64,000 bases of DNA. Source: Bacteroidales bacterium. GTDB taxonomy: Bacteria > Bacteroidota > Bacteroidia > Bacteroidales > UBA932. The notes under the pieces are model-generated. The model was not told the DNA's origin. It saw only the letters and a list, made by a program, of their open reading frames with translations, and did no database searches. The stretch spans positions 30,349 to 94,348 of the forward strand of contig JAGAKR010000022.1 in assembly GCA_017625535.1 (NCBI GenBank). Reading direction: 5' to 3'. Shown in pieces: positions 1-64,000 of this stretch (positions within the stretch are counted from its first letter, which is position 1; each line of letters opens with the position of its first letter). The position numbers and the translations under genes were made by a program.

Positions 1-1904
1 CTTACCCTAAGGAATTTGTCATCCGAGAAACGGTAGTCAATTCTGGCTGCAGGCGAGAAGTTTGTTACTGTATAAGAAGTATCACGTCCCTCTCCCACAC
101 TCTTTGTATAACTTGGCTGCATGCTGGCACCAATTGTAATGTTGTACTTCTCCTCCTGTTTCATGAAGTTCAACTCAGCCTGCTGGGTAACAAAAGTATT
201 GTCGTAATTTGTTGTATACCTCTCGTCCAGAATATTGTAGTTGCCGGCTGCATCCCTGCTGTAAGTCTCCTTGTCTGAGTCTGTCTTCTTATAGTTGTAC
301 CTGTAGGTACCCTCAACAAAGAAGTTCTTTCCCAGAGGCTCAATATAAGAGAGTCGTGCACTTATATTGTTGCTTTTCTCCTGTCTCAACACATTCTGAT
401 CTATGATTGAAGTTGAATCAATCATATTGTTCTTGAAGTAATGTGTCTCAGACTTGTTGTAACCGTCAGACTCGTTGTTTGAATAGTTCACATTCATATT
501 CAACGACATTGTACGTCCCGGCTTGTTGAACCTGAATCTCCACAACATCATACCGCCTATCCTCTCATTGTGGTTCTCACCATAATCACGGCTGTAACCC
601 CTGTTGGTTGAATCTGCATTGGTACGGGTATTGAACTCATTGAACGACTCATAATCACCACGTCCAATGTTTAAATTAGGCCTCAACAGGAATGACACAT
701 TCTTTGATAGTTTCATATCCCATTCACCGCCAAAACGGATACCATCGGAATATGTCTTGTCATAACCGCTCTCGTGGTTGTAGAGGTTTTTGTCGGGAGC
801 AAGCATTGTTGTCCTGTCTTTTGTCTCCTCTATAAGGCGGTCGCTTCCGCTGTACATAAGGTTACCCTGGATGTCTGAATTCTCCTGCTTCAGATTGGTG
901 TTCGCATTTACACCGCCCATCCACGAAGTGGTTATACCACGGCCCATCCAGCCGCCTCCGCCGCCTCGCATGCCGCCCATCATTGAGCCTGCCATATCCG
1001 AGAAACCGCGGTTGTTGGTATTGTTTCCGTTTGCAATGATGCTTATCTGTGTTTTGTCTGTAAAGCGTCCTATCATTGCCGCACCCTCATATTTCATATC
1101 ACCGCCGCTGGCAAGAGGATTGCCCAGACCGCCACTAAGGTTACCGAACCATCCCTGCATCATACCGGCCTTAATGCCCAAATCAAGCACTGTCTCCTCA
1201 TCACCGTCATCAATGCCGGTAAACTGTGCCTGCTCAGATTTTCTCTCCACTACCCTCACCTTCTCTACAATCTTTGCAGGAATGTTCTTGGTTGCAAGGT
1301 TAGGGTCATCAAGGAAAAACTCCTTTCCGTCAATCATAACCTTGTTGATGGTTTTTCCGTTTGCAGTAATGTTTCCGCTCTCATCTATCTCAACACCAGG
1401 AAGTTTCTTTATAAGTTCCTCCAGCATGTCCGTATCCTGTATCTTGTAAGAAGAGGCATTGTACTCAATGGTATCCTTCTTAATCACCATCTGGTTTGCC
1501 ACACCCGAAACAATTACGGCATCAAGCATCTGGTTATCCTCAGACACAAGCAGTTCGCCATACTCATTGGCACCTTTCTTAATGTCATAGGTAAACTTCT
1601 TGCTCTTGTATCCCATATACTCAAAAGTAATGGTTGCCCTTCCAACAGGAAGCCCCTGAAGCACGCCTACACCGGCAGAATCTGTAAGGGCATATTTCCT
1701 TGGCTGCTGGTCACCCACATACTTCGCGTGAAGGGTGGCAAACTCAATAGGCTCCCTTGTAAGTGAATCCAATACAATTGCCCTGAAATAGGTACCTTTT
1801 GCCTTTGTACCAACTTGCGGATCTGTTTCATCCGCATACGCCTCAACCCCCATAAAACCCAGGCATAAGAGCGCTGCAATCAAAAATGTAAATTTTCTGA
1901 ACAT
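1..1904 (-). CDS. Outer-membrane beta-barrel protein, CarboxypepD_reg/TonB-receptor type (3' end cut by window)
   Basis: About 634 residues are visible and the C-terminus lies outside the window. A signal peptide (MFRKFTFLIAALLCLGFMG) is followed by a carboxypeptidase-regulatory-like Ig fold (about residues 38-115, with FRAIVLDSLTREPIEFATL). A plug-like segment follows (about 125-215, with ELIKKLPGVEID and KTINKVMIDGKEFF), then beta-barrel sequence rich in alternating polar and aromatic residues. A Gly/Met-rich stretch (MMGGMRGGGGGWMGRG) sits early in the barrel. This architecture matches the Bacteroidetes TonB-receptor-like outer-membrane family; the substrate cannot be read from the sequence. 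The start at 1904 is chosen because it gives a clean signal peptide. It is the last gene of the minus-strand group at the left edge. Confidence 0.85.
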   Translation of the reverse strand, partial: MFRKFTFLIAALLCLGFMGVEAYADETDPQVGTKAKGTYFRAIVLDSLTREPIEFATLHAKYVGDQQPRKYALTDSAGVGVLQGLPVGRATITFEYMGYKSKKFTYDIKKGANEYGELLVSEDNQMLDAVIVSGVANQMVIKKDTIEYNASSYKIQDTDMLEELIKKLPGVEIDESGNITANGKTINKVMIDGKEFFLDDPNLATKNIPAKIVEKVRVVERKSEQAQFTGIDDGDEETVLDLGIKAGMMQGWFGNLSGGLGNPLASGGDMKYEGAAMIGRFTDKTQISIIANGNNTNNRGFSDMAGSMMGGMRGGGGGWMGRGITTSWMGGVNANTNLKQENSDIQGNLMYSGSDRLIEETKDRTTMLAPDKNLYNHESGYDKTYSDGIRFGGEWDMKLSKNVSFLLRPNLNIGRGDYESFNEFNTRTNADSTNRGYSRDYGENHNERIGGMMLWRFRFNKPGRTMSLNMNVNYSNNESDGYNKSETHYFKNNMIDSTSIIDQNVLRQEKSNNISARLSYIEPLGKNFFVEGTYRYNYKKTDSDKETYSRDAAGNYNILDERYTTNYDNTFVTQQAELNFMKQEEKYNITIGASMQPSYTKSVGEGRDTSYTVTNFSPAARIDYRFSDDKFLRV

Positions 1905-1983
1905 ATATCAATCTTAATTTTTTTCAACAGAACATTTGACACCCCAAATCTTGGAAAGTTTAACCCGCACAGGCAAAAAAAAG

Positions 1984-2571
1984 TCACTTTACCCGCCCCG
2001 GATTGGCCTCTACAAAATGTTCCCAACTTCCCGACAGTTTTTTTCCGCCCCTTTTTGCAGATGATACCGCCGCAACCGGATTCATCAGATGATAGTGGTG
2101 GCACAAGGCAATTGCCAGTGCATCTGTAGCATCGAGGTATTCCTGCGGAATATCCACATCCAGCAACCTCTGGGCCATCATTGCAACCTGCTCCTTGGAG
2201 GCCGCCCCTTTTCCTGTAACCGCCAGTTTTATGCTCCTTGGGGCATACTCAAATATGGGCATGCACCTCTCCAGTGCCGCTGCTATCGCCGCCCCCTGTG
2301 CCCTTCCCAACTTCAGCATCACCTGGGGATTTTTTCCGTAGAACGGTGATTCAATGGCAAGTTCGTCGGGATTATACTTCTCAATTATTGCCAGAACCTC
2401 CTTGTAGATTGTCTTAAGGGTAACAAAATGATCCTCAATCTTCTTCAGGTTCACCACCCCCATATCCACATAATTGGCCTTCCTTCCAATAACGTGGACA
2501 ACCCCAAAACCCAATATACGGGTTCCGGGGTCTATTCCAAGTATTATTTTGTCTGTGTTCTGGGGAGCCAT
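1984..2571 (-). CDS. ruvC: Crossover junction endodeoxyribonuclease RuvC
   Basis: This protein resolves Holliday junctions with RuvAB. Its 195 residues carry the RNase-H-like fold with the acidic active site: an Asp in LGIDPGTRILGFGVV near the N-terminus, a Glu in LAIESPFYGKNPQ, and the paired Asp residues in DATDALAIALCHHYH. The length is slightly above the usual 170-190 because of a basic C-terminal tail (SSAKRGGKKLSG). It starts 9 bases after the serS stop on the same strand, so the two are probably co-transcribed. No clear hairpin follows its stop. Confidence 0.96.
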   Translation of the reverse strand: MAPQNTDKIILGIDPGTRILGFGVVHVIGRKANYVDMGVVNLKKIEDHFVTLKTIYKEVLAIIEKYNPDELAIESPFYGKNPQVMLKLGRAQGAAIAAALERCMPIFEYAPRSIKLAVTGKGAASKEQVAMMAQRLLDVDIPQEYLDATDALAIALCHHYHLMNPVAAVSSAKRGGKKLSGSWEHFVEANPGRVK

Positions 2572-2580
2572 GGGGAAGAT

Positions 2581-3855
2581 TTAGTCTATCCACTCAAATC
2601 CTGTGTACTCCCTCAAGGCTGCAGGGATATGTATCCTGCCCTGCTCATCCTGGTGGTTCTCAATAAGTGCCGCAAGTATCCTTGGCAATGCAAGTGAACT
2701 ACCGTTAAGGGTATGGGCAAGCTGTGTCTTGCCGTCATCATCCTTGTACCTGAGTTTGAGCCTGTTTGCCTGGAATGATTCAAAGTTTGAAACTGAACTT
2801 ACCTCAAGCCAGCGCTGCTGTGCCTCTGAATAAACCTCAAAATCGTAGGTGAGTGCAGATGTGAAACTCATGTCACCACCGCAGAGCCTCAATATCCTGT
2901 ATGGAAGTTCAAGAGCCTGTATGATGCCCTCAACGTGTTTTACCATACCGTCCAAAGCCTCATAAGATTTCTCAGGTAATGACAACTGCACTATCTCCAC
3001 TTTGTCGAACTGGTGCAGACGGTTCAAGCCCCTTACATCCTTGCCGTATGAACCTGCCTCCCTGCGGAAACACTGGGTATAGGCGGTCATCTTTATAGGG
3101 AAGTCTGCCTTGTTCACAATGCAGTCCCTATAGATGTTTGTAACAGGCACCTCTGCTGTAGGGATCATATAGAAGTTGTCGAGCCCAATGTGGTACATCT
3201 GCCCCTCTTTGTCGGGAAGCTGGCCGGTTGCATAGGCAGAAGCCTCATTCACAACAAGCGGCGGCTGCACCTCCATATAACCTGCCTTTGTATTCATATC
3301 AAGGAAGAAGGCAATCAGCGCCCTCTGTATCCTTGCACCTTTGTCTTTATAAACAGGGAAACCTGCACCTGTAAGCTTCACTCCAAGGTCAAAATCAATT
3401 ATATCCAATGATTTTGCAAGTTCCCAATGAGGTTTTGCATTTGCAGGAAGTTCGGTCTTCTTTCCTCCCTCCTTCACAACCACGTTGTCCTCTGCACTCT
3501 TGCCTGCAGGAACCTCTGCACAAGGGATGTTTGGAAGCAGCACAAGATATTCGTTCATCTCTTTGTTGTGCTCCTCCATCTTAACCTCAAGTTCCTTCGA
3601 TTTCTCCTTCAGGGATGCCACCAGTTTCTTTGCCTGCTCCGCCTCATCCTTCTTACCCTGCTTCATAAGCATTCCAATCTCCTTGGCCTTTGCATTCTGC
3701 TCTGCCAGAACACTGTCAAGGCTTGTCTGAGCCGCACGTCTTGCAGCATCAGCCTCAAGAATTTTTGCCACAATCTCCTTTGCGTCAAAATTCTTCACAG
3801 CCAGCCTTTCAATTACAAAATCAGGCTGCTCCCTCAAAAGTTTTAGTGTCAACAT
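2581..3855 (-). CDS. serS: Seryl-tRNA synthetase
   Basis: This class II synthetase charges tRNA-Ser (and tRNA-Sec where present). The 424 residues are full length. An N-terminal two-helix coiled coil (about 30-110, rich in Lys/Glu, with LVASLKEKSKELEVKMEEHN) binds the tRNA long arm. The core shows the serine-binding TAEVPVTN segment, motif 2 (FRREAGSYGKDVRGLNRLHQ) and motif 3 (NGSSLALPRILAALIENHQ). The start follows the rpmA terminator-like hairpin by only about 26 bases. serS therefore either has its own promoter overlapping that hairpin or depends on readthrough from rplU-rpmA. Confidence 0.97.
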   Translation of the reverse strand: MLTLKLLREQPDFVIERLAVKNFDAKEIVAKILEADAARRAAQTSLDSVLAEQNAKAKEIGMLMKQGKKDEAEQAKKLVASLKEKSKELEVKMEEHNKEMNEYLVLLPNIPCAEVPAGKSAEDNVVVKEGGKKTELPANAKPHWELAKSLDIIDFDLGVKLTGAGFPVYKDKGARIQRALIAFFLDMNTKAGYMEVQPPLVVNEASAYATGQLPDKEGQMYHIGLDNFYMIPTAEVPVTNIYRDCIVNKADFPIKMTAYTQCFRREAGSYGKDVRGLNRLHQFDKVEIVQLSLPEKSYEALDGMVKHVEGIIQALELPYRILRLCGGDMSFTSALTYDFEVYSEAQQRWLEVSSVSNFESFQANRLKLRYKDDDGKTQLAHTLNGSSLALPRILAALIENHQDEQGRIHIPAALREYTGFEWID

Positions 3856-3881
3856 ATTGCGTTACAATTACTTGATGTTCT

Positions 3882-3916
3882 ATAAAAGAAAAGGCATCCT
3901 TGTACAAGGATGCCTT
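3882..3916 (-). terminator. Intrinsic terminator after rpmA, directly upstream of serS
   Basis: A perfect 26-base palindrome (AAGGCATCCTTGT/ACAAGGATGCCTT) at 3891-3916 is followed on the minus strand by TTTTCTTTTA. It lies between the rpmA stop and the serS start. Orientation and T-tract fit termination of rplU-rpmA, or attenuation of readthrough into serS. Confidence 0.75.
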
Positions 3917-3940
3917 CCTATTGTGTATTCAGGTCAATCC

Positions 3941-4201
3941 TTAGTTCTGATAAGGCATTACCGAAACATAAGACTTACCCTCTGCTTTCTTCTTGAAAAC
4001 TACTACGCCGTCAATAAGAGCGTATAGAGTGTGGTCTTTACCCATTCCAACGTTCAAACCTGGATTGTGTACTGTACCTCTCTGGCGAACAATGATGTTG
4101 CCTGCCTTGCAATTCTCTCCACCGAAAATTTTAAGACCTAGTCGTTTGCTTTGTGATTCACGGCCGTTCTTTGAACTACCGACACCTTTCTTGTGAGCCA
4201 T
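3941..4201 (-). CDS. rpmA: 50S ribosomal protein L27
   Basis: The 86 residues begin [20 protein letters not shown], the conserved basic N-terminus that reaches the peptidyl-transferase centre. The L27 core [27 protein letters not shown] follows. There is no N-terminal extension of the type cleaved in Firmicutes. It lies 20 bases downstream of rplU, in the usual rplU-rpmA order, and ends before a strong hairpin terminator. Confidence 0.97.
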
Positions 4202-4221
4202 AAACTTCTAAATTTTAAAAA

Positions 4222-4530
4222 TTAAGCAATTGATTCAATTTGGATTTGTGTCAAACACTGGCGGTGACCGTTCATTTTCTGATAGCCTTTACGACGTTTC
4301 TTCTTGAACACAAGCACCTTGTTTCCTTTTACGTGGTCAAGTACAGTTGCTTTAACAACTGCGCCCTCAACGTAAGGAGCGCCAACTTTAACAGCACCCT
4401 CATTGTCGGTTAACAATACTTTTTCGAAAGAGATTGAGGCACCTACCTCATCCTGTAGGCGGTGTACATAAATTTTTTTACCAGCCTCAACTTTGAACTG
4501 TTGTCCTGCAATGTCAACGATTGCGTACAT
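4222..4530 (-). CDS. rplU: 50S ribosomal protein L21
   Basis: The 102 residues match the L21 family in length and motifs: [20 protein letters not shown] at the start, and [18 protein letters not shown] near the C-terminus as the rRNA-binding signature. It is the first gene of rplU-rpmA. A strong Bacteroidetes-type promoter lies upstream at 4625-4655. Confidence 0.97.
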
Positions 4531-4624
4531 TATAATTTGTTTTTACGGGTTATGATAGCAAGCGGTTAATCACTAATTAACTCTTATTCAATAGCTTAAC
4601 TACCTTTTTACTATTTATGGACCA

Positions 4625-4655
4625 CAAAAGTAACACTTTTTATCCATTACACAAA
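4625..4655 (-). promoter_or_regulatory. Bacteroidetes-type promoter of rplU-rpmA
   Basis: On the minus strand TTTG (4655-4652) is followed after exactly 19 bases by TACTTTTG (4632-4625). This matches the TTTG-N19-TAnnTTTG consensus of the Bacteroidetes primary sigma factor. The predicted transcript start leaves a leader of about 90 bases before rplU, a plausible site for ribosomal-protein autoregulation. I saw no specific structure there. Confidence 0.7.
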
Positions 4656-4665
4656 AAATCTTTTG

Positions 4666-4673
4666 TAATTTCG
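4666..4673 (+). promoter_or_regulatory. Probable -7 element for the ATPase-sirtuin pair
   Basis: TAATTTCG at 4666-4673 is one base from the TAnnTTTG consensus and lies about 23 bases before the ATG at 4696. It diverges from the rplU promoter. A convincing -33 box was not found. Confidence 0.4.
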
Positions 4674-4695
4674 CACAAAAATCCGGTTAGAGAAG

Positions 4696-5829
4696 ATGAT
4701 GGAATCTCCCTTTGAGTATAACAAGTTTGTAAGTGGCACCCAATTCATTGGCAGAAACAAAGAAATGTCCCTTTTGTGCAACCTTTTGAGGGAGCGCAAG
4801 AACGTGCTTATGTACGGCCCTGCCAAAATTGGCAAAAAATCACTGGTATACAACTCTATGGACCTGCTCAGGCACGACCATAGCGACATCACCTTCTGCG
4901 ACATAAACCTCTTCAACATAAGGTGTATAGAGGCATTCATGCTCCGCTTTACCAATGAGATAGTATCCCATTTTGCAGAATCGGAAACCGAGTGGAATGC
5001 CATAATGCACAGGTACATCCCGTCCGCACCATATGTGATGGACACATCATCCCTGCACAAGCAGTACACCTACACCACAAAAGACCTCCTCTCAGACAAC
5101 CAGATAGAGGAGATTCTCCGTCTTCCCGACAGACTTGCCGCCGAATACGGCACACACGTAATAATATACTTCCGACAGTTCCAGGACATCCTCCTGTTCG
5201 ACAACCCGCACAGGATATTCCTCCTTCTGGAGAAAATATGGAAAGGGAACAGGAACACCAATTTCATAATAACAGGAGACAGGTTCAATGCAATGGAGGA
5301 GATTTTCCAGGAGAAGAAATACTTCTACCACTTTGCAGAACACCTTGAACTTGCCCCTATAGATGAGAAGATATTTGCAGACTACATAGTAAAAGGGTTC
5401 CAGAAGGGGGGTAAAGTGATACACCCTGAACAGGCCGCCTCCATATACAACCTTGTGGAAGGAGACCCTTGGTACACACAGCATCTGGCATCCATCTGCT
5501 TCAACCTTACCAAAGGATTTGTGAACGAGGGGATAATAAAACAGGCTGCAGAACAACTTATAAACCTGCACGACTTTGAATTCCACTCCATAGTATACAG
5601 CCTCAGCAAATACCAGGTGCGTATGATAAAGGCCGCACTTGAAGGTGTTGTGAAATTCACCTCCGGCGATGTGCTGGACAAATACAGGCTCAACTCATCT
5701 GCCAATGTAAGCAGGCTGAAGGAGGCCCTTACCAAAAAGGAGATAATCACATTCAACGAAAAGAAGCCGGCCACATTCCTTGACCCGCTGTTCAAACTGT
5801 GGTTCACAACCTATTTTTTCGCAGACTGA
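4696..5829 (+). CDS. AAA-type ATPase with C-terminal winged-helix-like region
   Basis: The 377 residues resemble the archaeal-type/STAND-like ATPases common in Bacteroidetes. An N-terminal box (FIGRNKEMSLLCNLL) precedes the P-loop GPAKIGKKSL at residues 41-50. A hydrophobic strand ending in FRQFQD takes the Walker B position, and NFIITGDRF resembles sensor 1. The C-terminal 80 residues (DVLDKYRLNSSANVSRLKEA, then FLDPLFKLWFTTYFF) look like a winged-helix substrate or DNA-binding end. The Walker B acidic residue is not canonical, so catalysis is uncertain. It ends one base before the sirtuin start, so the two are almost certainly co-transcribed. No specific function is claimed. Confidence 0.7.
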   Translation: MMESPFEYNKFVSGTQFIGRNKEMSLLCNLLRERKNVLMYGPAKIGKKSLVYNSMDLLRHDHSDITFCDINLFNIRCIEAFMLRFTNEIVSHFAESETEWNAIMHRYIPSAPYVMDTSSLHKQYTYTTKDLLSDNQIEEILRLPDRLAAEYGTHVIIYFRQFQDILLFDNPHRIFLLLEKIWKGNRNTNFIITGDRFNAMEEIFQEKKYFYHFAEHLELAPIDEKIFADYIVKGFQKGGKVIHPEQAASIYNLVEGDPWYTQHLASICFNLTKGFVNEGIIKQAAEQLINLHDFEFHSIVYSLSKYQVRMIKAALEGVVKFTSGDVLDKYRLNSSANVSRLKEALTKKEIITFNEKKPATFLDPLFKLWFTTYFFAD

Positions 5830-5830
5830 T

Positions 5831-6520
5831 ATGGAAAAACAGAACATTGTTGTACTCAGCGGCGCAGGCATAAGCGCCGAGAGCGGAATCCAGACCTTCC
5901 GCGGTGGAAACGGATTGTGGGACAACTACAACGTGGAAGATGTTGCCTCCATAGACGGATGGCACCGCAACAGGGCACTTGTACTTGAATTCTACAACAA
6001 AAGGAGAAAAGAACTGGAGAAATCCCAGCCAAACTCAGCCCACAAGGCAGTTGCCAAACTGGAAGAGAAATACAATGTAACCGTAGTAACCCAGAACATA
6101 GACGACCTGCACGAACGGGGAGGCAGCACCAACATCATCCACCTGCACGGAGAAGCCACCAAAGCCCGCAGCGAATTCTCGGACTACGGCCCAACCTACA
6201 ACATAGGCTACAAAGAACTGAACATAGGTGATTTGGCTCCCGACGGAGGCCAGCTCCGCCCCCACATTGTATGGTTCGGCGAGGCAGTACCCGAACTCAG
6301 CCGCGGTGCCAAGGCAGTTGAAAAGGCCGATATTCTCATTATAATAGGGACATCATTGAATGTCTACCCTGCCGCCGGCCTTGTCCACTATGCAAAAAAA
6401 GGGTGCAGAATCTACCTCATAGACCCTGCCCCAATGAACCTGAACATCCCTAACTTCCAACAGATCCAGGCTCCCGCCACAGAAGGGATGAAGCAACTGC
6501 TGGAGATACTTGATGCATAA
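5831..6520 (+). CDS. cobB: NAD-dependent protein deacylase (class III-like sirtuin)
   Basis: Starting at the ATG one base after the preceding stop gives 229 residues opening MEKQNIVVLSGAGISAESGI, the Rossmann NAD-binding motif. TQNIDDLHERGG (residues 87-98) and the catalytic His in HLHGE (H106) are present. Tyr55 and Arg58 in EFYNKRRK match the Tyr-x-x-Arg pair that binds acidic acyl groups in SIRT5-like enzymes, suggesting desuccinylase/demalonylase activity. The zinc-binding cysteines of typical CobB, expected between H106 and the HIVWFGE segment, are absent. An in-frame upstream ATG would add 17 residues inside the ATPase gene and is unlikely. A palindromic terminator follows. Confidence 0.88.
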   Translation: MEKQNIVVLSGAGISAESGIQTFRGGNGLWDNYNVEDVASIDGWHRNRALVLEFYNKRRKELEKSQPNSAHKAVAKLEEKYNVTVVTQNIDDLHERGGSTNIIHLHGEATKARSEFSDYGPTYNIGYKELNIGDLAPDGGQLRPHIVWFGEAVPELSRGAKAVEKADILIIIGTSLNVYPAAGLVHYAKKGCRIYLIDPAPMNLNIPNFQQIQAPATEGMKQLLEILDA

Positions 6521-6527
6521 AATGAAG

Positions 6528-6551
6528 CAGGTTGGCCGGACGGCCAACCTG
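6528..6551. terminator. Palindromic terminator, GGTTGGCC family copy 1
   Basis: CAGGTTGGCCG, a 2-base loop, then CGGCCAACCTG form an 11-bp perfect stem. It lies between the convergent sirtuin (+) and 220-residue hypothetical (-) genes, so it can act on both strands. A short T-rich run follows. It is one of five near-identical palindromes in this window. Confidence 0.75.
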
Positions 6552-6557
6552 TTCTTG

Positions 6558-7220
6558 TTATAGACTATTGAACATTTCTTCCTCAGAAAATGGGTTTTCC
6601 TCACCAAACAACCGGAGAATTTCCTGTTTTGACAAACTGGATGGGTAATTGACATAAGGCATTGAATCTATATGTCCAAGAAGTTTGCCAATATACCTTA
6701 GCAATTCATATTCTTCAATTGTTGTTGATTCAACATCCTTTGATTTTGCCACATATCTGTCATCAAATGTCAGACTTGTCCAATATTTCACGCCACTTAC
6801 AATAGTGTGTCCTATAGTGTTTATCCTAACTTTTGTCTCCTCAGGAGATACGGAAATCAAATCAATTGCAAGTTCATAATGCTGACGCGGATTTGGAGCA
6901 GATTCCCGTCTGTTTTTATTTCTATATGTATAGACATAAGAATACTTTGCAGGCACTATATCTCTCAATATTAAAGAATCCCCATCATAATCCATCATTC
7001 TCAAGCCCTTGAATTTACCATAATAGCCAATATGCAATATGCATTCCCTTATACTATCTATTGGAACAGGGAACGTATATTCGGTAGGGTTAGTACCAAC
7101 ATAGTCTATCCGTACAATATCCGACTCCTGATAGGTCCTGTAAATTCCATAAAGAATATATATGACAAGCAGGCAGGAAAGACAATACAATATCTTTTTA
7201 AAAAAAATATTTAATTTCAT
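6558..7220 (-). CDS. Hypothetical membrane-anchored protein
   Basis: I do not recognise this family. The 220 residues start with a Lys-rich N-terminus and one hydrophobic segment (ILYCLSCLLVIYILYGIY, about residues 10-28), so it is probably anchored in the inner membrane with the rest outside the cytoplasm. The remainder is mixed alpha/beta with many Tyr and acidic residues and no visible catalytic motif. Its DNA is clearly more AT-rich than that of the neighbouring housekeeping genes. It lies 73 bases downstream of the 216-residue secreted protein and before palindrome copy 1, so it may be the third gene of the lipoprotein module, although the second module lacks it. Confidence 0.65.
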   Translation of the reverse strand: MKLNIFFKKILYCLSCLLVIYILYGIYRTYQESDIVRIDYVGTNPTEYTFPVPIDSIRECILHIGYYGKFKGLRMMDYDGDSLILRDIVPAKYSYVYTYRNKNRRESAPNPRQHYELAIDLISVSPEETKVRINTIGHTIVSGVKYWTSLTFDDRYVAKSKDVESTTIEEYELLRYIGKLLGHIDSMPYVNYPSSLSKQEILRLFGEENPFSEEEMFNSL

Positions 7221-7293
7221 AAGCTTTAACTATTATATCCTTGAAGCCAGTTATCAAAAATTTGTTCTAAAGCAATGCATGTCTTATCTGAAT

Positions 7294-7944
7294 TTATCTC
7301 TTAAATTGTTTCAGTTTTCTTTGTCCTCTTCGTTTATCCATTTTCTCTTTCACTACTTTAGTGTGCTTTATCCATTCCTGCTTGTCATTATCATCCCAAA
7401 AGATTGTCTTTTCCCATTCCTTTCTCATATCCTCTACCTGGTATAGCTTGATTTTACCATCAGGATGTTTCTCCGCCAAATCAATAACATAAATAGTCCT
7501 TTTTATTTTCTTTCCATCCGGCATTCTGTGAAATAGCAAAGATCCGATATAATCTCTCGCATCTCCATAATCCAGATCCTTTATATCATCCCAATATAAG
7601 CATTCAACAATATTTAAGAAAGAACTGTCTTTGAGAAATGTCTTGTGTTGGTCTTTAGGGTTTATGGCTGACTCATAAGCTTTTGGCTTTATCATATAGA
7701 AGTGCCATAATCTCCAAAGACAAACATCTTTTGATTGGACATACAATTGAAAGATTTGAACTGAATCTTTATAATTGTCACTAACATAGGTTGTACGTAC
7801 AGCGTATTCTGTCCTTTCAGATAAATCCTTTATCTTTTGCGCTCCTATAATTATGTATATTCCATCTTTATCTTGCGCTTTGATATCAGTTGTAGTTAAT
7901 ATAACTAAAATAGTCATTATCAGCTTAATGTACTTTTTTATCAT
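7294..7944 (-). CDS. Secreted protein of unknown function, partner of lipoprotein zincin (copy A)
   Basis: The 216 residues begin with a signal peptide (IKLIMTILVILTTTDIKAQ) and end in a Lys/Arg-rich tail (KEKMDKRRGQRKLKQFKR). It is a clear paralogue of the 215-residue protein at 13608-14255. Shared blocks are LWHFYxxKPK, KDQH, KDSSFLNxVxCxYWxDIKD, RTIYxxDLxEKxPxGKIKxYQVED and the basic tail. No known domain is recognised. It starts 12 bases after the lipoprotein zincin stop, and the same adjacency is kept in the second module. Inference: the two products act together, for example as protease and inhibitor or chaperone. Confidence 0.75.
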   Translation of the reverse strand: MIKKYIKLIMTILVILTTTDIKAQDKDGIYIIIGAQKIKDLSERTEYAVRTTYVSDNYKDSVQIFQLYVQSKDVCLWRLWHFYMIKPKAYESAINPKDQHKTFLKDSSFLNIVECLYWDDIKDLDYGDARDYIGSLLFHRMPDGKKIKRTIYVIDLAEKHPDGKIKLYQVEDMRKEWEKTIFWDDNDKQEWIKHTKVVKEKMDKRRGQRKLKQFKR

Positions 7945-7956
7945 ATCCGTGTTATT

Positions 7957-9546
7957 TTAATATAAGTTATTATTCTTTAGGTATTCAATAATAGAGACTT
8001 GGTTATCAATATCTAAATTTTCAAATTCTTTTGTTCTTGTAAGACTCCCCCATTTTGCCTTTTCTGCATCTAAATTTGGCGCCACAGTTCTGATCATATC
8101 AGCTATTTGACTCAGATAGTTTCTAGCGAAAAATTCATGCTGCATTTCATTTTGATCATTTCCCCATAAACTATAACAGTAATTCATTCCAGGAATAGCT
8201 GTTTCTATTGTACTTGCGGAAGCTCCTTTTAGCATCGCGTAAATATTCAGATGAAGTATTTCATGATATATAATTACTTTTTGAATGGCAGGATTAAGTG
8301 AATTAAAATCATAGCTGAATATGATTTTATATGGATTCCCGGCAAAAGCATTATTGAGGCTGAATACACCGGCTGCAATAAGCCGTAATGTATCTGAGAA
8401 GGAGAGCTCAATCTCAATATTAGCATCTTCTACATTGGCAATAATTTCATCTACTAAGGAGTTCTCAGTATCAAGCACATTTTGAAATGTAGCATTGAAA
8501 GAAGTGTTATTTGTCCAATTGATATTTAGAGAACTTGAACTGTTGTTGCTGTTGCCATTACCTCCGCCACCGGTTTGACATTCTCCATTACACCCAAGTA
8601 AGTGACAATAACTACACCCCGTACCAGGATTATCTTCAGGAGTGCATGTACATATCAAAGAACCTGTGCTGAGACAATTACAATTGCCACCAGTACAAGT
8701 ACAACCGCTTCCTCCTCCTTCATCACCTTTTGGCCACTCTCCGTCTACTAATACATCATCCAAAAATTCAGACTCGTCAAGACATTCTGCACATATATGG
8801 CCATAGTCAGGATATACATCTCCTGTTTTTCCGCACATATAACACACTCCAAATATTGTACCTCCTCCGGCGGCTCTGGTTGTGAGTGATTTTACAAAAC
8901 GGATACCTTTATAGTAACCTGCTGGGGATTCCGAATCGTCTGTCTTAAGGTACATTACTGTACGCTCCCCGTTTATGTACTGGAAGATGTTAAGTATTTT
9001 CCCTGACACAGTAGATACTATCATAAATCCGGTAAAGGTTTCCCTGCTTCCCATATAGCTGAATGCAGCACTTGATGTGTTACCTCCAGAATCATTGCCT
9101 ACAATGGTGGCCATTATCTGGCGTCTGGTCCTTTTATCTCCCTGCTCAAATTCTTGGATAATCAGAGAACTGCTCATCTTGGCCGCTTCCGATGCATGAT
9201 TGCCGTTTTTGAGCAATATTCCACCAATGCCGGCATCCATTTTCAGCGGAACCTCATAGGTTCTGGCAATTTTGTCGGGGAAGCGGATTTCATGATATTT
9301 TGCATTTTCCCACAGAGGCTCATATTCTACTCCGCTATAGGACCTTGATTTGGAAAGTGGTGCAGATGATGGCATCTTAAAGTTGGTTGAATTCTGCAAG
9401 GAGTACTCCTTGGCCTGTTGAAGTGAAAATTGTTGATTTTCTGTGCTGTCCAGAAAATCGGCCTCACATGCAGTTATGACAAACATCACTAGAATGAGAA
9501 TAACTGCAGGAGGCATCAATAGGTGTCTGATGCGTTTTCTTCTCAT
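7957..9546 (-). CDS. Cys-rich lipoprotein with HExxH zincin-like domain (copy A)
   Basis: The 529 residues begin with a basic, hydrophobic lipoprotein signal whose lipobox ends ITAC (Cys27), so an SPII lipoprotein is expected. Residues about 60-225 are globular without a recognised motif. A Cys cluster follows: CxxC pairs at 235/238 and 252/255, then ten more Cys between 282 and 323 in Gly-rich sequence. A Ser/Asn linker leads to a C-terminal domain with HEILH at 428-432 and a downstream HEFFARNY (His near 470), the layout of a zinc metalloprotease. The C-terminus of the damaged second copy keeps HEMLH and HDFFAANY, supporting these as functional residues. The substrate is unknown. Confidence 0.75.
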   Translation of the reverse strand: MRRKRIRHLLMPPAVILILVMFVITACEADFLDSTENQQFSLQQAKEYSLQNSTNFKMPSSAPLSKSRSYSGVEYEPLWENAKYHEIRFPDKIARTYEVPLKMDAGIGGILLKNGNHASEAAKMSSSLIIQEFEQGDKRTRRQIMATIVGNDSGGNTSSAAFSYMGSRETFTGFMIVSTVSGKILNIFQYINGERTVMYLKTDDSESPAGYYKGIRFVKSLTTRAAGGGTIFGVCYMCGKTGDVYPDYGHICAECLDESEFLDDVLVDGEWPKGDEGGGSGCTCTGGNCNCLSTGSLICTCTPEDNPGTGCSYCHLLGCNGECQTGGGGNGNSNNSSSSLNINWTNNTSFNATFQNVLDTENSLVDEIIANVEDANIEIELSFSDTLRLIAAGVFSLNNAFAGNPYKIIFSYDFNSLNPAIQKVIIYHEILHLNIYAMLKGASASTIETAIPGMNYCYSLWGNDQNEMQHEFFARNYLSQIADMIRTVAPNLDAEKAKWGSLTRTKEFENLDIDNQVSIIEYLKNNNLY

Positions 9547-9588
9547 AGAAATTATGTTTTTAAGTTATGTTCTGGCAAGATACAAAAA
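9372..9588 (-). repeat. Left arm of 217-bp inverted repeat (promoter, leader and lipoprotein signal region)
   Basis: This segment matches 12994-13210 in inverted orientation with roughly ten mismatches by eye. It covers the -7 promoter box, the leader (AGAACATAACTTAAAAACAT is shared) and the first 58 codons of the lipoprotein gene. Identity stops abruptly just after TTTAAGATGC. Confidence 0.8.
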
Positions 9589-9607
9589 AATATCTGACTG
9601 TTGCAAA
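9575..9607 (-). promoter_or_regulatory. Promoter of lipoprotein zincin module A
   Basis: On the minus strand TTTG (9607-9604) is followed after 21 bases by TATCTTGC (9582-9575), close to the Bacteroidetes promoter form. The leader to the ATG at 9546 is about 25 bases. The -7 box and leader lie inside the segment duplicated at 12994-13210. Confidence 0.55.
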
Positions 9608-9622
9608 TACCGATAAAGCACA

Positions 9623-9648
9623 ACAGGTTGGCCATCCGGCCAACCTGT
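9623..9648. terminator. Palindromic terminator, GGTTGGCC family copy 2
   Basis: ACAGGTTGGCC and GGCCAACCTGT form an 11-bp stem around the loop ATCC. It lies just downstream of the minus-strand calcineurin/propeller gene that ends at 9660 and just upstream of the lipoprotein promoter, so it separates the two units. Confidence 0.75.
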
Positions 9649-9659
9649 CTTTGTTTTTA

Positions 9660-11546
9660 TCAATACTCCAGTACCGTTACTATTCCGTCCATTGTACTTA
9701 CCAGCAGCCTGTTCCCTTTCAATGGCTGTATGTAGTTTATTAGGGCAAATGAGACTTTGTGTTTCCAGGCAATTGAGCCGTCGGAGTGGTTGAGGGCAAC
9801 AATGTTGCCTTTGTCTGTAGGGACAAATACCAGTCCTTTGTCCTCTTTGCCGCCGTATGGTACAGAGGTGATTGGGGTTGGGGCAATCTCATAGCCGAAC
9901 TGGGCATTTGAGCCCCATTTTTTCTGCGGTGCAGTGCCTTCAATCTTTGTTGTGAAGGCATATACTGAGTCCTTCATTACCTTCACATAGTAGTGTTTGC
10001 TGTCGGGAGAAAGGCCTACTGATTCACGGCCTCCGCGGATTCTCCAGAGTTGTTTTCCGGTTTTGGCATCAAGGCCGTAGGTTACCCTCTCCGGAGTTGC
10101 AAAGATTATGTTGCCGTTGGCTTTGATTGGCCATACAGCTGCCGGTGAGAGCATCCTGCTTCCTTTCACTTTCCATTCCCACTGCAGTTTGCCGTTTGTA
10201 GGGTTGAATGAGTAGAGCCTGTTGGCCCAGTCACCTATCACTACCTGCTCTTTATCCACGTATGGTTTTGCCTCTATGAAGCCCTTCACATCCTTGTTCT
10301 CCCAAATGAGTTTTCCGGTTTTGGCATTCAGGGCCCTGAAGGTGTGGTCTGATGCCCCAATATATACTTTTCCTCCAAATACTGTAGGGGAGCCCAATAC
10401 AGATTTTCCGCATTTGTATTTCCAGTTCACCTTGCCGTCCTTTATCCTTAATGAATATATGTATGTATCGCAGGATCCTATTATTACAGATGCTGCATCA
10501 CCGCTTCCGTAAACTGCAGGGGTTGAGAATACCTTGCCGTCTGTCCTGTATTTCCATATCTCATTGCCTGTGGCGGCATCAAGTGCATATACTATTCCCG
10601 ATGTATTTGCATATACAACATATTTTCCACTCTGCACTGCAGCGGCTCCAATGTCTGTATTGTCTGTACGTCTCCATACCTGTTTTACATTGGGCCAGTT
10701 TTCGTTCATTGAGAAATCGGGCCTTGGATACTCTATGTTTGTCTTGAACGGCTTGCCCTCGCTCATTCTGAGTGTGAACCAAGGGGTGCTTGTAATCTGC
10801 GGTTCTACAACCCTCTCCTGGAATGTTATTGTAGAGCCTTTTACCTTTACAATATTGTATCCGGGGCCGCGTTTTCCGGCTTTCTGTGTAGAACGGCCAA
10901 TCATACCAGGTATACCCTCATATACCATTGCACGATCCTGATGCCAATGCCCGTTCATAATGAGTTGGGTATTCATGTTTTTAAGGATGTCCAGCACCTG
11001 GGTATAGTTGAGCACAGATGTATCCATAGGATAGTGGTTTATGAATACCAGCGGCTGGGCAGGGTCAATTGCCTTTGAGAGGGAATCCAGCCATACTATT
11101 GTCTCCCTTGGGACAAGTGCAGGGGCCATCCTCATATTAGGGCCGCTGTTGCACCCCACAAAACGGATACCGTCTTTCTCAAAATCAAACATCTCATACC
11201 CGAACACCTCAAGGAAGGTGTTGCATCCGCTCTCAGACCATTTTGCATCGTGGTTTCCTGCAACTATGTAGTATGGGATTGTAAGTTCATCAAAAATCTC
11301 CTTTGCAAGTTTTATCTCCTCATCAGAACCGAACTCGGTAATGTCACCCGCAAGGATTGCAAATGAGAGCCCTTTCTGGTTATTGATGTCCGCTACACAT
11401 TTTCTGGCATCATCCACAGAGCCGGAACCTACGGAAATATGCACATCCGATAGATATGCAAACGAAAAATCCTGTGCATAAGCACCTGCTGCCAAGCATA
11501 TTGCAGCAAGCAGCACAAGCAGTCTTTTTGTAAATGTCCTTAACAT
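9660..11546 (-). CDS. Secreted metallophosphoesterase fused to PQQ-like beta-propeller
   Basis: The 628 residues have a signal peptide (LLVLLAAICLAAGAYAQ) and two domains. The first (about 27-260) is a calcineurin-like phosphoesterase with the metal-ligand motifs YLSDVH, AGDITE, VAGNHDA, INHYP and NGHWHQD, all intact. The second (about 290-628) has repeated seven- or eight-bladed propeller units of the form V-x-ALDAATGNEIWKY, with variants LNAKTGKLIWE, FNPTNGKLQWEW and LDAKTGKQLWR. It probably acts in the periplasm on a phosphoester. It diverges from the nucleotide-sugar dehydrogenase; TAAATTTG at 11587-11594 on the minus strand is a plausible -7 box. Confidence 0.85.
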   Translation of the reverse strand: MLRTFTKRLLVLLAAICLAAGAYAQDFSFAYLSDVHISVGSGSVDDARKCVADINNQKGLSFAILAGDITEFGSDEEIKLAKEIFDELTIPYYIVAGNHDAKWSESGCNTFLEVFGYEMFDFEKDGIRFVGCNSGPNMRMAPALVPRETIVWLDSLSKAIDPAQPLVFINHYPMDTSVLNYTQVLDILKNMNTQLIMNGHWHQDRAMVYEGIPGMIGRSTQKAGKRGPGYNIVKVKGSTITFQERVVEPQITSTPWFTLRMSEGKPFKTNIEYPRPDFSMNENWPNVKQVWRRTDNTDIGAAAVQSGKYVVYANTSGIVYALDAATGNEIWKYRTDGKVFSTPAVYGSGDAASVIIGSCDTYIYSLRIKDGKVNWKYKCGKSVLGSPTVFGGKVYIGASDHTFRALNAKTGKLIWENKDVKGFIEAKPYVDKEQVVIGDWANRLYSFNPTNGKLQWEWKVKGSRMLSPAAVWPIKANGNIIFATPERVTYGLDAKTGKQLWRIRGGRESVGLSPDSKHYYVKVMKDSVYAFTTKIEGTAPQKKWGSNAQFGYEIAPTPITSVPYGGKEDKGLVFVPTDKGNIVALNHSDGSIAWKHKVSFALINYIQPLKGNRLLVSTMDGIVTVLEY

Positions 11547-11586
11547 ATTTGATTGTTTTTTGTATTGGCTTTTGTATATATACCTA

Positions 11587-11613
11587 CAAATTTACTCTTT
11601 TTTTCTAACTTTG
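11587..11613. promoter_or_regulatory. Divergent -7 elements between phosphoesterase and sugar dehydrogenase
   Basis: TAAATTTG on the minus strand (11594-11587) and TAACTTTG on the plus strand (11606-11613) both match TAnnTTTG. They are correctly placed for the genes starting at 11546 (-) and 11640 (+). Clear -33 boxes were not found for either. Confidence 0.5.
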
Positions 11614-11639
11614 GAGCCGGTAAAACACAACAGAAAAGT

Positions 11640-12929
11640 ATGTACAGCAGATTGGCAGAAAAGAAAGGAAGCATTGCGGTAATAGGATTGGGCTATGTTG
11701 GATTGCCATTGGCCCTTGAACTTGCAAAGAACTTTAAGGTTATAGGATTTGACATAAACAAGAACAACATTTCCCTGCTCAACGGGCATACAGATCCAAG
11801 CCGCGAACTTGGACCTGAGGCTTTTGAAGGCTCGGACATCATATTTACAGACAATCCTTCGGCATTGGATGAGGCGGTTTTCTTTATTGTTGCTGTACCT
11901 ACCCCAATAGACAGCCACCGTGCGCCTGATCTTGCACCTCTGCTTGGAGCCACCAGAACAGTTGCGGCACACCTTAAAAAAGGTGATTATGTAGTTTATG
12001 AATCAACTGTATTCCCGGGCTGCACAAGGGAAAGGTGTGTGCCGGTACTGGAGGAACTGAGCGGAATGAAAATGGGGGAAGATTTCTATGTGGGATACTC
12101 TCCAGAGAGGATAAACCCAGGCGATGTACAGCACAGCCTGCAGAATACAATGAAGATTGTATCTGCCTGCTGCCCACAGGCACTTGAAAACATTGCCAAA
12201 GTATATGAGAGGGTTGTAAAGGCAGGTGTGCACAAGGCCCCTACACTTGAGGTTGCGGAGAGTGCAAAAATTATGGAGAACACCCAGAGGGATGTGAACA
12301 TTGCCCTTATGAATGAGTTCTCAATCATATTCGGCCGTATGGGGATAAACACATACGATGTCCTTGAGGCTGCCGGAACCAAGTGGAACTTCCTCAAGTT
12401 CTACCCCGGCCTTGTAGGCGGGCACTGCATAGGTGTGGATCCGTACTATATGGTGTACAAGGCAAACGAGATGAACTACCACCCTCACGTAATACAGAGC
12501 GGACGTTTTGTAAATGACTCTATGGGCGGTTACATTGGCAAGCACACCGTAAAGAAAATGATTGCAAACGGTATCTCCCCAATTGGTGCCAGGGTACTTG
12601 TACTGGGCATAACCTTCAAGGAGAATGTTGCAGACACCCGCAACTCAAAAGTGGCGGACATTGTAAAGGAACTAAAAAGTTTCAGCATAGAGGTGGATGT
12701 GGTGGACCCTCACGCAGACCCTGCAAAAGTTGAATGGGAATACGGCATAAAGATGGCCTCTGCCCCACAAGGCAAATATCAGGCAGTAATAGCAGCCGTA
12801 TCACATAAGGAGTATGAGAACCTTACGGAAGAGGATTTTGCACAATGGCTTAATCCCGACGGCATACTCGTGGACATCAAAGGGAAATACAAAGGAAAGA
12901 TATCCAGGTTCGGATACTGGAGTCTATAA
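11640..12929 (+). CDS. Nucleotide-sugar dehydrogenase (UDP-GlcNAc/ManNAc-type, TviB/WbpO-like)
   Basis: This enzyme oxidises the C6 of a UDP-hexose or UDP-N-acetylhexosamine with two NAD+, supplying uronic acids for surface polysaccharide. From the ATG at 11640 it has 429 residues. The N-terminal Rossmann motif is IAVIGLGYVGLPLALELA, followed by YESTVFPGCTRE, YSPERINPGD and the central helix KIMENTQRDVNIALMNE. The catalytic Cys lies in GGHCIGVDPYYM, and a C-terminal UDP-binding domain contains LGITFKENVADTRNSK. An upstream in-frame ATG at 11553 would overlap the divergent promoters and precede the NAD motif unnaturally, so the later start is preferred. No other polysaccharide genes are adjacent, which is unusual. 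Confidence 0.9.
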   Translation: MYSRLAEKKGSIAVIGLGYVGLPLALELAKNFKVIGFDINKNNISLLNGHTDPSRELGPEAFEGSDIIFTDNPSALDEAVFFIVAVPTPIDSHRAPDLAPLLGATRTVAAHLKKGDYVVYESTVFPGCTRERCVPVLEELSGMKMGEDFYVGYSPERINPGDVQHSLQNTMKIVSACCPQALENIAKVYERVVKAGVHKAPTLEVAESAKIMENTQRDVNIALMNEFSIIFGRMGINTYDVLEAAGTKWNFLKFYPGLVGGHCIGVDPYYMVYKANEMNYHPHVIQSGRFVNDSMGGYIGKHTVKKMIANGISPIGARVLVLGITFKENVADTRNSKVADIVKELKSFSIEVDVVDPHADPAKVEWEYGIKMASAPQGKYQAVIAAVSHKEYENLTEEDFAQWLNPDGILVDIKGKYKGKISRFGYWSL

Positions 12930-12934
12930 AATTA

Positions 12935-12961
12935 AACAGGTTGGCCGCCGGCCAACCTGTT
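12935..12961. terminator. Palindromic terminator, GGTTGGCC family copy 3
   Basis: AACAGGTTGGCC and GGCCAACCTGTT form a perfect 12-bp stem with a 3-base loop. It starts 6 bases after the sugar dehydrogenase stop and is followed by TGTTGTTTTA on the plus strand. It separates that gene from lipoprotein module B. Confidence 0.8.
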
Positions 12962-12993
12962 GTTGTTTTAGGATACTTGCAAAAGTTGTACAG

Positions 12994-13210
12994 TTTTTGT
13001 ATCTTACCAGAACATAACTTAAAAACATAATTTCTATGAGAAGAAAACGCATCAGACACCTAATGATGCCTCCTGCAGTTATTCTCATTCTAGTGATGTT
13101 TGTCATAACTGCATGTGAGGCCGATTTCCTGAACAACTCAGAGAATCAAAAATTTTCACTTCAACAGGCCAAGGAGTACTCCTTGCAGAATTCAACCAAC
13201 TTTAAGATGC
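12994..13210 (+). repeat. Right arm of 217-bp inverted repeat
   Basis: This is the inverted counterpart of 9372-9588. It holds TATCTTAC (13000-13007) at the promoter position, the same leader and the lipoprotein signal region. A CTTG lies 20 bases upstream of the TATCTTAC, so the promoter spacing is kept. Confidence 0.8.
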
Positions 13211-13604
13211 ATTTATTGGTGAAGATTATACGATATGGTTTAGAAGCAATATATCTTTATTAAGTTCATCTGCCCAAAAAGTTATAGTATTACACGAAAT
13301 GCTTCACTTGAATATTTACGCCAAATTAGTAGGAGAAAATAGGAGTACGCTTGGTAATGTTCTTCCTAATTTTAACCAGTACTATATTGAAAATGAAGAA
13401 AATTTTAATGAAGCATCCCATGATTTTTTTGCTGCAAACTATTTAGATGAAATAGCTAATATTATAAGTAGCCTACTGGGTGGTTCTGAGATTGATAAAA
13501 TAAAATGGAGCAGTCTTACTGAAACTGAGGCATTTAATAATTTGCCAAAGGATCAGCAAGAGAGTATAATAAATTATTTGATAATAAACGGTTTTTATCT
13601 ATAA
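13036..13604 (+). pseudogene. Internally deleted, frameshifted lipoprotein zincin (copy B)
   Basis: The first 58 codons are almost identical to the intact lipoprotein at 7957-9546 (lipobox ITAC, then FSLQQAKEYSLQNSTNFKM). The frame then runs into unrelated codons and stops at 13261-13263. In a different frame from 13206 onward the sequence resumes homology at the equivalent of residue 398. It reads DAFIGEDYTIWF, then VIVLHEMLHLNIYA (HExxH kept) and ASHDFFAANYL, to a normal C-terminus at 13604. About 340 residues, including the whole Cys-rich part, are missing. A short product from the ATG at 13299 would start inside the HExxH motif and lack a signal, so function is doubtful. Confidence 0.8.
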
Positions 13605-13607
13605 AAT

Positions 13608-14255
13608 ATGAAAAAGTTATATTTGATATTAGTGCTATGTCTAATAATTCCAAGAATAAAGGTATTTTCTCAAGATGAGAACGGATTATATTTTGTCGTA
13701 AAATCTGAATATAAGTCAAATGAAGGAAGTGTGTTAGGCAAAGTGATAAAAAGTAAGTATTTTGATAATACTTATTTTGCGTATCGGGATAGTGTAATTA
13801 TTTTTAATGCATATTTAACAACAAGTGATAACCCAATATTAAGATTGTGGCACTTTTATTTGGTTAAACCTAAATTAGGTAAAACAAAAATTGAGTCTAA
13901 AGATCAACACCGGGTGTATTATAAAGATAGTTCATTCTTAAACTCTGTTGATTGTATATATTGGGAAGATATAAAGGATATGATACGCATAGATTTTAAG
14001 GAATATTTAGGACCTGAATTGAGAAATAAAATGCTTAATGAAAATAAAATGCAGCGGACAATATATCTTGTAGATTTATCGGAAAAGGAGCCAAATGGGA
14101 AAATAAAGATTTATCAAGTTGAAGATGTTATTAGACAATGGCACACAGGACCTCATATAGAAGGAGAAGAAGAGCGGGCCCAATATATGAAAACGGTAAA
14201 GGAAAAGATTGATAAACGTAGAGTTGAAAGGAAAGCAAAAACATTCAAGAAATAG
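13608..14255 (+). CDS. Secreted protein of unknown function, partner paralogue (copy B)
   Basis: The 215 residues have a signal peptide (LILVLCLIIPRIKVFSQ) and are homologous along the whole length to the protein at 7294-7944. The kept blocks include LWHFYLVKPK, KDQHRVYYKDSSFLN, YWEDIKD, DLSEKEPNGKIKIYQVED and the basic C-terminal tail. Unlike the damaged lipoprotein 3 bases upstream, this frame is intact, so the partner may still be made and used. The coding DNA is strikingly AT-rich. It ends 13 bases before palindrome copy 4. Confidence 0.75.
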   Translation: MKKLYLILVLCLIIPRIKVFSQDENGLYFVVKSEYKSNEGSVLGKVIKSKYFDNTYFAYRDSVIIFNAYLTTSDNPILRLWHFYLVKPKLGKTKIESKDQHRVYYKDSSFLNSVDCIYWEDIKDMIRIDFKEYLGPELRNKMLNENKMQRTIYLVDLSEKEPNGKIKIYQVEDVIRQWHTGPHIEGEEERAQYMKTVKEKIDKRRVERKAKTFKK

Positions 14256-14268
14256 TTTGTAAAATGAG

Positions 14269-14293
14269 ACAGGTTGGCCGTCGGCCAACCTGT
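14269..14293. terminator. Palindromic terminator, GGTTGGCC family copy 4
   Basis: ACAGGTTGGCCG and CGGCCAACCTGT form a 12-bp stem with a single-base centre. It lies between the convergent partner protein (+) and TonB-type receptor (-) genes. Confidence 0.78.
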
Positions 14294-14317
14294 TTCTGTT
14301 ATAGACAATCTGTGACA

Positions 14318-16909
14318 TTACCAATTTAATGAAAAACCTATCAGATATTCAGCATCCCTAAGGACAGTTGCTTTGCTCACTGTTGATGCTCCGCTGAAAT
14401 AAGTGTAATTGTACTCTTTGGTATCCAGCACATTCCTCAAAAGGGCATAGACCTTCATCTTTGGTCCAAAACTGTACTCTGCTCTAAAATCCAGGAATGG
14501 CAGTGAGATATCTTCATATCTCTTGTCACTGGAGGTCTGCCAGTAATGGTACAATTCCCCTTTAAGCAACAATTTCTCTACTGGGAACCAGTTTGCCGTT
14601 GCCTTTGCTGTTATGTGGTCTATCCCCTGTGATTTGCCGCTTTTGAATATACTGTGGGTATATGAACCCGAACATACTGCCGAAAAGTTGTCTGATGGGG
14701 TGAACTCCATATCTGCACTGCAACTGACGCCCTCTGTATCATATTGGTAATACTCCCCCTGCAAATATTGTTCTGCTCGGTTCAAGGAGTACTCAAATCC
14801 CCCCTTCAACGAGAACACATTGCCAAATAGTTTCTTCACATTGGCTCCAACTGAAAATCTCCTGTTATCGGTCCCTTCATCTATATAAGTTACAAGCGTG
14901 TAATCCTGCAGATACATATCCTGTTGTGCAACACTGGAATGGAAAACATTGTATGACACATTAAGGTTCCAGAATATCATACTTGCAAAACTGCTGTGTG
15001 ACAATGACAAATTGTAGAATTGGGAGATTCTCTCCGGTACCGCATCATATTTGTAAAGATTCCTGTATCCGGTGTATATATATCCTTTTCCCATAGTTCC
15101 AATTCCGCCCACACTGTTGCTTATGCTTGCCCTGCCCTTAATTGCAAGAGAAGTGGAAAGATTATGCTCTGCATATACAGAAGGGGCATAAATCAAATAC
15201 ATCCTGCTGTCTCCATCCAGGAAATCGCCCCTTAGTGCCAAAGGTGCACCAAAATCAATTTTGGTTTTCCGGTATTTCATAAAATAGGATACATCCGCAT
15301 ATGGCTGTACCATAAAAAGATGCAGGTTATTGTACATGGAATCTATATGTGGTGTAACTATAGATTCATATCCGTTATATTCCGCCTTTACACCTGGAGT
15401 AAAGGTAAATGTTCCGTTTCCCATCTGTCTGGAAAATGAAGAGTAGACATTGGCCCTTGCGTTGTCTGTATAGAAGTCCTGTACAACTTCATTTCCCCCG
15501 AACAAGGAACTTATATTATCTGAAAGCACAACCATAGACTGGTTTTGTCGGGAATAATGCATATCAACATTCAATTTCCGGACTTTTGAATTTTTCTTCC
15601 CGACAATTGACAGTTTGTTTTCTGCAATGAAATTTGGCAAATCATAATCCTGCACATAGCCTCCCTGCAAACTTTTACGCACACTTCCTGCCTCATTGAA
15701 AAGGGCTTTTATTGAGAATACATTCTCCACGTACTTTTGTTTGCCGTTGAATGTGTAGGTTATCTCACCTTCCAGCAGTTTGTCTGAGCGTTTGCGCAAC
15801 ATACTGTCAGCAATGACAACAGGCTCCATATCTGCCGGAGTAACTACAGACTTTGTATACACTTCATCCCGTCTGATATCTGAAAAGAATACTACATTCT
15901 GGCGTAATGCGGCATCCGCAGAAAGCTTGTTCAAATTGTTCACAGAAACTGCATTGGATTTGTTGTTGTAATAGTAGTTTTTGGGAACAGGGAGATTAAC
16001 ACTGTTCACAGGAAACAGATCTTCCAGTCCTCCCCCCTGGATTTCCGATAGTCTATATGCTCCAGGCTGCAGATTCTGGGTTCTTGTTTCCATTATTATA
16101 TCTTCGCCGGAGTTGTCGGTCTTGGCAATTGCCATAGTCTGCCGGCCACTGCCAAAGTTCATTGCCGTTACCTTCCCCTGGTATAATATATCGGGAAGCC
16201 CTATATGTCCTCCTATAGTCCAGATCCACCTGTTTTTTGCCTTCTCTTTCAGTTTTATGTTCAAGGCTGCCTGATTGCTCTTTACAAGCCCCTCCAGTGC
16301 CCTGATTGGCTGGTGCTCATAATATACACTTACCGCAGAGATATCTTCAGGTCGTATATTCTTTATGGCCAGGCCATAACGGCCTCCCAACAAATCCATA
16401 TCCTCTATATAGACCTTGTTCACATTAACGCCCTGGACCTTTACTTGTCCTGTGGTTGTAACCTGTACGTGTGGCAGACGGTTGAGAACCTCTTGCAGGG
16501 AATTGTCCTCTTTTCTTACAAATGTATTGGCATCGTATGTTACGGTATCCCCGGCAACCTTAATTGTAACAGGTTTTACTGTAATGGTTGGCAACTGTAA
16601 ATTCTCCTCCTCCAGAACAACATCCTTCACAAGTGTTGTTGCCCCTTTCATATCTACCCGTAGAGAGGTTCTTTTATACCCCATCAGATAAAAATCCAGA
16701 TTTGTGAAACTCCCGGGTATTTTAAGGTCATATGCACCATTGTCTTGTGCAATTGCATATGAGATAACCTTGTCGTTATTGTAGACTGTGACTATTGCAC
16801 CGGGCAAAGGATTGCCCGCAACATCAGAGATATTGCCGCTTACCCTTGTCTGAGACAAAGCATGGAAACAGAAAAGGGTACAGATTATCAATAATAGCAC
16901 TCTTTTCAT
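14318..16909 (-). CDS. TonB-dependent receptor-like outer-membrane protein
   Basis: The 863 residues open with a signal peptide (VLLLIICTLFCFHALSQ). A carboxypeptidase-regulatory-like domain (about 21-100, with VSGNISDVAGNPLPGAIVTV) and a plug-like segment (about 115-215, with LQEVLNRLPHVQVTTTGQVK) follow. The remainder is a beta-barrel ending in an aromatic C-terminal strand (AEYLIGFSLNW). It starts 9 bases after the GLPGLI-family gene stop, a common Bacteroidetes pairing, so the two are probably one operon. The substrate is unknown; the short plug and lack of a SusD partner argue against a polysaccharide-utilisation system. Confidence 0.85.
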   Translation of the reverse strand: MKRVLLLIICTLFCFHALSQTRVSGNISDVAGNPLPGAIVTVYNNDKVISYAIAQDNGAYDLKIPGSFTNLDFYLMGYKRTSLRVDMKGATTLVKDVVLEEENLQLPTITVKPVTIKVAGDTVTYDANTFVRKEDNSLQEVLNRLPHVQVTTTGQVKVQGVNVNKVYIEDMDLLGGRYGLAIKNIRPEDISAVSVYYEHQPIRALEGLVKSNQAALNIKLKEKAKNRWIWTIGGHIGLPDILYQGKVTAMNFGSGRQTMAIAKTDNSGEDIIMETRTQNLQPGAYRLSEIQGGGLEDLFPVNSVNLPVPKNYYYNNKSNAVSVNNLNKLSADAALRQNVVFFSDIRRDEVYTKSVVTPADMEPVVIADSMLRKRSDKLLEGEITYTFNGKQKYVENVFSIKALFNEAGSVRKSLQGGYVQDYDLPNFIAENKLSIVGKKNSKVRKLNVDMHYSRQNQSMVVLSDNISSLFGGNEVVQDFYTDNARANVYSSFSRQMGNGTFTFTPGVKAEYNGYESIVTPHIDSMYNNLHLFMVQPYADVSYFMKYRKTKIDFGAPLALRGDFLDGDSRMYLIYAPSVYAEHNLSTSLAIKGRASISNSVGGIGTMGKGYIYTGYRNLYKYDAVPERISQFYNLSLSHSSFASMIFWNLNVSYNVFHSSVAQQDMYLQDYTLVTYIDEGTDNRRFSVGANVKKLFGNVFSLKGGFEYSLNRAEQYLQGEYYQYDTEGVSCSADMEFTPSDNFSAVCSGSYTHSIFKSGKSQGIDHITAKATANWFPVEKLLLKGELYHYWQTSSDKRYEDISLPFLDFRAEYSFGPKMKVYALLRNVLDTKEYNYTYFSGASTVSKATVLRDAEYLIGFSLNW

Positions 16910-16918
16910 AGCCGGTGT

Positions 16919-17731
16919 TTATTTTATCAGGTATATAGGAATATAGTACCTCTTTTTGGGTGGTGCTGTAGAAGATGATGAAATGACGTTAAAATATATT
17001 TTCTCAAATTTTTGATGATCTGTTTCTGCCATACGTTCAGCCCTTAGCAGATCTTTTATTTTCATCTCTCTAACATCCTTATTGTCTGCCGGCAAAAAGA
17101 CTCTATATGGTTCAGCCAACTGCCCTACATTTTCACAAGTGAATTTGAAATACCCGTTAGAGTCATTTGCCTGCATTACAAGCCCAGGCAATCCCCATAA
17201 TAACCAAGGTCCGTCATTTACAGGTATCTGTGGTGCGTACCATACCTCCCATAACCTCCCTGCAACAGTTGCTGCTGCCTTATGACACAGATAACCATTT
17301 ATGGTAAGTGTATCCTGCTCCAATTTCCACTGTGGCATTTCCAAATCTTCAACTGCTCTGTAGAAATTTATCATCAACTTGTTTGTATAATGATATTTGC
17401 CCTCCACAAATCTCTTGTCAAGATTCCAATTCACTCCTCTCGGAAGAGGCCTGATTTGCTCCACCACCTCCATCCAATGCATGCCTTCTGCAAACAGCGC
17501 TTTTGATACAGAATCTCTGTATTGGTTCGCCCTGCTGTAAAAATAAGAATGCCCGCTCTTGCAAATATCCAAAAAGTATGTATCCTTGTAATATCCTGTT
17601 TTGGTAGAATCTTTCTTAAACCTATAGGTATATTCAGCTCTGTAATATGCAGTATTATCCAGAATTTCCTGGGCAGATGAACTTATATGAAATACGCCCA
17701 AAAAAAGAATTGCAAATAAGGTCTTTTTCAT
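16919..17731 (-). CDS. GLPGLI family protein
   Basis: The 270 residues carry a signal peptide (LFAILFLGVFHISSSAQ) and the family signature NDGPWLLWGLPGLVMQANDS in the second half. The upstream WEVWYAPQIPV typical of the group is also present. The GLPGLI family is widespread in Bacteroidetes, secreted, and of unknown biochemical role; it is often next to TonB-type receptors, as here. It leads the operon with the receptor, from a promoter at 17807-17838. Confidence 0.88.
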   Translation of the reverse strand: MKKTLFAILFLGVFHISSSAQEILDNTAYYRAEYTYRFKKDSTKTGYYKDTYFLDICKSGHSYFYSRANQYRDSVSKALFAEGMHWMEVVEQIRPLPRGVNWNLDKRFVEGKYHYTNKLMINFYRAVEDLEMPQWKLEQDTLTINGYLCHKAAATVAGRLWEVWYAPQIPVNDGPWLLWGLPGLVMQANDSNGYFKFTCENVGQLAEPYRVFLPADNKDVREMKIKDLLRAERMAETDHQKFEKIYFNVISSSSTAPPKKRYYIPIYLIK

Positions 17732-17806
17732 AGTCTGTAATCTTTAAGTCAATAATTAACTATAAGGTTGCTGAGAATGAAAAAATGGAAGTCACCACAA
17801 CCATTG

Positions 17807-17838
17807 GCAAGATATGAAAATAATTGCATTTTCGCAAG
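17807..17838 (-). promoter_or_regulatory. Promoter of GLPGLI-receptor operon
   Basis: On the minus strand CTTG (17838-17835) is followed after 20 bases by TATCTTGC (17814-17807). The same -7 octamer occurs at 9575-9582 and 35128-35135. The leader to the ATG at 17731 is about 70 bases. Confidence 0.5.
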
Positions 17839-17858
17839 CCTGATAATTATACTATAGC

Positions 17859-17955
17859 CCCTATCGGGATGATTTTAAAATAATTTTATTATTTTTGTAC
17901 CCGATAAGGATGATTTTATATCCATTTGTTTTGAATTGTACCCGAAAGGGATAAT
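17859..17955 (+). promoter_or_regulatory. Three operator-like repeats spaced 41 bp, plus -7 box, before hipB
   Basis: CCCTATCGGGATGAT (17859), CCCGATAAGGATGAT (17900) and CCCGAAAGGGATAAT (17941) are direct repeats at exactly 41-bp intervals. Each has a CCC-N4-(N)GG core. The first two continue TTTA and the last two are preceded by GTA. TATTTTTG at 17890-17897 matches the -7 consensus, placing the middle repeat over the transcript start. This suggests cooperative autorepression by the HipB-like protein encoded immediately downstream; three helix-phased sites are typical of HipB-type control. Confidence 0.65.
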
Positions 17956-17964
17956 AGATTGCGT

Positions 17965-18168
17965 ATGAAAATAGATGAGTATATAAGGAAAAAGCGTAAA
18001 CTCCTTAATCTTACACAGCAGGAACTTGCAGAGAGAGCAGGGGTTGGTTATAGGTTTATTAGGGAACTCGAAAACGGGAAACCTACTGTGAGGATGGATA
18101 AAGTGAATCAAGTGTTGTTATTGTTTGGAGAAGAACTTCAACCTGGTAAAATAAAAGATAATCTATGA
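17965..18168 (+). CDS. hipB: HipB-like XRE-family antitoxin/repressor
   Basis: From the ATG at 17965 the 67 residues form a single helix-turn-helix domain (LTQQELAERAGVGYRFIRELENGKPTVR). A TTG two codons upstream is possible but unnecessary. In HipBST systems this protein represses its own operon. Its stop overlaps the next ATG (ATGA), and three repeat sites precede it. It lacks any extended C-terminal tail, so toxin neutralisation may rely on HipS. Confidence 0.85.
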   Translation: MKIDEYIRKKRKLLNLTQQELAERAGVGYRFIRELENGKPTVRMDKVNQVLLLFGEELQPGKIKDNL

Positions 18169-18485
18169 AACGGGCAAAAATATATATAGATGATATTTTT
18201 TGTGGAATACTTACTGAAGGTCCAGACGGCTATGGATTCAAATATACACCTGAATATCTGGCTATGAATAATGCAAAACCTGTAAGTCCTACAATGCCTC
18301 TCCAGAACGAGGAGTATGAGAAGGAAATAATGTTCCCGGTTTTTGACGGGCTGATTCCTGAAGGCTGGATGCTTGATATAGTGCATAATACGTGGAAAAT
18401 AGATCCAAGGGACAGAATGTCTTTGCTGTTGGCATGCTGTAAGGATTGTATAGGTAATATTAGTGTAAGAAGCTATGATGATTGA
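18165..18485 (+). CDS. HipS-like protein (HipA N-terminal subdomain)
   Basis: The 106 residues correspond to the N-subdomain 1 of HipA kinases: IYIDDIFCGILTEGPDGYGF, then SPTMPLQNEEYE and FPVFDGLIPEGWML. It is encoded separately from the kinase, as in HipBST loci of E. coli O127 and many Bacteroidetes loci. In the studied HipBST system this small protein is the antitoxin. It overlaps hipB by 4 bases and the kinase gene by 11 bases, which implies translational coupling. Confidence 0.85.
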   Translation: MKRAKIYIDDIFCGILTEGPDGYGFKYTPEYLAMNNAKPVSPTMPLQNEEYEKEIMFPVFDGLIPEGWMLDIVHNTWKIDPRDRMSLLLACCKDCIGNISVRSYDD

Positions 18486-19452
18486 AATGGAAAACAAGTG
18501 TTTATATTGTTATAGAGAATTAAAGAAGGGGGAGGCAGGATATCATGCTTCGTGCGCTTCCAAACTGTTTGGGAGCACAAAGGCACCCGTAATGCCATAC
18601 TCCAGAAACAATATTGGAGATCTCGCACTTGAGATTCTGAAGTCAAGGACATCCGTTACAGGTGTACAGCCCAAGTTATCATTGGATATAAATAAAGGTG
18701 CAAAGAATGAACCCGACCGCCTTACAATTGTGGGGCTATGGGGTAATTACATACTTAAGCCGCAAAGCCCAAAATTCAATTCTTTGCCAGAATTGGAGGA
18801 TCTTACAATGAAGATGGCTTCTGCAGCAAAAATTGAAACGGCTGTACATGGTCTGATACGGATGTCAGACGGTGAGTTGGCCTATATTACCAAAAGGATG
18901 GACAGGAAAAGCAATGGCGCCAAAATTTCAATGCTGGATATGTGCCAATTGAGCAACAGACTCACAGAGCATAAGTATCTGGGGACATATACACAGTTGG
19001 CAGACATAATAAAAAGATATTCTGCAGTTCCTGTTTTGGATATACAGCGCTATTGGGAAATAGTCATTTTCTCATGGATTACCGGTAATTCCGATATGCA
19101 CTGCAAAAATTTCTCCCTTATGGAAAGGGACGGGATAGGTTATACTTTATCTCCCGCTTATGATTTGCTTGCTGTTCTATTGACAGGAATAGATGACAAA
19201 GATGAACTTGCCATGCCATTGACGGGATATAACTTTGAAAGCGACAAGAGTTTCTTGGGCTATAACAGAGCATCTTTTTTGGAAGCTATGGCCATTAGCG
19301 GGATAGACTCCGTAATAGCCAATAAACTTATTGGCAGGATGATAAAAAACAGAAGTAAATGGTTTGAATTGATAGAAAGTTCATTCTTGTCATTATCTTT
19401 AAAATATGCATATAAAGAGTTGATTGACGACAGGATAGAAAAATTGGGCTGA
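18475..19452 (+). CDS. HipT-like serine/threonine kinase toxin
   Basis: The 325 residues form the kinase core of the HipA family. A small Cys/His knuckle (CLYCYRELKKGEAGYHASC, residues 9-27) opens the protein. The Gly-rich loop reads SVTGVQPKLS (60-69), the ATP-site lysine lies in YILKP, the catalytic Asp207 in GNSDMHCKNFSL and the metal-binding Asp230 in SPAYDLLA. All catalytic residues appear intact. Alternative ATGs at 18478 and 18487 are possible; the last falls just after the HipS stop. Known HipT phosphorylates tryptophanyl-tRNA synthetase, but the target here is unknown. It is followed by palindrome copy 5. Confidence 0.85.
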   Translation: MMIEMENKCLYCYRELKKGEAGYHASCASKLFGSTKAPVMPYSRNNIGDLALEILKSRTSVTGVQPKLSLDINKGAKNEPDRLTIVGLWGNYILKPQSPKFNSLPELEDLTMKMASAAKIETAVHGLIRMSDGELAYITKRMDRKSNGAKISMLDMCQLSNRLTEHKYLGTYTQLADIIKRYSAVPVLDIQRYWEIVIFSWITGNSDMHCKNFSLMERDGIGYTLSPAYDLLAVLLTGIDDKDELAMPLTGYNFESDKSFLGYNRASFLEAMAISGIDSVIANKLIGRMIKNRSKWFELIESSFLSLSLKYAYKELIDDRIEKLG

Positions 19453-19456
19453 GATT

Positions 19457-19503
19457 GATATAAAGCAACAGGTTGGCCGCTGGCCAACCTGTTGCTTTAT
19501 ATC
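19457..19503. terminator. Palindromic terminator, GGTTGGCC family copy 5 (22-bp stem)
   Basis: The arms at 19457-19478 and 19482-19503 are perfect 22-bp complements around a 3-base loop. The core ACAGGTTGGCC is shared with four other copies, and the flanking GATATAAAGCA/TGCTTTATATC extends the stem. It overlaps the batE stop codon at 19497-19499 and lies between convergent hipT and batE. Confidence 0.85.
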
Positions 19504-20261
19504 ACCTCAACATCATTCATCTGCATCCACCCCTGTCTTCCGTCCGAGATCTCTATGCGGCACCATTTGCCGGCCTCTTCCAGAATTTCAACCTTTGAGC
19601 CTTCATGCAGGATGAACAGGTTGTTTCCCGTAGCATTTGGGGCACTCTTCACATTGCTCACCGGCACCATTACAATGGCTTCATCCTCACTGTTGGCATT
19701 TGCCCTCAGATTGGCTGCAAAAATTACTGCAAAGATTGCAAAGAGGAACACAATGCAGGCCATTACAAAAGAGAACTTGCGCTGGCCGGTTGTAGGGGCA
19801 AACTTGAACAGCAGCATAAGCAGTGCAACAACCGCAAACAGTGCCACCGAAACATATGCCCATCCGTTTGATGAAATCATATTGCGTATCTCCTTTATCC
19901 AGGTGGAAAGGATGAACTCCGGCACCACCTCTATTTTGTCAAGTGTCTGCAACCTTGCAATCTGCAGGTTTGTCTTTGCATCCTCCCCGGCAGGATTGAG
20001 CTTAAGGGCCTTCTCATAATAGAGGATTGCCTTGCCCATACTGCCTGTCTTGTAATATGCATTGCCTATATTATAGTACAATTTGTATGAATGCACCCCG
20101 TTCTCCTCTATCTTAAGGTAATCATTGAGGGCTGTCTCATACTGCCCCATAGAGTAGGCATCATTTGCACTGTTCCACAACAGGCCGTTGCTGTTGGCGC
20201 TAAGGTTAACAGCAATCATAAGGCACAATGCCACAAAAACATATTTTATCTTATGGTTCAT
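19497..20261 (-). CDS. batE: BatE: TPR and SH3-like protein of the aerotolerance operon
   Basis: The 254 residues have a signal peptide, two TPR-like units (ANDAYSMGQYETALNDYLKI and YNIGNAYYKTGSMGKAILYY), two membrane segments (about 130-150 and 165-185), and a C-terminal bacterial SH3 domain (ILHEGSKVEILEEAGKWCRI ending in GWMQMNDVEVI). This is the standard BatE layout with an SH3 end. It is last in the Bat operon, one base after the batD stop. The Bat proteins are linked to oxygen tolerance in Bacteroides fragilis; their biochemical function is not settled. Confidence 0.88.
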   Translation of the reverse strand: MNHKIKYVFVALCLMIAVNLSANSNGLLWNSANDAYSMGQYETALNDYLKIEENGVHSYKLYYNIGNAYYKTGSMGKAILYYEKALKLNPAGEDAKTNLQIARLQTLDKIEVVPEFILSTWIKEIRNMISSNGWAYVSVALFAVVALLMLLFKFAPTTGQRKFSFVMACIVFLFAIFAVIFAANLRANANSEDEAIVMVPVSNVKSAPNATGNNLFILHEGSKVEILEEAGKWCRIEISDGRQGWMQMNDVEVI

Positions 20262-20262
20262 A

Positions 20263-22110
20263 TTACAACTCTCCCTCCAAATTAGATATTACCGCTATTG
20301 CCTTTGCATACTGGGCAGACATCTCCCCTGCCCCGCCGTCCATAGAGTAACGGGCCATCTCGCAATCCTCAAGCAACTGCATGAACTCCTCTATATTGCC
20401 CTTAGAAACCTTCTTGGCCTCCATTGTCTCCTTAATGGTATCGCGCTGCATATCCGCAAACTGTATGGCCAGTTTGTCACTTATATATCCAAGCAGTGCC
20501 TTGTGCATCTCTTCATAGAATGGTGAGCGCAAATTCTGCTGCATATACTGTTCGGCAAGTTTCAATCTCTTCCTTGCAACCTTGTTGGCCTTCCTGTTCC
20601 TGGTTCTCACCACATCGCCACGGAGTTTTGCCCTCCTGCGCAGGAACTGGTATACCGCCGCATAAGCAGCAACTATAAGGGCCAGCACCACAAAATAGAG
20701 CACACTGCCCACAAAGAACCTCCCTTTGGCAGAGAAGCCTGCACCACCCTGCAGGATATACCTTATATCCTCGCCCAGAGAAGCCACAGCCTGTTTTGAA
20801 ACACCCTGTATAAGGCTGCCGCCAGAAACCACATTGTCACCTTTTGTAACTTTAACTGCAACAGGAAGGCTCTTGAGCGTTACATACCTGTTTGACTTTA
20901 CATCATAGTAACTGTACTCAACCGGAGGTATCTCAAACACACCCTCGCTTCTTGGTATGAACGGGTACTCAAAAGTCTTGCTCCCCTGTATGCCGTTCAC
21001 TCCATACGAATAGTTGTTGGAGGTCTTCATATCATACAGTTCAAAATCTGCAGGCAGTTCCACCTTTGGAGCCTCTATAAGGTTAAGGTTGCCGCTGCCT
21101 TTTACAGTTACAACAAGAGAACCAGCCTCGTGAGCCTTAACGCTGTCCCTGCTCAATTTCACATCAAGTGAGAACTCTCCCACACCCTGTCCGAACGATG
21201 CCGGCGCACCTGCCGGAAGCGATGATACCTTTATGGTTGCCTGGCCGGAATTTATCCTCTTCTTTACAATCTGGTATCCCGAATCAAAGAAATCGTCAAA
21301 GATGGAGCGTCCGCCGCTTGGGGTTGTCCTCACCTGCACCTGGCATATCATCTCCGCAGGTTTTACGGTTACATCACCTGTCTGCTGCGGCAAGAGCATA
21401 TATTTACGGAGTACAGCAGAATTATATATCTGGCCGTCCACATTCTCCCTTACAAAATTTATGTTCTGCGGGGTCTCAATCTCCTGACTCCAGAAACCGT
21501 CAAATACAGGGAAGCGGATATCCTCAAAACCCGCAATAGGAACCCTGGTATAAAGTTTGAGTGTGGCAATTATAGGCTCACCCTTCACAACTTTGGTTTT
21601 GCTGAAAGAGAGTTTCAGGAACACATCCTTTGCAGAAATTTCCCCCTGGGAACTTCTCTGCCCTGCCGGAGCATTGCCTGTAGCCTCAGCCTGGGAACTC
21701 TGCTGCCCACCCTGCTGGGCCTCACCCTTCACCACCTCAATGGAAATCTCCTTGGTTGTATATACTTTCTTCCCGATAGTGGCACTTGCTGGGGAAATCT
21801 TTGCAATCCCCTCCCCTGTAGGCCTCAGGATGAATGTATAACTTATCTCCAGCCGCTCTGTCCTCTGGCCGTTGATTATCTGGGTGCTCTGCATCCTGGA
21901 TGGCGACGGACCCGCCAGAATCTCCGCACCTGTAACTGTAGGGTTTACAAAATCCGAGATCTCCCCGTCTGCAGTATACACTACCCTGAAAATCTCATCC
22001 GCTCCAACTACCCTTGGGGCATCAACCGTAAAAGTGTTCTGGGCAAAAGCGCTGCCGCCCACAAAGAGCATCAGCAATAGAAGCACCTTTCTCAAATATC
22101 TCATATACAC
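20263..22110 (-). CDS. batD: BatD: oxygen-tolerance protein
   Basis: The 615 residues begin with a signal peptide (VLLLLMLFVGGSAFAQ); the second ATG, at 22104, may be the real start. The N-terminal two thirds hold repeated Ig-like beta domains typical of BatD (DAPRVVGADEIFRVVYTADG and FLKLSFSKTKVVKGEPIIATL). One membrane segment (about 455-480) and a cytoplasmic Arg/Lys-rich helical tail follow. It lies between the batB-batC fusion and batE on the same strand. Confidence 0.88.
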   Translation of the reverse strand: MYMRYLRKVLLLLMLFVGGSAFAQNTFTVDAPRVVGADEIFRVVYTADGEISDFVNPTVTGAEILAGPSPSRMQSTQIINGQRTERLEISYTFILRPTGEGIAKISPASATIGKKVYTTKEISIEVVKGEAQQGGQQSSQAEATGNAPAGQRSSQGEISAKDVFLKLSFSKTKVVKGEPIIATLKLYTRVPIAGFEDIRFPVFDGFWSQEIETPQNINFVRENVDGQIYNSAVLRKYMLLPQQTGDVTVKPAEMICQVQVRTTPSGGRSIFDDFFDSGYQIVKKRINSGQATIKVSSLPAGAPASFGQGVGEFSLDVKLSRDSVKAHEAGSLVVTVKGSGNLNLIEAPKVELPADFELYDMKTSNNYSYGVNGIQGSKTFEYPFIPRSEGVFEIPPVEYSYYDVKSNRYVTLKSLPVAVKVTKGDNVVSGGSLIQGVSKQAVASLGEDIRYILQGGAGFSAKGRFFVGSVLYFVVLALIVAAYAAVYQFLRRRAKLRGDVVRTRNRKANKVARKRLKLAEQYMQQNLRSPFYEEMHKALLGYISDKLAIQFADMQRDTIKETMEAKKVSKGNIEEFMQLLEDCEMARYSMDGGAGEMSAQYAKAIAVISNLEGEL

Positions 22111-22135
22111 AAATTTTAATCTCTTTTAAGTAAAA

Positions 22136-23941
22136 CTACCAGTTCTTCTCCTTCTGTTTCGATTTAAGGGCCTTTGCCTTCTCCTCCTTCACCTTCTCCT
22201 GTGTCTGGTTCTCCTTCTCCTGCATTGCCTGCAGCATCTGCTCCGCAGCCTGAGGTGTTATCTTAGGCTGGTTGCCGTTCTGCGGCTGGTCCTGCTTGTC
22301 ATTCTGATCTTTGTCGGGATTATTCTTGTTGTCCTGGTTCTGATCATTATTCTGGTCCTGCTTGTCCTGATTCTGGTCCTGGTTCTGGTTCTGCTGGTCC
22401 TGGTTGTTCTGCTGATCCTGGTTCTGGTTCTGTTGCTGTTGCTGCTGGTTCTGGTCCTGATTCTGCTGGTCCTCCAGTTTCTTCTTTGCGTAGATATAGT
22501 TCTCGCGTGTAAGATCATCTGCAGGGTTCCGCCTCAGGGCATTCTTGTATGCATCCACAGCCTCCTGATACCTCTTCTGTGCAAGGAACGAGTTGCCAAG
22601 GTTATGGTAATAGTCAGACGGAAGGGTGTTCTTCCCAACCTCCACCGAACCTTTTTCCCAATCCACATTCTGCTGCACTCTGGAGATGGAGTCCCCAAGT
22701 TTCGCATAAATGAGTTCTGCATTTGCAGCATCCTCCTGCTGCATAAGGGTGTTGGCCAGATTGTAGTTTCCTGCCACAGAAAGTGAATCTTTTATAAGGG
22801 CCTTGCGGTACTCAACCTCAGCCTCCTTGTAATTGCCCTCCTTAAAGAACCTGTTGCCCTTGCGCACCTCCTTGCGGTCTGTCTGGGCATATGCCGATGC
22901 CACAGAGAAACCAAGCAGCAGCGCCACTGCAAACATTTTCTTTGCAACCCTGCGGTTGCCCACAAGGAACTCCAGCAACAAAAATACCAACGCTATAGCA
23001 AAGAAATACATATACTGCTCTTCAAAATCTTCAAAAACAACAGACTTGAACTGCTGCTCCTGCAACTGTTTGAGTTCATCAATTATTGGATTGAGGCCGA
23101 ACTCGGCATTTCCGGCGCGAATATACGCACCCTCACCTGCCGCTGCAACTTCTTCCAGAATTTTTTCATCCAGTTTTGTTACAACTATGTTCCCCTCCCT
23201 GTCTTTCATAAGTTCCCCGTCCGGACCATAAGGGATAGGCTTGCCCTCCGGTGAGCCAACTCCAATGCAGAATACCCTTATTCCCACCTCTGCAGCCATA
23301 CGGGCCGCCTCTACAGGGTCATCCTCGTGGTTCTCGCCATCTGTAATGAGTATTATTGCCTTGTTGTCTTCCTGCATCTGGGCCTCGCTGCTGAAACTCT
23401 TTATGGCGGTGTTTATGGCATCGCCCAGCGCGGTTCCCTGCACCGGAACAGATTCGGTTCCAATGGTATTGAGGAATATCTTGGCCGAAACATAGTCTGT
23501 AGTTATAGGCAACTGTACAAAAGACTGCCCTGCAAATACTATGAGTCCTATACGGTCTCCGTGGAGTTTGTCCACAAGACGCGAAATGGCAAGTTTTGCC
23601 CTCTCAAGCCTGTTTGGGGAGTAATCCTGTGCAAGCATTGAGTTGGAGACATCCAATGCAATCATTATCTCCGCCCCCTTGCGGTTGCTCTCCTTAATCT
23701 TTGCCCCCATCTGCGGCCTTGCAAGGCCTATGGCAAAGAAGAACCAGGCAACTGCAAAAAACGAAACCCTCACCCATCCTTTTGCCTTTGAACGGGTTGG
23801 CATAAGTGCCGCCATAAGCTGAGGCGAACCTATTTTTGCAATTTTCCTGTTCCTGCCCCTGCGGAAAAGGGCATATCCCACAAAAAAGAACGGGATAAGA
23901 AGTATAAGCAATAAATATTGTGCCTGTGCAAAATGTATCAT
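22136..23941 (-). CDS. BatB-BatC fusion: VWA membrane protein joined to TPR and Asn/Gln/Asp-rich tail
   Basis: The 601 residues combine two proteins that are normally separate. Residues 1-326 are BatB: two N-terminal membrane segments, a von Willebrand A domain with the MIDAS motif DVSNS (97-101), Thr170 and Asp201, and a closing membrane segment (311-326). Residues 336-352 (MFAVALLLGFSVASAYA) look like the former BatC signal peptide, now internal. TPR units follow to about 490 (SDYYHNLGNSFLAQKRYQEA). Residues 491-558 are almost only Asn, Gln and Asp, and a charged Lys/Glu tail ends the protein. Translation could also start at Met336 to give free BatC. Confidence 0.88.
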   Translation of the reverse strand: MIHFAQAQYLLLILLIPFFFVGYALFRRGRNRKIAKIGSPQLMAALMPTRSKAKGWVRVSFFAVAWFFFAIGLARPQMGAKIKESNRKGAEIMIALDVSNSMLAQDYSPNRLERAKLAISRLVDKLHGDRIGLIVFAGQSFVQLPITTDYVSAKIFLNTIGTESVPVQGTALGDAINTAIKSFSSEAQMQEDNKAIILITDGENHEDDPVEAARMAAEVGIRVFCIGVGSPEGKPIPYGPDGELMKDREGNIVVTKLDEKILEEVAAAGEGAYIRAGNAEFGLNPIIDELKQLQEQQFKSVVFEDFEEQYMYFFAIALVFLLLEFLVGNRRVAKKMFAVALLLGFSVASAYAQTDRKEVRKGNRFFKEGNYKEAEVEYRKALIKDSLSVAGNYNLANTLMQQEDAANAELIYAKLGDSISRVQQNVDWEKGSVEVGKNTLPSDYYHNLGNSFLAQKRYQEAVDAYKNALRRNPADDLTRENYIYAKKKLEDQQNQDQNQQQQQQNQNQDQQNNQDQQNQNQDQNQDKQDQNNDQNQDNKNNPDKDQNDKQDQPQNGNQPKITPQAAEQMLQAMQEKENQTQEKVKEEKAKALKSKQKEKNW

Positions 23942-23980
23942 CTCAAAATCCTTTTTCTCTTTCCGTTAAAAAGCATAGGA

Positions 23981-24970
23981 TCAATCCGGAATCTGCTTTG
24001 TTACAAACATCCTAAGGAGAAGTTCCAGCACAAGTGCCGCAAGTGCCGCAAGTGCAAAGTTCATGAAGAGTTCCTTATAGATAGGGAAACTGTCTACAAG
24101 GGTCTTGTTCTTCTCCATCTTGTTTATCTCACCGTAAATCTCCAGCAGTTTGGAGTTGTCTGTAGCCCTGAAATATTTGCCGTCTGTCTCCTGTGCAATA
24201 TCCTGCAGAAGCGGCTCATCTATCTGCACCTCAACCTGCTGTATGTCTATACCGAACGGGGTCATTACCGGATACGGTGCAGTACCCTCTGCACCTACAC
24301 CAATGGTATACACCCTTATGCCGTAAGTTTTGGCAATCTCTGCAGCCATCTGGGGTGAAATCTCACCTGAGTTGTTCACACCGTCTGTAAGGAGGATCAC
24401 CACACGGCTCTTTGCCTGTGAATCCTTCAGCCTTGCCACAGCGGTTGCCAGTCCGTTTCCTATGGCTGTTCCATCTTCAATTATGCCGCACTCAATCTCC
24501 TTAAGCAGGTTTATGAGGGTTGCCCTGTCTGTTGTAAGGGGTGACTGTGTATAACTCTCCCCTGCAAACACCACAACTCCTATCCTGTCCGAAGGCCTCT
24601 CTGCAATGAACTGTATTGCAATGTCCTTTGCAGCTCCAATTCTGTCGGGATTAAAATCCCTTGCCAGCATACTGGTAGAGACGTCAAGTGCCAGAACTAT
24701 ATCTATACCCTCCGTGTCTATCCTCTCAAAACTGGAAGATGACCTTGGGCGTGCAATGGCCACAATAATTGCGGCAAGAGCCACAATCCTTAGTATGAAC
24801 GGCAGATGCCTTGCAGCCTTCTTCACACCCCCTCCGCTGTATTTCCACGGAGCAACGGAAGAAACCAGCAGGTAAGGCCTGCGCCCCTTTGCTTCCCGAT
24901 AGATATAAATTGCAACTACAGGGACAAGCAGCAGCAGGAGCCATAATAAATTGGGATATTCAAAAAACAT
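23981..24970 (-). CDS. batA: BatA: von Willebrand factor A membrane protein
   Basis: The 329 residues carry two N-terminal membrane segments, a VWA domain with MIDAS motif LDVSTSML and the loop LLTDGVNNSGE, and a C-terminal membrane segment near residue 305. The DPERIGAAKD-like stretch is typical of BatA/BatB. It starts 2 bases after the upstream gene stop, consistent with a single Bat transcript, and is a paralogue of the BatB part of the next gene. Confidence 0.9.
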   Translation of the reverse strand: MFFEYPNLLWLLLLLVPVVAIYIYREAKGRRPYLLVSSVAPWKYSGGGVKKAARHLPFILRIVALAAIIVAIARPRSSSSFERIDTEGIDIVLALDVSTSMLARDFNPDRIGAAKDIAIQFIAERPSDRIGVVVFAGESYTQSPLTTDRATLINLLKEIECGIIEDGTAIGNGLATAVARLKDSQAKSRVVILLTDGVNNSGEISPQMAAEIAKTYGIRVYTIGVGAEGTAPYPVMTPFGIDIQQVEVQIDEPLLQDIAQETDGKYFRATDNSKLLEIYGEINKMEKNKTLVDSFPIYKELFMNFALAALAALVLELLLRMFVTKQIPD

Positions 24971-24972
24971 AA

Positions 24973-25971
24973 CTACTTCTCCTCCTTTTGTTTATCTTCC
25001 TCCAGAGTCTGTTCGAATGTGGAGTTCACAAACCTTACAGCCACCGGAATGGCCTCTTCATTCTCGTGCACCTGAGGTATATATTTTGCAAACTTCACAA
25101 GGTCTGCAGTCTTGAAGAGTTCATCCAGTTCCCCGTATTGCTTCTCTTCAATTGATTTATCCTTCAGGCTCTCCATAATTTCACCCGAAGTCTTCTCCAT
25201 TGCGCTTACATTGTACCTTGCCTCAATGTACTCCCTCAATGTATCTGTAATGCCGGTATAGAAGAGTTTCTCCTTGCCGTTCTGCCACAATTTTTCGCTG
25301 CGGAGTTTGTCCAGAGCCCTTAGGGCAATGATATGAGGAGGATCCTTTACAACAGGTTTTCCAAAGAAATCCCTGTTCTCCCTCCTGTATTTTATGTATC
25401 TGTACAGCAGATATGCCGCTGCAATTACAAACAGGCCAAGGAGAATCCAAGGCAATACCTCCTTGAATGTGAGCGGATACCTCATCTGCCCCTTTATGGG
25501 ATGCATTGTAAAGTTTGCGGTGTCTATCTGTATATTGGTTACATCAAGGAAAGGGGAATCCAGATATATTGTATCACCCTGCGGGGTAAGCGCCACCATA
25601 AGGGGCAACTTGTAGTAGCCGCTGTCAAATGATGTAAGGAGCAGCCTGGCCTCCAGTTCCTTTATGCCGTTCTTTATGGAAAGGGTATCAAGCCTGAAGT
25701 CGCGCACAACGTCTACAGGGGCCTGCTCCGCCTCCACAACTGCAGCATATGGGAGGAATGCTATCTCCTGCTGCTGCGGCATTGCCATAACCGTGCTCCA
25801 CACAACCTGCTCACCCACAAGGATTGAGTCTTTGGAGAGTGAAGAACTCTTCACCTCAAGCCACTGGGGCAGCGATATTGGAATCATCTGTTCCTGTGCG
25901 TGGAGAATCCCCCCTCCACAGAAGAGAAGCACCGCCAAAAATATCTTTGCAAAATGTCTCATCAGTTTCAC
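24973..25971 (-). CDS. Bat-operon membrane protein (BatG-like, function unknown)
   Basis: The 332 residues have a signal peptide (IFLAVLLFCGGGILHAQ), an extracytoplasmic beta-rich domain (about 25-165), one membrane helix (LPWILLGLFVIAAAYLLYRY, about 170-190) and a cytoplasmic helical region with HIIALRALDKLRSEKLW and FYTGITDTLREYIEARY. The last resembles the DUF4381-like/BatG-type proteins often found between the DUF58 protein and BatA. The tail is rich in Glu and Lys. Its role is inferred only from the operon. Confidence 0.78.
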   Translation of the reverse strand: MKLMRHFAKIFLAVLLFCGGGILHAQEQMIPISLPQWLEVKSSSLSKDSILVGEQVVWSTVMAMPQQQEIAFLPYAAVVEAEQAPVDVVRDFRLDTLSIKNGIKELEARLLLTSFDSGYYKLPLMVALTPQGDTIYLDSPFLDVTNIQIDTANFTMHPIKGQMRYPLTFKEVLPWILLGLFVIAAAYLLYRYIKYRRENRDFFGKPVVKDPPHIIALRALDKLRSEKLWQNGKEKLFYTGITDTLREYIEARYNVSAMEKTSGEIMESLKDKSIEEKQYGELDELFKTADLVKFAKYIPQVHENEEAIPVAVRFVNSTFEQTLEEDKQKEEK

Positions 25972-25977
25972 TCTAAA

Positions 25978-26856
25978 TTATCTGCTCTTGAAAAGGGAAA
26001 TGAGCCCCTTTACATAATCGTCGCTTGTGCTTATGTTCACACTGTCCACCTTGAACTTGTTGAAAAGGCTCTTTGCCTCCCTCAACACCCCGGTACTCCA
26101 GTTGTTGTAATGCTCCCTTACAGCCTTGCTTGATGTATCCACCCACAACTGCTCGCCGGTCTCGGCATCACACACCCTTACAAGCCCCACATCCGGAATC
26201 TCCCTTTCACGCGGGTCATAGATGTTTATTACGGAGAGGTCGTGCCTGTTTACTGCAATCTTAAGGGCCTCCTCATAGTTTGGCCTGCTCTGCTGGTCCA
26301 CATCCATAAGGTCCGAGAGGAGGAACGCGGTGCATTTCCTCTTTATGGCATTGGTAAGGAACCTCAACGCCTCGGAGATGTCTGTCCCCTGTGTCTGCGG
26401 CCTGAACTCCAACAGTTCCCTTATTATCCTAAGCAGATGGCTCCTTCCCTTCTTTGGAGGGATGAACTTCTCCACCTTTGAACTGAAGAACAGGGCTCCC
26501 ACTTTGTCATTGTTTGCAGATGCGGAAAATGCAAGCACCGCCGCAATCTCTGCAAGCAGTTCCCTCTTGGTCTTTGTGGTTGTACCAAATATGCCGGATG
26601 CACTTACATCAATAAGGAGTACAACTGTCATCTCCCTCTCCTCCTCAAACACCTTCACATATGGAGAGCGGAGGCGGGCTGTTACATTCCAGTCCATATT
26701 CCTCACATCATCCCCAAACTGGTACTCCCTTACCTCGCTGAAGGCCATACCACGCCCCTTGAAGGCAGAATGGTACTCTCCGGCAAAGATCTGGTGGGAG
26801 AGGGATTTTGTCTTTATCTCTATCTTCCTTACTTTTTTCAGCAACTCATTATCCAT
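25978..26856 (-). CDS. DUF58 protein of the MoxR-Bat operon
   Basis: The 292 residues contain the DUF58 signature GDDVRNMDWNVTARLRSPYV followed by a VWA-like core (LLIDVSASGIFGTTTKTKRE). DUF58 proteins regularly sit directly after MoxR ATPases and are thought to work with them on client assembly, as their VWA partners do. It begins 20 bases after moxR and ends 6 bases before the next gene. Confidence 0.9.
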   Translation of the reverse strand: MDNELLKKVRKIEIKTKSLSHQIFAGEYHSAFKGRGMAFSEVREYQFGDDVRNMDWNVTARLRSPYVKVFEEEREMTVVLLIDVSASGIFGTTTKTKRELLAEIAAVLAFSASANNDKVGALFFSSKVEKFIPPKKGRSHLLRIIRELLEFRPQTQGTDISEALRFLTNAIKRKCTAFLLSDLMDVDQQSRPNYEEALKIAVNRHDLSVINIYDPREREIPDVGLVRVCDAETGEQLWVDTSSKAVREHYNNWSTGVLREAKSLFNKFKVDSVNISTSDDYVKGLISLFKSR

Positions 26857-26876
26857 TGCAAATCCTCCGCACGCTG

Positions 26877-27869
26877 TTATGGAACCTCAACTGTATTTAT
26901 TATATCTGTAATGATATTCTCTGTGGTAATATTCTCCGCCTCAGCCTCATATGTAAGACCTATCCTGTGTCTGAGCACCTCATAGCATACGGCCCTCACA
27001 TCCTCAGGAATCACATAACCCCTTCTCTTTATGAAAGCATATGCCTTTGAAGCCATTGCCAGAGAAATGCTGGCACGTGGTGATGCTCCGTACTGGATAA
27101 GGTCCTTCAATTTGCCAAGGCCATACTCCTCTGGTGTTCTGGTAGCATATACTATATCCACAATGTATTTCTCAATCTTCTCATCCATATACACATCCTT
27201 CACAACCTCACGTGCCCTTACTATATCTTCAGGCTTGAGTACTGCCGATGCTTTCGGGAACTCCCTTGCATTGTGCATCTTAATGATGAGTTTCTCCTCC
27301 TCCTTCTTCGGATAACTTACAACAACCTTAAGCATAAAACGGTCTACCTGTGCCTCAGGAAGCGGATATGTACCCTCCTGCTCAACAGGGTTCTGGGTTG
27401 CCATTACAAGGAAAGGCTTTGGAAGTTTATATGTGTTGTCACCTATGGTAACCTGTCTCTCCTGCATTGCCTCAAGAAGGGCAGACTGTACTTTTGCAGG
27501 GGAACGGTTTATCTCATCCGCAAGTACAAAGTTTGCAAAGATTGGTCCCTGCTTAACCTGGAACTGCTCGCTCTTCTGGCTGTAAATCATTGTTCCTATA
27601 ACATCTGCAGGGAGAAGGTCAGGAGTAAACTGAATCCTGTTGAACTTTGCATCCACTATGTTTGCAAGAGTGTTTATGGCAAGGGTCTTTGCAAGTCCCG
27701 GCATACCCTCAAGCAGAATATGTCCGTCTGCAAGCAATCCTATAAGGAGATTCTCCACCAGGTGCTTCTGTCCAACAATCACCTTGTTCATCTCCATTGA
27801 AATGATATCCACAAAGGCACTCTCCTTCTGGATCCTCTCATTCAATTCCTTAATGTTAACAGTTTCCAT
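26877..27869 (-). CDS. moxR: MoxR-type AAA+ ATPase
   Basis: The 330 residues show the MoxR hallmarks: Walker A in LEGMPGLAKTLAINTLA, Walker B in FVLADEINRSPAKVQSALLEA, sensor region VMATQNPVEQEGTYPLPEAQ, and the lid domain with ASPRASISLAMASKAYA. MoxR ATPases are chaperone-like partners of VWA proteins, encoded here downstream as BatA and BatB. It is the first gene of the Bat operon. A possible -7 box TAAATTTG lies at 27974-27981 on the minus strand, overlapping the divergent truA leader. Confidence 0.92.
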   Translation of the reverse strand: METVNIKELNERIQKESAFVDIISMEMNKVIVGQKHLVENLLIGLLADGHILLEGMPGLAKTLAINTLANIVDAKFNRIQFTPDLLPADVIGTMIYSQKSEQFQVKQGPIFANFVLADEINRSPAKVQSALLEAMQERQVTIGDNTYKLPKPFLVMATQNPVEQEGTYPLPEAQVDRFMLKVVVSYPKKEEEKLIIKMHNAREFPKASAVLKPEDIVRAREVVKDVYMDEKIEKYIVDIVYATRTPEEYGLGKLKDLIQYGASPRASISLAMASKAYAFIKRRGYVIPEDVRAVCYEVLRHRIGLTYEAEAENITTENIITDIINTVEVP

Positions 27870-27915
27870 ATGAACCTTATATATTTTTAATTTTTATAAT
27901 ATTGTTCCAATTCAC

Positions 27916-27981
27916 TAATTTTGCTGTTGTGCCAACAGGCCCATCCTTTGGGCGGCACCGCTTTTGCAACCTGCAAATTTA
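27916..27981. promoter_or_regulatory. Divergent -7 elements between moxR-bat and truA
   Basis: TAATTTTG (+, 27916-27923) and TAAATTTG (-, 27981-27974) both fit TAnnTTTG. The region between contains nested complementary segments (GTGCC/GGCAC and GCCC/GGGC), so the leaders may fold. No strong -33 boxes were seen. Confidence 0.4.
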
Positions 27982-27989
27982 CAATTTTT

Positions 27990-28892
27990 ATGAGATATTT
28001 CATCTGTTTGTCTTACAACGGTTCTGCCTTCAGCGGCTGGCAGATACAGGAGAATGCCAACAGCGTACAGGCAGAACTCCAGAAAGCCCTTTCAACACTC
28101 CTCCGCCAACCCATAGAGGTTGTTGGAGCAGGGAGGACAGATGCCGGTGTAAATGCAAGGAACTACATAGCCCACTTCAACTATAACGGCAACATGCCGG
28201 ACCAACCCCATACCATTTACAAATTGAATGCCATTCTACCAAAAGAGATAAGCATACACTCGATATGGCCGGTTGCTGAGGATATGCACGCCCGTTTCAG
28301 TGCCACAAGCAGAACTTACAAATACTATATACATACAGAAAAAGACCCGTTTTGTTCTCAATTTTCTTACTTTGTTCCGGCCCGCAAACTGAACATTGAA
28401 AAAATGAATGAGGCCTGCCGGTATTTCCTGGGAGAACAAGACTTCAGCAGTCTGGAAAAAGTGAACGGAGGAAACAAGACCTCCATCTGCAATGTGACAT
28501 ATGCCCGTTGGGAACCGTTTTATCCCAACAATGCCGGTGCCCCGGGAACCGCCGGTGCATCAGGAACAACCTCAGCCACAGGAACCTCCGGTATCTTGGG
28601 AACTGCTGAAACACAGGGAACCGCCGGTGCATCAGGGACATCAAATGCTCCTGAGCCCACACACTACGTATTCACCGTTACCGCCAACCGCTTCCTGCGC
28701 AATATGGTAAGGGCAATGGTAGGCTCGCTGCTTGAAGTTGGCTCCGGCAAAAGGGAACCCGAATGGATAAAACAGATGCTGAAGCAGAAGAACCGAAGCG
28801 CAGCAGGCCACTCCGTTCCCGGCAATGCCCTGTTCCTGGTAGATGTAGGATACCCCGAAGAGGCCACAAGACCTCGCACACCAAGAGGTTAG
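27990..28892 (+). CDS. truA: tRNA pseudouridine synthase A with internal repeat insertion
   Basis: TruA makes pseudouridine at positions 38-40 of tRNAs. From the ATG at 27990 there are 300 residues with YNGSAFSGWQIQENANSVQAE, the catalytic Asp in GAGRTDAGVNARNY, and the C-terminal ANRFLRNMVRAMVGSLLEVG. Residues about 180-224 are a low-complexity Ala/Gly/Thr/Ser block (units like GTAGASGT) between FYPNN and HYVFTV. TruA normally has a short loop there. A 21-bp DNA repeat (28544-28564 and 28616-28636) lies inside it. The frame stays open and the catalytic core is intact. Confidence 0.92.
   Translation: MRYFICLSYNGSAFSGWQIQENANSVQAELQKALSTLLRQPIEVVGAGRTDAGVNARNYIAHFNYNGNMPDQPHTIYKLNAILPKEISIHSIWPVAEDMHARFSATSRTYKYYIHTEKDPFCSQFSYFVPARKLNIEKMNEACRYFLGEQDFSSLEKVNGGNKTSICNVTYARWEPFYPNNAGAPGTAGASGTTSATGTSGILGTAETQGTAGASGTSNAPEPTHYVFTVTANRFLRNMVRAMVGSLLEVGSGKREPEWIKQMLKQKNRSAAGHSVPGNALFLVDVGYPEEATRPRTPRG
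28544..28636 (+). repeat. 21-bp direct repeat pair inside truA insertion
   Basis: Two identical 21-base copies (GGGAACCGCCGGTGCATCAG plus G) start 72 bases apart, that is 24 codons, so expansion or contraction by this unit keeps the frame. Partial copies (GGAACC, GGTGCCCC) lie between and before. Confidence 0.8.
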
Positions 28893-29022
28893 TCACGTCT
28901 ACCCCCTCAGAAACTCGTACAAGCCACATTGCCTCACTTAACCTCAACATAAAACCGGAGGTTAAGCGAGCATACCACCGATACAAAGCATATATGCAGG
29001 GTGTAGTCTCTTAACCTCTTGG
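28881..29022. repeat. Nested inverted repeats between truA and tonB
   Basis: An outer pair (CCAAGAGGTTA at 28881 and TAACCTCTTGG at 29012-29022) encloses an inner hairpin (CTTAACCTC at 28937-28945 with GAGGTTAAG at 28958-28966). All four arms share the core TTAACCTC. The block separates convergent genes and may terminate transcription, although no T-tract is present. Confidence 0.5.
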
Positions 29023-29064
29023 GCACCTCGTGGTCACCTCGTGGGCGCCTCAACAATCCACCAA

Positions 29065-29865
29065 TTACTTAAGTTTGAAAACATATGTGATTGTCCCCTC
29101 CTGCACTACATCTGCAGCGGCACTCACATTGAACTGTGCCTTCAGGGCCGCCTCTTTGGCAGCCTCCCAGAGGGTCTTGTCCTGAACCGTTGTGCCAGCA
29201 ACACCCGGAGTTGCACCCACAACCTTTCCATATTGGTCTACAAGAATCCTTACAACAACTTTCCCCGCCTTGTTTACAGTATATTCAGGGAACGGGAGCG
29301 CACCAACCGTATTCCTCCCTTGCAGACGTGCTGTAGGCATTCCATCGGTATCCCCCACCCTTGTGTTGCCCTGCGGATGTCCGGCTGCCAATGCATCCGA
29401 AACCCTCTGGGCTGTCTGAGGGGCAAGTGTATCCTTTTTCTTGGATCCTGCAGCCGAAAAGAGAGCCCTCTTGTCTATAGGTTTTGGCCTCGGCGGTTCA
29501 GGTTTTGCCACATCCCCTTCATTCCCCATGGTTGTCTCCTGGGGCTGCACTGGTTTCTGTCCCACCTCCTGTGCCTGTGCCTGCTGCACCAGCCTCACCT
29601 CCTCTTCAGGGGTTGCAACTTGTGCCTTAGGCTCATTCCCCGCCTTCACCTCAATGGGTTTTGGAGGCTCGGGCTGCACCTGGGGTTCTGTAAAATCCAG
29701 AAGTATTATGGAATTGTCGGGAAGAGAATATTCAGGTTCAAGGGCCACATTAAGAAAAACAAAAAACAGGGCTGCGTGTGCTGCAACGGTAAAAAGGAGA
29801 CCAACCCTGCGGCCAGCCCTTTCGTTTTTTCTGTTGCTCTGTTCAGTCCTGTTCATAATGCACAA
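29065..29865 (-). CDS. tonB: TonB family energy-transduction protein
   Basis: The 266 residues have one N-terminal membrane anchor (VGLLFTVAAHAALFFVFLNV). A periplasmic Pro/Glu/Lys-rich spacer (about 60-150, with VQPEPPKPIEV and PEPPRPKPIDK) and a short C-terminal domain follow. The C-terminal part, VVVRILVDQYGKVVGA followed by FNVSAAADVVQEGTITYVFK, matches TonB/TolA C-termini. The start may be the second ATG at 29856. With ExbB and ExbD upstream in the same operon, it passes proton-motive energy to outer-membrane receptors such as the two in this window. Confidence 0.88.
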   Translation of the reverse strand: MCIMNRTEQSNRKNERAGRRVGLLFTVAAHAALFFVFLNVALEPEYSLPDNSIILLDFTEPQVQPEPPKPIEVKAGNEPKAQVATPEEEVRLVQQAQAQEVGQKPVQPQETTMGNEGDVAKPEPPRPKPIDKRALFSAAGSKKKDTLAPQTAQRVSDALAAGHPQGNTRVGDTDGMPTARLQGRNTVGALPFPEYTVNKAGKVVVRILVDQYGKVVGATPGVAGTTVQDKTLWEAAKEAALKAQFNVSAAADVVQEGTITYVFKLK

Positions 29866-29903
29866 ATTTCAGCCATTGCCAAGGCAATAACTGTGCCGTT
29901 CCA

Positions 29904-30317
29904 CTACTCCGGAGAGGTGGCCAGAATCACCTTGTACTTGTTGCGCTTGCCTATATTCATCATATTCACAACCTGCTCAATTGGAACAGTCTTGTCTGCA
30001 TATATGGAGAATGTAGGATCATCACTCTCCTGCAGCAATTCCTGCAGGCGCGGCTCTATCTCATCAACCCTCACCGGCTTCTTGTTTCCGTTTATATGGA
30101 ATGAGAAAGTGTTCTTGTCTGTATAATGCTTTATGGAAACACTCACCTGCTGCTTTGCCGATATCTGGTTTGTGCTCTTTGGAAGGAGCAGTTTAAGGGC
30201 ATTGGGATTTATAAGTGTAGATGTAACCAGGAAGAAAATGAGCAGCAGGAACACTATATCTGTCATTGAAGACATACTGAACCCAGCCTCTGCCTTAGCC
30301 CTCTGTTTGATTGCCAT
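29904..30317 (-). CDS. exbD: ExbD/TolR-type biopolymer transport protein
   Basis: The 137 residues have a short basic N-terminus, one membrane helix carrying the essential Asp (MSSMTDIVFLLLIFFLVTST), and a periplasmic domain ending in MMNIGKRNKYKVILAT. The length and Asp position match ExbD. It sits between exbB and tonB on the same strand. Confidence 0.92.
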   Translation of the reverse strand: MAIKQRAKAEAGFSMSSMTDIVFLLLIFFLVTSTLINPNALKLLLPKSTNQISAKQQVSVSIKHYTDKNTFSFHINGNKKPVRVDEIEPRLQELLQESDDPTFSIYADKTVPIEQVVNMMNIGKRNKYKVILATSPE

Positions 30318-30335
30318 AACTCTCTGTTTTAAATG

Positions 30336-31031
30336 TTATTGTCTTCCCGCAGGCTCGTGCAGCATATCCATAAACTCCACAGTTGTATTCTGCATCTTGA
30401 ACACCACATCAGAAACCTGAGCTGTAAGGAAATTGTACCCGAAGTATGCCATAATACCCACAATAAGACCGGCAACAGTAGTAACCATTGCAGTATATAT
30501 TCCTCCCGACAGCAAAGTGATGTCTATATTGCTCCCCGCCTGGGCCATATTGAAGAAGGCCTGCACCATACCCATAACTGTACCAAGGAATCCTATCATA
30601 GGGGCACCACCGGCAATTGTTGCAAGCATAGGGAGCCCTTTCTCAAGACGGGCAACCTCCACATTTCCCATATTCTCCACAGCAGTCTGGATATCCTGCA
30701 GCGGACGGCCCATCCTCTCTATGCCTTTCTCTACAAGCCTTGCCACAGGGGTATCTGTCTGCTGGCACAATGCAACTGCAGACTTCACCTTTCCGTTATG
30801 TACAAAGTCACGTATGTCCTTCATGAAATTGGGATCAATCTTGGTTGCCTTCCTTATTGCCCACCATTTCATTCCAAACAGGTAAATTGTAATTATGGAA
30901 AGGATGAAAAGGGGAATCATAAGCCAGCCCCCTTTGAATGCCATATCAATGAGTGAAAAATTCAGTTCCTGCGCTGCAACAGCCTCTGCTGCCACATCTG
31001 CCTGTAAAAGTGTAAATAGCATAATGTTCAT
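30336..31031 (-). CDS. exbB: ExbB/TolQ/MotA-family proton channel protein
   Basis: The 231 residues have three membrane segments (about 35-55, 140-165 and 180-205) and the family core APMIGFLGTVMGMVQAFFNM. The cytoplasmic stretch with LEKGLPMLATIAGG is typical. It is the first gene of exbB-exbD-tonB and encodes the stator that, with ExbD, powers TonB. Confidence 0.93.
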   Translation of the reverse strand: MNIMLFTLLQADVAAEAVAAQELNFSLIDMAFKGGWLMIPLFILSIITIYLFGMKWWAIRKATKIDPNFMKDIRDFVHNGKVKSAVALCQQTDTPVARLVEKGIERMGRPLQDIQTAVENMGNVEVARLEKGLPMLATIAGGAPMIGFLGTVMGMVQAFFNMAQAGSNIDITLLSGGIYTAMVTTVAGLIVGIMAYFGYNFLTAQVSDVVFKMQNTTVEFMDMLHEPAGRQ

Positions 31032-31044
31032 TTTTTAACGGGCA

Positions 31045-31076
31045 CAAATGTAATGATAATTAAGATAACGGAGAAA
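31045..31076 (-). promoter_or_regulatory. Promoter of exbB-exbD-tonB
   Basis: On the minus strand TTTC (31076-31073) is followed after 20 bases by TACATTTG (31052-31045), matching the consensus -7 box with a near-match -33. The leader to the ATG at 31031 is very short. Confidence 0.5.
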
Positions 31077-31093
31077 TTGTTGCACCATAAATT

Positions 31094-32350
31094 CTACTCG
31101 TAGCGGAGGGCCTCAATAGGGTCCAGCCTGGAGGCCTTTACAGCCGGAAGATAACCGCTTGCAACCCCCACAAACAGACAAACCACAATTGCTGCAAACA
31201 TCCACAGCCACGGAATTATGAACGGCGCACCCATTGCCGCTGCAACAATGTTGCCAATCAGTATTCCGGCTACAATTCCTGCAGCACACCCTATCTGGCT
31301 TATGGCCACAGACTCTATCAGGAACTGCTCCTTTATGGTTTTGGAAGAGGCTCCCAACGCCTTTCTGGTACCTATCTCCCTTGTCCTCTCCTTAACTGAA
31401 ACCAGCATTATGTTCATAAGTCCCACAGCCGCCCCCAGAAGGGTAATGAGTCCTATCACCGCAGAAACAACGGTTATCACCCCCATAACCTCAGAGAGTT
31501 CTGTAATCATTGCCTCACTGCTGCTTATCCTGAAGTCAGTTTCATCTATAGGGGAAAGCCTCCTTACTGCACGCATCACCTGCTCTGCCTTGCCCTGGTA
31601 ATCCCCATCTGCATCAAACTCCATTGGCACCACCCCTATTGTAAACGAACTGTTCTCCCCCATAAAATACCCCCTTGCTGCAGGTATTGGAATTATCACG
31701 TGACTGTCTGCACTTCCTCCGAATGCACCGCCCACAGACTCCAGCACCCCCACAATTTCAAACCTCACCCCCTGAACGGAAATTATCTTCCCCAAAGGCT
31801 CCTCATTGTTCTTGAAAAGTGTATTCACAATGCCGTTTCCCACCACGCATACAAAAGAGGAGGTCTTCATATCAGTCTCACCTATCCCTCTCCCTTTTGA
31901 AACCTGTGTATTTGTATATGTGAGGTAATTTTCATCCGCCGCAAACACTGTTGCTGTAGGATTGGTGCTCTCACCTTCATACTTTATTGTAGCATTTGAA
32001 ACGGCCCTGGAATAAAGGGATACTGTACAGTTCTCCTTAAAATTCTCCTTGAACATCCTGGCCTGGGAATAGGTGATTGCCATAGCATTCCTCACACGTG
32101 GACGTATCCCACCCTCAACAGAGAAATACTTTGGCACTATAGAGAAAGATGTGGTGCCGAACTTTTCAAAACTGGAAAACACCTCCCTCTTGAGGGCATC
32201 CGTAGCTGTAAGGATCCCCACCAGAGATGTAATTCCCACCGCAATTATAGCAATTGTAAGGAGAGACCTTAGCCTGTTGCTCCTTATGGATTTCATTGCC
32301 ACACTTATATTCTCCCTCACAAGAGGCGAAAAAAGAGATTTTATTTCCAC
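31094..32350 (-). CDS. MacB/FtsX-type ABC transporter permease
   Basis: The 418 residues have an N-terminal membrane helix after a cytoplasmic start (NRLRSLLTIAIIAVGITSLV), a large periplasmic MacB-type domain (about 45-270) and three C-terminal membrane helices. The FtsX signature VGLMNIMLVSVKERTREIGT is followed by RKALGASSKTIKEQFLIES. It probably pairs with an ATPase encoded elsewhere, since none is adjacent. Such permeases export lipoproteins, peptides or drugs. It diverges from the pseudouridine synthase gene. Confidence 0.88.
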   Translation of the reverse strand: MEIKSLFSPLVRENISVAMKSIRSNRLRSLLTIAIIAVGITSLVGILTATDALKREVFSSFEKFGTTSFSIVPKYFSVEGGIRPRVRNAMAITYSQARMFKENFKENCTVSLYSRAVSNATIKYEGESTNPTATVFAADENYLTYTNTQVSKGRGIGETDMKTSSFVCVVGNGIVNTLFKNNEEPLGKIISVQGVRFEIVGVLESVGGAFGGSADSHVIIPIPAARGYFMGENSSFTIGVVPMEFDADGDYQGKAEQVMRAVRRLSPIDETDFRISSSEAMITELSEVMGVITVVSAVIGLITLLGAAVGLMNIMLVSVKERTREIGTRKALGASSKTIKEQFLIESVAISQIGCAAGIVAGILIGNIVAAAMGAPFIIPWLWMFAAIVVCLFVGVASGYLPAVKASRLDPIEALRYE

Positions 32351-32404
32351 GTCCGTTCCTCCACAAATTATTGGGTAAAAGTAGGAAAATCTGATAGATT
32401 AACA

Positions 32405-32412
32405 TAACTTTG
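32405..32412 (+). promoter_or_regulatory. -7 element of the RluB-like/era operon
   Basis: TAACTTTG matches TAnnTTTG and lies 22 bases before the ATG at 32435. No clear -33 element was found. Confidence 0.45.
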
Positions 32413-32434
32413 CGCCCTATTTTTACTTATATAG

Positions 32435-33643
32435 ATGAGAAACAACACTAACAACAAACGTACCACCGGTACAAGAGGTACAGGACGTACAGGCGCACCA
32501 AGCGGCAGAAGAGCTTCATCTCCTGCAAAAGGTGCTGCGCAGGGAAGACCTGCAAGACGCTACTCAGCCGCAGAAGGCTCAGTTTATGGCTCAGTTGAAG
32601 AGAACTCAGCAAAGCGTAATTTTTCATCTGCAAGAGGAGGCAAATCCTTTGATAAACCATCAAGGGACAGCAGACCTGCAGGCAAATCATTCAGGGATGA
32701 GAAACCATTCGGCAAACCTTCATCGGGAAGATCATTTGACAAAGGGGGCAAAGGCAGCTTCCGCGGTGATAGGGATTTTGAAGAGAAGGGGAACAGAAGT
32801 TTCGCAGAGAGGGAGTTTACCGGAAAGAGGGCTTACGGTATGGTAGGCAAATCCCTTGAAGAGAGGAAGAACTACAGAGGCGTACAGAACTACACCCCTG
32901 CACAGCGTGCCCCTAAGGCAAAGGCTGATGAGGGTGTAAGGCTCAACAAATACATTGCAAACTCAGGTATCTGCTCAAGAAGGGAGGCAGATGACTATAT
33001 AGTGGCAGGTCTTGTAAGTGTAAACGGCGTTACAATTACAGAACTCGGTACAAGGGTATACCCTAACGATGTTGTAAGGTTCAACGACGAGCGCATCAAA
33101 GGAGAGCAGAAAGTTTACATTGTAATGAACAAGCCCAAGGATTTTGTAACTACAATGAGCGACCCTCACGCAGAGCGCACCGTAATGCAGCTTGTAGAGG
33201 GCAAGTGCCAGGAGAGAGTTTACCCTGTAGGCAGACTGGACAAAGCCACCACAGGTGTGCTGCTCCTTACCAACGACGGCGAATTGGCAGACAAACTTAC
33301 CCACCCTTCATTTGAGAAGAAGAAGATTTACCACGTGTTCCTTGACAAGAACTTCAAGCGTACAGATATGGATGCCCTTCTTGAGGGTATAAAACTTGAG
33401 GACGGCTTCATCCAGGCAGATGCCCTCTCATACATAGATGAGGACAAGGCTCAGGTTGGAGTTGAAATCCACTCCGGCAGGAACAGGATTGTAAGGAGAA
33501 TGTTCGAGCACTTCGGTTACAAGGTGAAGAAACTCGACCGTGTATACTTTGCAGGCCTCACCAAGAAGAACCTCCGCAGAGGACAGTGGAGATTCCTTAC
33601 AGACCTTGAGGTTTCAATGTTGAAAATGGGATCATTTGAGTAA
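32435..33643 (+). CDS. RluB/RsuA-family rRNA pseudouridine synthase with long basic N-terminal extension
   Basis: The 402 residues split into an extension (1-165) rich in Arg, Gly, Ser, Lys and Phe (repeats such as GKSFDKPSRDSRPAGKSFRD) and a normal enzyme. An S4 domain (VRLNKYIANSGICSRREADD) comes first, and the catalytic Asp lies in VGRLDKATTGVLLLTNDGEL. The C-terminal GRNRIVRRMFEHFGYKVKKL is typical of RluB. The extension resembles RNA-binding RGG-like tails seen on Bacteroidetes enzymes and is inferred to help bind RNA. era follows after 15 bases. Confidence 0.9.
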   Translation: MRNNTNNKRTTGTRGTGRTGAPSGRRASSPAKGAAQGRPARRYSAAEGSVYGSVEENSAKRNFSSARGGKSFDKPSRDSRPAGKSFRDEKPFGKPSSGRSFDKGGKGSFRGDRDFEEKGNRSFAEREFTGKRAYGMVGKSLEERKNYRGVQNYTPAQRAPKAKADEGVRLNKYIANSGICSRREADDYIVAGLVSVNGVTITELGTRVYPNDVVRFNDERIKGEQKVYIVMNKPKDFVTTMSDPHAERTVMQLVEGKCQERVYPVGRLDKATTGVLLLTNDGELADKLTHPSFEKKKIYHVFLDKNFKRTDMDALLEGIKLEDGFIQADALSYIDEDKAQVGVEIHSGRNRIVRRMFEHFGYKVKKLDRVYFAGLTKKNLRRGQWRFLTDLEVSMLKMGSFE

Positions 33644-33658
33644 AACTCCGCTGCAATT

Positions 33659-34564
33659 ATGGAAATGGAAAACGGAATGGACCAGATAAACAAGGCTGGT
33701 TTTGTAAACATAATAGGCAATCCTAACGTGGGCAAATCCACCCTTATGAATGCCCTTGTTGGAGAGAAACTCTCCATTGTTACGGCCAAGGCCCAGACAA
33801 CAAGGCACCGCATTATGGGTATTGTAAACGGCGAGGACTACCAGATTGTATTCTCCGACACTCCAGGTATCCTCAAGCCCAACTATATGCTCCAGGAGAG
33901 CATGATGGACTTTGTGGAGACAGCCATCGGCGATGCAGACATCATCCTCTATGTAACCGATGTCATTGAAAAAATGGACAAGAACATGGAGTATATAGAG
34001 AAGCTCAACAAAGTTGAGTGTCCGGTTATCATTGCCATAAACAAGATAGATGAAACCAAGCAGGAAAAAGTTATTGAACTTGTGGAGAAATGGCACGCAA
34101 CCGTTCCAAAAGCGGAAATCCTTCCAATATCCGCACTCAACAAATTCAATATTGACCTACTCCTTGGCCGCCTTGTGGAACTGCTTCCAAAGCAGCACGC
34201 CTGGTACGACAGGGATGTCTTCACCGACAAATCGATGCGCTTCTTTGCATCTGAAATTATCCGTGAAAAAATCCTTCTCAACTACAACAAGGAGATCCCT
34301 TACTGCACAGAAGTGGTGATTGATGCATTTGAAGAAAATGAGGAGATCTACAACATCAGTGCAATAATAAACGTAATAAGGGAATCACAGAAAGGAATCA
34401 TCATAGGCCCCAAAGGACTTGCCCTCAAGCGCGTAGGGACCCAGGCCCGCAAGGATATGGAAAAATTCTTTGAAAAGAAGGTATTCCTGAAGATGTTTGT
34501 AAAGGTTAACCCCAACTGGAGGGAAAGCAAAAAGGAACTCAAGAAGTTCGGCTACATATATTAA
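33659..34564 (+). CDS. era: GTPase Era
   Basis: Era binds the 3' end of 16S rRNA during 30S assembly. The 301 residues contain the G motifs NPNVGKSTL (G1), TTRHR (G2), DTPGI (G3) and NKID (G4). The C-terminal KH domain includes GPKGLALKRVGTQARKDMEK and VKVNPNWRESKKEL. It is the second gene after the pseudouridine synthase and ends at a strong 16-bp hairpin. Confidence 0.95.
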   Translation: MEMENGMDQINKAGFVNIIGNPNVGKSTLMNALVGEKLSIVTAKAQTTRHRIMGIVNGEDYQIVFSDTPGILKPNYMLQESMMDFVETAIGDADIILYVTDVIEKMDKNMEYIEKLNKVECPVIIAINKIDETKQEKVIELVEKWHATVPKAEILPISALNKFNIDLLLGRLVELLPKQHAWYDRDVFTDKSMRFFASEIIREKILLNYNKEIPYCTEVVIDAFEENEEIYNISAIINVIRESQKGIIIGPKGLALKRVGTQARKDMEKFFEKKVFLKMFVKVNPNWRESKKELKKFGYIY

Positions 34565-34598
34565 ATGAAGAGGGCCACACAAGTGGCCCTCTTCATTT
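34563..34598. terminator. Bidirectional intrinsic terminator after era
   Basis: The arms at 34563-34578 and 34583-34598 are perfect 16-bp complements around ACAA, with A/T-rich ends on both sides. It overlaps the last bases of the era stop and lies between convergent genes. Confidence 0.85.
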
Positions 34599-34605
34599 AT
34601 TGTCT

Positions 34606-35091
34606 CTATAAATTATATCCTAAATCAACAGTCTTTTCAGCTCCTTCCTTAAAAGAAAAAACAATAGGATCATAAAACTCCTTTGAATAATAATGCTGAA
34701 TACTTATAACATACTCCCCTTCTTTCATGCCAACTATTTCACAAATGCACTCCATAGGACAAGTACCACAATACGCTACACCTGTCAGATTCTCCTCCTT
34801 TAATGTGATTGTATTCCCTTCATTGCTGACAGACAGTTGAATCTTCGCACCACAATTGAATTCCCCCTTCCTGTGCACCATCAGCGTATTACCTCTTGCC
34901 TCCAAGGTAATGACATTTGCTATCGGATTTGCCACAGATTTTGTCTTGCTTTTATCAAGACAACCACTTGCTTCAGATTGCATGGCTATGCTCAACGAAT
35001 TATGCTCAAGCTGTTCATCACTTTTATCGCATGCACAGAACAACACAACAAGAGTCATAGAAACGCATAGAAAAAATCTCAGAGTCTTCAT
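34606..35091 (-). CDS. Cys-rich lipoprotein of unknown function
   Basis: From the ATG at 35091 the 161 residues begin with a lipoprotein signal (FFLCVSMTLVVLFCAC). The frame is open upstream, but a matching promoter at 35128-35158 supports this start. The mature part is beta-rich and contains Cys in FNCGAKIQ and in AYCGTCPMECICEI, which could form disulfides or bind a metal. I do not recognise a family. Base composition is more AT-rich than that of neighbouring genes. Confidence 0.7.
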   Translation of the reverse strand: MKTLRFFLCVSMTLVVLFCACDKSDEQLEHNSLSIAMQSEASGCLDKSKTKSVANPIANVITLEARGNTLMVHRKGEFNCGAKIQLSVSNEGNTITLKEENLTGVAYCGTCPMECICEIVGMKEGEYVISIQHYYSKEFYDPIVFSFKEGAEKTVDLGYNL

Positions 35092-35127
35092 AGGCTTTTC
35101 AATTTTTAGAATGGTTGAACGATATTT

Positions 35128-35158
35128 GCAAGATAAAAAAAAATCCTGTATTTGCAAA
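35128..35158 (-). promoter_or_regulatory. Promoter of the Cys-rich lipoprotein gene
   Basis: On the minus strand TTTG (35158-35155) is followed after 19 bases by TATCTTGC (35135-35128). The leader to the ATG at 35091 is about 30 bases. Confidence 0.55.
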
Positions 35159-35170
35159 TACAAGATTTTC

Positions 35171-35722
35171 TCATTTCCGTTCCAACTGGAATTTTTCCGT
35201 AAAATCCTTAATCTGTCCTCCCATCTTCTTTTCGCCGGTATTGTATATCCATTGGGCACAATTCAGATATATGTTCTCCCGCCGCTCCATAAGGGTATCT
35301 ATAGATTGTGAAAGCTCCTCCTCAGATTTTCCGGTAAGCAGCGGCCTGCGGGAGTTGTTCTTTGTCAGACGTCCCAGAAGGACATCTTTAGGGCACTGGA
35401 GATACACGCACGATGTGCAGATTTTCACTACCTCCGCGCTTGGCGGATATGTTACCGTACCGCCACCAAGGGCCAGCACAAGTGTGTAAGGTTCTTTGGA
35501 ATTCAGATAATTGTACTCCTCCACAATTTCTTTCAGGGAGGCAAACTCCTCCTGCCTGAACCACTCCTCCCCGTTTTTCTCAAAAATTGTGGAGATGCTC
35601 ATGGCCCATTTGTCCTCTATGTAATCATCAAGATCTATGAACCTGCAGTTGCATGCCGCGGCAAGCCCCCTGCCAATGGTGCTTTTTCCACAACCCATAA
35701 AACCGCATAGAGTAATTATCAT
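35171..35722 (-). CDS. aroK: Shikimate kinase
   Basis: The enzyme phosphorylates shikimate in aromatic amino-acid synthesis. The 183 residues show the P-loop GFMGCGKSTIGRGL, the shikimate-binding Asp in FIDLDDYIE, the Arg in EEWFRQEE, and LALGGGTV. It starts 21 bases after the parC stop and probably shares its transcript. aroE lies on the other strand about 12 kb away, so the pathway is dispersed. Confidence 0.93.
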   Translation of the reverse strand: MIITLCGFMGCGKSTIGRGLAAACNCRFIDLDDYIEDKWAMSISTIFEKNGEEWFRQEEFASLKEIVEEYNYLNSKEPYTLVLALGGGTVTYPPSAEVVKICTSCVYLQCPKDVLLGRLTKNNSRRPLLTGKSEEELSQSIDTLMERRENIYLNCAQWIYNTGEKKMGGQIKDFTEKFQLERK

Positions 35723-35743
35723 TTTCTTCCCGATAAAAATCAG

Positions 35744-38467
35744 CTAAAACAAAGTTGGCTCGTCAAATTCAACAGTGCTCCCCGGAGCAAACCCCTCTAC
35801 CGGAGCATCTGCCCCCCCTTCATGACCTGCCGCTGCAGAATCCTCACCTTCCGGATTGCTGTCGGGAAGATTATCTTCATCCTCCTCTTTCTGCAGAGGC
35901 TCAATGAATTTCACACTTTGCACCTCAAATGCTGTGGCACGTTTTCCTTTTGCCTTGAAACCCTTCTTCCCTATGAATTCCTCCACATCAATTGCCTCTG
36001 CCTCCCTCTTTGCGTGCTTGCCGCCAAAGGTGATGAGGGCCTGCGGATGGAGGTCTTCGGAGAGTTCCACAAATCGGGAACCGGGTGCATCCGAGATGAA
36101 GAGTACAGGCATATTGTCATTAGGCTCAAACGAGAACCTCTTTATATAATGGAATCCTGTTTCACCGTCTATATATATTGCGCTGTAGGTCTTCTGGGAA
36201 TCATATTTTTCCACCTTAAGGATATCCCCCTGGTAACGGTTGCTCAGATCAAAGTTGGTGGTGTAGAATGTGCCGTCCTTGCAGATTACCAGTATGCGGT
36301 CTCCGCTCTGGAACTCGCCAAGCAACAGGCCACGCGAATCTTCGTTCAGGCGGTTTATGTCTGTATCAAACCACACCGGTTTGCCTCCTATGGTGGATTT
36401 TCCTTTTGATTTCAACTGAACCTTGTGCAGCGGATTCCTTGAGAGGATATTTCCCATTGATGCCCTTCCCTTAACGGCCAACTCCGCAAAGTCATACTCA
36501 AAGATGAGTTTCTTGAGTTTTGGCCTTGGTTTGAGGAATACCTTAAGCACCTCCGCCTCTCCATTGGGGTTTGCAGAGAACCATACTATTGTGGAATCGG
36601 GCTTCCCTTGGGTAAGGTCATACCATTTGTCCCTTGTAACACTGGTTACAGAGAACCTCTTGGCATATACAGTTCCTGTTTTGCCGTCTGCAGAGTATTT
36701 GCCGTCCTTGTACACCACGTTGTAGATTGTACGGGCATCATTCTTCACAAACACCGCCGCATGCAAAATGTCTTTCCCTACAAATGCCTTGTTCTGCACT
36801 TTGGTTACAATATATTTTCCGTTCTTCAGGAACACAATTATATCATCAATATCCGAGCACTCGCACAGATATTCAGCATTCTCATCCTTCTTGAGGTCTG
36901 TACCCACAAAGCCTTCGGAACGGTTCACATAAAGTTTGGCATTTGCCACCACAACTTTTGTAGCCTCAATGGTTTCAAAGTTGCCTATCTCCGTAAGCCT
37001 TGGATATTTTGCACCGTATTTTTTCTTCAGTTTCCTGAAATATGAAATTGCATATTCCACAAGATGGGCCAGATTGTCCTTAACCACCTTCATCTCCTCC
37101 TCCAGTTTCAGAATCTTCTCATCCACCGCCTTAACGTCAAACTTGGATATCTTGCGCACCGGTTTCTCCACAAGTTTGAGAATGTCCTCCATTATTATTG
37201 GGCGGTGTACCAGATGCTGATATTCCAGCATCTTCTTGTGCACCTCCTCCAACTGGGCCTCCCAGGTCTTGGCCTCCTGCTCCAGGATACGGTACACCTT
37301 GTTCTCAAAGAATATCTTCTCCAGAGAGAAATAGTGCCACTCGTTCTCCAGTTCCGCCATCCTTATCTCAAGTTCGCGGCGCAGCAGTTCCTTTGTATAA
37401 TCCGCACTGTATCTGAGGATTTCATCCACCCCAATGAAGTGCGGATGCTTGTCCATAATCACACAGGAGTTCGGTGATATGGATACCTCGCAATCTGTGA
37501 ATGCATAAAGTGCGTCTATGGTTTTGTCGGGAGAAATGTCATTGTGCAGATGGATTACAATCTCAGCATTTGCTGCAGTGTTGTCATCCACCTTCTTTAT
37601 CTTTATTTTCCCCTTGTCGTTTGCCTTAAGGATACTTTCAATGAGCACAGAGGTGCTCTTTCCAAAAGGTATCTCTGTGATTACAAGGGTTTTCTTGTCA
37701 AGTTTGGATATTTTGGCCCTCACCTTAACCGCTCCGCCACGCAGGCCGCGGTTGTATTTGCCGCAGTCTATCAGGCCGCCTGTAGGAAAATCGGGATACA
37801 GTTCAAACTCTTCCCCTTTGTAGTGGGCAATTGCAGCATCTATAACCTCGTTGAAGTTGTGCGGAAGAATTTTTGATGCCAGACCCACTGCAATACCCTC
37901 AACACCCTGCACCAGCAGGAGCGGGAATTTTACAGGTAGGTTCACAGGCTCCTGGTTCCTGCCGTCATAGGAGTTCATCCACTCTGTAGTCTTTGGATTG
38001 AAGACAACCTCTTTTGCAAACTCGCTCAGGCGTGCCTCAATGTAACGGGGAGCCGCTGCGCTGTCACCGGTAAGGATGTTTCCCCAGTTTCCCTGGCAAT
38101 CTACCAGCAGGTCCTTCTGCCCCAACTGCACAAGTGCATCTCCAATGGAGGCATCACCATGCGGGTGATACTGCATTGTCTGTCCTATAATGTTGGCAAC
38201 CTTGTTGTAACGGCCGTCATCTATATTCTTCATGGCGTGCATGATACGCCTCTGCACCGGCTTGAAGCCGTCAGAAATGTGCGGAACTGCACGTTCCAGA
38301 ATTACATAAGATGCGTAATCCAGAAACCAGTCCTTGTACATTCCGGTAAGCTTGTACTTGTTCTCACCGTCCTGTATGAGTTTCCCGTACTTGCCGGTTC
38401 CCTCCTCCTGGCCTTCCAGAATCTCCTCTACAGCATCTTCCCTCTCTACAACTTCGTCTTCCTGCAT
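35744..38467 (-). CDS. parC: DNA topoisomerase IV subunit A
   Basis: The 907 residues form a type IIA topoisomerase A subunit. The breakage-reunion domain has RAVPHISDGFKPVQRRIMHA and the catalytic Tyr142 in AAAPRYIEARL. A C-terminal DNA-wrapping propeller follows, and an acidic tail (about 870-907) ends the protein. It lacks a clear GyrA box (QRRGGKG), favouring ParC over GyrA. In the quinolone-determining loop the sequence is HPHGDASIGD, with Ala106 where GyrA/ParC of E. coli have Ser. The gene lies 40 bases after recJ and upstream of aroK. Confidence 0.9.
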   Translation of the reverse strand: MQEDEVVEREDAVEEILEGQEEGTGKYGKLIQDGENKYKLTGMYKDWFLDYASYVILERAVPHISDGFKPVQRRIMHAMKNIDDGRYNKVANIIGQTMQYHPHGDASIGDALVQLGQKDLLVDCQGNWGNILTGDSAAAPRYIEARLSEFAKEVVFNPKTTEWMNSYDGRNQEPVNLPVKFPLLLVQGVEGIAVGLASKILPHNFNEVIDAAIAHYKGEEFELYPDFPTGGLIDCGKYNRGLRGGAVKVRAKISKLDKKTLVITEIPFGKSTSVLIESILKANDKGKIKIKKVDDNTAANAEIVIHLHNDISPDKTIDALYAFTDCEVSISPNSCVIMDKHPHFIGVDEILRYSADYTKELLRRELEIRMAELENEWHYFSLEKIFFENKVYRILEQEAKTWEAQLEEVHKKMLEYQHLVHRPIIMEDILKLVEKPVRKISKFDVKAVDEKILKLEEEMKVVKDNLAHLVEYAISYFRKLKKKYGAKYPRLTEIGNFETIEATKVVVANAKLYVNRSEGFVGTDLKKDENAEYLCECSDIDDIIVFLKNGKYIVTKVQNKAFVGKDILHAAVFVKNDARTIYNVVYKDGKYSADGKTGTVYAKRFSVTSVTRDKWYDLTQGKPDSTIVWFSANPNGEAEVLKVFLKPRPKLKKLIFEYDFAELAVKGRASMGNILSRNPLHKVQLKSKGKSTIGGKPVWFDTDINRLNEDSRGLLLGEFQSGDRILVICKDGTFYTTNFDLSNRYQGDILKVEKYDSQKTYSAIYIDGETGFHYIKRFSFEPNDNMPVLFISDAPGSRFVELSEDLHPQALITFGGKHAKREAEAIDVEEFIGKKGFKAKGKRATAFEVQSVKFIEPLQKEEDEDNLPDSNPEGEDSAAAGHEGGADAPVEGFAPGSTVEFDEPTLF

Positions 38468-38507
38468 GTTATATCCTTTTGCAATTTTTACCCTTTCGGG
38501 CAGGTTT

Positions 38508-40259
38508 CTATATGAAGTCTTCCCTGTTCCTGATATCCTTTATCCTCAGTTGCAGATTGGCAATTCCCCTGTAGTAGTTCTCTGCTATTGAATAGCAGAT
38601 GTCCACCGGATTGCCCCCCTGCATATGGCTGAAATGCTCGCTCTTGTTGAACGCTATGGCAGAAATGTGCCTGTACGGCTCATCCTCCTGTATCAGTTCC
38701 AGTTTAAGGTGTCCGTTGTCGCTTCCAACCACCCTTCCGTTTCCGTTGTCGTACACGTTTTCAGTTACAAACACCGGAGAACTGTTGCCCGGGCCGAACG
38801 GCTGGAACTGCTTCAGAATCCTGAAGAATTTAGGGGTAATCTGCTTGAAGTCCAGGAATGAATCAATATTCACTATTGGGGTGAGTATCTCCTTGGTAAT
38901 CTTCTGCGCCACATAATTCTCAAACCTCTCCGAGAACTCCGCCAGATTCTCCTCCTTAAGGGTCATTCCCGCAGCGTACATATGTCCGCCAAAGTTCTCC
39001 AGCAGGTCTGAACAACTCTCAATTGCCTCGTAAAGGTCAAAACCCGGAATGCTCCTTGCAGAACCGGTAACAAAACCGTTTGAATTGGTAAGAACAATTG
39101 TAGGCTTGTAATAAGCCTCAACAAGACGGCTTGCCACAATACCCACCACACCTTTGTGCCACTGGGAATTATATACTACAGTAGATTTCCTCTTCTCAAA
39201 ATCGGGGGAATGCTTCACCATCTCAATTGCCTCTATGGTAATTTCACGGTCTACATTCTTCCTCTCGTTGTTATGGACATTAATCTCTTTTCCTATGTTC
39301 AGGGCATCCTCCTCCCTCCTTGAAGTGAGCAGGTCAACGGCCATCCTTCCGCTCTCCATCCTTCCTGCCGCATTTATCCTCGGCCCTATCTTGAACACTA
39401 TGTCATCTATGGAAATTGTATGTTTCTCAAGGCCGCTCAGTTTTATCATAGAAAGAAGCCCCTTGCGTGGTGCCTCATTCAATTGTTTGAGGCCATAGAA
39501 TGCAAGCACCCTGTTCTCTCCTTTCACAGACACAAGGTCTGTTGCAATGCTCACCGCAACCAGATCCAGCAGATGCACAATCTGCTCAAAAGGGATACCA
39601 TATTTCTTCGCATAACCCTGCACCAGTTTGAATCCCACTCCGCATCCCGACAGATCATCAAACGGATAATGGCAGTCCTCCCTCTTCGGGTCCAGGATTG
39701 CCACGGCATCAGGGAGGGTTTCATCGGGAAGATGATGGTCACAAATGATGAAATCTATCCCTCTCTCCTTTGCATACTGCACCTTCTCAACCGCCTTTAT
39801 GCCGCAATCCAATGCAATTATGAGGGTATATCCCCCCTCGTGGGCCCAGTCAATCCCCTTGTATGAAATGCCATACCCCTCATCATACCTTACAGGGATA
39901 TAATACTCCAGATTGTCTGTAATTGTGCTCAAAAATGTATATACCAGGGAAACTGCAGATGTGCCGTCCACATCGTAGTCTCCATAAACGAGAATCTTCT
40001 CCTTGTTTTCAATAGCCTTGCGCACACGTGCCACTGCCTTGTCCATATCCTTCATCAGGAAAGGGTCGTGCAGCATGGAGAGGTCCGGCCTGAAGAATGT
40101 CCTGGCCTCCTCATACGTAGTAATGCCTCTCTGTACCAACAGATTGGCAAGCACGGGGTCTGTTCCCAACTCCTGGGCCAGACGGCGCACAGTTGCCGGA
40201 TTTCCCGGCTCCTTCACTATCCACTTTCTGCCTATATTATTAATTTCCATAACACACAA
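38508..40259 (-). CDS. recJ: Single-stranded-DNA exonuclease RecJ
   Basis: RecJ is a 5'-3' exonuclease for recombination and repair. The 583 residues carry the DHH-family motifs: VYGDYDVDGTSAVSLVY, LIIALDCGIK, ICDHHLPDE and the DHHA1-like GGHMYAAGMTL. The C-terminal OB-like part is present. The start could be the second ATG at 40250 (MEINNIGRKW). TACCTTTG at 40257-40264 on the minus strand looks like a -7 box, which would make the leader extremely short. Confidence 0.93.
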   Translation of the reverse strand: MCVMEINNIGRKWIVKEPGNPATVRRLAQELGTDPVLANLLVQRGITTYEEARTFFRPDLSMLHDPFLMKDMDKAVARVRKAIENKEKILVYGDYDVDGTSAVSLVYTFLSTITDNLEYYIPVRYDEGYGISYKGIDWAHEGGYTLIIALDCGIKAVEKVQYAKERGIDFIICDHHLPDETLPDAVAILDPKREDCHYPFDDLSGCGVGFKLVQGYAKKYGIPFEQIVHLLDLVAVSIATDLVSVKGENRVLAFYGLKQLNEAPRKGLLSMIKLSGLEKHTISIDDIVFKIGPRINAAGRMESGRMAVDLLTSRREEDALNIGKEINVHNNERKNVDREITIEAIEMVKHSPDFEKRKSTVVYNSQWHKGVVGIVASRLVEAYYKPTIVLTNSNGFVTGSARSIPGFDLYEAIESCSDLLENFGGHMYAAGMTLKEENLAEFSERFENYVAQKITKEILTPIVNIDSFLDFKQITPKFFRILKQFQPFGPGNSSPVFVTENVYDNGNGRVVGSDNGHLKLELIQEDEPYRHISAIAFNKSEHFSHMQGGNPVDICYSIAENYYRGIANLQLRIKDIRNREDFI

Positions 40260-40287
40260 AGGTAAGAATTTTATCTTTCTTCAACAA

Positions 40288-40434
40288 TTTTTATTGTGAC
40301 GTTGATATTATTTCCAATTTACTGATTATCACCTGTTTCCAAAATCAAATTTTCACAAAGGCCAATTACCGCATTTTTCAAGTGGTTTATAATAAGGAGT
40401 TTGGAAACAATGTCAACGTCAACAATAAAAAAAC
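40288..40434. repeat. Long imperfect inverted repeat between recJ and lysS
   Basis: A left arm at 40288-40317 and a right arm at 40401-40433 are about 30 bp long and match with two substitutions and one extra base. Conserved parts include TTTTTATTGT, GACGTTGA and TTTCCAA. A further copy of TGTTTCCAAA lies between them (40334-40343). The region also holds the divergent promoters. Confidence 0.6.
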
Positions 40435-40460
40435 TGGTGGTTTTTTAAGTAAAAAAACAC

Positions 40461-40468
40461 TATTTTTG
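40461..40468 (+). promoter_or_regulatory. -7 element of lysS
   Basis: TATTTTTG fits TAnnTTTG and lies 68 bases before the lysS ATG. No good -33 box was seen. A small A-tract/T-tract hairpin (AAAAAACTGGTGGTTTTTT) lies just upstream. Confidence 0.4.
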
Positions 40469-40536
40469 TACGTTTTGTAAATTCCCGTAAAAATTGCCGG
40501 GAAGAAGTTACTCTGAATAATTAAAATAGAACATAT

Positions 40537-42051
40537 ATGGAATTGAATTTGAACGAGCAGGAGCTGAACAGGCGCAATGCTCTTGTACAGATGAGGGAAC
40601 TGGGAATTGAGCCGTATCCGGCTGCAATGTACCCTGTGAACGCAACTACAGAAGACATTAGAGAGAGATACAGCCCGGAGGAGGGCAACTTCCAGGATGT
40701 TGCCATTGCCGGCCGTATAATGAGCCGCAGGATTATGGGTGCAGCAGCATTCATAGAACTTATGGATGAGGAAGGCAGGGTTCAGGTTTATGTAAAAAGA
40801 GATGAGATCTGCCCCGGCGAAGACAAGACAATGTACAACACCGTATTCAAGAAACTTCTTGATATCGGAGACATCATAGGCATAAAAGGTTTTGCATTCG
40901 TAACCCAGACAGGCCAGAAATCTGTACACGCAAAAGAACTTACAGTACTCAGCAAATCATTGAGGGTACTCCCGATAGTAAAAGAGAAAGACGGAGAGGT
41001 ATTTGACGCATTCTCAGACCCTGAGCTCAGATACCGCCAGAGATATGTAGACCTCATCGTAAACCCTCAGGTAAGGGAGACATTCATGAAGAGGTCAAAG
41101 ATCATCTCAACAATGCGCCGCTTCTTTGATGAGAGGGGTTGCCTTGAGGTTGAGACCCCTATCCTCCAGCCTATACCGGGTGGTGCAACCGCAAGACCGT
41201 TCATCACCCACCACAACACTTTGGATATGCCTCTTTACCTGCGTATTGCAAACGAGCTGTATCTGAAGAGACTTATCGTTGGCGGCTACAAAGGTGTATA
41301 TGAGTTTGCAAAGAACTTCCGCAACGAGGGTATGGACAGAACCCACAACCCTGAGTTCACCTGTATGGAGATTTATGTTGCATACAAAGACTACAACTGG
41401 ATGATGGACTTTGTGGAGGAGATGCTCAAGACCGTTGCGCAGGCTGTAAACGGCACAACAAAAGTGAACATCAACGGCACAGAGGTTGATTTTGGTGCAG
41501 AATACAGAAGACTCCCTATGCTTGAGGCAATAAAGGAGTATGCCGGTGTTGACATTGAGGGAATGAGCGAGGCCGAGCTGCGCGAAACCTGCAAGAAACT
41601 GCACGTGGAGGTTGACGAGAAGATGGGTGAGGGCAAACTCATTGATGCAATCTTTGGTGAGTATTGCGAGAAACACCTTATCCAGCCTACATTCATTACA
41701 GACTACCCTGTTTCAATGTCACCTCTTACAAAACGCCACAGGAGCAAACCTAACCTCACAGAGCGTTTTGAGCTGTTTGTATGTGGAAAGGAACTTGCAA
41801 ATGCATACAGCGAGCTCAATGACCCTATAGACCAGCTGGCACGCTTTGAGGACCAGTTGAAACTCAAGGACAAGGGTGATGACGAGGCTATGTACATAGA
41901 TATGGACTTTGTACGTGCACTTGAGTACGGTATGCCACCTACATCAGGTATGGGTATTGGAATAGACCGTCTTACAATGTTCATGACAGGCCAGACAACC
42001 ATCCAGGATGTTCTTTTCTTCCCTCAGATGAGACCGGAGAGCTACAAGTAA
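40537..42051 (+). CDS. lysS: Lysyl-tRNA synthetase, class II
   Basis: The 504 residues have an N-terminal OB-fold tRNA-binding domain (about 50-150) and a class II core. Motif 2 is [20 protein letters not shown], and motif 3 is [20 protein letters not shown]. It matches the LysS/LysU type in length and ends with a hairpin terminator at 42069-42100. Confidence 0.97.
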
Positions 42052-42068
42052 CAAACCTATTGACACAG

Positions 42069-42100
42069 TCCGGCGGCAGAAAAGGCTGCCGGATTTTTTT
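42069..42100 (+). terminator. Intrinsic terminator after lysS
   Basis: A GC-rich hairpin (CGGCAG at 42074 with CTGCCG at 42086, plus TCCGGC/GCCGGA as an alternative stem) is followed by seven T. Confidence 0.8.
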
Positions 42101-42106
42101 AATGAT

Positions 42107-42925
42107 ATGGAGATTCAGGAAATCACATCCGCCCAGAACCCCAAAATAAAGGATACCGCAACCCTTATTGAAAAATCAAGGGAGCGCCGCTCCAGAAAAC
42201 TCTTTGTAGTGGAGGGGGTAAGGGAGACCGCTGCCTGCATAAGGAACGGCTACACAATAAGGAGCATCTTCTTCAACAACGGGATAGTATCCCCCAAACA
42301 GATAGAGGATCTGTTCCCCGCAGGATCCGCTGCAAAACCCGGAATTTTCTCTGTCACCCCTGCAGCATACTCAAAAATTGCCTACAGGGAAAACACAGAG
42401 GGAATTGTTGCAGTTGTAGAGGAAAAACAACTCAAACTGCAGGACATCAAGTTCGGGAAGAGATGGGAACACCCCCTTGTACTTGTGGTTGAAAGTGTGG
42501 AGAAACCCGGCAACCTTGGGGCCCTCCTCCGCACTGCAGATGCCTGTGGTGTAGATGCTGTGCTCGTATGTGACCCTCTTACAGACCTTTTCAACCCTAA
42601 CCTCATCCGCTCCAGCCTTGGAGGCATCTTTACAAACCAGGTTGCAGCCTGTACAAATGAGGAGGCTCTGGAATGGCTCCGCTCCAACAACATAAACATC
42701 TTCACAGCCCAACTGCAGGACTCCCAGTGGTACTACAACACCAATATGGCAGCCCCAACCGCCATAGTTATGGGAACAGAATCCACCGGCCTTACAGAGT
42801 TCTGGCGCAAGGCATCCAATGCCAAAATAAAAATACCTATGCTGGGGGAACTGGATTCCCTGAATGTATCTGTCTCCGCCGCAGTCCTCTGCTACGAGGC
42901 TGTAAGGCAAAGGTGCAGCAAATAG
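42107..42925 (+). CDS. SpoU/TrmH-family RNA 2'-O-methyltransferase
   Basis: The 272 residues have an N-terminal substrate-binding domain (IQEITSAQNPKIKDTATL) and the knotted SPOUT fold. Its SAM motifs are NLGALLRTADACGVDAVLV, VMGTESTGLTEFW and IPMLGELDSLNVSVSAAVLC. These match the RlmB/TsnR group that methylates rRNA or tRNA ribose; the exact target cannot be told. It starts just after the lysS terminator and has no obvious promoter of its own. Confidence 0.9.
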   Translation: MEIQEITSAQNPKIKDTATLIEKSRERRSRKLFVVEGVRETAACIRNGYTIRSIFFNNGIVSPKQIEDLFPAGSAAKPGIFSVTPAAYSKIAYRENTEGIVAVVEEKQLKLQDIKFGKRWEHPLVLVVESVEKPGNLGALLRTADACGVDAVLVCDPLTDLFNPNLIRSSLGGIFTNQVAACTNEEALEWLRSNNINIFTAQLQDSQWYYNTNMAAPTAIVMGTESTGLTEFWRKASNAKIKIPMLGELDSLNVSVSAAVLCYEAVRQRCSK

Positions 42926-42972
42926 GATTCTCCGCAAACAAAACCAGAATAAAATTGTCTTAAAGCAAACAG

Positions 42973-44475
42973 ATGCTTATGAGACAATTTTTTTTGTATG
43001 CCACAATAATCCCGATGGCTGTACTCCTGAACACCGCCTCCGGGTATGCCCAATCCACTCTGCAGGCCGCAACGGAAGCAGACAGGGAGGAAACATACAC
43101 CCTTACCCTTGAGGAAGCCGTATCAATCCTTCAGCAGCACAACAACGCAATAAAGATATCCCGCAATACCGTTGAGGCGGCAAGGGCCCGCAGGCAGCAG
43201 TTGCAGTCCGCATGGTACCCCACAATAATGGCAGCCGGAGGATATATGCATTTTTCAAACGACATATCCGCAGATGCCAATGTAGGGGAACTTTCTCAGG
43301 GAATAGCCGCAAACCTGCCGGAGAGCATCAAGGGGCTTGAACAGATAATCTCACAACTCATCCCCCAATTCCAGCAGATTATTACCTCCATTGGGAGCTC
43401 AACCCTCTCCGTACCACTTATAGAGCAGGATGTAACCACTTTTGATGCAGTAGCACTCTGGCCCCTGATAACCGGAGGGAAAAGGATATGGGCAGGCAGA
43501 ATAGGCAAGGAGCTTGAGGAATCGGCCCGGCATCTGGAAACACTCACCTCCAACGCCCAGATGGCCCTTATGCTCAATGCCTACTACACACTAAAATTAT
43601 CTCGCAAGGCGGAGCAGATGCAGCAGGAAAACCTCCAATATATGAACCGGCTGCACCACAACGCATCAAGGCTTATGCAGGAAGGTTTCATAAACAAAGC
43701 AGAATACCTGGTGGTGCAGGTGGCGGCAGACGAAGCCTCAAGGGAATATGAATCTGCCCTCCAGAACACACGCACAGCAGCGGATGCCCTCAATGCCATA
43801 TTGGGCAAGAGGCTCAAAGATGCAATACCCCAGGGAAATTTCTTTGTCCTGGATTCTCTTCCCGACATAAATACCCTCTACGGACGCATACTGCAGCACA
43901 ACCCCCAACTGAAAATCCTCCAGAGCCAGGAGGAGATTCTTGAGAACAAAGTAAAGATTGCCAAGAGCAACTACATACCCAACTTTGCCCTCTTTGCCAA
44001 ACAGAACCTCTACTCCAGGAATATCCCCAAAAACCTGATGCCCCGCACCACAATAGGGGTTGCAATGCAATGGGAGATATTCAACGGCTTTGCAAGGGAA
44101 AAGGAGATAAAGGCTGGGAAACTGGAACTGGAGGAGATGGAATATACCTCAGCCCAGGCCGGAAACGACCTCCTCACAGCAGCACAGGCCCTGAGGGGGA
44201 AGATGTCTGATGCATCACACAGCATCCGCACCCTGCAGAAGACCATCCTCCTTGCCAAGGAACTCCTCCGCGAGAGGGAAAAGAGTTTTGCAGAGGGGAT
44301 GTGCACCTCCACAGACATTGTGGCGGCACGCACTGCACTCACCCGGGCACAGACTGCCCTTGAAATGGCCGGATGGCAATACTGCACCTCTCTGGCCGCA
44401 CTTCTTGCCCTGAGTTCAGAAACAGACGAATTCATAAGGCTGCACAACGCATCCGCTCCAATAACAGGCAACTGA
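42973..44475 (+). CDS. TolC-family outer-membrane efflux protein
   Basis: The 500 residues carry a signal peptide (YATIIPMAVLLNTASGYAQ) and two repeats of the OEP helical/barrel domain. The first starts TLTLEEAVSILQQHNNAIKI; the second is near residues 300-480 and includes PNFALFAKQNLYSRNI. Long coiled-coil helices form the periplasmic tunnel. It is the first gene of a tripartite export operon, followed by HlyD-type and ABC-2-type genes. Confidence 0.9.
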   Translation: MLMRQFFLYATIIPMAVLLNTASGYAQSTLQAATEADREETYTLTLEEAVSILQQHNNAIKISRNTVEAARARRQQLQSAWYPTIMAAGGYMHFSNDISADANVGELSQGIAANLPESIKGLEQIISQLIPQFQQIITSIGSSTLSVPLIEQDVTTFDAVALWPLITGGKRIWAGRIGKELEESARHLETLTSNAQMALMLNAYYTLKLSRKAEQMQQENLQYMNRLHHNASRLMQEGFINKAEYLVVQVAADEASREYESALQNTRTAADALNAILGKRLKDAIPQGNFFVLDSLPDINTLYGRILQHNPQLKILQSQEEILENKVKIAKSNYIPNFALFAKQNLYSRNIPKNLMPRTTIGVAMQWEIFNGFAREKEIKAGKLELEEMEYTSAQAGNDLLTAAQALRGKMSDASHSIRTLQKTILLAKELLREREKSFAEGMCTSTDIVAARTALTRAQTALEMAGWQYCTSLAALLALSSETDEFIRLHNASAPITGN

Positions 44476-44489
44476 CAAAACAGCACACT

Positions 44490-45491
44490 ATGGATACAGA
44501 CAACAAACTCATTTTAAAGATAACAACCCTCATTGTTGTTATAGTGGCAATCATCTCCATATTCGGGATGGTGCTCTACAAAGACTCACCCACCCTCCTG
44601 CAGGGGCAGGTGGAATGCACCCAGATAAAGATATCGGGAAAACTCCTTGGAAGGATTGAAAAATTCAATGTAAAGGAGGGGGATTATGTAAAGGCCGGGG
44701 ATACCCTCCTCCTGATAAACAGTCCGGAGGCAGATGCCCTTATGCTCAGCGCCTCTGCCATGAAAGATGCCGCCGCCTCTGAAAACCGCAAGATAGACAA
44801 AGGGGCCAGGGAACAGATTACCGCCTCACTTAAAGAGGCCTGGCTTGCGGCTCAGGCCCAGGCCAATGTGGCGGCAAGCACAAATGAAAGGATTGAAAGG
44901 CTCTACAAAGACAGTGTTGCAACACTGCAGCGCAAAGAGGAGGCCAATGCACTTGCAAGTGCCGCTGCCGCTGCCGAGAGAGCAGCCAGATACCAGTATG
45001 AAATGGCCCTTGAAGGGGCTCAACAAGAAGATAAAGAGGCTGCAAAAGCACTTGTAGAGGCGGCACAGGGAGGAGTTGATGAAGTTAAGGCCCTGCTCAA
45101 AGACAGCAGGCTCACCGCCCCGGCAGACGGAATGATATCGGAAATATACCCTTCACAGGGGGAACTGGTTATGCCCGGAGCCTCCATAATGAACCTGCTG
45201 GTACTGGAAGATGCCCACGTGGTGCTCAACATCCCGGAAAATCTCCTCCACCACTTCCGCCAAGGGAAAAAATTCAAAGGGAAAGTCCCTGCCCTAAACA
45301 ATGCCGAAATGGAATTTGAGGTGTACTATACCTCTCCGCTCGGCAGTTATGCAACCTGGCAGAGCAGCAGGCAGAGCGGATCATACGATCTTGTAACCTT
45401 TAAGGTAAAGGCACGCCCCCACAAGCATACAAAAGAGGCCTCCCAACTCCGTCCGGGAATGAGTGTAATAATCCATTATAAAGAGAAATAA
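44490..45491 (+). CDS. HlyD-family membrane-fusion protein
   Basis: From the ATG at 44490 the 333 residues have one N-terminal membrane helix (IVVIVAIISIFGMVLY), a biotinyl-lipoyl-like segment (GKLLGRIEKFNVKEGDYVKA) and a long Ala/Glu-rich coiled-coil hairpin (about 85-215). The second lipoyl half (RLTAPADGMISEIYPSQGEL) and a beta-barrel end (LRPGMSVIIHY) follow. It bridges the TolC protein and the inner-membrane transporter. An upstream in-frame ATG would overlap the tolC end and precede the membrane helix unnaturally. Confidence 0.9.
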   Translation: MDTDNKLILKITTLIVVIVAIISIFGMVLYKDSPTLLQGQVECTQIKISGKLLGRIEKFNVKEGDYVKAGDTLLLINSPEADALMLSASAMKDAAASENRKIDKGAREQITASLKEAWLAAQAQANVAASTNERIERLYKDSVATLQRKEEANALASAAAAAERAARYQYEMALEGAQQEDKEAAKALVEAAQGGVDEVKALLKDSRLTAPADGMISEIYPSQGELVMPGASIMNLLVLEDAHVVLNIPENLLHHFRQGKKFKGKVPALNNAEMEFEVYYTSPLGSYATWQSSRQSGSYDLVTFKVKARPHKHTKEASQLRPGMSVIIHYKEK

Positions 45492-45503
45492 ACCACCCTA
45501 ACA

Positions 45504-47714
45504 ATGAAAAGGACAAGACTCCTCATAACTGCAACAGCAATACCGCTGTTCTCACTCATCTTTATGGCCACCATATTTGGAGACGGTAAAATAGAGGATC
45601 TCCCCATAGGGGTGGTAGACGGCTCAAACACCTCTTTCTCCCAGGAAATCATAAGGAGGGCAGATGCCTCCCCTGTTCTGAAGATAAAACAGGAACACAT
45701 CTTCAGCAACCGGGCCCAGGCAAAAGAGGCTATGCAGAATATGGAGATATACGGGTACATTGCAATACCGCAGGATTTTACCCAAGACCTGCTAAAAGGG
45801 GAAACACCCGCTGTGGAGTGCCACTTCCACTACGCCCTGCTTGCCATAGGAGGTGAGATACAGGGTGCTATTGTAAAGGCATTGGGAAGCACCTCCGCAT
45901 CCCTGGTGGGTGAATACGGGAACAATGCAGGGCTTTCCACATACCAGCAGCAGGCCATAACATTCCCTACCAACGGAGTCTTTACATCTACATACAACAG
46001 TTCTCTCAATTACGGGGTGTTCCTCTCATACCCTTTCTTCTTCATATTCTTCCAGATATTCATACTTACATTTACCGTATATGTCATTGGAACAGATATG
46101 GATAGGAAGTGGCTTGCCGGATCATCTGGAAGTATGGCCAAAGCCGTATGGAGGAGACTGCTCCCCTATGCCGCAATCTTTGTGCTCCAGGCCGTTGCCG
46201 CAAACTTCACATTCTTTTTCCTTAAAGAGATACCCCTGCAGGGGAACTTCCTTGCTGCAAACATCTCCTCCATCCTGCTGGTAATTGCAACTATTGCCCT
46301 TGGATGCGCAATAATCTCCATAATTCCCAAAATATCCATAGCAATAAGCATAGCATCAATGCTGGGTGCACTTGGAGCAACAGCATCAGGGGTCACATTC
46401 CCCATAGAGAACATGTACCCTGTGTTCAGGGTCATATGCAGCCTCTTCCCTGTAAGGCATTTTATACTGGCCTACCAGGCCTTTGCCTACAACAACGCCG
46501 GATTTGAATACAGCTGGGGAAATTATGCAGTCCTGCTGCTCACAATTGCAATATGCCTTGCAGCCCTTCCGCTCCTCAAAAGGGCAATCCTCAAGGGATG
46601 GACCTCCCCACTCCCGTCAATGTGGGGTGTTGCCATAGTAATGCTGGGCGGCACCATAGGTTACGGCTTCCTCTATGGCCTCCTCTATGCCCCAAATACA
46701 GTAACAGAGGTTCCCGTTGCAGTTGCAGACCTCTCCGGGAGCCCCCTCAGCCGTGAATACATCCGAAAACTTGATGCAACACAGGGAATACACATATACG
46801 CAGAATGCGGCAATCTGCAGCAGGCCGCCACACTTATGGAATCCGCCAGGGCTAAGGGAATCATCTGTATTCCTCCCGATTTTGCCACCCGCGTGGCACA
46901 GGGCGAAGAGGCCATTTTTGCAGTATACGAAACCACTGCCTCCTTCCTCTACTACCTTACAATACAGAAGGCAGCCGCATCCACAATGCAGGAGTTGAAC
47001 AACACCCTCCGCATCTCAACCGTAAACTCCCTCCCGCTGGCCCAAAAACTGCAGATGGCACAGACACCTTCCTTCAAAACAGATACCGTTGCCGTATACA
47101 ACAGCAACGGGGGATACGGCTCATACCTCCTCCCCATAGCAATAATTGTAATACTTTTCCAGACAATGCTTATGAGCGGAGGGATACTTGCCGGAAGCGG
47201 CACAATGCACCCCTACAGATACCTTCCCCTCCTTGCTGCGGGGTATTTTCTCCTCTCATTTTTCCTTACGGGGCTCATTCCCCGCCTGTTCAACCTCCCT
47301 TCGCTCGCCTCCCCGGTTGAACTCTACCTCTTCCTGCTGCTCTTCATCCTTGCCACTGCTGCCTTCACAGCGTGCGCAACCCTTACGCTCAAAGATCCGG
47401 AAGAGGTTATGCTCTATGTCCCCTTCTTCTCCGTAGGTCTTATTTTTTTGTCGGGAACATCATTCCCAATGGTGCAGATACCTCATTTCTGGCAAGTTGT
47501 GCACTACATTTTTCCAACCTCCCCAGCCATTGAAGGGTATATAAAACTCAACTCAATGGGGGGCAACCTGCACAATGTTGTGCCCCAGATGACTCTGCTG
47601 CTGGCACAACTGCTCATTTACGGCACAATATTCCACCTTTACTCCCGGAAAATTGTACATTTGCACAGAAAAAAAACACAAAGAAAAGACAAATGGCAAA
47701 ATGCGGACTCATAG
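45504..47714 (+). CDS. Fused tandem ABC-2-type permease
   Basis: The 736 residues contain two ABC-2 permease halves in one chain. The first (1-370) has an N-terminal helix, an extracytoplasmic domain (DLPIGVVDGSNTSFSQEIIR) and five C-terminal helices. The second (about 375-736) repeats this with VPVAVADLSGSPLSREYIRK and another helix set. Each half resembles YhgE/Pip-type or YbhR-like transporters. No ATPase gene is in the operon, so the ATPase is encoded elsewhere or not used. Its end overlaps aroE by 22 bases. Confidence 0.85.
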   Translation: MKRTRLLITATAIPLFSLIFMATIFGDGKIEDLPIGVVDGSNTSFSQEIIRRADASPVLKIKQEHIFSNRAQAKEAMQNMEIYGYIAIPQDFTQDLLKGETPAVECHFHYALLAIGGEIQGAIVKALGSTSASLVGEYGNNAGLSTYQQQAITFPTNGVFTSTYNSSLNYGVFLSYPFFFIFFQIFILTFTVYVIGTDMDRKWLAGSSGSMAKAVWRRLLPYAAIFVLQAVAANFTFFFLKEIPLQGNFLAANISSILLVIATIALGCAIISIIPKISIAISIASMLGALGATASGVTFPIENMYPVFRVICSLFPVRHFILAYQAFAYNNAGFEYSWGNYAVLLLTIAICLAALPLLKRAILKGWTSPLPSMWGVAIVMLGGTIGYGFLYGLLYAPNTVTEVPVAVADLSGSPLSREYIRKLDATQGIHIYAECGNLQQAATLMESARAKGIICIPPDFATRVAQGEEAIFAVYETTASFLYYLTIQKAAASTMQELNNTLRISTVNSLPLAQKLQMAQTPSFKTDTVAVYNSNGGYGSYLLPIAIIVILFQTMLMSGGILAGSGTMHPYRYLPLLAAGYFLLSFFLTGLIPRLFNLPSLASPVELYLFLLLFILATAAFTACATLTLKDPEEVMLYVPFFSVGLIFLSGTSFPMVQIPHFWQVVHYIFPTSPAIEGYIKLNSMGGNLHNVVPQMTLLLAQLLIYGTIFHLYSRKIVHLHRKKTQRKDKWQNADS

Positions 47715-48442
47715 GCAACCCCATTTCCCATTCCAAAAGCCCTGCCCTGTTCAGGGCTGCATACGGAGAGGGGCCGCACACATATTCCCTTATAGAGGCG
47801 CCAACCTGCCAAAAGGCAATGCAACGCTTTAGAGAAGAGGGATTTACCGGAATAAATATAACCTCCCCATTCAAAGATGAGGTAATGGAATATGTATCTC
47901 TTCCCGACAGTATCTCCTCTACCCTTGGAAGCGCCAACACAATAATTTCCCGCAACGGGGAACTTCACTCCTACAACACAGATTATTACGGGGTAAGGAA
48001 CACCCTGGAGGCATTCATCCCCAATCCGGGATGCAGGGCCCTGGTGATTGGTGCCGGAGGTGCCGGAAAGGCTGCCGCACTGGCGGTGAAGGATATGGGG
48101 CTGGATGTATATTTTGCAAACAGGAGTTCCCACGCGGCAGCACCGTTTGCCCAAAAGATTGGGGTTGAATATGTGCCGCTGGATAAGATCCCCCTCCTCC
48201 TCCCGCAGACAGATATAATTGTATACAATCTCTCAATGGAGATTGAGCCCCTGCGCGGAGTGTCGCTACAGGGAAAAATTGTATTTGAGGCAAATTATGT
48301 TCATCCAAACCTGGCCCACAGAGATGCCGGACTCTATATAGACGGCAGATACTGGCTTTATAATCAAGCTATTCCCGCATTCAGGCTCTTTACAGGAGAA
48401 GAGCCACTTACAGCACCCATGAAAGAGGTTATGGGGCTGTAG
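47693..48442 (+). CDS. aroE: Shikimate dehydrogenase
   Basis: AroE reduces 3-dehydroshikimate to shikimate with NADPH. The 249 residues include the substrate site LIGNPISHSKSPALFRAAYG, the catalytic Lys region NITSPFKDEVMEY, and the NADPH motif VIGAGGAGKAAALAVKDMGL. It is on the short side for the family. The first 22 bases overlap the permease gene, suggesting translational coupling. Confidence 0.92.
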   Translation: MAKCGLIGNPISHSKSPALFRAAYGEGPHTYSLIEAPTCQKAMQRFREEGFTGINITSPFKDEVMEYVSLPDSISSTLGSANTIISRNGELHSYNTDYYGVRNTLEAFIPNPGCRALVIGAGGAGKAAALAVKDMGLDVYFANRSSHAAAPFAQKIGVEYVPLDKIPLLLPQTDIIVYNLSMEIEPLRGVSLQGKIVFEANYVHPNLAHRDAGLYIDGRYWLYNQAIPAFRLFTGEEPLTAPMKEVMGL

Positions 48443-48507
48443 CATTGGAGTATGCAATATGTGGAAAACTTTTGCCATTTTTTTATCCCTATATGCAAAT
48501 AAAATTG

Positions 48508-48515
48508 TAATTTTG
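48508..48515 (+). promoter_or_regulatory. -7 element of ssb
   Basis: TAATTTTG fits TAnnTTTG and lies 22 bases upstream of the ssb ATG at 48538. The -33 position is not conserved. Confidence 0.4.
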
Positions 48516-48537
48516 ACTGCTAAAAAAACGCTAAGAG

Positions 48538-48960
48538 ATGTCATTCAACAAGGTTATACTTATAGGTAACGTGGGAAAAGATCCTGAGGTGAGACACTTG
48601 GAGACAGGTGTTGCGGTAGCCTCTTTCACTTTGGCCACTACAGAAAGGTACAGGAACAGGGCCGGAGAACTGCAGGACCAGACAGAATGGCACAATATCG
48701 TTTGCTGGAGGAATCTGGCCGAACTTTCCGAGAAATACATAAAGAAAGGTGCCCAGATTTTTGTGGAAGGGAAGATACGTACAAGGAGCTGGTCAGACCA
48801 GACCGGTGCAAAGAGATACACAACCGAGATAGTGGCAGACAACATAAGGCTGCTCGACAGGAAGGGTTCCGTACCTGCCGCTCCGGCAGAGGTTCAGGCA
48901 CCTGCGCCAAGTTTCTCCGCTCCGGTTGTTGAAGACACCTCGGATGACCTTCCGTTCTAA
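48538..48960 (+). CDS. ssb: Single-stranded DNA-binding protein
   Basis: The 140 residues have the OB fold (NKVILIGNVGKDPEVRHLET and EWHNIVCWRNLAELSEKYIK), a Pro/Ala-rich linker, and the acidic C-terminal tip DDLPF that recruits repair and replication proteins. purA follows after 42 bases. Confidence 0.96.
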   Translation: MSFNKVILIGNVGKDPEVRHLETGVAVASFTLATTERYRNRAGELQDQTEWHNIVCWRNLAELSEKYIKKGAQIFVEGKIRTRSWSDQTGAKRYTTEIVADNIRLLDRKGSVPAAPAEVQAPAPSFSAPVVEDTSDDLPF

Positions 48961-49002
48961 CTTTACAAAACTTGAAACAAACCAAAATCAGATAAAATTT
49001 TT

Positions 49003-50274
49003 ATGAAAGTAGATGTAGTACTGGGCCTTCAATGGGGCGACGAAGGCAAGGGTAAAATTGTAGACGTTCTTGCAAACTCATACCCTGTCATTGCCAGATT
49101 CCAGGGTGGTCCAAACGCAGGTCACTCTCTGCATTTTGAGGGCAAGAAGTTTGTACTTCACACAGTTCCATCGGGAGTATTCAGGAAAAATGCAGTAAAT
49201 ATCATAGGTAATGGTGTGGTAATAGATCCTATCATCTTCAAGGAAGAGTGTATGGAGATTGAGGCTACAGGTGTTCCTGTAAGGGAGAGGGTTGTTATCT
49301 CCAAGAAAGCCCACCTTATACTTCCTACCCATAGAATCATTGATGCCGCATCAGAGGCTGCAAAAGGCAAATCAAAGATCGGTTCTACTCTCAAAGGTAT
49401 AGGACCTACATATATGGACAAGACCGGTCGCGCCGGCCTGAGGGTTGGAGACATCCTTGCTGCAGACTTTGCAGACAGGTTCCTTACCCTAAAGAACAAG
49501 CACATCGCATACCTTACCCAATACGATTACGAGTACAATGCAGAGGAGAAGGAGAGCGAGTGGATGGAGGCTATTGAGTACCTCAAGACATTCAAGCTTG
49601 TGGATGGTGAGTATGTTGCCAACAAATACCTTGCAGAGAACAAGAAAATCCTTGCAGAGGGTGCTCAGGGCACAATGCTGGATGTAGACTTCGGTTCATA
49701 TCCATTCGTTACATCATCTTCAACAACCTGTGCAGGTGTATGTACAGGTCTGGGAGTTGCCCCTACCAAAATAGGCAAGGTTTACGGTATCTTCAAGGCA
49801 TATTGTACAAGGGTTGGAAGCGGTCCGTTCCCTACAGAGCTCAACGATGAAACCGGCGAGGAACTCAGAAAGAAAGGCTTTGAGTTCGGTGCAACCACAG
49901 GACGTCCAAGAAGGACAGGCTGGCTGGATCTTCCTGCACTCAAATATGCAATTATGCTCGATGGCGTAACTGAACTCATTATGATGAAGGCAGACGTATT
50001 GGACACCTTCGATACCATCAAAGTTGCAACCGGCTACAAGGTTGACGGTGTTGAGACAGACCAGGTTCCTTACGACACATACGCAGAGATTGAGCCAATC
50101 TACAAAGAGTTCAAAGGATGGAACAAAGACCTTTCACAGATTACAAGAGAGGAGGAACTTCCGTTCGAGTTCATGAACTATGTAAGATTCATTGAGAAAG
50201 AACTTAATGTTCCTATTTCAGTGATTTCACTTGGGCCAGACAGGGTTCAGACCATTTTCCGCAACGAGGAATAA
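49003..50274 (+). CDS. purA: Adenylosuccinate synthetase
   Basis: PurA joins IMP and aspartate using GTP in AMP synthesis. The 423 residues begin with the signature LGLQWGDEGKGKIVDVLAN and include GPNAGHSLHF, the IMP/GTP sites TLKGIGPTYMDKTGR and EGAQGTMLDVDFGSYP, and GATTGRPRRTGWLDLPALKY. It is full length and ends at a hairpin terminator. Confidence 0.97.
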   Translation: MKVDVVLGLQWGDEGKGKIVDVLANSYPVIARFQGGPNAGHSLHFEGKKFVLHTVPSGVFRKNAVNIIGNGVVIDPIIFKEECMEIEATGVPVRERVVISKKAHLILPTHRIIDAASEAAKGKSKIGSTLKGIGPTYMDKTGRAGLRVGDILAADFADRFLTLKNKHIAYLTQYDYEYNAEEKESEWMEAIEYLKTFKLVDGEYVANKYLAENKKILAEGAQGTMLDVDFGSYPFVTSSSTTCAGVCTGLGVAPTKIGKVYGIFKAYCTRVGSGPFPTELNDETGEELRKKGFEFGATTGRPRRTGWLDLPALKYAIMLDGVTELIMMKADVLDTFDTIKVATGYKVDGVETDQVPYDTYAEIEPIYKEFKGWNKDLSQITREEELPFEFMNYVRFIEKELNVPISVISLGPDRVQTIFRNEE

Positions 50275-50303
50275 TTCAGGCATCCCTGCCGCTTAAAATA
50301 AAG

Positions 50304-50329
50304 AAAGCACCCGGAAAGGGTGCTTTTTT
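50304..50329. terminator. Intrinsic terminator after purA
   Basis: AAAGCACCC and GGGTGCTTT form a 9-bp stem with loop GGAAA, followed by T residues. It also faces the convergent thioredoxin gene. Confidence 0.85.
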
Positions 50330-50348
50330 ATTGTTGCTGTCGGGAAGA

Positions 50349-51464
50349 TTATTTGCCCAAGAAATCGCCTATAAATTTGTCAACCTCGGGTTTGTCTATC
50401 TGTCTGCCTACAATTTTACCTGTCTGGTCTACAAAGATGTTCTGAGGGATATATCTTACATAGTACATCCTTCCAACCTCGTTCTCCCAGTATTTGAGGT
50501 CTGAAACCTGTGGCCATACAAGTTTGTCATCCTTAATTCCCTTAACCCATTTTGCGTGGTCACTGTCGTGTGAAACGCCAAGGATCTCAAAACCTTTCTT
50601 GTGGTATTTCTTGTAAATCTTTACAAGCTCAGGGTTGAATGCACGGCAAGGACCGCACCAGCTTGCCCAGAAATCAATCATTGTAAGTTTGTTCTTTGAG
50701 TAGATGTCAGAGAACTTGATTGGTTTTCCATCTGGGTCATTCTGAACGAAATCTGGAGCCTGGTTGCCTGGCTGAAGTGATTTGATGAGGGCTGCAGTCT
50801 CTTTAGTCTCTTTCAATACAACGTTCTCTGCAAATGCAGGGATAGTGTCAAAAGCGGCCAATTTTGCCTCAACCTCCTCAATAGGAAGGTTTCCAACCTC
50901 AGAAGCAACATATGCCAAAGCAAAATCAGAAACAGGATTCTCTGCAAGGTATGCATTCTGGATTGCCTCGCACTCTTTCTGCCATTTGTCATATGTCTCC
51001 TCAATTACAGCCTTCTCCTCTTCAGAAGCCTTTGCATAGTCCTTCATAAGTGAATCTATGCCGTATGCCTGTGAAAGCTCTTTCTGTTTTGCGCTGAACT
51101 CGTTGATGAAAGCCTGTGCAACACCACCTGTCACAGTTGCCTCTGCAGGTTTTGCAGCATCAAAAACAACATCAAATTTGGTATTCTCAAGGAAGAACCT
51201 CTTGAAAGCCCTGTTCTGGCCCATAAAAGTAAGGGTGTAGTAAGTAGGGGTCTTTGTCTCACCTTTAATTGTGCATTTTCCGTTTACAAGCACAACTGTA
51301 TCCACAACTGGAGCCTTTCTGGTTCCGCCGGTGAAAACAAGAGTATCATTTGGCAACTGTGCCAAATCGCCGTTTGCAGTTACATTTACTGTGTAACCTG
51401 TCTCAGGCTGTGCAGAACAGGCAGCAAGACCTGCTACTGCAGCAATTAGAAATAATTTTTTCAT
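50349..51464 (-). CDS. TlpA/ResA-like thioredoxin lipoprotein with DUF4369-type N-terminus
   Basis: The 371 residues start with a lipoprotein signal (LFLIAAVAGLAAC, Cys16). An N-terminal beta-rich DUF4369-like domain (about 25-120), a helical middle and a C-terminal thioredoxin fold with active site FWASWCGPCRAFNPELV follow. The cis-Pro loop is YIPQNIFVD. It probably reduces or oxidises extracytoplasmic proteins. It lies just downstream of the gamma-carbonic-anhydrase gene on the same strand. Confidence 0.88.
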   Translation of the reverse strand: MKKLFLIAAVAGLAACSAQPETGYTVNVTANGDLAQLPNDTLVFTGGTRKAPVVDTVVLVNGKCTIKGETKTPTYYTLTFMGQNRAFKRFFLENTKFDVVFDAAKPAEATVTGGVAQAFINEFSAKQKELSQAYGIDSLMKDYAKASEEEKAVIEETYDKWQKECEAIQNAYLAENPVSDFALAYVASEVGNLPIEEVEAKLAAFDTIPAFAENVVLKETKETAALIKSLQPGNQAPDFVQNDPDGKPIKFSDIYSKNKLTMIDFWASWCGPCRAFNPELVKIYKKYHKKGFEILGVSHDSDHAKWVKGIKDDKLVWPQVSDLKYWENEVGRMYYVRYIPQNIFVDQTGKIVGRQIDKPEVDKFIGDFLGK

Positions 51465-51488
51465 AATTATAAAGTTTGTTGTTGTTTG

Positions 51489-51998
51489 TTACTCTTTATA
51501 CCACTCTTTATACATAAGGTATCCCTGTGCATTCTTGTGGGCAGCCTGATAAACCGCCTCAGAAGAATCCTTCACCTTCTTGGCAGGTATTCCGGCATAC
51601 ACGCCAGGTTCAAGCACCGCATTGCTCAACACTACAGCACCTGCAGCAATGATTGTATTGTCCGGTACAACTGCATTGTCCATAATGATTGCACCCATTC
51701 CAATAAGCACATTGTTGCCGATTTTTGCCCCATGAATAATTGCATTGTGCCCTACAGAAACATCATTGCCAATCTCACTCACAGACCTCTCATACAGCGT
51801 ATGCACCACCGCCCCGTCCTGGATGTTCACACGGTCGCCTATTTTAATTGTATTTACATCACCTCTCAGTACTGTGCCGTACCAGATGCTGCAGTCGTCA
51901 CCCATTGTAACATCCCCAATAATTGCAGCATTCTCCGCAAGGAAACAATCCTTGCCAAACTTGGGGGTAAACCCTCTCAACTCTCTGATAATTGCCAT
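51489..51998 (-). CDS. Gamma-carbonic-anhydrase-like hexapeptide-repeat protein
   Basis: The 169 residues are left-handed beta-helix repeats. The zinc-ligand His residues of gamma carbonic anhydrases are kept in GAVVHTLYERS and in VSVGHNAIIHGAKIG. It is of the YrdA/PaaY-like group, whose enzyme activity is often unproven. The -7 box TATATTTG lies at 52024-52031 on the minus strand, 26 bases before the start. Confidence 0.88.
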   Translation of the reverse strand: MAIIRELRGFTPKFGKDCFLAENAAIIGDVTMGDDCSIWYGTVLRGDVNTIKIGDRVNIQDGAVVHTLYERSVSEIGNDVSVGHNAIIHGAKIGNNVLIGMGAIIMDNAVVPDNTIIAAGAVVLSNAVLEPGVYAGIPAKKVKDSSEAVYQAAHKNAQGYLMYKEWYKE

Positions 51999-52060
51999 TT
52001 TCCCGATAATTTTATATAACTTGCAAATATAATCAAAAAATCAATTCCCATACCAGGTAC

Positions 52061-52095
52061 AAAAAAAAGGGAGACTTGCGTCTCCCCTTTTTTAT
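52061..52095 (-). terminator. Intrinsic terminator after rpoC
   Basis: GGGAGAC/GTCTCCC form a 7-bp stem around TTGC, flanked by an A-tract and a T-tract; on the minus strand eight T follow. It ends the long ribosomal-protein/RNA-polymerase transcript. Confidence 0.85.
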
Positions 52096-52111
52096 TATGA
52101 TTAAGCAAATG

Positions 52112-55100
52112 TTACTCTGCCTGCTCCTTAGCCTGTTTGGCCTTAACCATTCTCTGGTAATCATCCATAGAGGCAACAACAAGTTTCTCATACTCCCTCT
52201 GGCCTGTACCGGCTGGGATAGGATGACCGCAGATAACGTTCTCCTTAAGACCCTCCAAAGTATCAACCTTACCGTGGATAGCAGCCTCGCTAAGCACTTT
52301 GGTTGTCTCCTGGAATGATGCTGCAGACATAAAGCTGCTTGTCTTCAATGCTGCTCTGGTAATACCCTGAAGCACCTGGTTAGAAGTTGCAGGAACTGCA
52401 TCCCTTGCCTCAACAAGTTTCTTGTCCTGACGTTTCAATACAGAGTTCTCATCCCTGAGTTTCCTTACAGAAACAATCTGACCGGCTTTCAGGTTCTCAG
52501 AATCACCTGCATCAAGAACTACTTTCTTGTCCCAGATCTCATCATTCTCCTGCATGAACTCCCACTTGTCAACCAACTGCTCAGGAAGGAATCTTGTATC
52601 ACCCGGATCAACAATCTCTACCTTACGCATCATCTGCCTTACAATAATCTCAAAGTGCTTGTCATTGATCTTCACACCCTGGAGACGGTAAACCTCCTGG
52701 ATCTCATTCACAATGTACTCCTGAACTTTTGTAGGGCCCTGGATTGCCAGAATGTCGGCCGGTGCAATTGCACCGTCTGAAAGCGGCATACCTGCGCGTA
52801 CATAGTCGTTCTCCTGAACAAGAATCTGTTTTGAAAGCGGAACAAGGTAACGTTTCTCCTCTCCAGTCTTTGATTTTACGATAATCTCCCTGTTACCTCT
52901 CTTTATCTTGCCCATCAGAACCTCACCGTTGATCTCTGATACAATTGCAGGATTTGAAGGGTTACGAGCCTCAAACAACTCGGTTACACGAGGAAGACCT
53001 CCGGTAATATCACCAGACTTGCCGATTGCACGAGGAATCTTTATCAGAATGTCACCTGCAACAAGATCCTGGCCGTTCTCAACCATGATGTGTGCACCCA
53101 CAGGCAAGTTGTACTGCTTGAGTTCGTTGCCATCTGCGTCAACAATCCTGATGATAGGGTTCCTTGATTTGTCCCTGCTCTCAATTACAACTTTGTCTCT
53201 ATGGAGCGAGAACTCGTCTGCAGACTCCTCTCTATATGTAACACCCTCTACAAGGCCGTCATACATTACCTTACCCGCAAGCTCGGTAATTGTAATGGCG
53301 TTATATGGATCCCATTTACAGATAAGGTCGCCTTTTGAAACCAACTCACCCTCTTTCTTGTACAAGTCAGCACCGTAAGGGATATTGTACTGCGACAAAG
53401 TGATTCCAGTGTTAGGGTCAACAATACGCATCTCTGCAGTACGTCCAACTACAATCTCCCTGCTCTCGCCATTTTCCTCTTTTGTAATTGTCCTCAACTC
53501 CTCAAACTCAACCTTACCTTCATATTTTGATTTGATCTCACTCTCAGATACACTACCCGATGCAGTACCACCCACGTGGAAAGTACGGAGGGTCAACTGT
53601 GTACCTGGCTCACCGATAGACTGTGCTGCAATTACACCCACAACCTCACCTTTCTCAACCATACGGCCTCTTGCAAGGTTACGTCCGTAACATTTTGCAC
53701 AAACACCCTTCTTGCTCTCACAGGTAAGTACCGATCTTATCTCAACAGCCTCAATTGGAAGTGACTCAATAAGTGCTGCAATATCCTCGGTAATCTCCTC
53801 ACCTGCACCAATGATCTTCTCACCGGTAAGAGGGTTATATACATCGTGAACAGTGGTTCTACCCAAAATCCTGTCGTAAAGGCTCTCAACAATGTCGTCC
53901 TTGTTCTTTATGGCTGTAGCCACAAGACCTCTCAAAGTGCCGCAATCCTCCTCATTGATGATTACATCGTGTGAAACATCAACAAGCCTACGTGTAAGGT
54001 AACCTGCATCCGCAGTCTTCAAAGCGGTATCGGCCAAACCTTTACGTGCACCGTGTGTAGAGATGAAGTACTCCAATACAGACAAGCCCTCCTTAAAGTT
54101 TGAAAGGATAGGGTTCTCAATGATCTCTGCACCTGTAGAACCTGACTTCTGAGGTTTTGCCATCAGACCACGCATACCGCACAACTGACGGATCTGCTCT
54201 TTTGATCCACGGGCACCTGAATGAAGCATCATGTATACAGGGTTGAATCCCTGGTTGTCTGTAGAGATCTGTTTCTCCACAATGTTTGTAAGTTTTGCAT
54301 TGGTGTTTGTCCAGATATCCACAACCTGGTTATAACGCTCATTGTTTGTAATGAGACCCAAGTTGTAGTTTGCCTGGATGTTCTCAACCTGTGCATAACC
54401 GTCGCTTACAAGTTTTGCCTTCTCCTCAGGAATGATCACATCACCCAGGTTGAATGACAGACCACCCTTGAACGCCATTGTATAACCAAGATGTTTGATA
54501 TCATCAAGGAACTGTGCGGTTCTGGCAACGCCTGAAGCCTTCAATACATTACCGATGATATCCCTCAAGGATTTCTTGGTAAGAATTTCATTTATATATC
54601 CAACCTCCACAGGCACCAACTGGTTTACAAGAATTCTACCGGCAGTAGTCTTTACCATCTGATAGCCTTTGGAAAGGTCCTTCATATCTTTTGGAAGCCT
54701 TACATTAACCTCTGCGTGAAGATCAAGTCTGCCCTCATTGTGGGCAATGATTATCTCCTCAGGACCGTAGAAGTTCATACCCTCGCCTTTTGCACCAGGT
54801 CTTGGCTTGGTTATATAATACAGACCAAGAACCATATCCTGTGAAGGTACTGTAATAGGGGCACCGTTTGCAGGGTTAAGGATATTGTGTGAACCCAACA
54901 TCAGCAACTGTGCCTCAAGAATGGCAGCATTTCCAAGTGGAAGATGCACAGCCATCTGGTCACCGTCAAAGTCGGCGTTGAATGCAGTACATGCAAGAGG
55001 ATGCAGCTGGATTGCCTTACCCTCAATAAGTTTAGGCTGGAATGCCTGGATACCCAATCTGTGAAGGGTAGGTGCACGGTTAAGCAATACCGGATGACCT

Positions 55101-56386
55101 TTCATCACATTCTCAAGAATATCCCAGATTACAGGATCCTTCCTGTCTACAATCTTCTTCGCAGACTTCACTGTCTTTACAATGCCGCGCTCAATCAGTT
55201 TCCTTATGATGAACGGTTTGTAAAGCTCTGCAGCCATAAATTTAGGCAAACCGCACTCATGCATCTTAAGTTCAGGTCCTACAACAATTACTGAACGTGC
55301 AGAGTAGTCAACCCTCTTACCCAACAAGTTCTGACGGAAACGTCCCTGTTTACCCTTCAAACTGTCAGACAAAGATTTGAGAGTTCTGTTTGCCTCTGTC
55401 TTTACTGCATTTGACTTTCTTGAATTGTCAAACAATGAATCCACAGCCTCCTGGAGCATACGTTTCTCATTGCGGAGAATAACCTCAGGAGCCTTTATCT
55501 CTATAAGTCTCTTAAGACGGTTGTTTCTGATGATAACCCTTCTGTAAAGGTCATTCAGGTCTGATGTTGCAAACCTGCCGCCATCAAGCGGAACCAAAGG
55601 CCTCAACTCAGGAGGGGTTACAGGAATCACCTTAAGGATCATCCACTCAGGTCTGTTGATATCCTTTGAATCCCTGAAAGCCTCAATTACGCTCAATCTC
55701 TTGAGGGCATCAGCCTTCCTCTGCTGCGATGTCTCCGTCTCAATCCTGCTTCTGAGGCTGTAAGACAAATCATCAAGGTCAACTTTGCACAGCAAGGTGT
55801 AGATTGCCTCCGCACCCATTCCTGCTACAAACTTGTTAGGATCAGAATCCTCAAGCATCTGGTTCTCCTTTGGAAGGGAATCAATGATGTCGAGGTACTC
55901 CTCCTCTGTAAGGAGATCCAGCTCCTTTACACCTTTCTCAGCGGCAAGACCCGGTTGGATAACTACATATCTCTCGTAATAGATGATTGCGTCAAGCTTC
56001 TTGGTAGGTATTCCAAGGAGATAGCCAATCTTATTAGGAGTAGAACGGAAATACCAGATATGTGCTACAGGTACAGTAAGGGTAATGTGGCCCATTCTCT
56101 CCCTACGCACCTTTTTCTCTGTAACCTCAACACCGCACCTGTCACAGATGATTCCGCGGTAACGGATCCTCTTGTACTTACCGCAGTGGCACTCGTAGTC
56201 TTTTGAAGGACCAAAGATCCTCTCGCAGAAAAGGCCGTCCCTCTCAGGCTTGTATGTACGGTAGTTTACGGTTTCTGGCTTCAAAACCTCGCCGGAAGAT
56301 CTGTCTAGAATCTCTTCCGGTGAAGCCAGTCCTATAGTAATTCGGTTGAAATTGCTTTTAACCTTAATCTCTTTCTTGAAAGACAT
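52112..56386 (-). CDS. rpoC: RNA polymerase subunit beta-prime
   Basis: The 1424 residues are full length. The N-terminal zinc ribbon is [20 protein letters not shown], the catalytic loop is [19 protein letters not shown], and the second Cys cluster is [19 protein letters not shown]. The Bacteroidetes form is present without a split. It follows rpoB by 32 bases. Confidence 0.97.
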
Positions 56387-56418
56387 ATTACTTGTTATTT
56401 CAAATTATCAAAAACCAA

Positions 56419-60240
<3,822 letters not shown>

Positions 60241-60283
60241 TGTTTGTTGGTTGGTTGAAAATAAACTTAAAAAAACGACAAAA

Positions 60284-60312
60284 AGGTTTAGGGCCTATTA
60301 CGCCCTAAACCT
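60284..60312 (-). terminator. Attenuator-like hairpin between rplL and rpoB
   Basis: AGGTTTAGGGC (60284-60294) and GCCCTAAACCT (60302-60312) are perfect 11-bp complements. On the minus strand the stem is followed by TTTTTGTCGTTTTTTT, a full terminator-like layout. A smaller stem CCCG/CGGG lies 8-20 bases away at 60320-60332. Partial termination here would set the ratio of L7/L12 to RNA polymerase. Confidence 0.7.
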
Positions 60313-60342
60313 GACTATTTCCCGCTAAACGGGGGTTGACAT

Positions 60343-60717
60343 TTATTTAACCTCAACCTCTGCACCAGCCTCTTCTAGCTGAGCTTTAACCTGCTCTGCC
60401 TCTGCTTTAGATACTTTCTCTTTAACAGCTTTAGGAGCACCGTCTACAAGCTCTTTAGCCTCTTTAAGACCAAGACCTGTGATCTCTTTAACAACTTTTA
60501 CAACACCAAGTTTAGCTGCACCAGCTGATTTAAGGATTACATCAAACTCAGTCTGCTCAGCAGCAGCGGCTGCACCAGCAGCAGCAGGAGCTGCAACTAC
60601 AGCTGCAGCAGCAGCTGGCTCAATTCCGTACTCCTCTTTAAGAACTTTAGCAAGCTCTTGAACGTCTTTTACTGAAAGGTTAACTAACTCTTCTGCAAAT
60701 TTTTTGATATCTGCCAT
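60343..60717 (-). CDS. rplL: 50S ribosomal protein L7/L12
   Basis: The 124 residues show the N-terminal dimerisation helices, an Ala/Gly-rich hinge ([20 protein letters not shown]) and the C-terminal factor-binding domain ([20 protein letters not shown]). It follows rplJ by 26 bases. Confidence 0.97.
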
Positions 60718-60743
60718 GATTTTATAATTTTAATGTGTTATTA

Positions 60744-61268
60744 TTATTCTTTTTCTGATAGTGTTTTTACAATGCCTGCAATTTTGCCACCGCCCTGTGA
60801 TGTAAGAGCAGAAATAACGTTCTGTACAGGTGATTGTAGTAGACCGATGATATCACCGATAAGTTCCTCACGAGACTTGATGTTAACAAGTGTCTCAAGG
60901 TTGTCAGCACCAATGTATGTGCAGTCCTGAACCATGGCACCTTTAAGTACCGGTTTGCCGTTGTCCTTGCCGAACTCTTTGATAAGTCTTGCAGGGGCAT
61001 TTGCAGTGTTGCAGAACATTACTGCTGTTGAGCCTTTTAATACGCTCGCAAATTGCTCGTAGTCAGCAACCTGGTTCATCTCCAAAGCTTTGAAGAACAA
61101 GGTATTCTTAACAACTACAAGTTTAATCTCTTTCTCAAAGCAAGCACGACGTAGCTTTGTAGTAGTCTCCGCATTCAAACCCTCTATGTCAGCAACATAG
61201 AAGTTAGGAGTCTCCTTAAGCTGTGCTGCCATTGATTCAATAATTTGAGCTTTATCTTCTTTTCTCAT
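60744..61268 (-). CDS. rplJ: 50S ribosomal protein L10
   Basis: The 174 residues match L10: N-terminal RNA-binding part with LRRACFEKEIKLVVVKNTLF and a C-terminal L7/L12-binding helix. It lies between rplA and rplL in the standard order. Confidence 0.96.
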   Translation of the reverse strand: MRKEDKAQIIESMAAQLKETPNFYVADIEGLNAETTTKLRRACFEKEIKLVVVKNTLFFKALEMNQVADYEQFASVLKGSTAVMFCNTANAPARLIKEFGKDNGKPVLKGAMVQDCTYIGADNLETLVNIKSREELIGDIIGLLQSPVQNVISALTSQGGGKIAGIVKTLSEKE

Positions 61269-61283
61269 AATCCGATCATTTTA

Positions 61284-61985
61284 TTATTCAGCAGCACCGA
61301 TTGTTTTACAATCAACGCAGATTCCAGGACCCATAGTTGAAGAAAGGAATACACTCTTCACATAGGTACCTTTAAGTGCCTGTGGTTTAAGTTTAATAAC
61401 TGTATTAAGGAACTCATTGGCATTCTCAGCAAGTTTGGCAGTATCAAAAGACACTTTGCCGATACCAGCGTGAACAATACCTTGTTTGTCAACCTTAAAG
61501 TCAATTTTACCGGCTTTGACCTCTGTAACAGCCTTGCCTACCTCCATGGTAACAGTACCTGTCTTAGGGTTTGGCATCAAACCTCTAGGACCAAGGATTC
61601 TACCGATAGGACCAATCTTAGCCATTACTGAAGGAGTACAGATGATAACGTCAACATCTGTCCAACCAGCCTTGATTTTATCAATATATTCGTCCAAACC
61701 TACAAAGTCGGCACCGGCATTTCTTGCCTCCTCCTCTTTGTCTGGTGTACAAAGTACAAGTACGCGGGTCTGTTTTCCTGTTCCGTGTGGAAGAGTCACA
61801 ACGCCACGAACCATCTGGTTTGCCTTACGAGGGTCTACACCCAAACGGACAGCGATATCAACTGAAGCATCAAATTTGGCAAGAGAAGTCTCTTTTACCA
61901 AAGCGCAAGCCTCAGATACCTTGTACTGTCTGCCAGCCTCAACCTTGGCATTAGCTATTTTCTGATTTTTAGTAAGCTTACTCAT
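61284..61985 (-). CDS. rplA: 50S ribosomal protein L1
   Basis: The 233 residues include [20 protein letters not shown] and [15 protein letters not shown], the L1 signatures. It follows rplK by 16 bases. Confidence 0.97.
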
Positions 61986-62001
61986 TGTGTGTTGTGATTA
62001 A

Positions 62002-62448
62002 TTAGTTTACGTCTGCAGGAAAAGTTCCCTCAACTGTTATACCCATACTTCTTGCAGTACCTGCAACCATGCTCATTGCAGATTTCAAAGTGAACGCGTT
62101 CATGTCAGGCATTTTGTCCTGTGCAATTGCGCGAACCTGCTCCCAGGTAACAGATGCAACTTTTTTACGGTTAGGCTCAGCAGAACCAGACTGGATCTTT
62201 GCTGCCTCTTTAAGCTGTACAGCCACTGGTGGTTGTTTTACTACAAAAGTAAAAGACTTGTCACTGAAAACAGTGATGATCACTGGCAACACCTTACCGG
62301 CCTTGTCTTGTGTACGGGCATTAAATTGCTTGCAAAAATCCATAATGTTAACACCCTTTGAACCAAGTGCAGGTCCTACAGGAGGTGATGGATTTGCTGC
62401 GCCACCTTTAATTTGCAATTTAATAAATGCGGCAATTTCTTTAGCCAT
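62002..62448 (-). CDS. rplK: 50S ribosomal protein L11
   Basis: The 148 residues include [20 protein letters not shown] and the C-terminal rRNA-binding part with [13 protein letters not shown]. It follows nusG by 12 bases. Confidence 0.97.
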
Positions 62449-62460
62449 AATACTTCTTAA

Positions 62461-63021
62461 TTATTCTTTAACTACTTGAACAAAATTTAACTCCAAAATT
62501 GTCTTTCTTCCAAAGATCTTCACCATTACCTTGAGTTTCCTCTTGTCTTCCAAGACTTCCTCAACAGTACCGTCAAAACCGTTGAAAGGACCATCTGTAA
62601 CTTTTACTGCCTCACCTACAACAAACGGTGTAATCATCTCCTCCTCTTTGTCTATAAGTTCGTCAACTCGTCCCAAAATTCTGTTGACCTCAGACTGGCG
62701 AAGTGGAGAAGGCTCCTTGTCTTTGCCACCCTGTTTCTCTGTAAGGAAGCCGGAAACATGGGGAAGATTTCTGATAATATGCTGGATTTCGCCTGTAAGA
62801 ACAGCCTCAATAAGAATATAGCCAGGATAAAAAATTCTCTCCATACTAACCTTCTTGCCGTTCTTCACCTGATAGATCTTTTCAGTTGGAATAAGGACCT
62901 GGGAAACATAATCGGTGAGTCCTAATCTTTTGATTTCGTTCTCTATGTATTCCTTAGCCTTCTTCTCCTTTCCACCGGCTGCGCGAACAACATACCACTT
63001 TTTGTTGGCTATCTCACTCAT
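62461..63021 (-). CDS. nusG: Transcription antitermination factor NusG
   Basis: The 186 residues contain an N-terminal NGN domain (KWYVVRAAGGKEKKAKEYIE and FYPGYILIEA) and a KOW motif (GEAVKVTDGPFNGFDGTVEE). It follows secE by 4 bases. Confidence 0.96.
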   Translation of the reverse strand: MSEIANKKWYVVRAAGGKEKKAKEYIENEIKRLGLTDYVSQVLIPTEKIYQVKNGKKVSMERIFYPGYILIEAVLTGEIQHIIRNLPHVSGFLTEKQGGKDKEPSPLRQSEVNRILGRVDELIDKEEEMITPFVVGEAVKVTDGPFNGFDGTVEEVLEDKRKLKVMVKIFGRKTILELNFVQVVKE

Positions 63022-63025
63022 ATGC

Positions 63026-63226
63026 TTAGTACAACATATTATAGATGAAGGTCATAATGTTCTTGAACACAATGTCCATTCCAAATACGACCACAGCAAA
63101 AATAACAGAAGCTACCATAACTACAATAGCTGAGTTCTGGAGCTGGGACCATGATGGCCAAGTTACTTTTTTAGACAACTCGGTATACGAGTCTTTGAAA
63201 TACAAAGTTAATTTGTTCATTACCAT
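63026..63226 (-). CDS. secE: Preprotein translocase subunit SecE
   Basis: The 66 residues are the single-helix form: an amphipathic start (YTELSKKVTWPSWSQLQNSA) and one membrane helix (VIFAVVVFGMDIVFKNIMTF). It lies between trnW and nusG, the usual order. Confidence 0.95.
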   Translation of the reverse strand: MVMNKLTLYFKDSYTELSKKVTWPSWSQLQNSAIVVMVASVIFAVVVFGMDIVFKNIMTFIYNMLY

Positions 63227-63301
63227 TTAATTATAATAACAACAACTGGAAGCCTTGCTGTTACTTGATTAAAATTGAACCAAACCGTAACCTTTGGTTT
63301 G

Positions 63302-63372
63302 CAGGGGCAGAGCGATTCGAACGCCCATCAACGGTTTTGGAGACCGCTATTCTACCCTTGAACTATGCCCCT
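63302..63372 (-). tRNA. trnW: tRNA-Trp (anticodon CCA)
   Basis: The 71-base cloverleaf folds with acceptor arms AGGGGCA/TGCCCCT and discriminator G. The anticodon stem is GCGGT/ACCGT with loop CTCCAAA, whose anticodon is CCA. The T loop reads TTCGAAT. No CCA is encoded. It sits between tuf and secE, as in many Bacteroidetes. Confidence 0.95.
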
Positions 63373-63378
63373 AAATAT

Positions 63379-63400
63379 GGGCTTCCGGTTAAGGAAGCCC
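63379..63400. terminator. Hairpin between tuf and tRNA-Trp
   Basis: GGGCTTCC and GGAAGCCC form an 8-bp stem around GGTTAA. On the minus strand it is followed by ATATTTAG and then the tRNA, so it may mark a processing or partial termination site. Confidence 0.5.
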
Positions 63401-63421
63401 TTTATTTTGTGCGGTTAATGA

Positions 63422-64000
63422 TTAACCAATTTTAGTTACCTGACCAGCACCTACTGTTCTACCACCCTCACGGATTGCGAAACGTAGACCCTCATTGATA
63501 GCAACTGGGTAGATCAACTCTACATTGATAGTTACGTTATCACCAGGCATTACCATCTCTACACCCTCTGGAAGAAGAATCTCACCAGTTACATCCAAAG
63601 TACGGATAAAGAACTGAGGACGGTATTTGTTGTGGAATGGAGTGTGACGACCACCCTCTTCTTTCTTCAATACATAGATCTCTGCAGTGAAGTTCTTATG
63701 AGGAGTGATTGTGTTAGGTTTAGCGATAACCTGACCTCTCTTGATCTCTTTCTTGTCGATACCGCGAAGAAGAAGACCTACATTATCACCAGCCTCACCC
63801 TGATCAAGAAGTTTACGGAACATCTCAACACCTGTTACAGTTGATTTCTTAGGCTCCTCGCCAAGACCGATAATCTGGATCTCCTCACCAACTTTGATAA
63901 CACCAGTCTCAATTCTACCAGTAGCAACAGTACCACGACCAGTAATTGAGAATACGTCCTCAACAGGCATCAAGAATGGTTTGTCGATATCGCGTGGAGG
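63422..64000 (-). CDS. tuf: Elongation factor Tu (5' end cut by window)
   Basis: The C-terminal 192 residues are visible, including the start of domain 2 ([20 protein letters not shown]), [20 protein letters not shown], and the domain 3 end [19 protein letters not shown]. The N-terminal GTPase domain lies outside the window. It heads the tuf-trnW-secE-nusG-rplKAJL-rpoBC cluster. Confidence 0.96.

Follow-up and report, generated by a model that had tools for sequence, protein, structure and literature searches.

Five near-identical, terminator-like palindromes at the seams of inserted gene blocks in one region of a gut bacterium's chromosome

The analysed window, a stretch of 64,000 nucleotides from the chromosome of a gut bacterium of the Bacteroidales, contains one region, spanning about 13 kb, in which five palindromes with common arms lie among native genes and three inserted blocks (A, B and C). 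The features of this region, in window coordinates and with fold z values for the two strands of each palindrome, are as follows:

5780..6520, plus strand: native flank, sirtuin gene (SIR2 match; synteny)
6528..6551: palindrome 1, seam sirtuin/block A, convergent genes; fold z -4.9 and -5.4; terminator-like on both strands
6558..9546, minus strand: block A, with ORFs of 529 aa (7957-9546), 216 aa (7294-7944) and 220 aa (6558-7220)
9623..9648: palindrome 2, seam block A/628-aa gene, between the 628-aa stop codon and the 529-aa start codon; fold z -7.7 and -6.4; terminator-like on both strands
9660..12929: native pair, 628-aa metallophosphatase/PQQ-repeat gene (9660-11546, minus strand) and a gene that we take to be UGDH-like (11553-12929, plus strand)
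12935..12961: palindrome 3, seam UGDH-like gene/block B; fold z -6.5 and -4.9; terminator-like on both strands
12962..14255, plus strand: block B, degenerate inverted copy of block A, with the start of a 529-type gene, then a diverged C-terminal piece (ORF 13299-13604) and a 215-aa ORF (13608-14255)
14269..14293: palindrome 4, seam block B/block C, convergent genes; fold z -7.8 and -5.8; found by the terminator scan on the minus strand only
14318..19452: block C, with an 863-aa ORF (14318-16909, minus strand), a GLPGLI protein (16919-17731, minus strand), a HipA N-terminal-domain protein (18165-18485, plus strand) and a HipA_C protein (18475-19452, plus strand)
19456..19504: palindrome 5, seam block C/BatE-like gene, with 23-bp perfect arms; fold z -9.7 and -11.1; terminator scan hit restricted to a short inner piece (19482-19466, minus strand)
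19497..20261, minus strand: native flank, presumably a BatE-like gene (synteny)

The arm sequence ACAGGTTGGCC occurred nine times in the window, every time inside one of the five palindromes, compared with a mean of 0.08 and a maximum of 1 in 100 dinucleotide shuffles. An initial annotation had reported five near-identical palindromes in one 13-kb region, and its coordinates were matched within a few bases; the shared arm that it described was exact in nine of the ten arms, the left side of the palindrome at 6528 being GCAGGTTGGCC instead. Maximal perfect arms measured 11, 11, 13, 12 and 23 bp and loops 2, 4, 1, 1 and 3 bases (palindromes 1 to 5, in order). Arms were conserved and loops variable among the copies, which suggests either copying that is not so recent or rapidly changing loops. 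Palindrome 5 far exceeded the core in length, and its right arm included the 3' end of the BatE-like gene (ORF end 19497).

Each palindrome followed a stop codon, as had been noticed before, with the ORF end 7, 11, 5, 13 and 3 bases away (palindromes 1 to 5). The earlier description of a position mostly between convergent genes held for three of the five (6528, 14269 and 19456), while those at 9623 and 12935 lay after the stop of one gene and upstream of a same-direction 529-aa-type gene or its remnant. A palindrome was present at all five seams, whether between a native gene and an inserted block or between two blocks. This placement at block seams, with two of the inserted blocks being mutually inverted copies, lay beyond the view of the initial annotation.

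All ten strands folded below 200 of 200 shuffles (z -4.9 to -11.1), as expected of stable G+C-rich hairpins, and the terminator scan (loops of 3-8 required, at most 20 pairs counted) listed these palindromes in its first seven rows. The terminator consensus was displayed on both strands in three palindromes, on one strand at 14269 and by a short inner piece at 19456, and the T-rich tails were interrupted. The account of bidirectional intrinsic terminators in PMC1852404 describes an A-rich side, a hairpin and a T-rich side. The five palindromes resemble these in their stable hairpins and position right after stop codons, for the most part between convergent genes, and partly in their A-rich left and interrupted T-rich right flanks; unlike ordinary terminators, which differ in sequence within a genome, they share one sequence. 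As the fold test and the scan suggest, and as the initial annotation had supposed, they look like terminators; in the cell they most likely halt transcription from either side of a seam. No Rfam match was found in window 4500-22000.

Block B repeated block A in inverted orientation, palindromes included: one shared tract of 289 bp, 90% identical, began ahead of palindromes 2 and 3 and ran into the 529-type gene, and another of 47 bp, 85% identical, spanned palindromes 1 and 4. Polymorphic toxin-immunity cassettes have a conserved N-terminal part, varied C-terminal parts and a small gene after. Relatives of the 529-aa protein were located in 20 places outside the window's genome, of which 19 aligned within residues 1-349 and one aligned at 352-528 only, a pattern of a conserved N-terminal part and an exchangeable C-terminal part. 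With a small gene next to it, the arrangement is like that of polymorphic toxin cassettes; unlike in those, no toxin or immunity family was matched, and the 529-aa protein appears toxin-like and the 216-aa protein immunity-like by architecture only. Pfam yielded no match for the 529-, 216- and 220-aa proteins of block A, and NCBIfam gave only weak matches, far below the cut-off, for the 216-aa protein. Block C was unrelated to block A, and its genes had relatives located elsewhere in other genomes; yet palindromes bracketed both of its ends.

The palindromes were confined to this region of the assembly. In the 2.18-Mb assembly (88.6% complete), the strict pattern recovered four of the five and nothing else, the fifth differing by one base, and the looser pattern added one different hairpin on contig 31; no sixth copy was found. 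As about 11% of the genome is absent from the assembly, the uniqueness of the five is not absolute. Among 39 same-genus genomes, the palindrome family (E <= 4.8e-14; next best place 3.0e-6) comprised the five copies of the window's own genome (G000) and one further clear copy, in G022, adjoining the BatE-like gene and lying between it and a 225-aa orthologue of the 220-aa gene. Family-wide, the pattern occurred in 3 of 398 genomes (G000 at five places, G022 and G423 at one each), and the G423 hairpin was judged unrelated by position or flanks. The same judgement was reached for hairpins 3' of a gene taken to be fabD-like in G007 and G024 (L012, L013), for single or other hairpins in G005, G007 contig 57, G009, G040, G082 and the own contig 31, and for similar hairpins in 17 viral stretches, all with identical flanks. 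Plasmids gave no match to window 5000-20500 (near mode).

The initial annotation had considered a spreading REP/MITE-like element or a DNA-uptake signal, and a short, intergenic palindrome in several copies has the look of either. Five copies in 13 kb, none elsewhere in the assembly and so few genomes of the family with the pattern make such a dispersed repeat or signal highly improbable, and the finding of just one further clear copy in the genus, in G022, likewise speaks against both; the arm alone was counted within the window. According to PMC3898611, inverted DNA uptake sequences act as terminators in Neisseria, with nearly 2000 uptake sequences per genome. The common core and the inverted pairs at gene ends are shared with that system, unlike the confinement of five palindromes to one region. 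The initial annotation had named local duplication as the better explanation should the five prove the only copies genome-wide, and the count in this incomplete assembly favors such copying within one region.

Another reading would dispense with copying, one terminator or protein-binding sequence being selected independently at each place in the region. It would fit the conserved arms with varying loops, and the arms in G022 were identical though the flanking genes differed by 15-26%. Other hairpins in the window had different arms, as the initial annotation had noted, and so did those in relatives. Similarity extended past the arms: at each of four lengths, 0 of 2000 shuffles reached the observed likeness of the flanks. 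The null of this comparison is weak, since any bidirectional terminator should have A-rich tails. Palindromes 2 and 3 also lay inside the 289-bp duplication. Taken with these observations, independent selection appears quite improbable. A control set of 127 partly overlapping stretches, the window among them and each 4500 bases or longer (1,902,985 bases in total), held 277 hairpins (arms >= 8, loop <= 8, arm G+C >= 0.35). Besides the five palindromes, a pair with 8 arm bases in common within a stretch occurred only once in L078, once in L104 and once as a coding pair at window 9397 and 13170, where the coding sequences of blocks A and B are duplicates; a genus-wide habit of reusing local terminators was not seen in this control.

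Comparison with relatives displayed the native order. In nine same-genus stretches, the 3' end of the sirtuin gene faced the 3' end of the 628-aa gene. Both native junctions measured about 10 bases in G005, which leaves no room for a hairpin there, and the window carried extra blocks at these junctions. The sirtuin/628 junction had no insert in G005 and different inserts in G000, G021, G034 and G010. An inversion of the 628/UGDH pair at the palindromes, suggested by G006 and G024, was rejected, as nine same-genus stretches shared the orientation of the window and G006, G024 and G007 were the odd ones; the locus in G009 showed a rearrangement unlike the others. The end of the 216-aa gene was 99.5% identical over 202 bp between G000 and G022, compared with 74-85% for eight other gene segments, which points to a recent cassette exchange. 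The Neisseria minimal mobile elements, as described in PMC3898611, are varied whole-gene cassettes placed between two conserved genes by homologous recombination. The conserved genes with different inserts across genomes of the genus, and the cassette piece that two species have at much higher identity than the sequence around it, resemble these elements; palindromes at the seams are outside their definition.

With a palindrome at each of the five seams and no other copy in the assembly, the palindromes could themselves be recombination handles, that is, short homologies where incoming cassettes recombine or polymerase switches template, so that every capture leaves palindromes on both sides, as a chromosomal analogue of the PeSLs of T4-like phages. 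PMC4503421 presents PeSLs as promoter early stem-loops mediating gene shuffling. One short hairpin repeated at the borders of shuffled genes is the common trait; unlike PeSLs as described there, the palindromes are on a bacterial chromosome in five copies only, and the likeness is one of position at seams, a promoter within the repeat and shuffling at the hairpin being hypothetical. A handle would suit the bracketing of block C, which is not related to A or B. It would also suit the outer arms of palindrome 5, one resembling the HipA tail of G038 (found at one of ten other HipA loci) and the other the tail of the BatE-like gene in G022, as though the tails of two genes had paired at a short inverted homology. 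That similar HipA tail in G038 weakened the notion of the HipA-side outer arm as a copy of the BatE-like tail. On the other side, the same hotspot accepted inserts devoid of such palindromes in G021, G034 and G010, so a palindrome is not needed for insertion there, 18 other 529-like stretches had no local palindrome family, and no breakpoint inside a palindrome was seen. The handle reading is accordingly doubtful, and so is its corollary of a terminator palindrome doubling as a joint for unrelated cassettes, with blocks insulated by construction. The 18 stretches and that of G423 also led to the rejection of identical palindromes bracketing 529-type loci as a rule.

Hairpins of IS200/IS605 elements and integron attC sites are recognised by a transposase or recombinase. 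Palindromes at both ends of A, B and C, with A and B as one unit in opposite orientations, could similarly be the ends of transposons or site-specific elements. No transposase or recombinase family was found among the 10 proteins from sirtuin to HipA, nor among 9 in a second set; the contents of the blocks were unlike each other and the assembly held no further copy, which renders element ends improbable.

The explanation we favor, with moderate confidence, is that the palindromes are bidirectional intrinsic terminators, as folding and scan predict, and that their likeness stems from local copying along with gene cassettes. A toxin-immunity-like cassette bearing a terminator at either end would have come to lie in two copies of opposite orientation (A and B) flanking the 628/UGDH pair, two terminators per cassette and two copies giving four palindromes. 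The fifth would have arisen as block C came between the outer terminator of block B and the BatE-like gene; blocks may have entered in this order by ordinary homologous recombination. At the seams, the terminators would keep inserted blocks and native genes from reading into each other, and the palindromes of the window are probably passengers and insulators. The sirtuin-side cassette copy of G022 carried no palindrome, which must be read as a loss under the favored explanation. The A/B duplication alone leaves the fifth copy unaccounted for, the T-rich tails of the palindromes are interrupted, and palindromes 4 and 5 were incompletely terminator-like in the scan; these observations, like the differing loops, weigh against local copying of terminators.

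No publication title describing this locus was found, in a search too small to imply its absence from print. The region is a compact case in which copies of a single short sequence mark gene-insertion seams. Palindromes acting as handles would give a chromosomal parallel to the stem-loop shuffling that has been reported in T4-like phages; as passengers, they would illustrate the way in which native and inserted transcription units are kept separate at an insertion hotspot.

Five near-identical palindromes were present in the window, as the initial annotation had read from the sequence: their 11-base arm occurred nine times, always inside a palindrome, against 0.08 expected. In nine same-genus stretches (from G002, G005, G010, G012, G015, G017, G019, G021 and G034), the 3' end of a sirtuin gene faced the 3' end of a 628-aa gene, with a BatE-like gene on the other side of the latter. 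G005 also carried a UGDH-like gene, its end towards BatE, and both of its junctions spanned about 10 bases. The window kept this native order with extra DNA at both junctions, namely block A at the sirtuin/628 junction and blocks B and C at the UGDH/BatE junction. The extra blocks at two native junctions therefore created five seams, and one palindrome lay at each:

5780-6520, sirtuin gene
6528-6551, palindrome 1, sirtuin/A seam
6558-9546, minus strand, block A (529-, 216- and 220-aa ORFs)
9623-9648, palindrome 2, A/628 seam
9660-11546, 628-aa gene
11553-12929, UGDH-like gene
12935-12961, palindrome 3, UGDH/B seam
12962-14255, plus strand, block B
14269-14293, palindrome 4, B/C seam
14318-19452, block C (863-aa, GLPGLI and HipA genes)
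19456-19504, palindrome 5, C/BatE seam
19497-20261, BatE-like gene

No further copy of the palindrome was found away from these seams in the window's own assembly (31 contigs, 2,181,994 bases, completeness 88.6%). Gene order differed from the nine stretches in G006 (L026/L237), where the 628/UGDH pair was inverted, and in G024 (L025) and G007 (L145), where the 628 end pointed towards BatE; other hairpins occurred at the junctions of these three genomes. In L025, TTGC units stood in tandem at about 2880-2925, adjoining the UGDH-like gene end.

The arm read ACAGGTTGGCC on nine of ten sides, while loops varied among copies and palindrome 5 displayed perfect arms of 23 bp. Its outer arms resembled the HipA tail of G038 (L220) and the BatE-like tail of G022 (L142). 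Three palindromes lay between convergent ORFs, and two had the end of one gene on one side and the start of a same-direction 529-type gene or remnant on the other. All ten palindrome strands folded below all 200 shuffles. A terminator scan of 4500-22000 returned 30 terminator-like sites (14.5 expected in shuffles), the first seven being these palindromes (three on both strands, the one at 14269 on one strand); for the copy at 19456, just a short inner piece was picked up. The tails were T-rich and interrupted. The palindromes would most likely act as bidirectional terminators. A perfect 26-bp palindrome with zero loop (AAGGCATCCTTGTACAAGGATGCCTT) was also found between ORFs at 3891-3916.

The confinement to one region noted in the initial annotation held across the assembly, as the strict pattern recovered four of the five copies (the fifth being off by one base) and nothing further there. 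A looser pattern recovered all five and, on contig 31, a single dissimilar hairpin. The five copies and one from G022 were combined into a 62-position model; in 39 genus genomes it recovered those six with E-values no higher than 4.8e-14, the next best place being at 3.0e-6. Weaker matches (E up to 0.01) were scattered over 25 of the 39 genomes and, from the few inspected, look like ordinary hairpins. Among 398 family genomes, the core pattern occurred in three, namely G000 (the window's own genome), G022 and G423, with a longer loop in G423. Seventeen viral stretches (L240-L256, IMG/VR) carried one identical hairpin with ACAGGTTGGCC arms and the same flanks throughout.

Blocks A and B were inverted copies, sharing 90% identity over 289 bases from before the palindrome into the 529-type gene, and 85% over 47 bases at their outer ends, spanning the other palindrome. 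Block B was degenerate, with 90% over the first 59 residues, followed by a C-terminal-part piece at 43% with one stop within the match. One palindrome-ended cassette would have been duplicated to yield four copies, the fifth palindrome being the boundary of block C. The 529-aa protein (7957-9546), matched in 15 of the 398 family genomes (L144, L186-L202), combined a conserved N-terminal with a variable C-terminal part, the architecture of polymorphic toxins; among 20 places outside G000, 19 matched inside residues 1-349 and one matched 352-528 only. Pfam gave no match for the 529-, 216- and 220-aa proteins, so their toxin and immunity roles are putative. L186 (contig 106 of G282, 6409 bases) displayed two opposed 529-like N-terminal matches near its contig ends, like blocks A and B.

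In G022, the palindrome lay between the BatE-like gene and a 225-aa orthologue of the 220-aa gene. Two G022 contigs terminated in one common 283-base stretch containing the 216-aa gene end, with the palindrome on the BatE-side contig and without it on the sirtuin-side one. G022 yielded no 628-aa orthologue (35% at best), and the middle of this locus is therefore missing. The 216-aa gene end (7294-7495) was 99.5% identical to the G022 contig ends (L142/L143) over 202 bases, while eight other gene segments, including the 220/225 gene (84%), reached 74-85%. Recent between-species exchange is the simplest reading.

Relatives of the block C 863-aa and GLPGLI genes were located elsewhere in G006 and G007, and the best relative of its HipA gene elsewhere in G038. 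The junction at palindrome 5 might have originated by inverted short homology. Block C is bracketed by palindromes although unrelated to A and B, which leaves a recombination handle, a joint for cassette capture, as a less likely reading. Inserts at the sirtuin/628 junction also occurred in G021, G034 and G010, however, none with such a palindrome, which is therefore not needed for insertion there. These palindrome-free inserts favour palindromes copied along with the cassettes.
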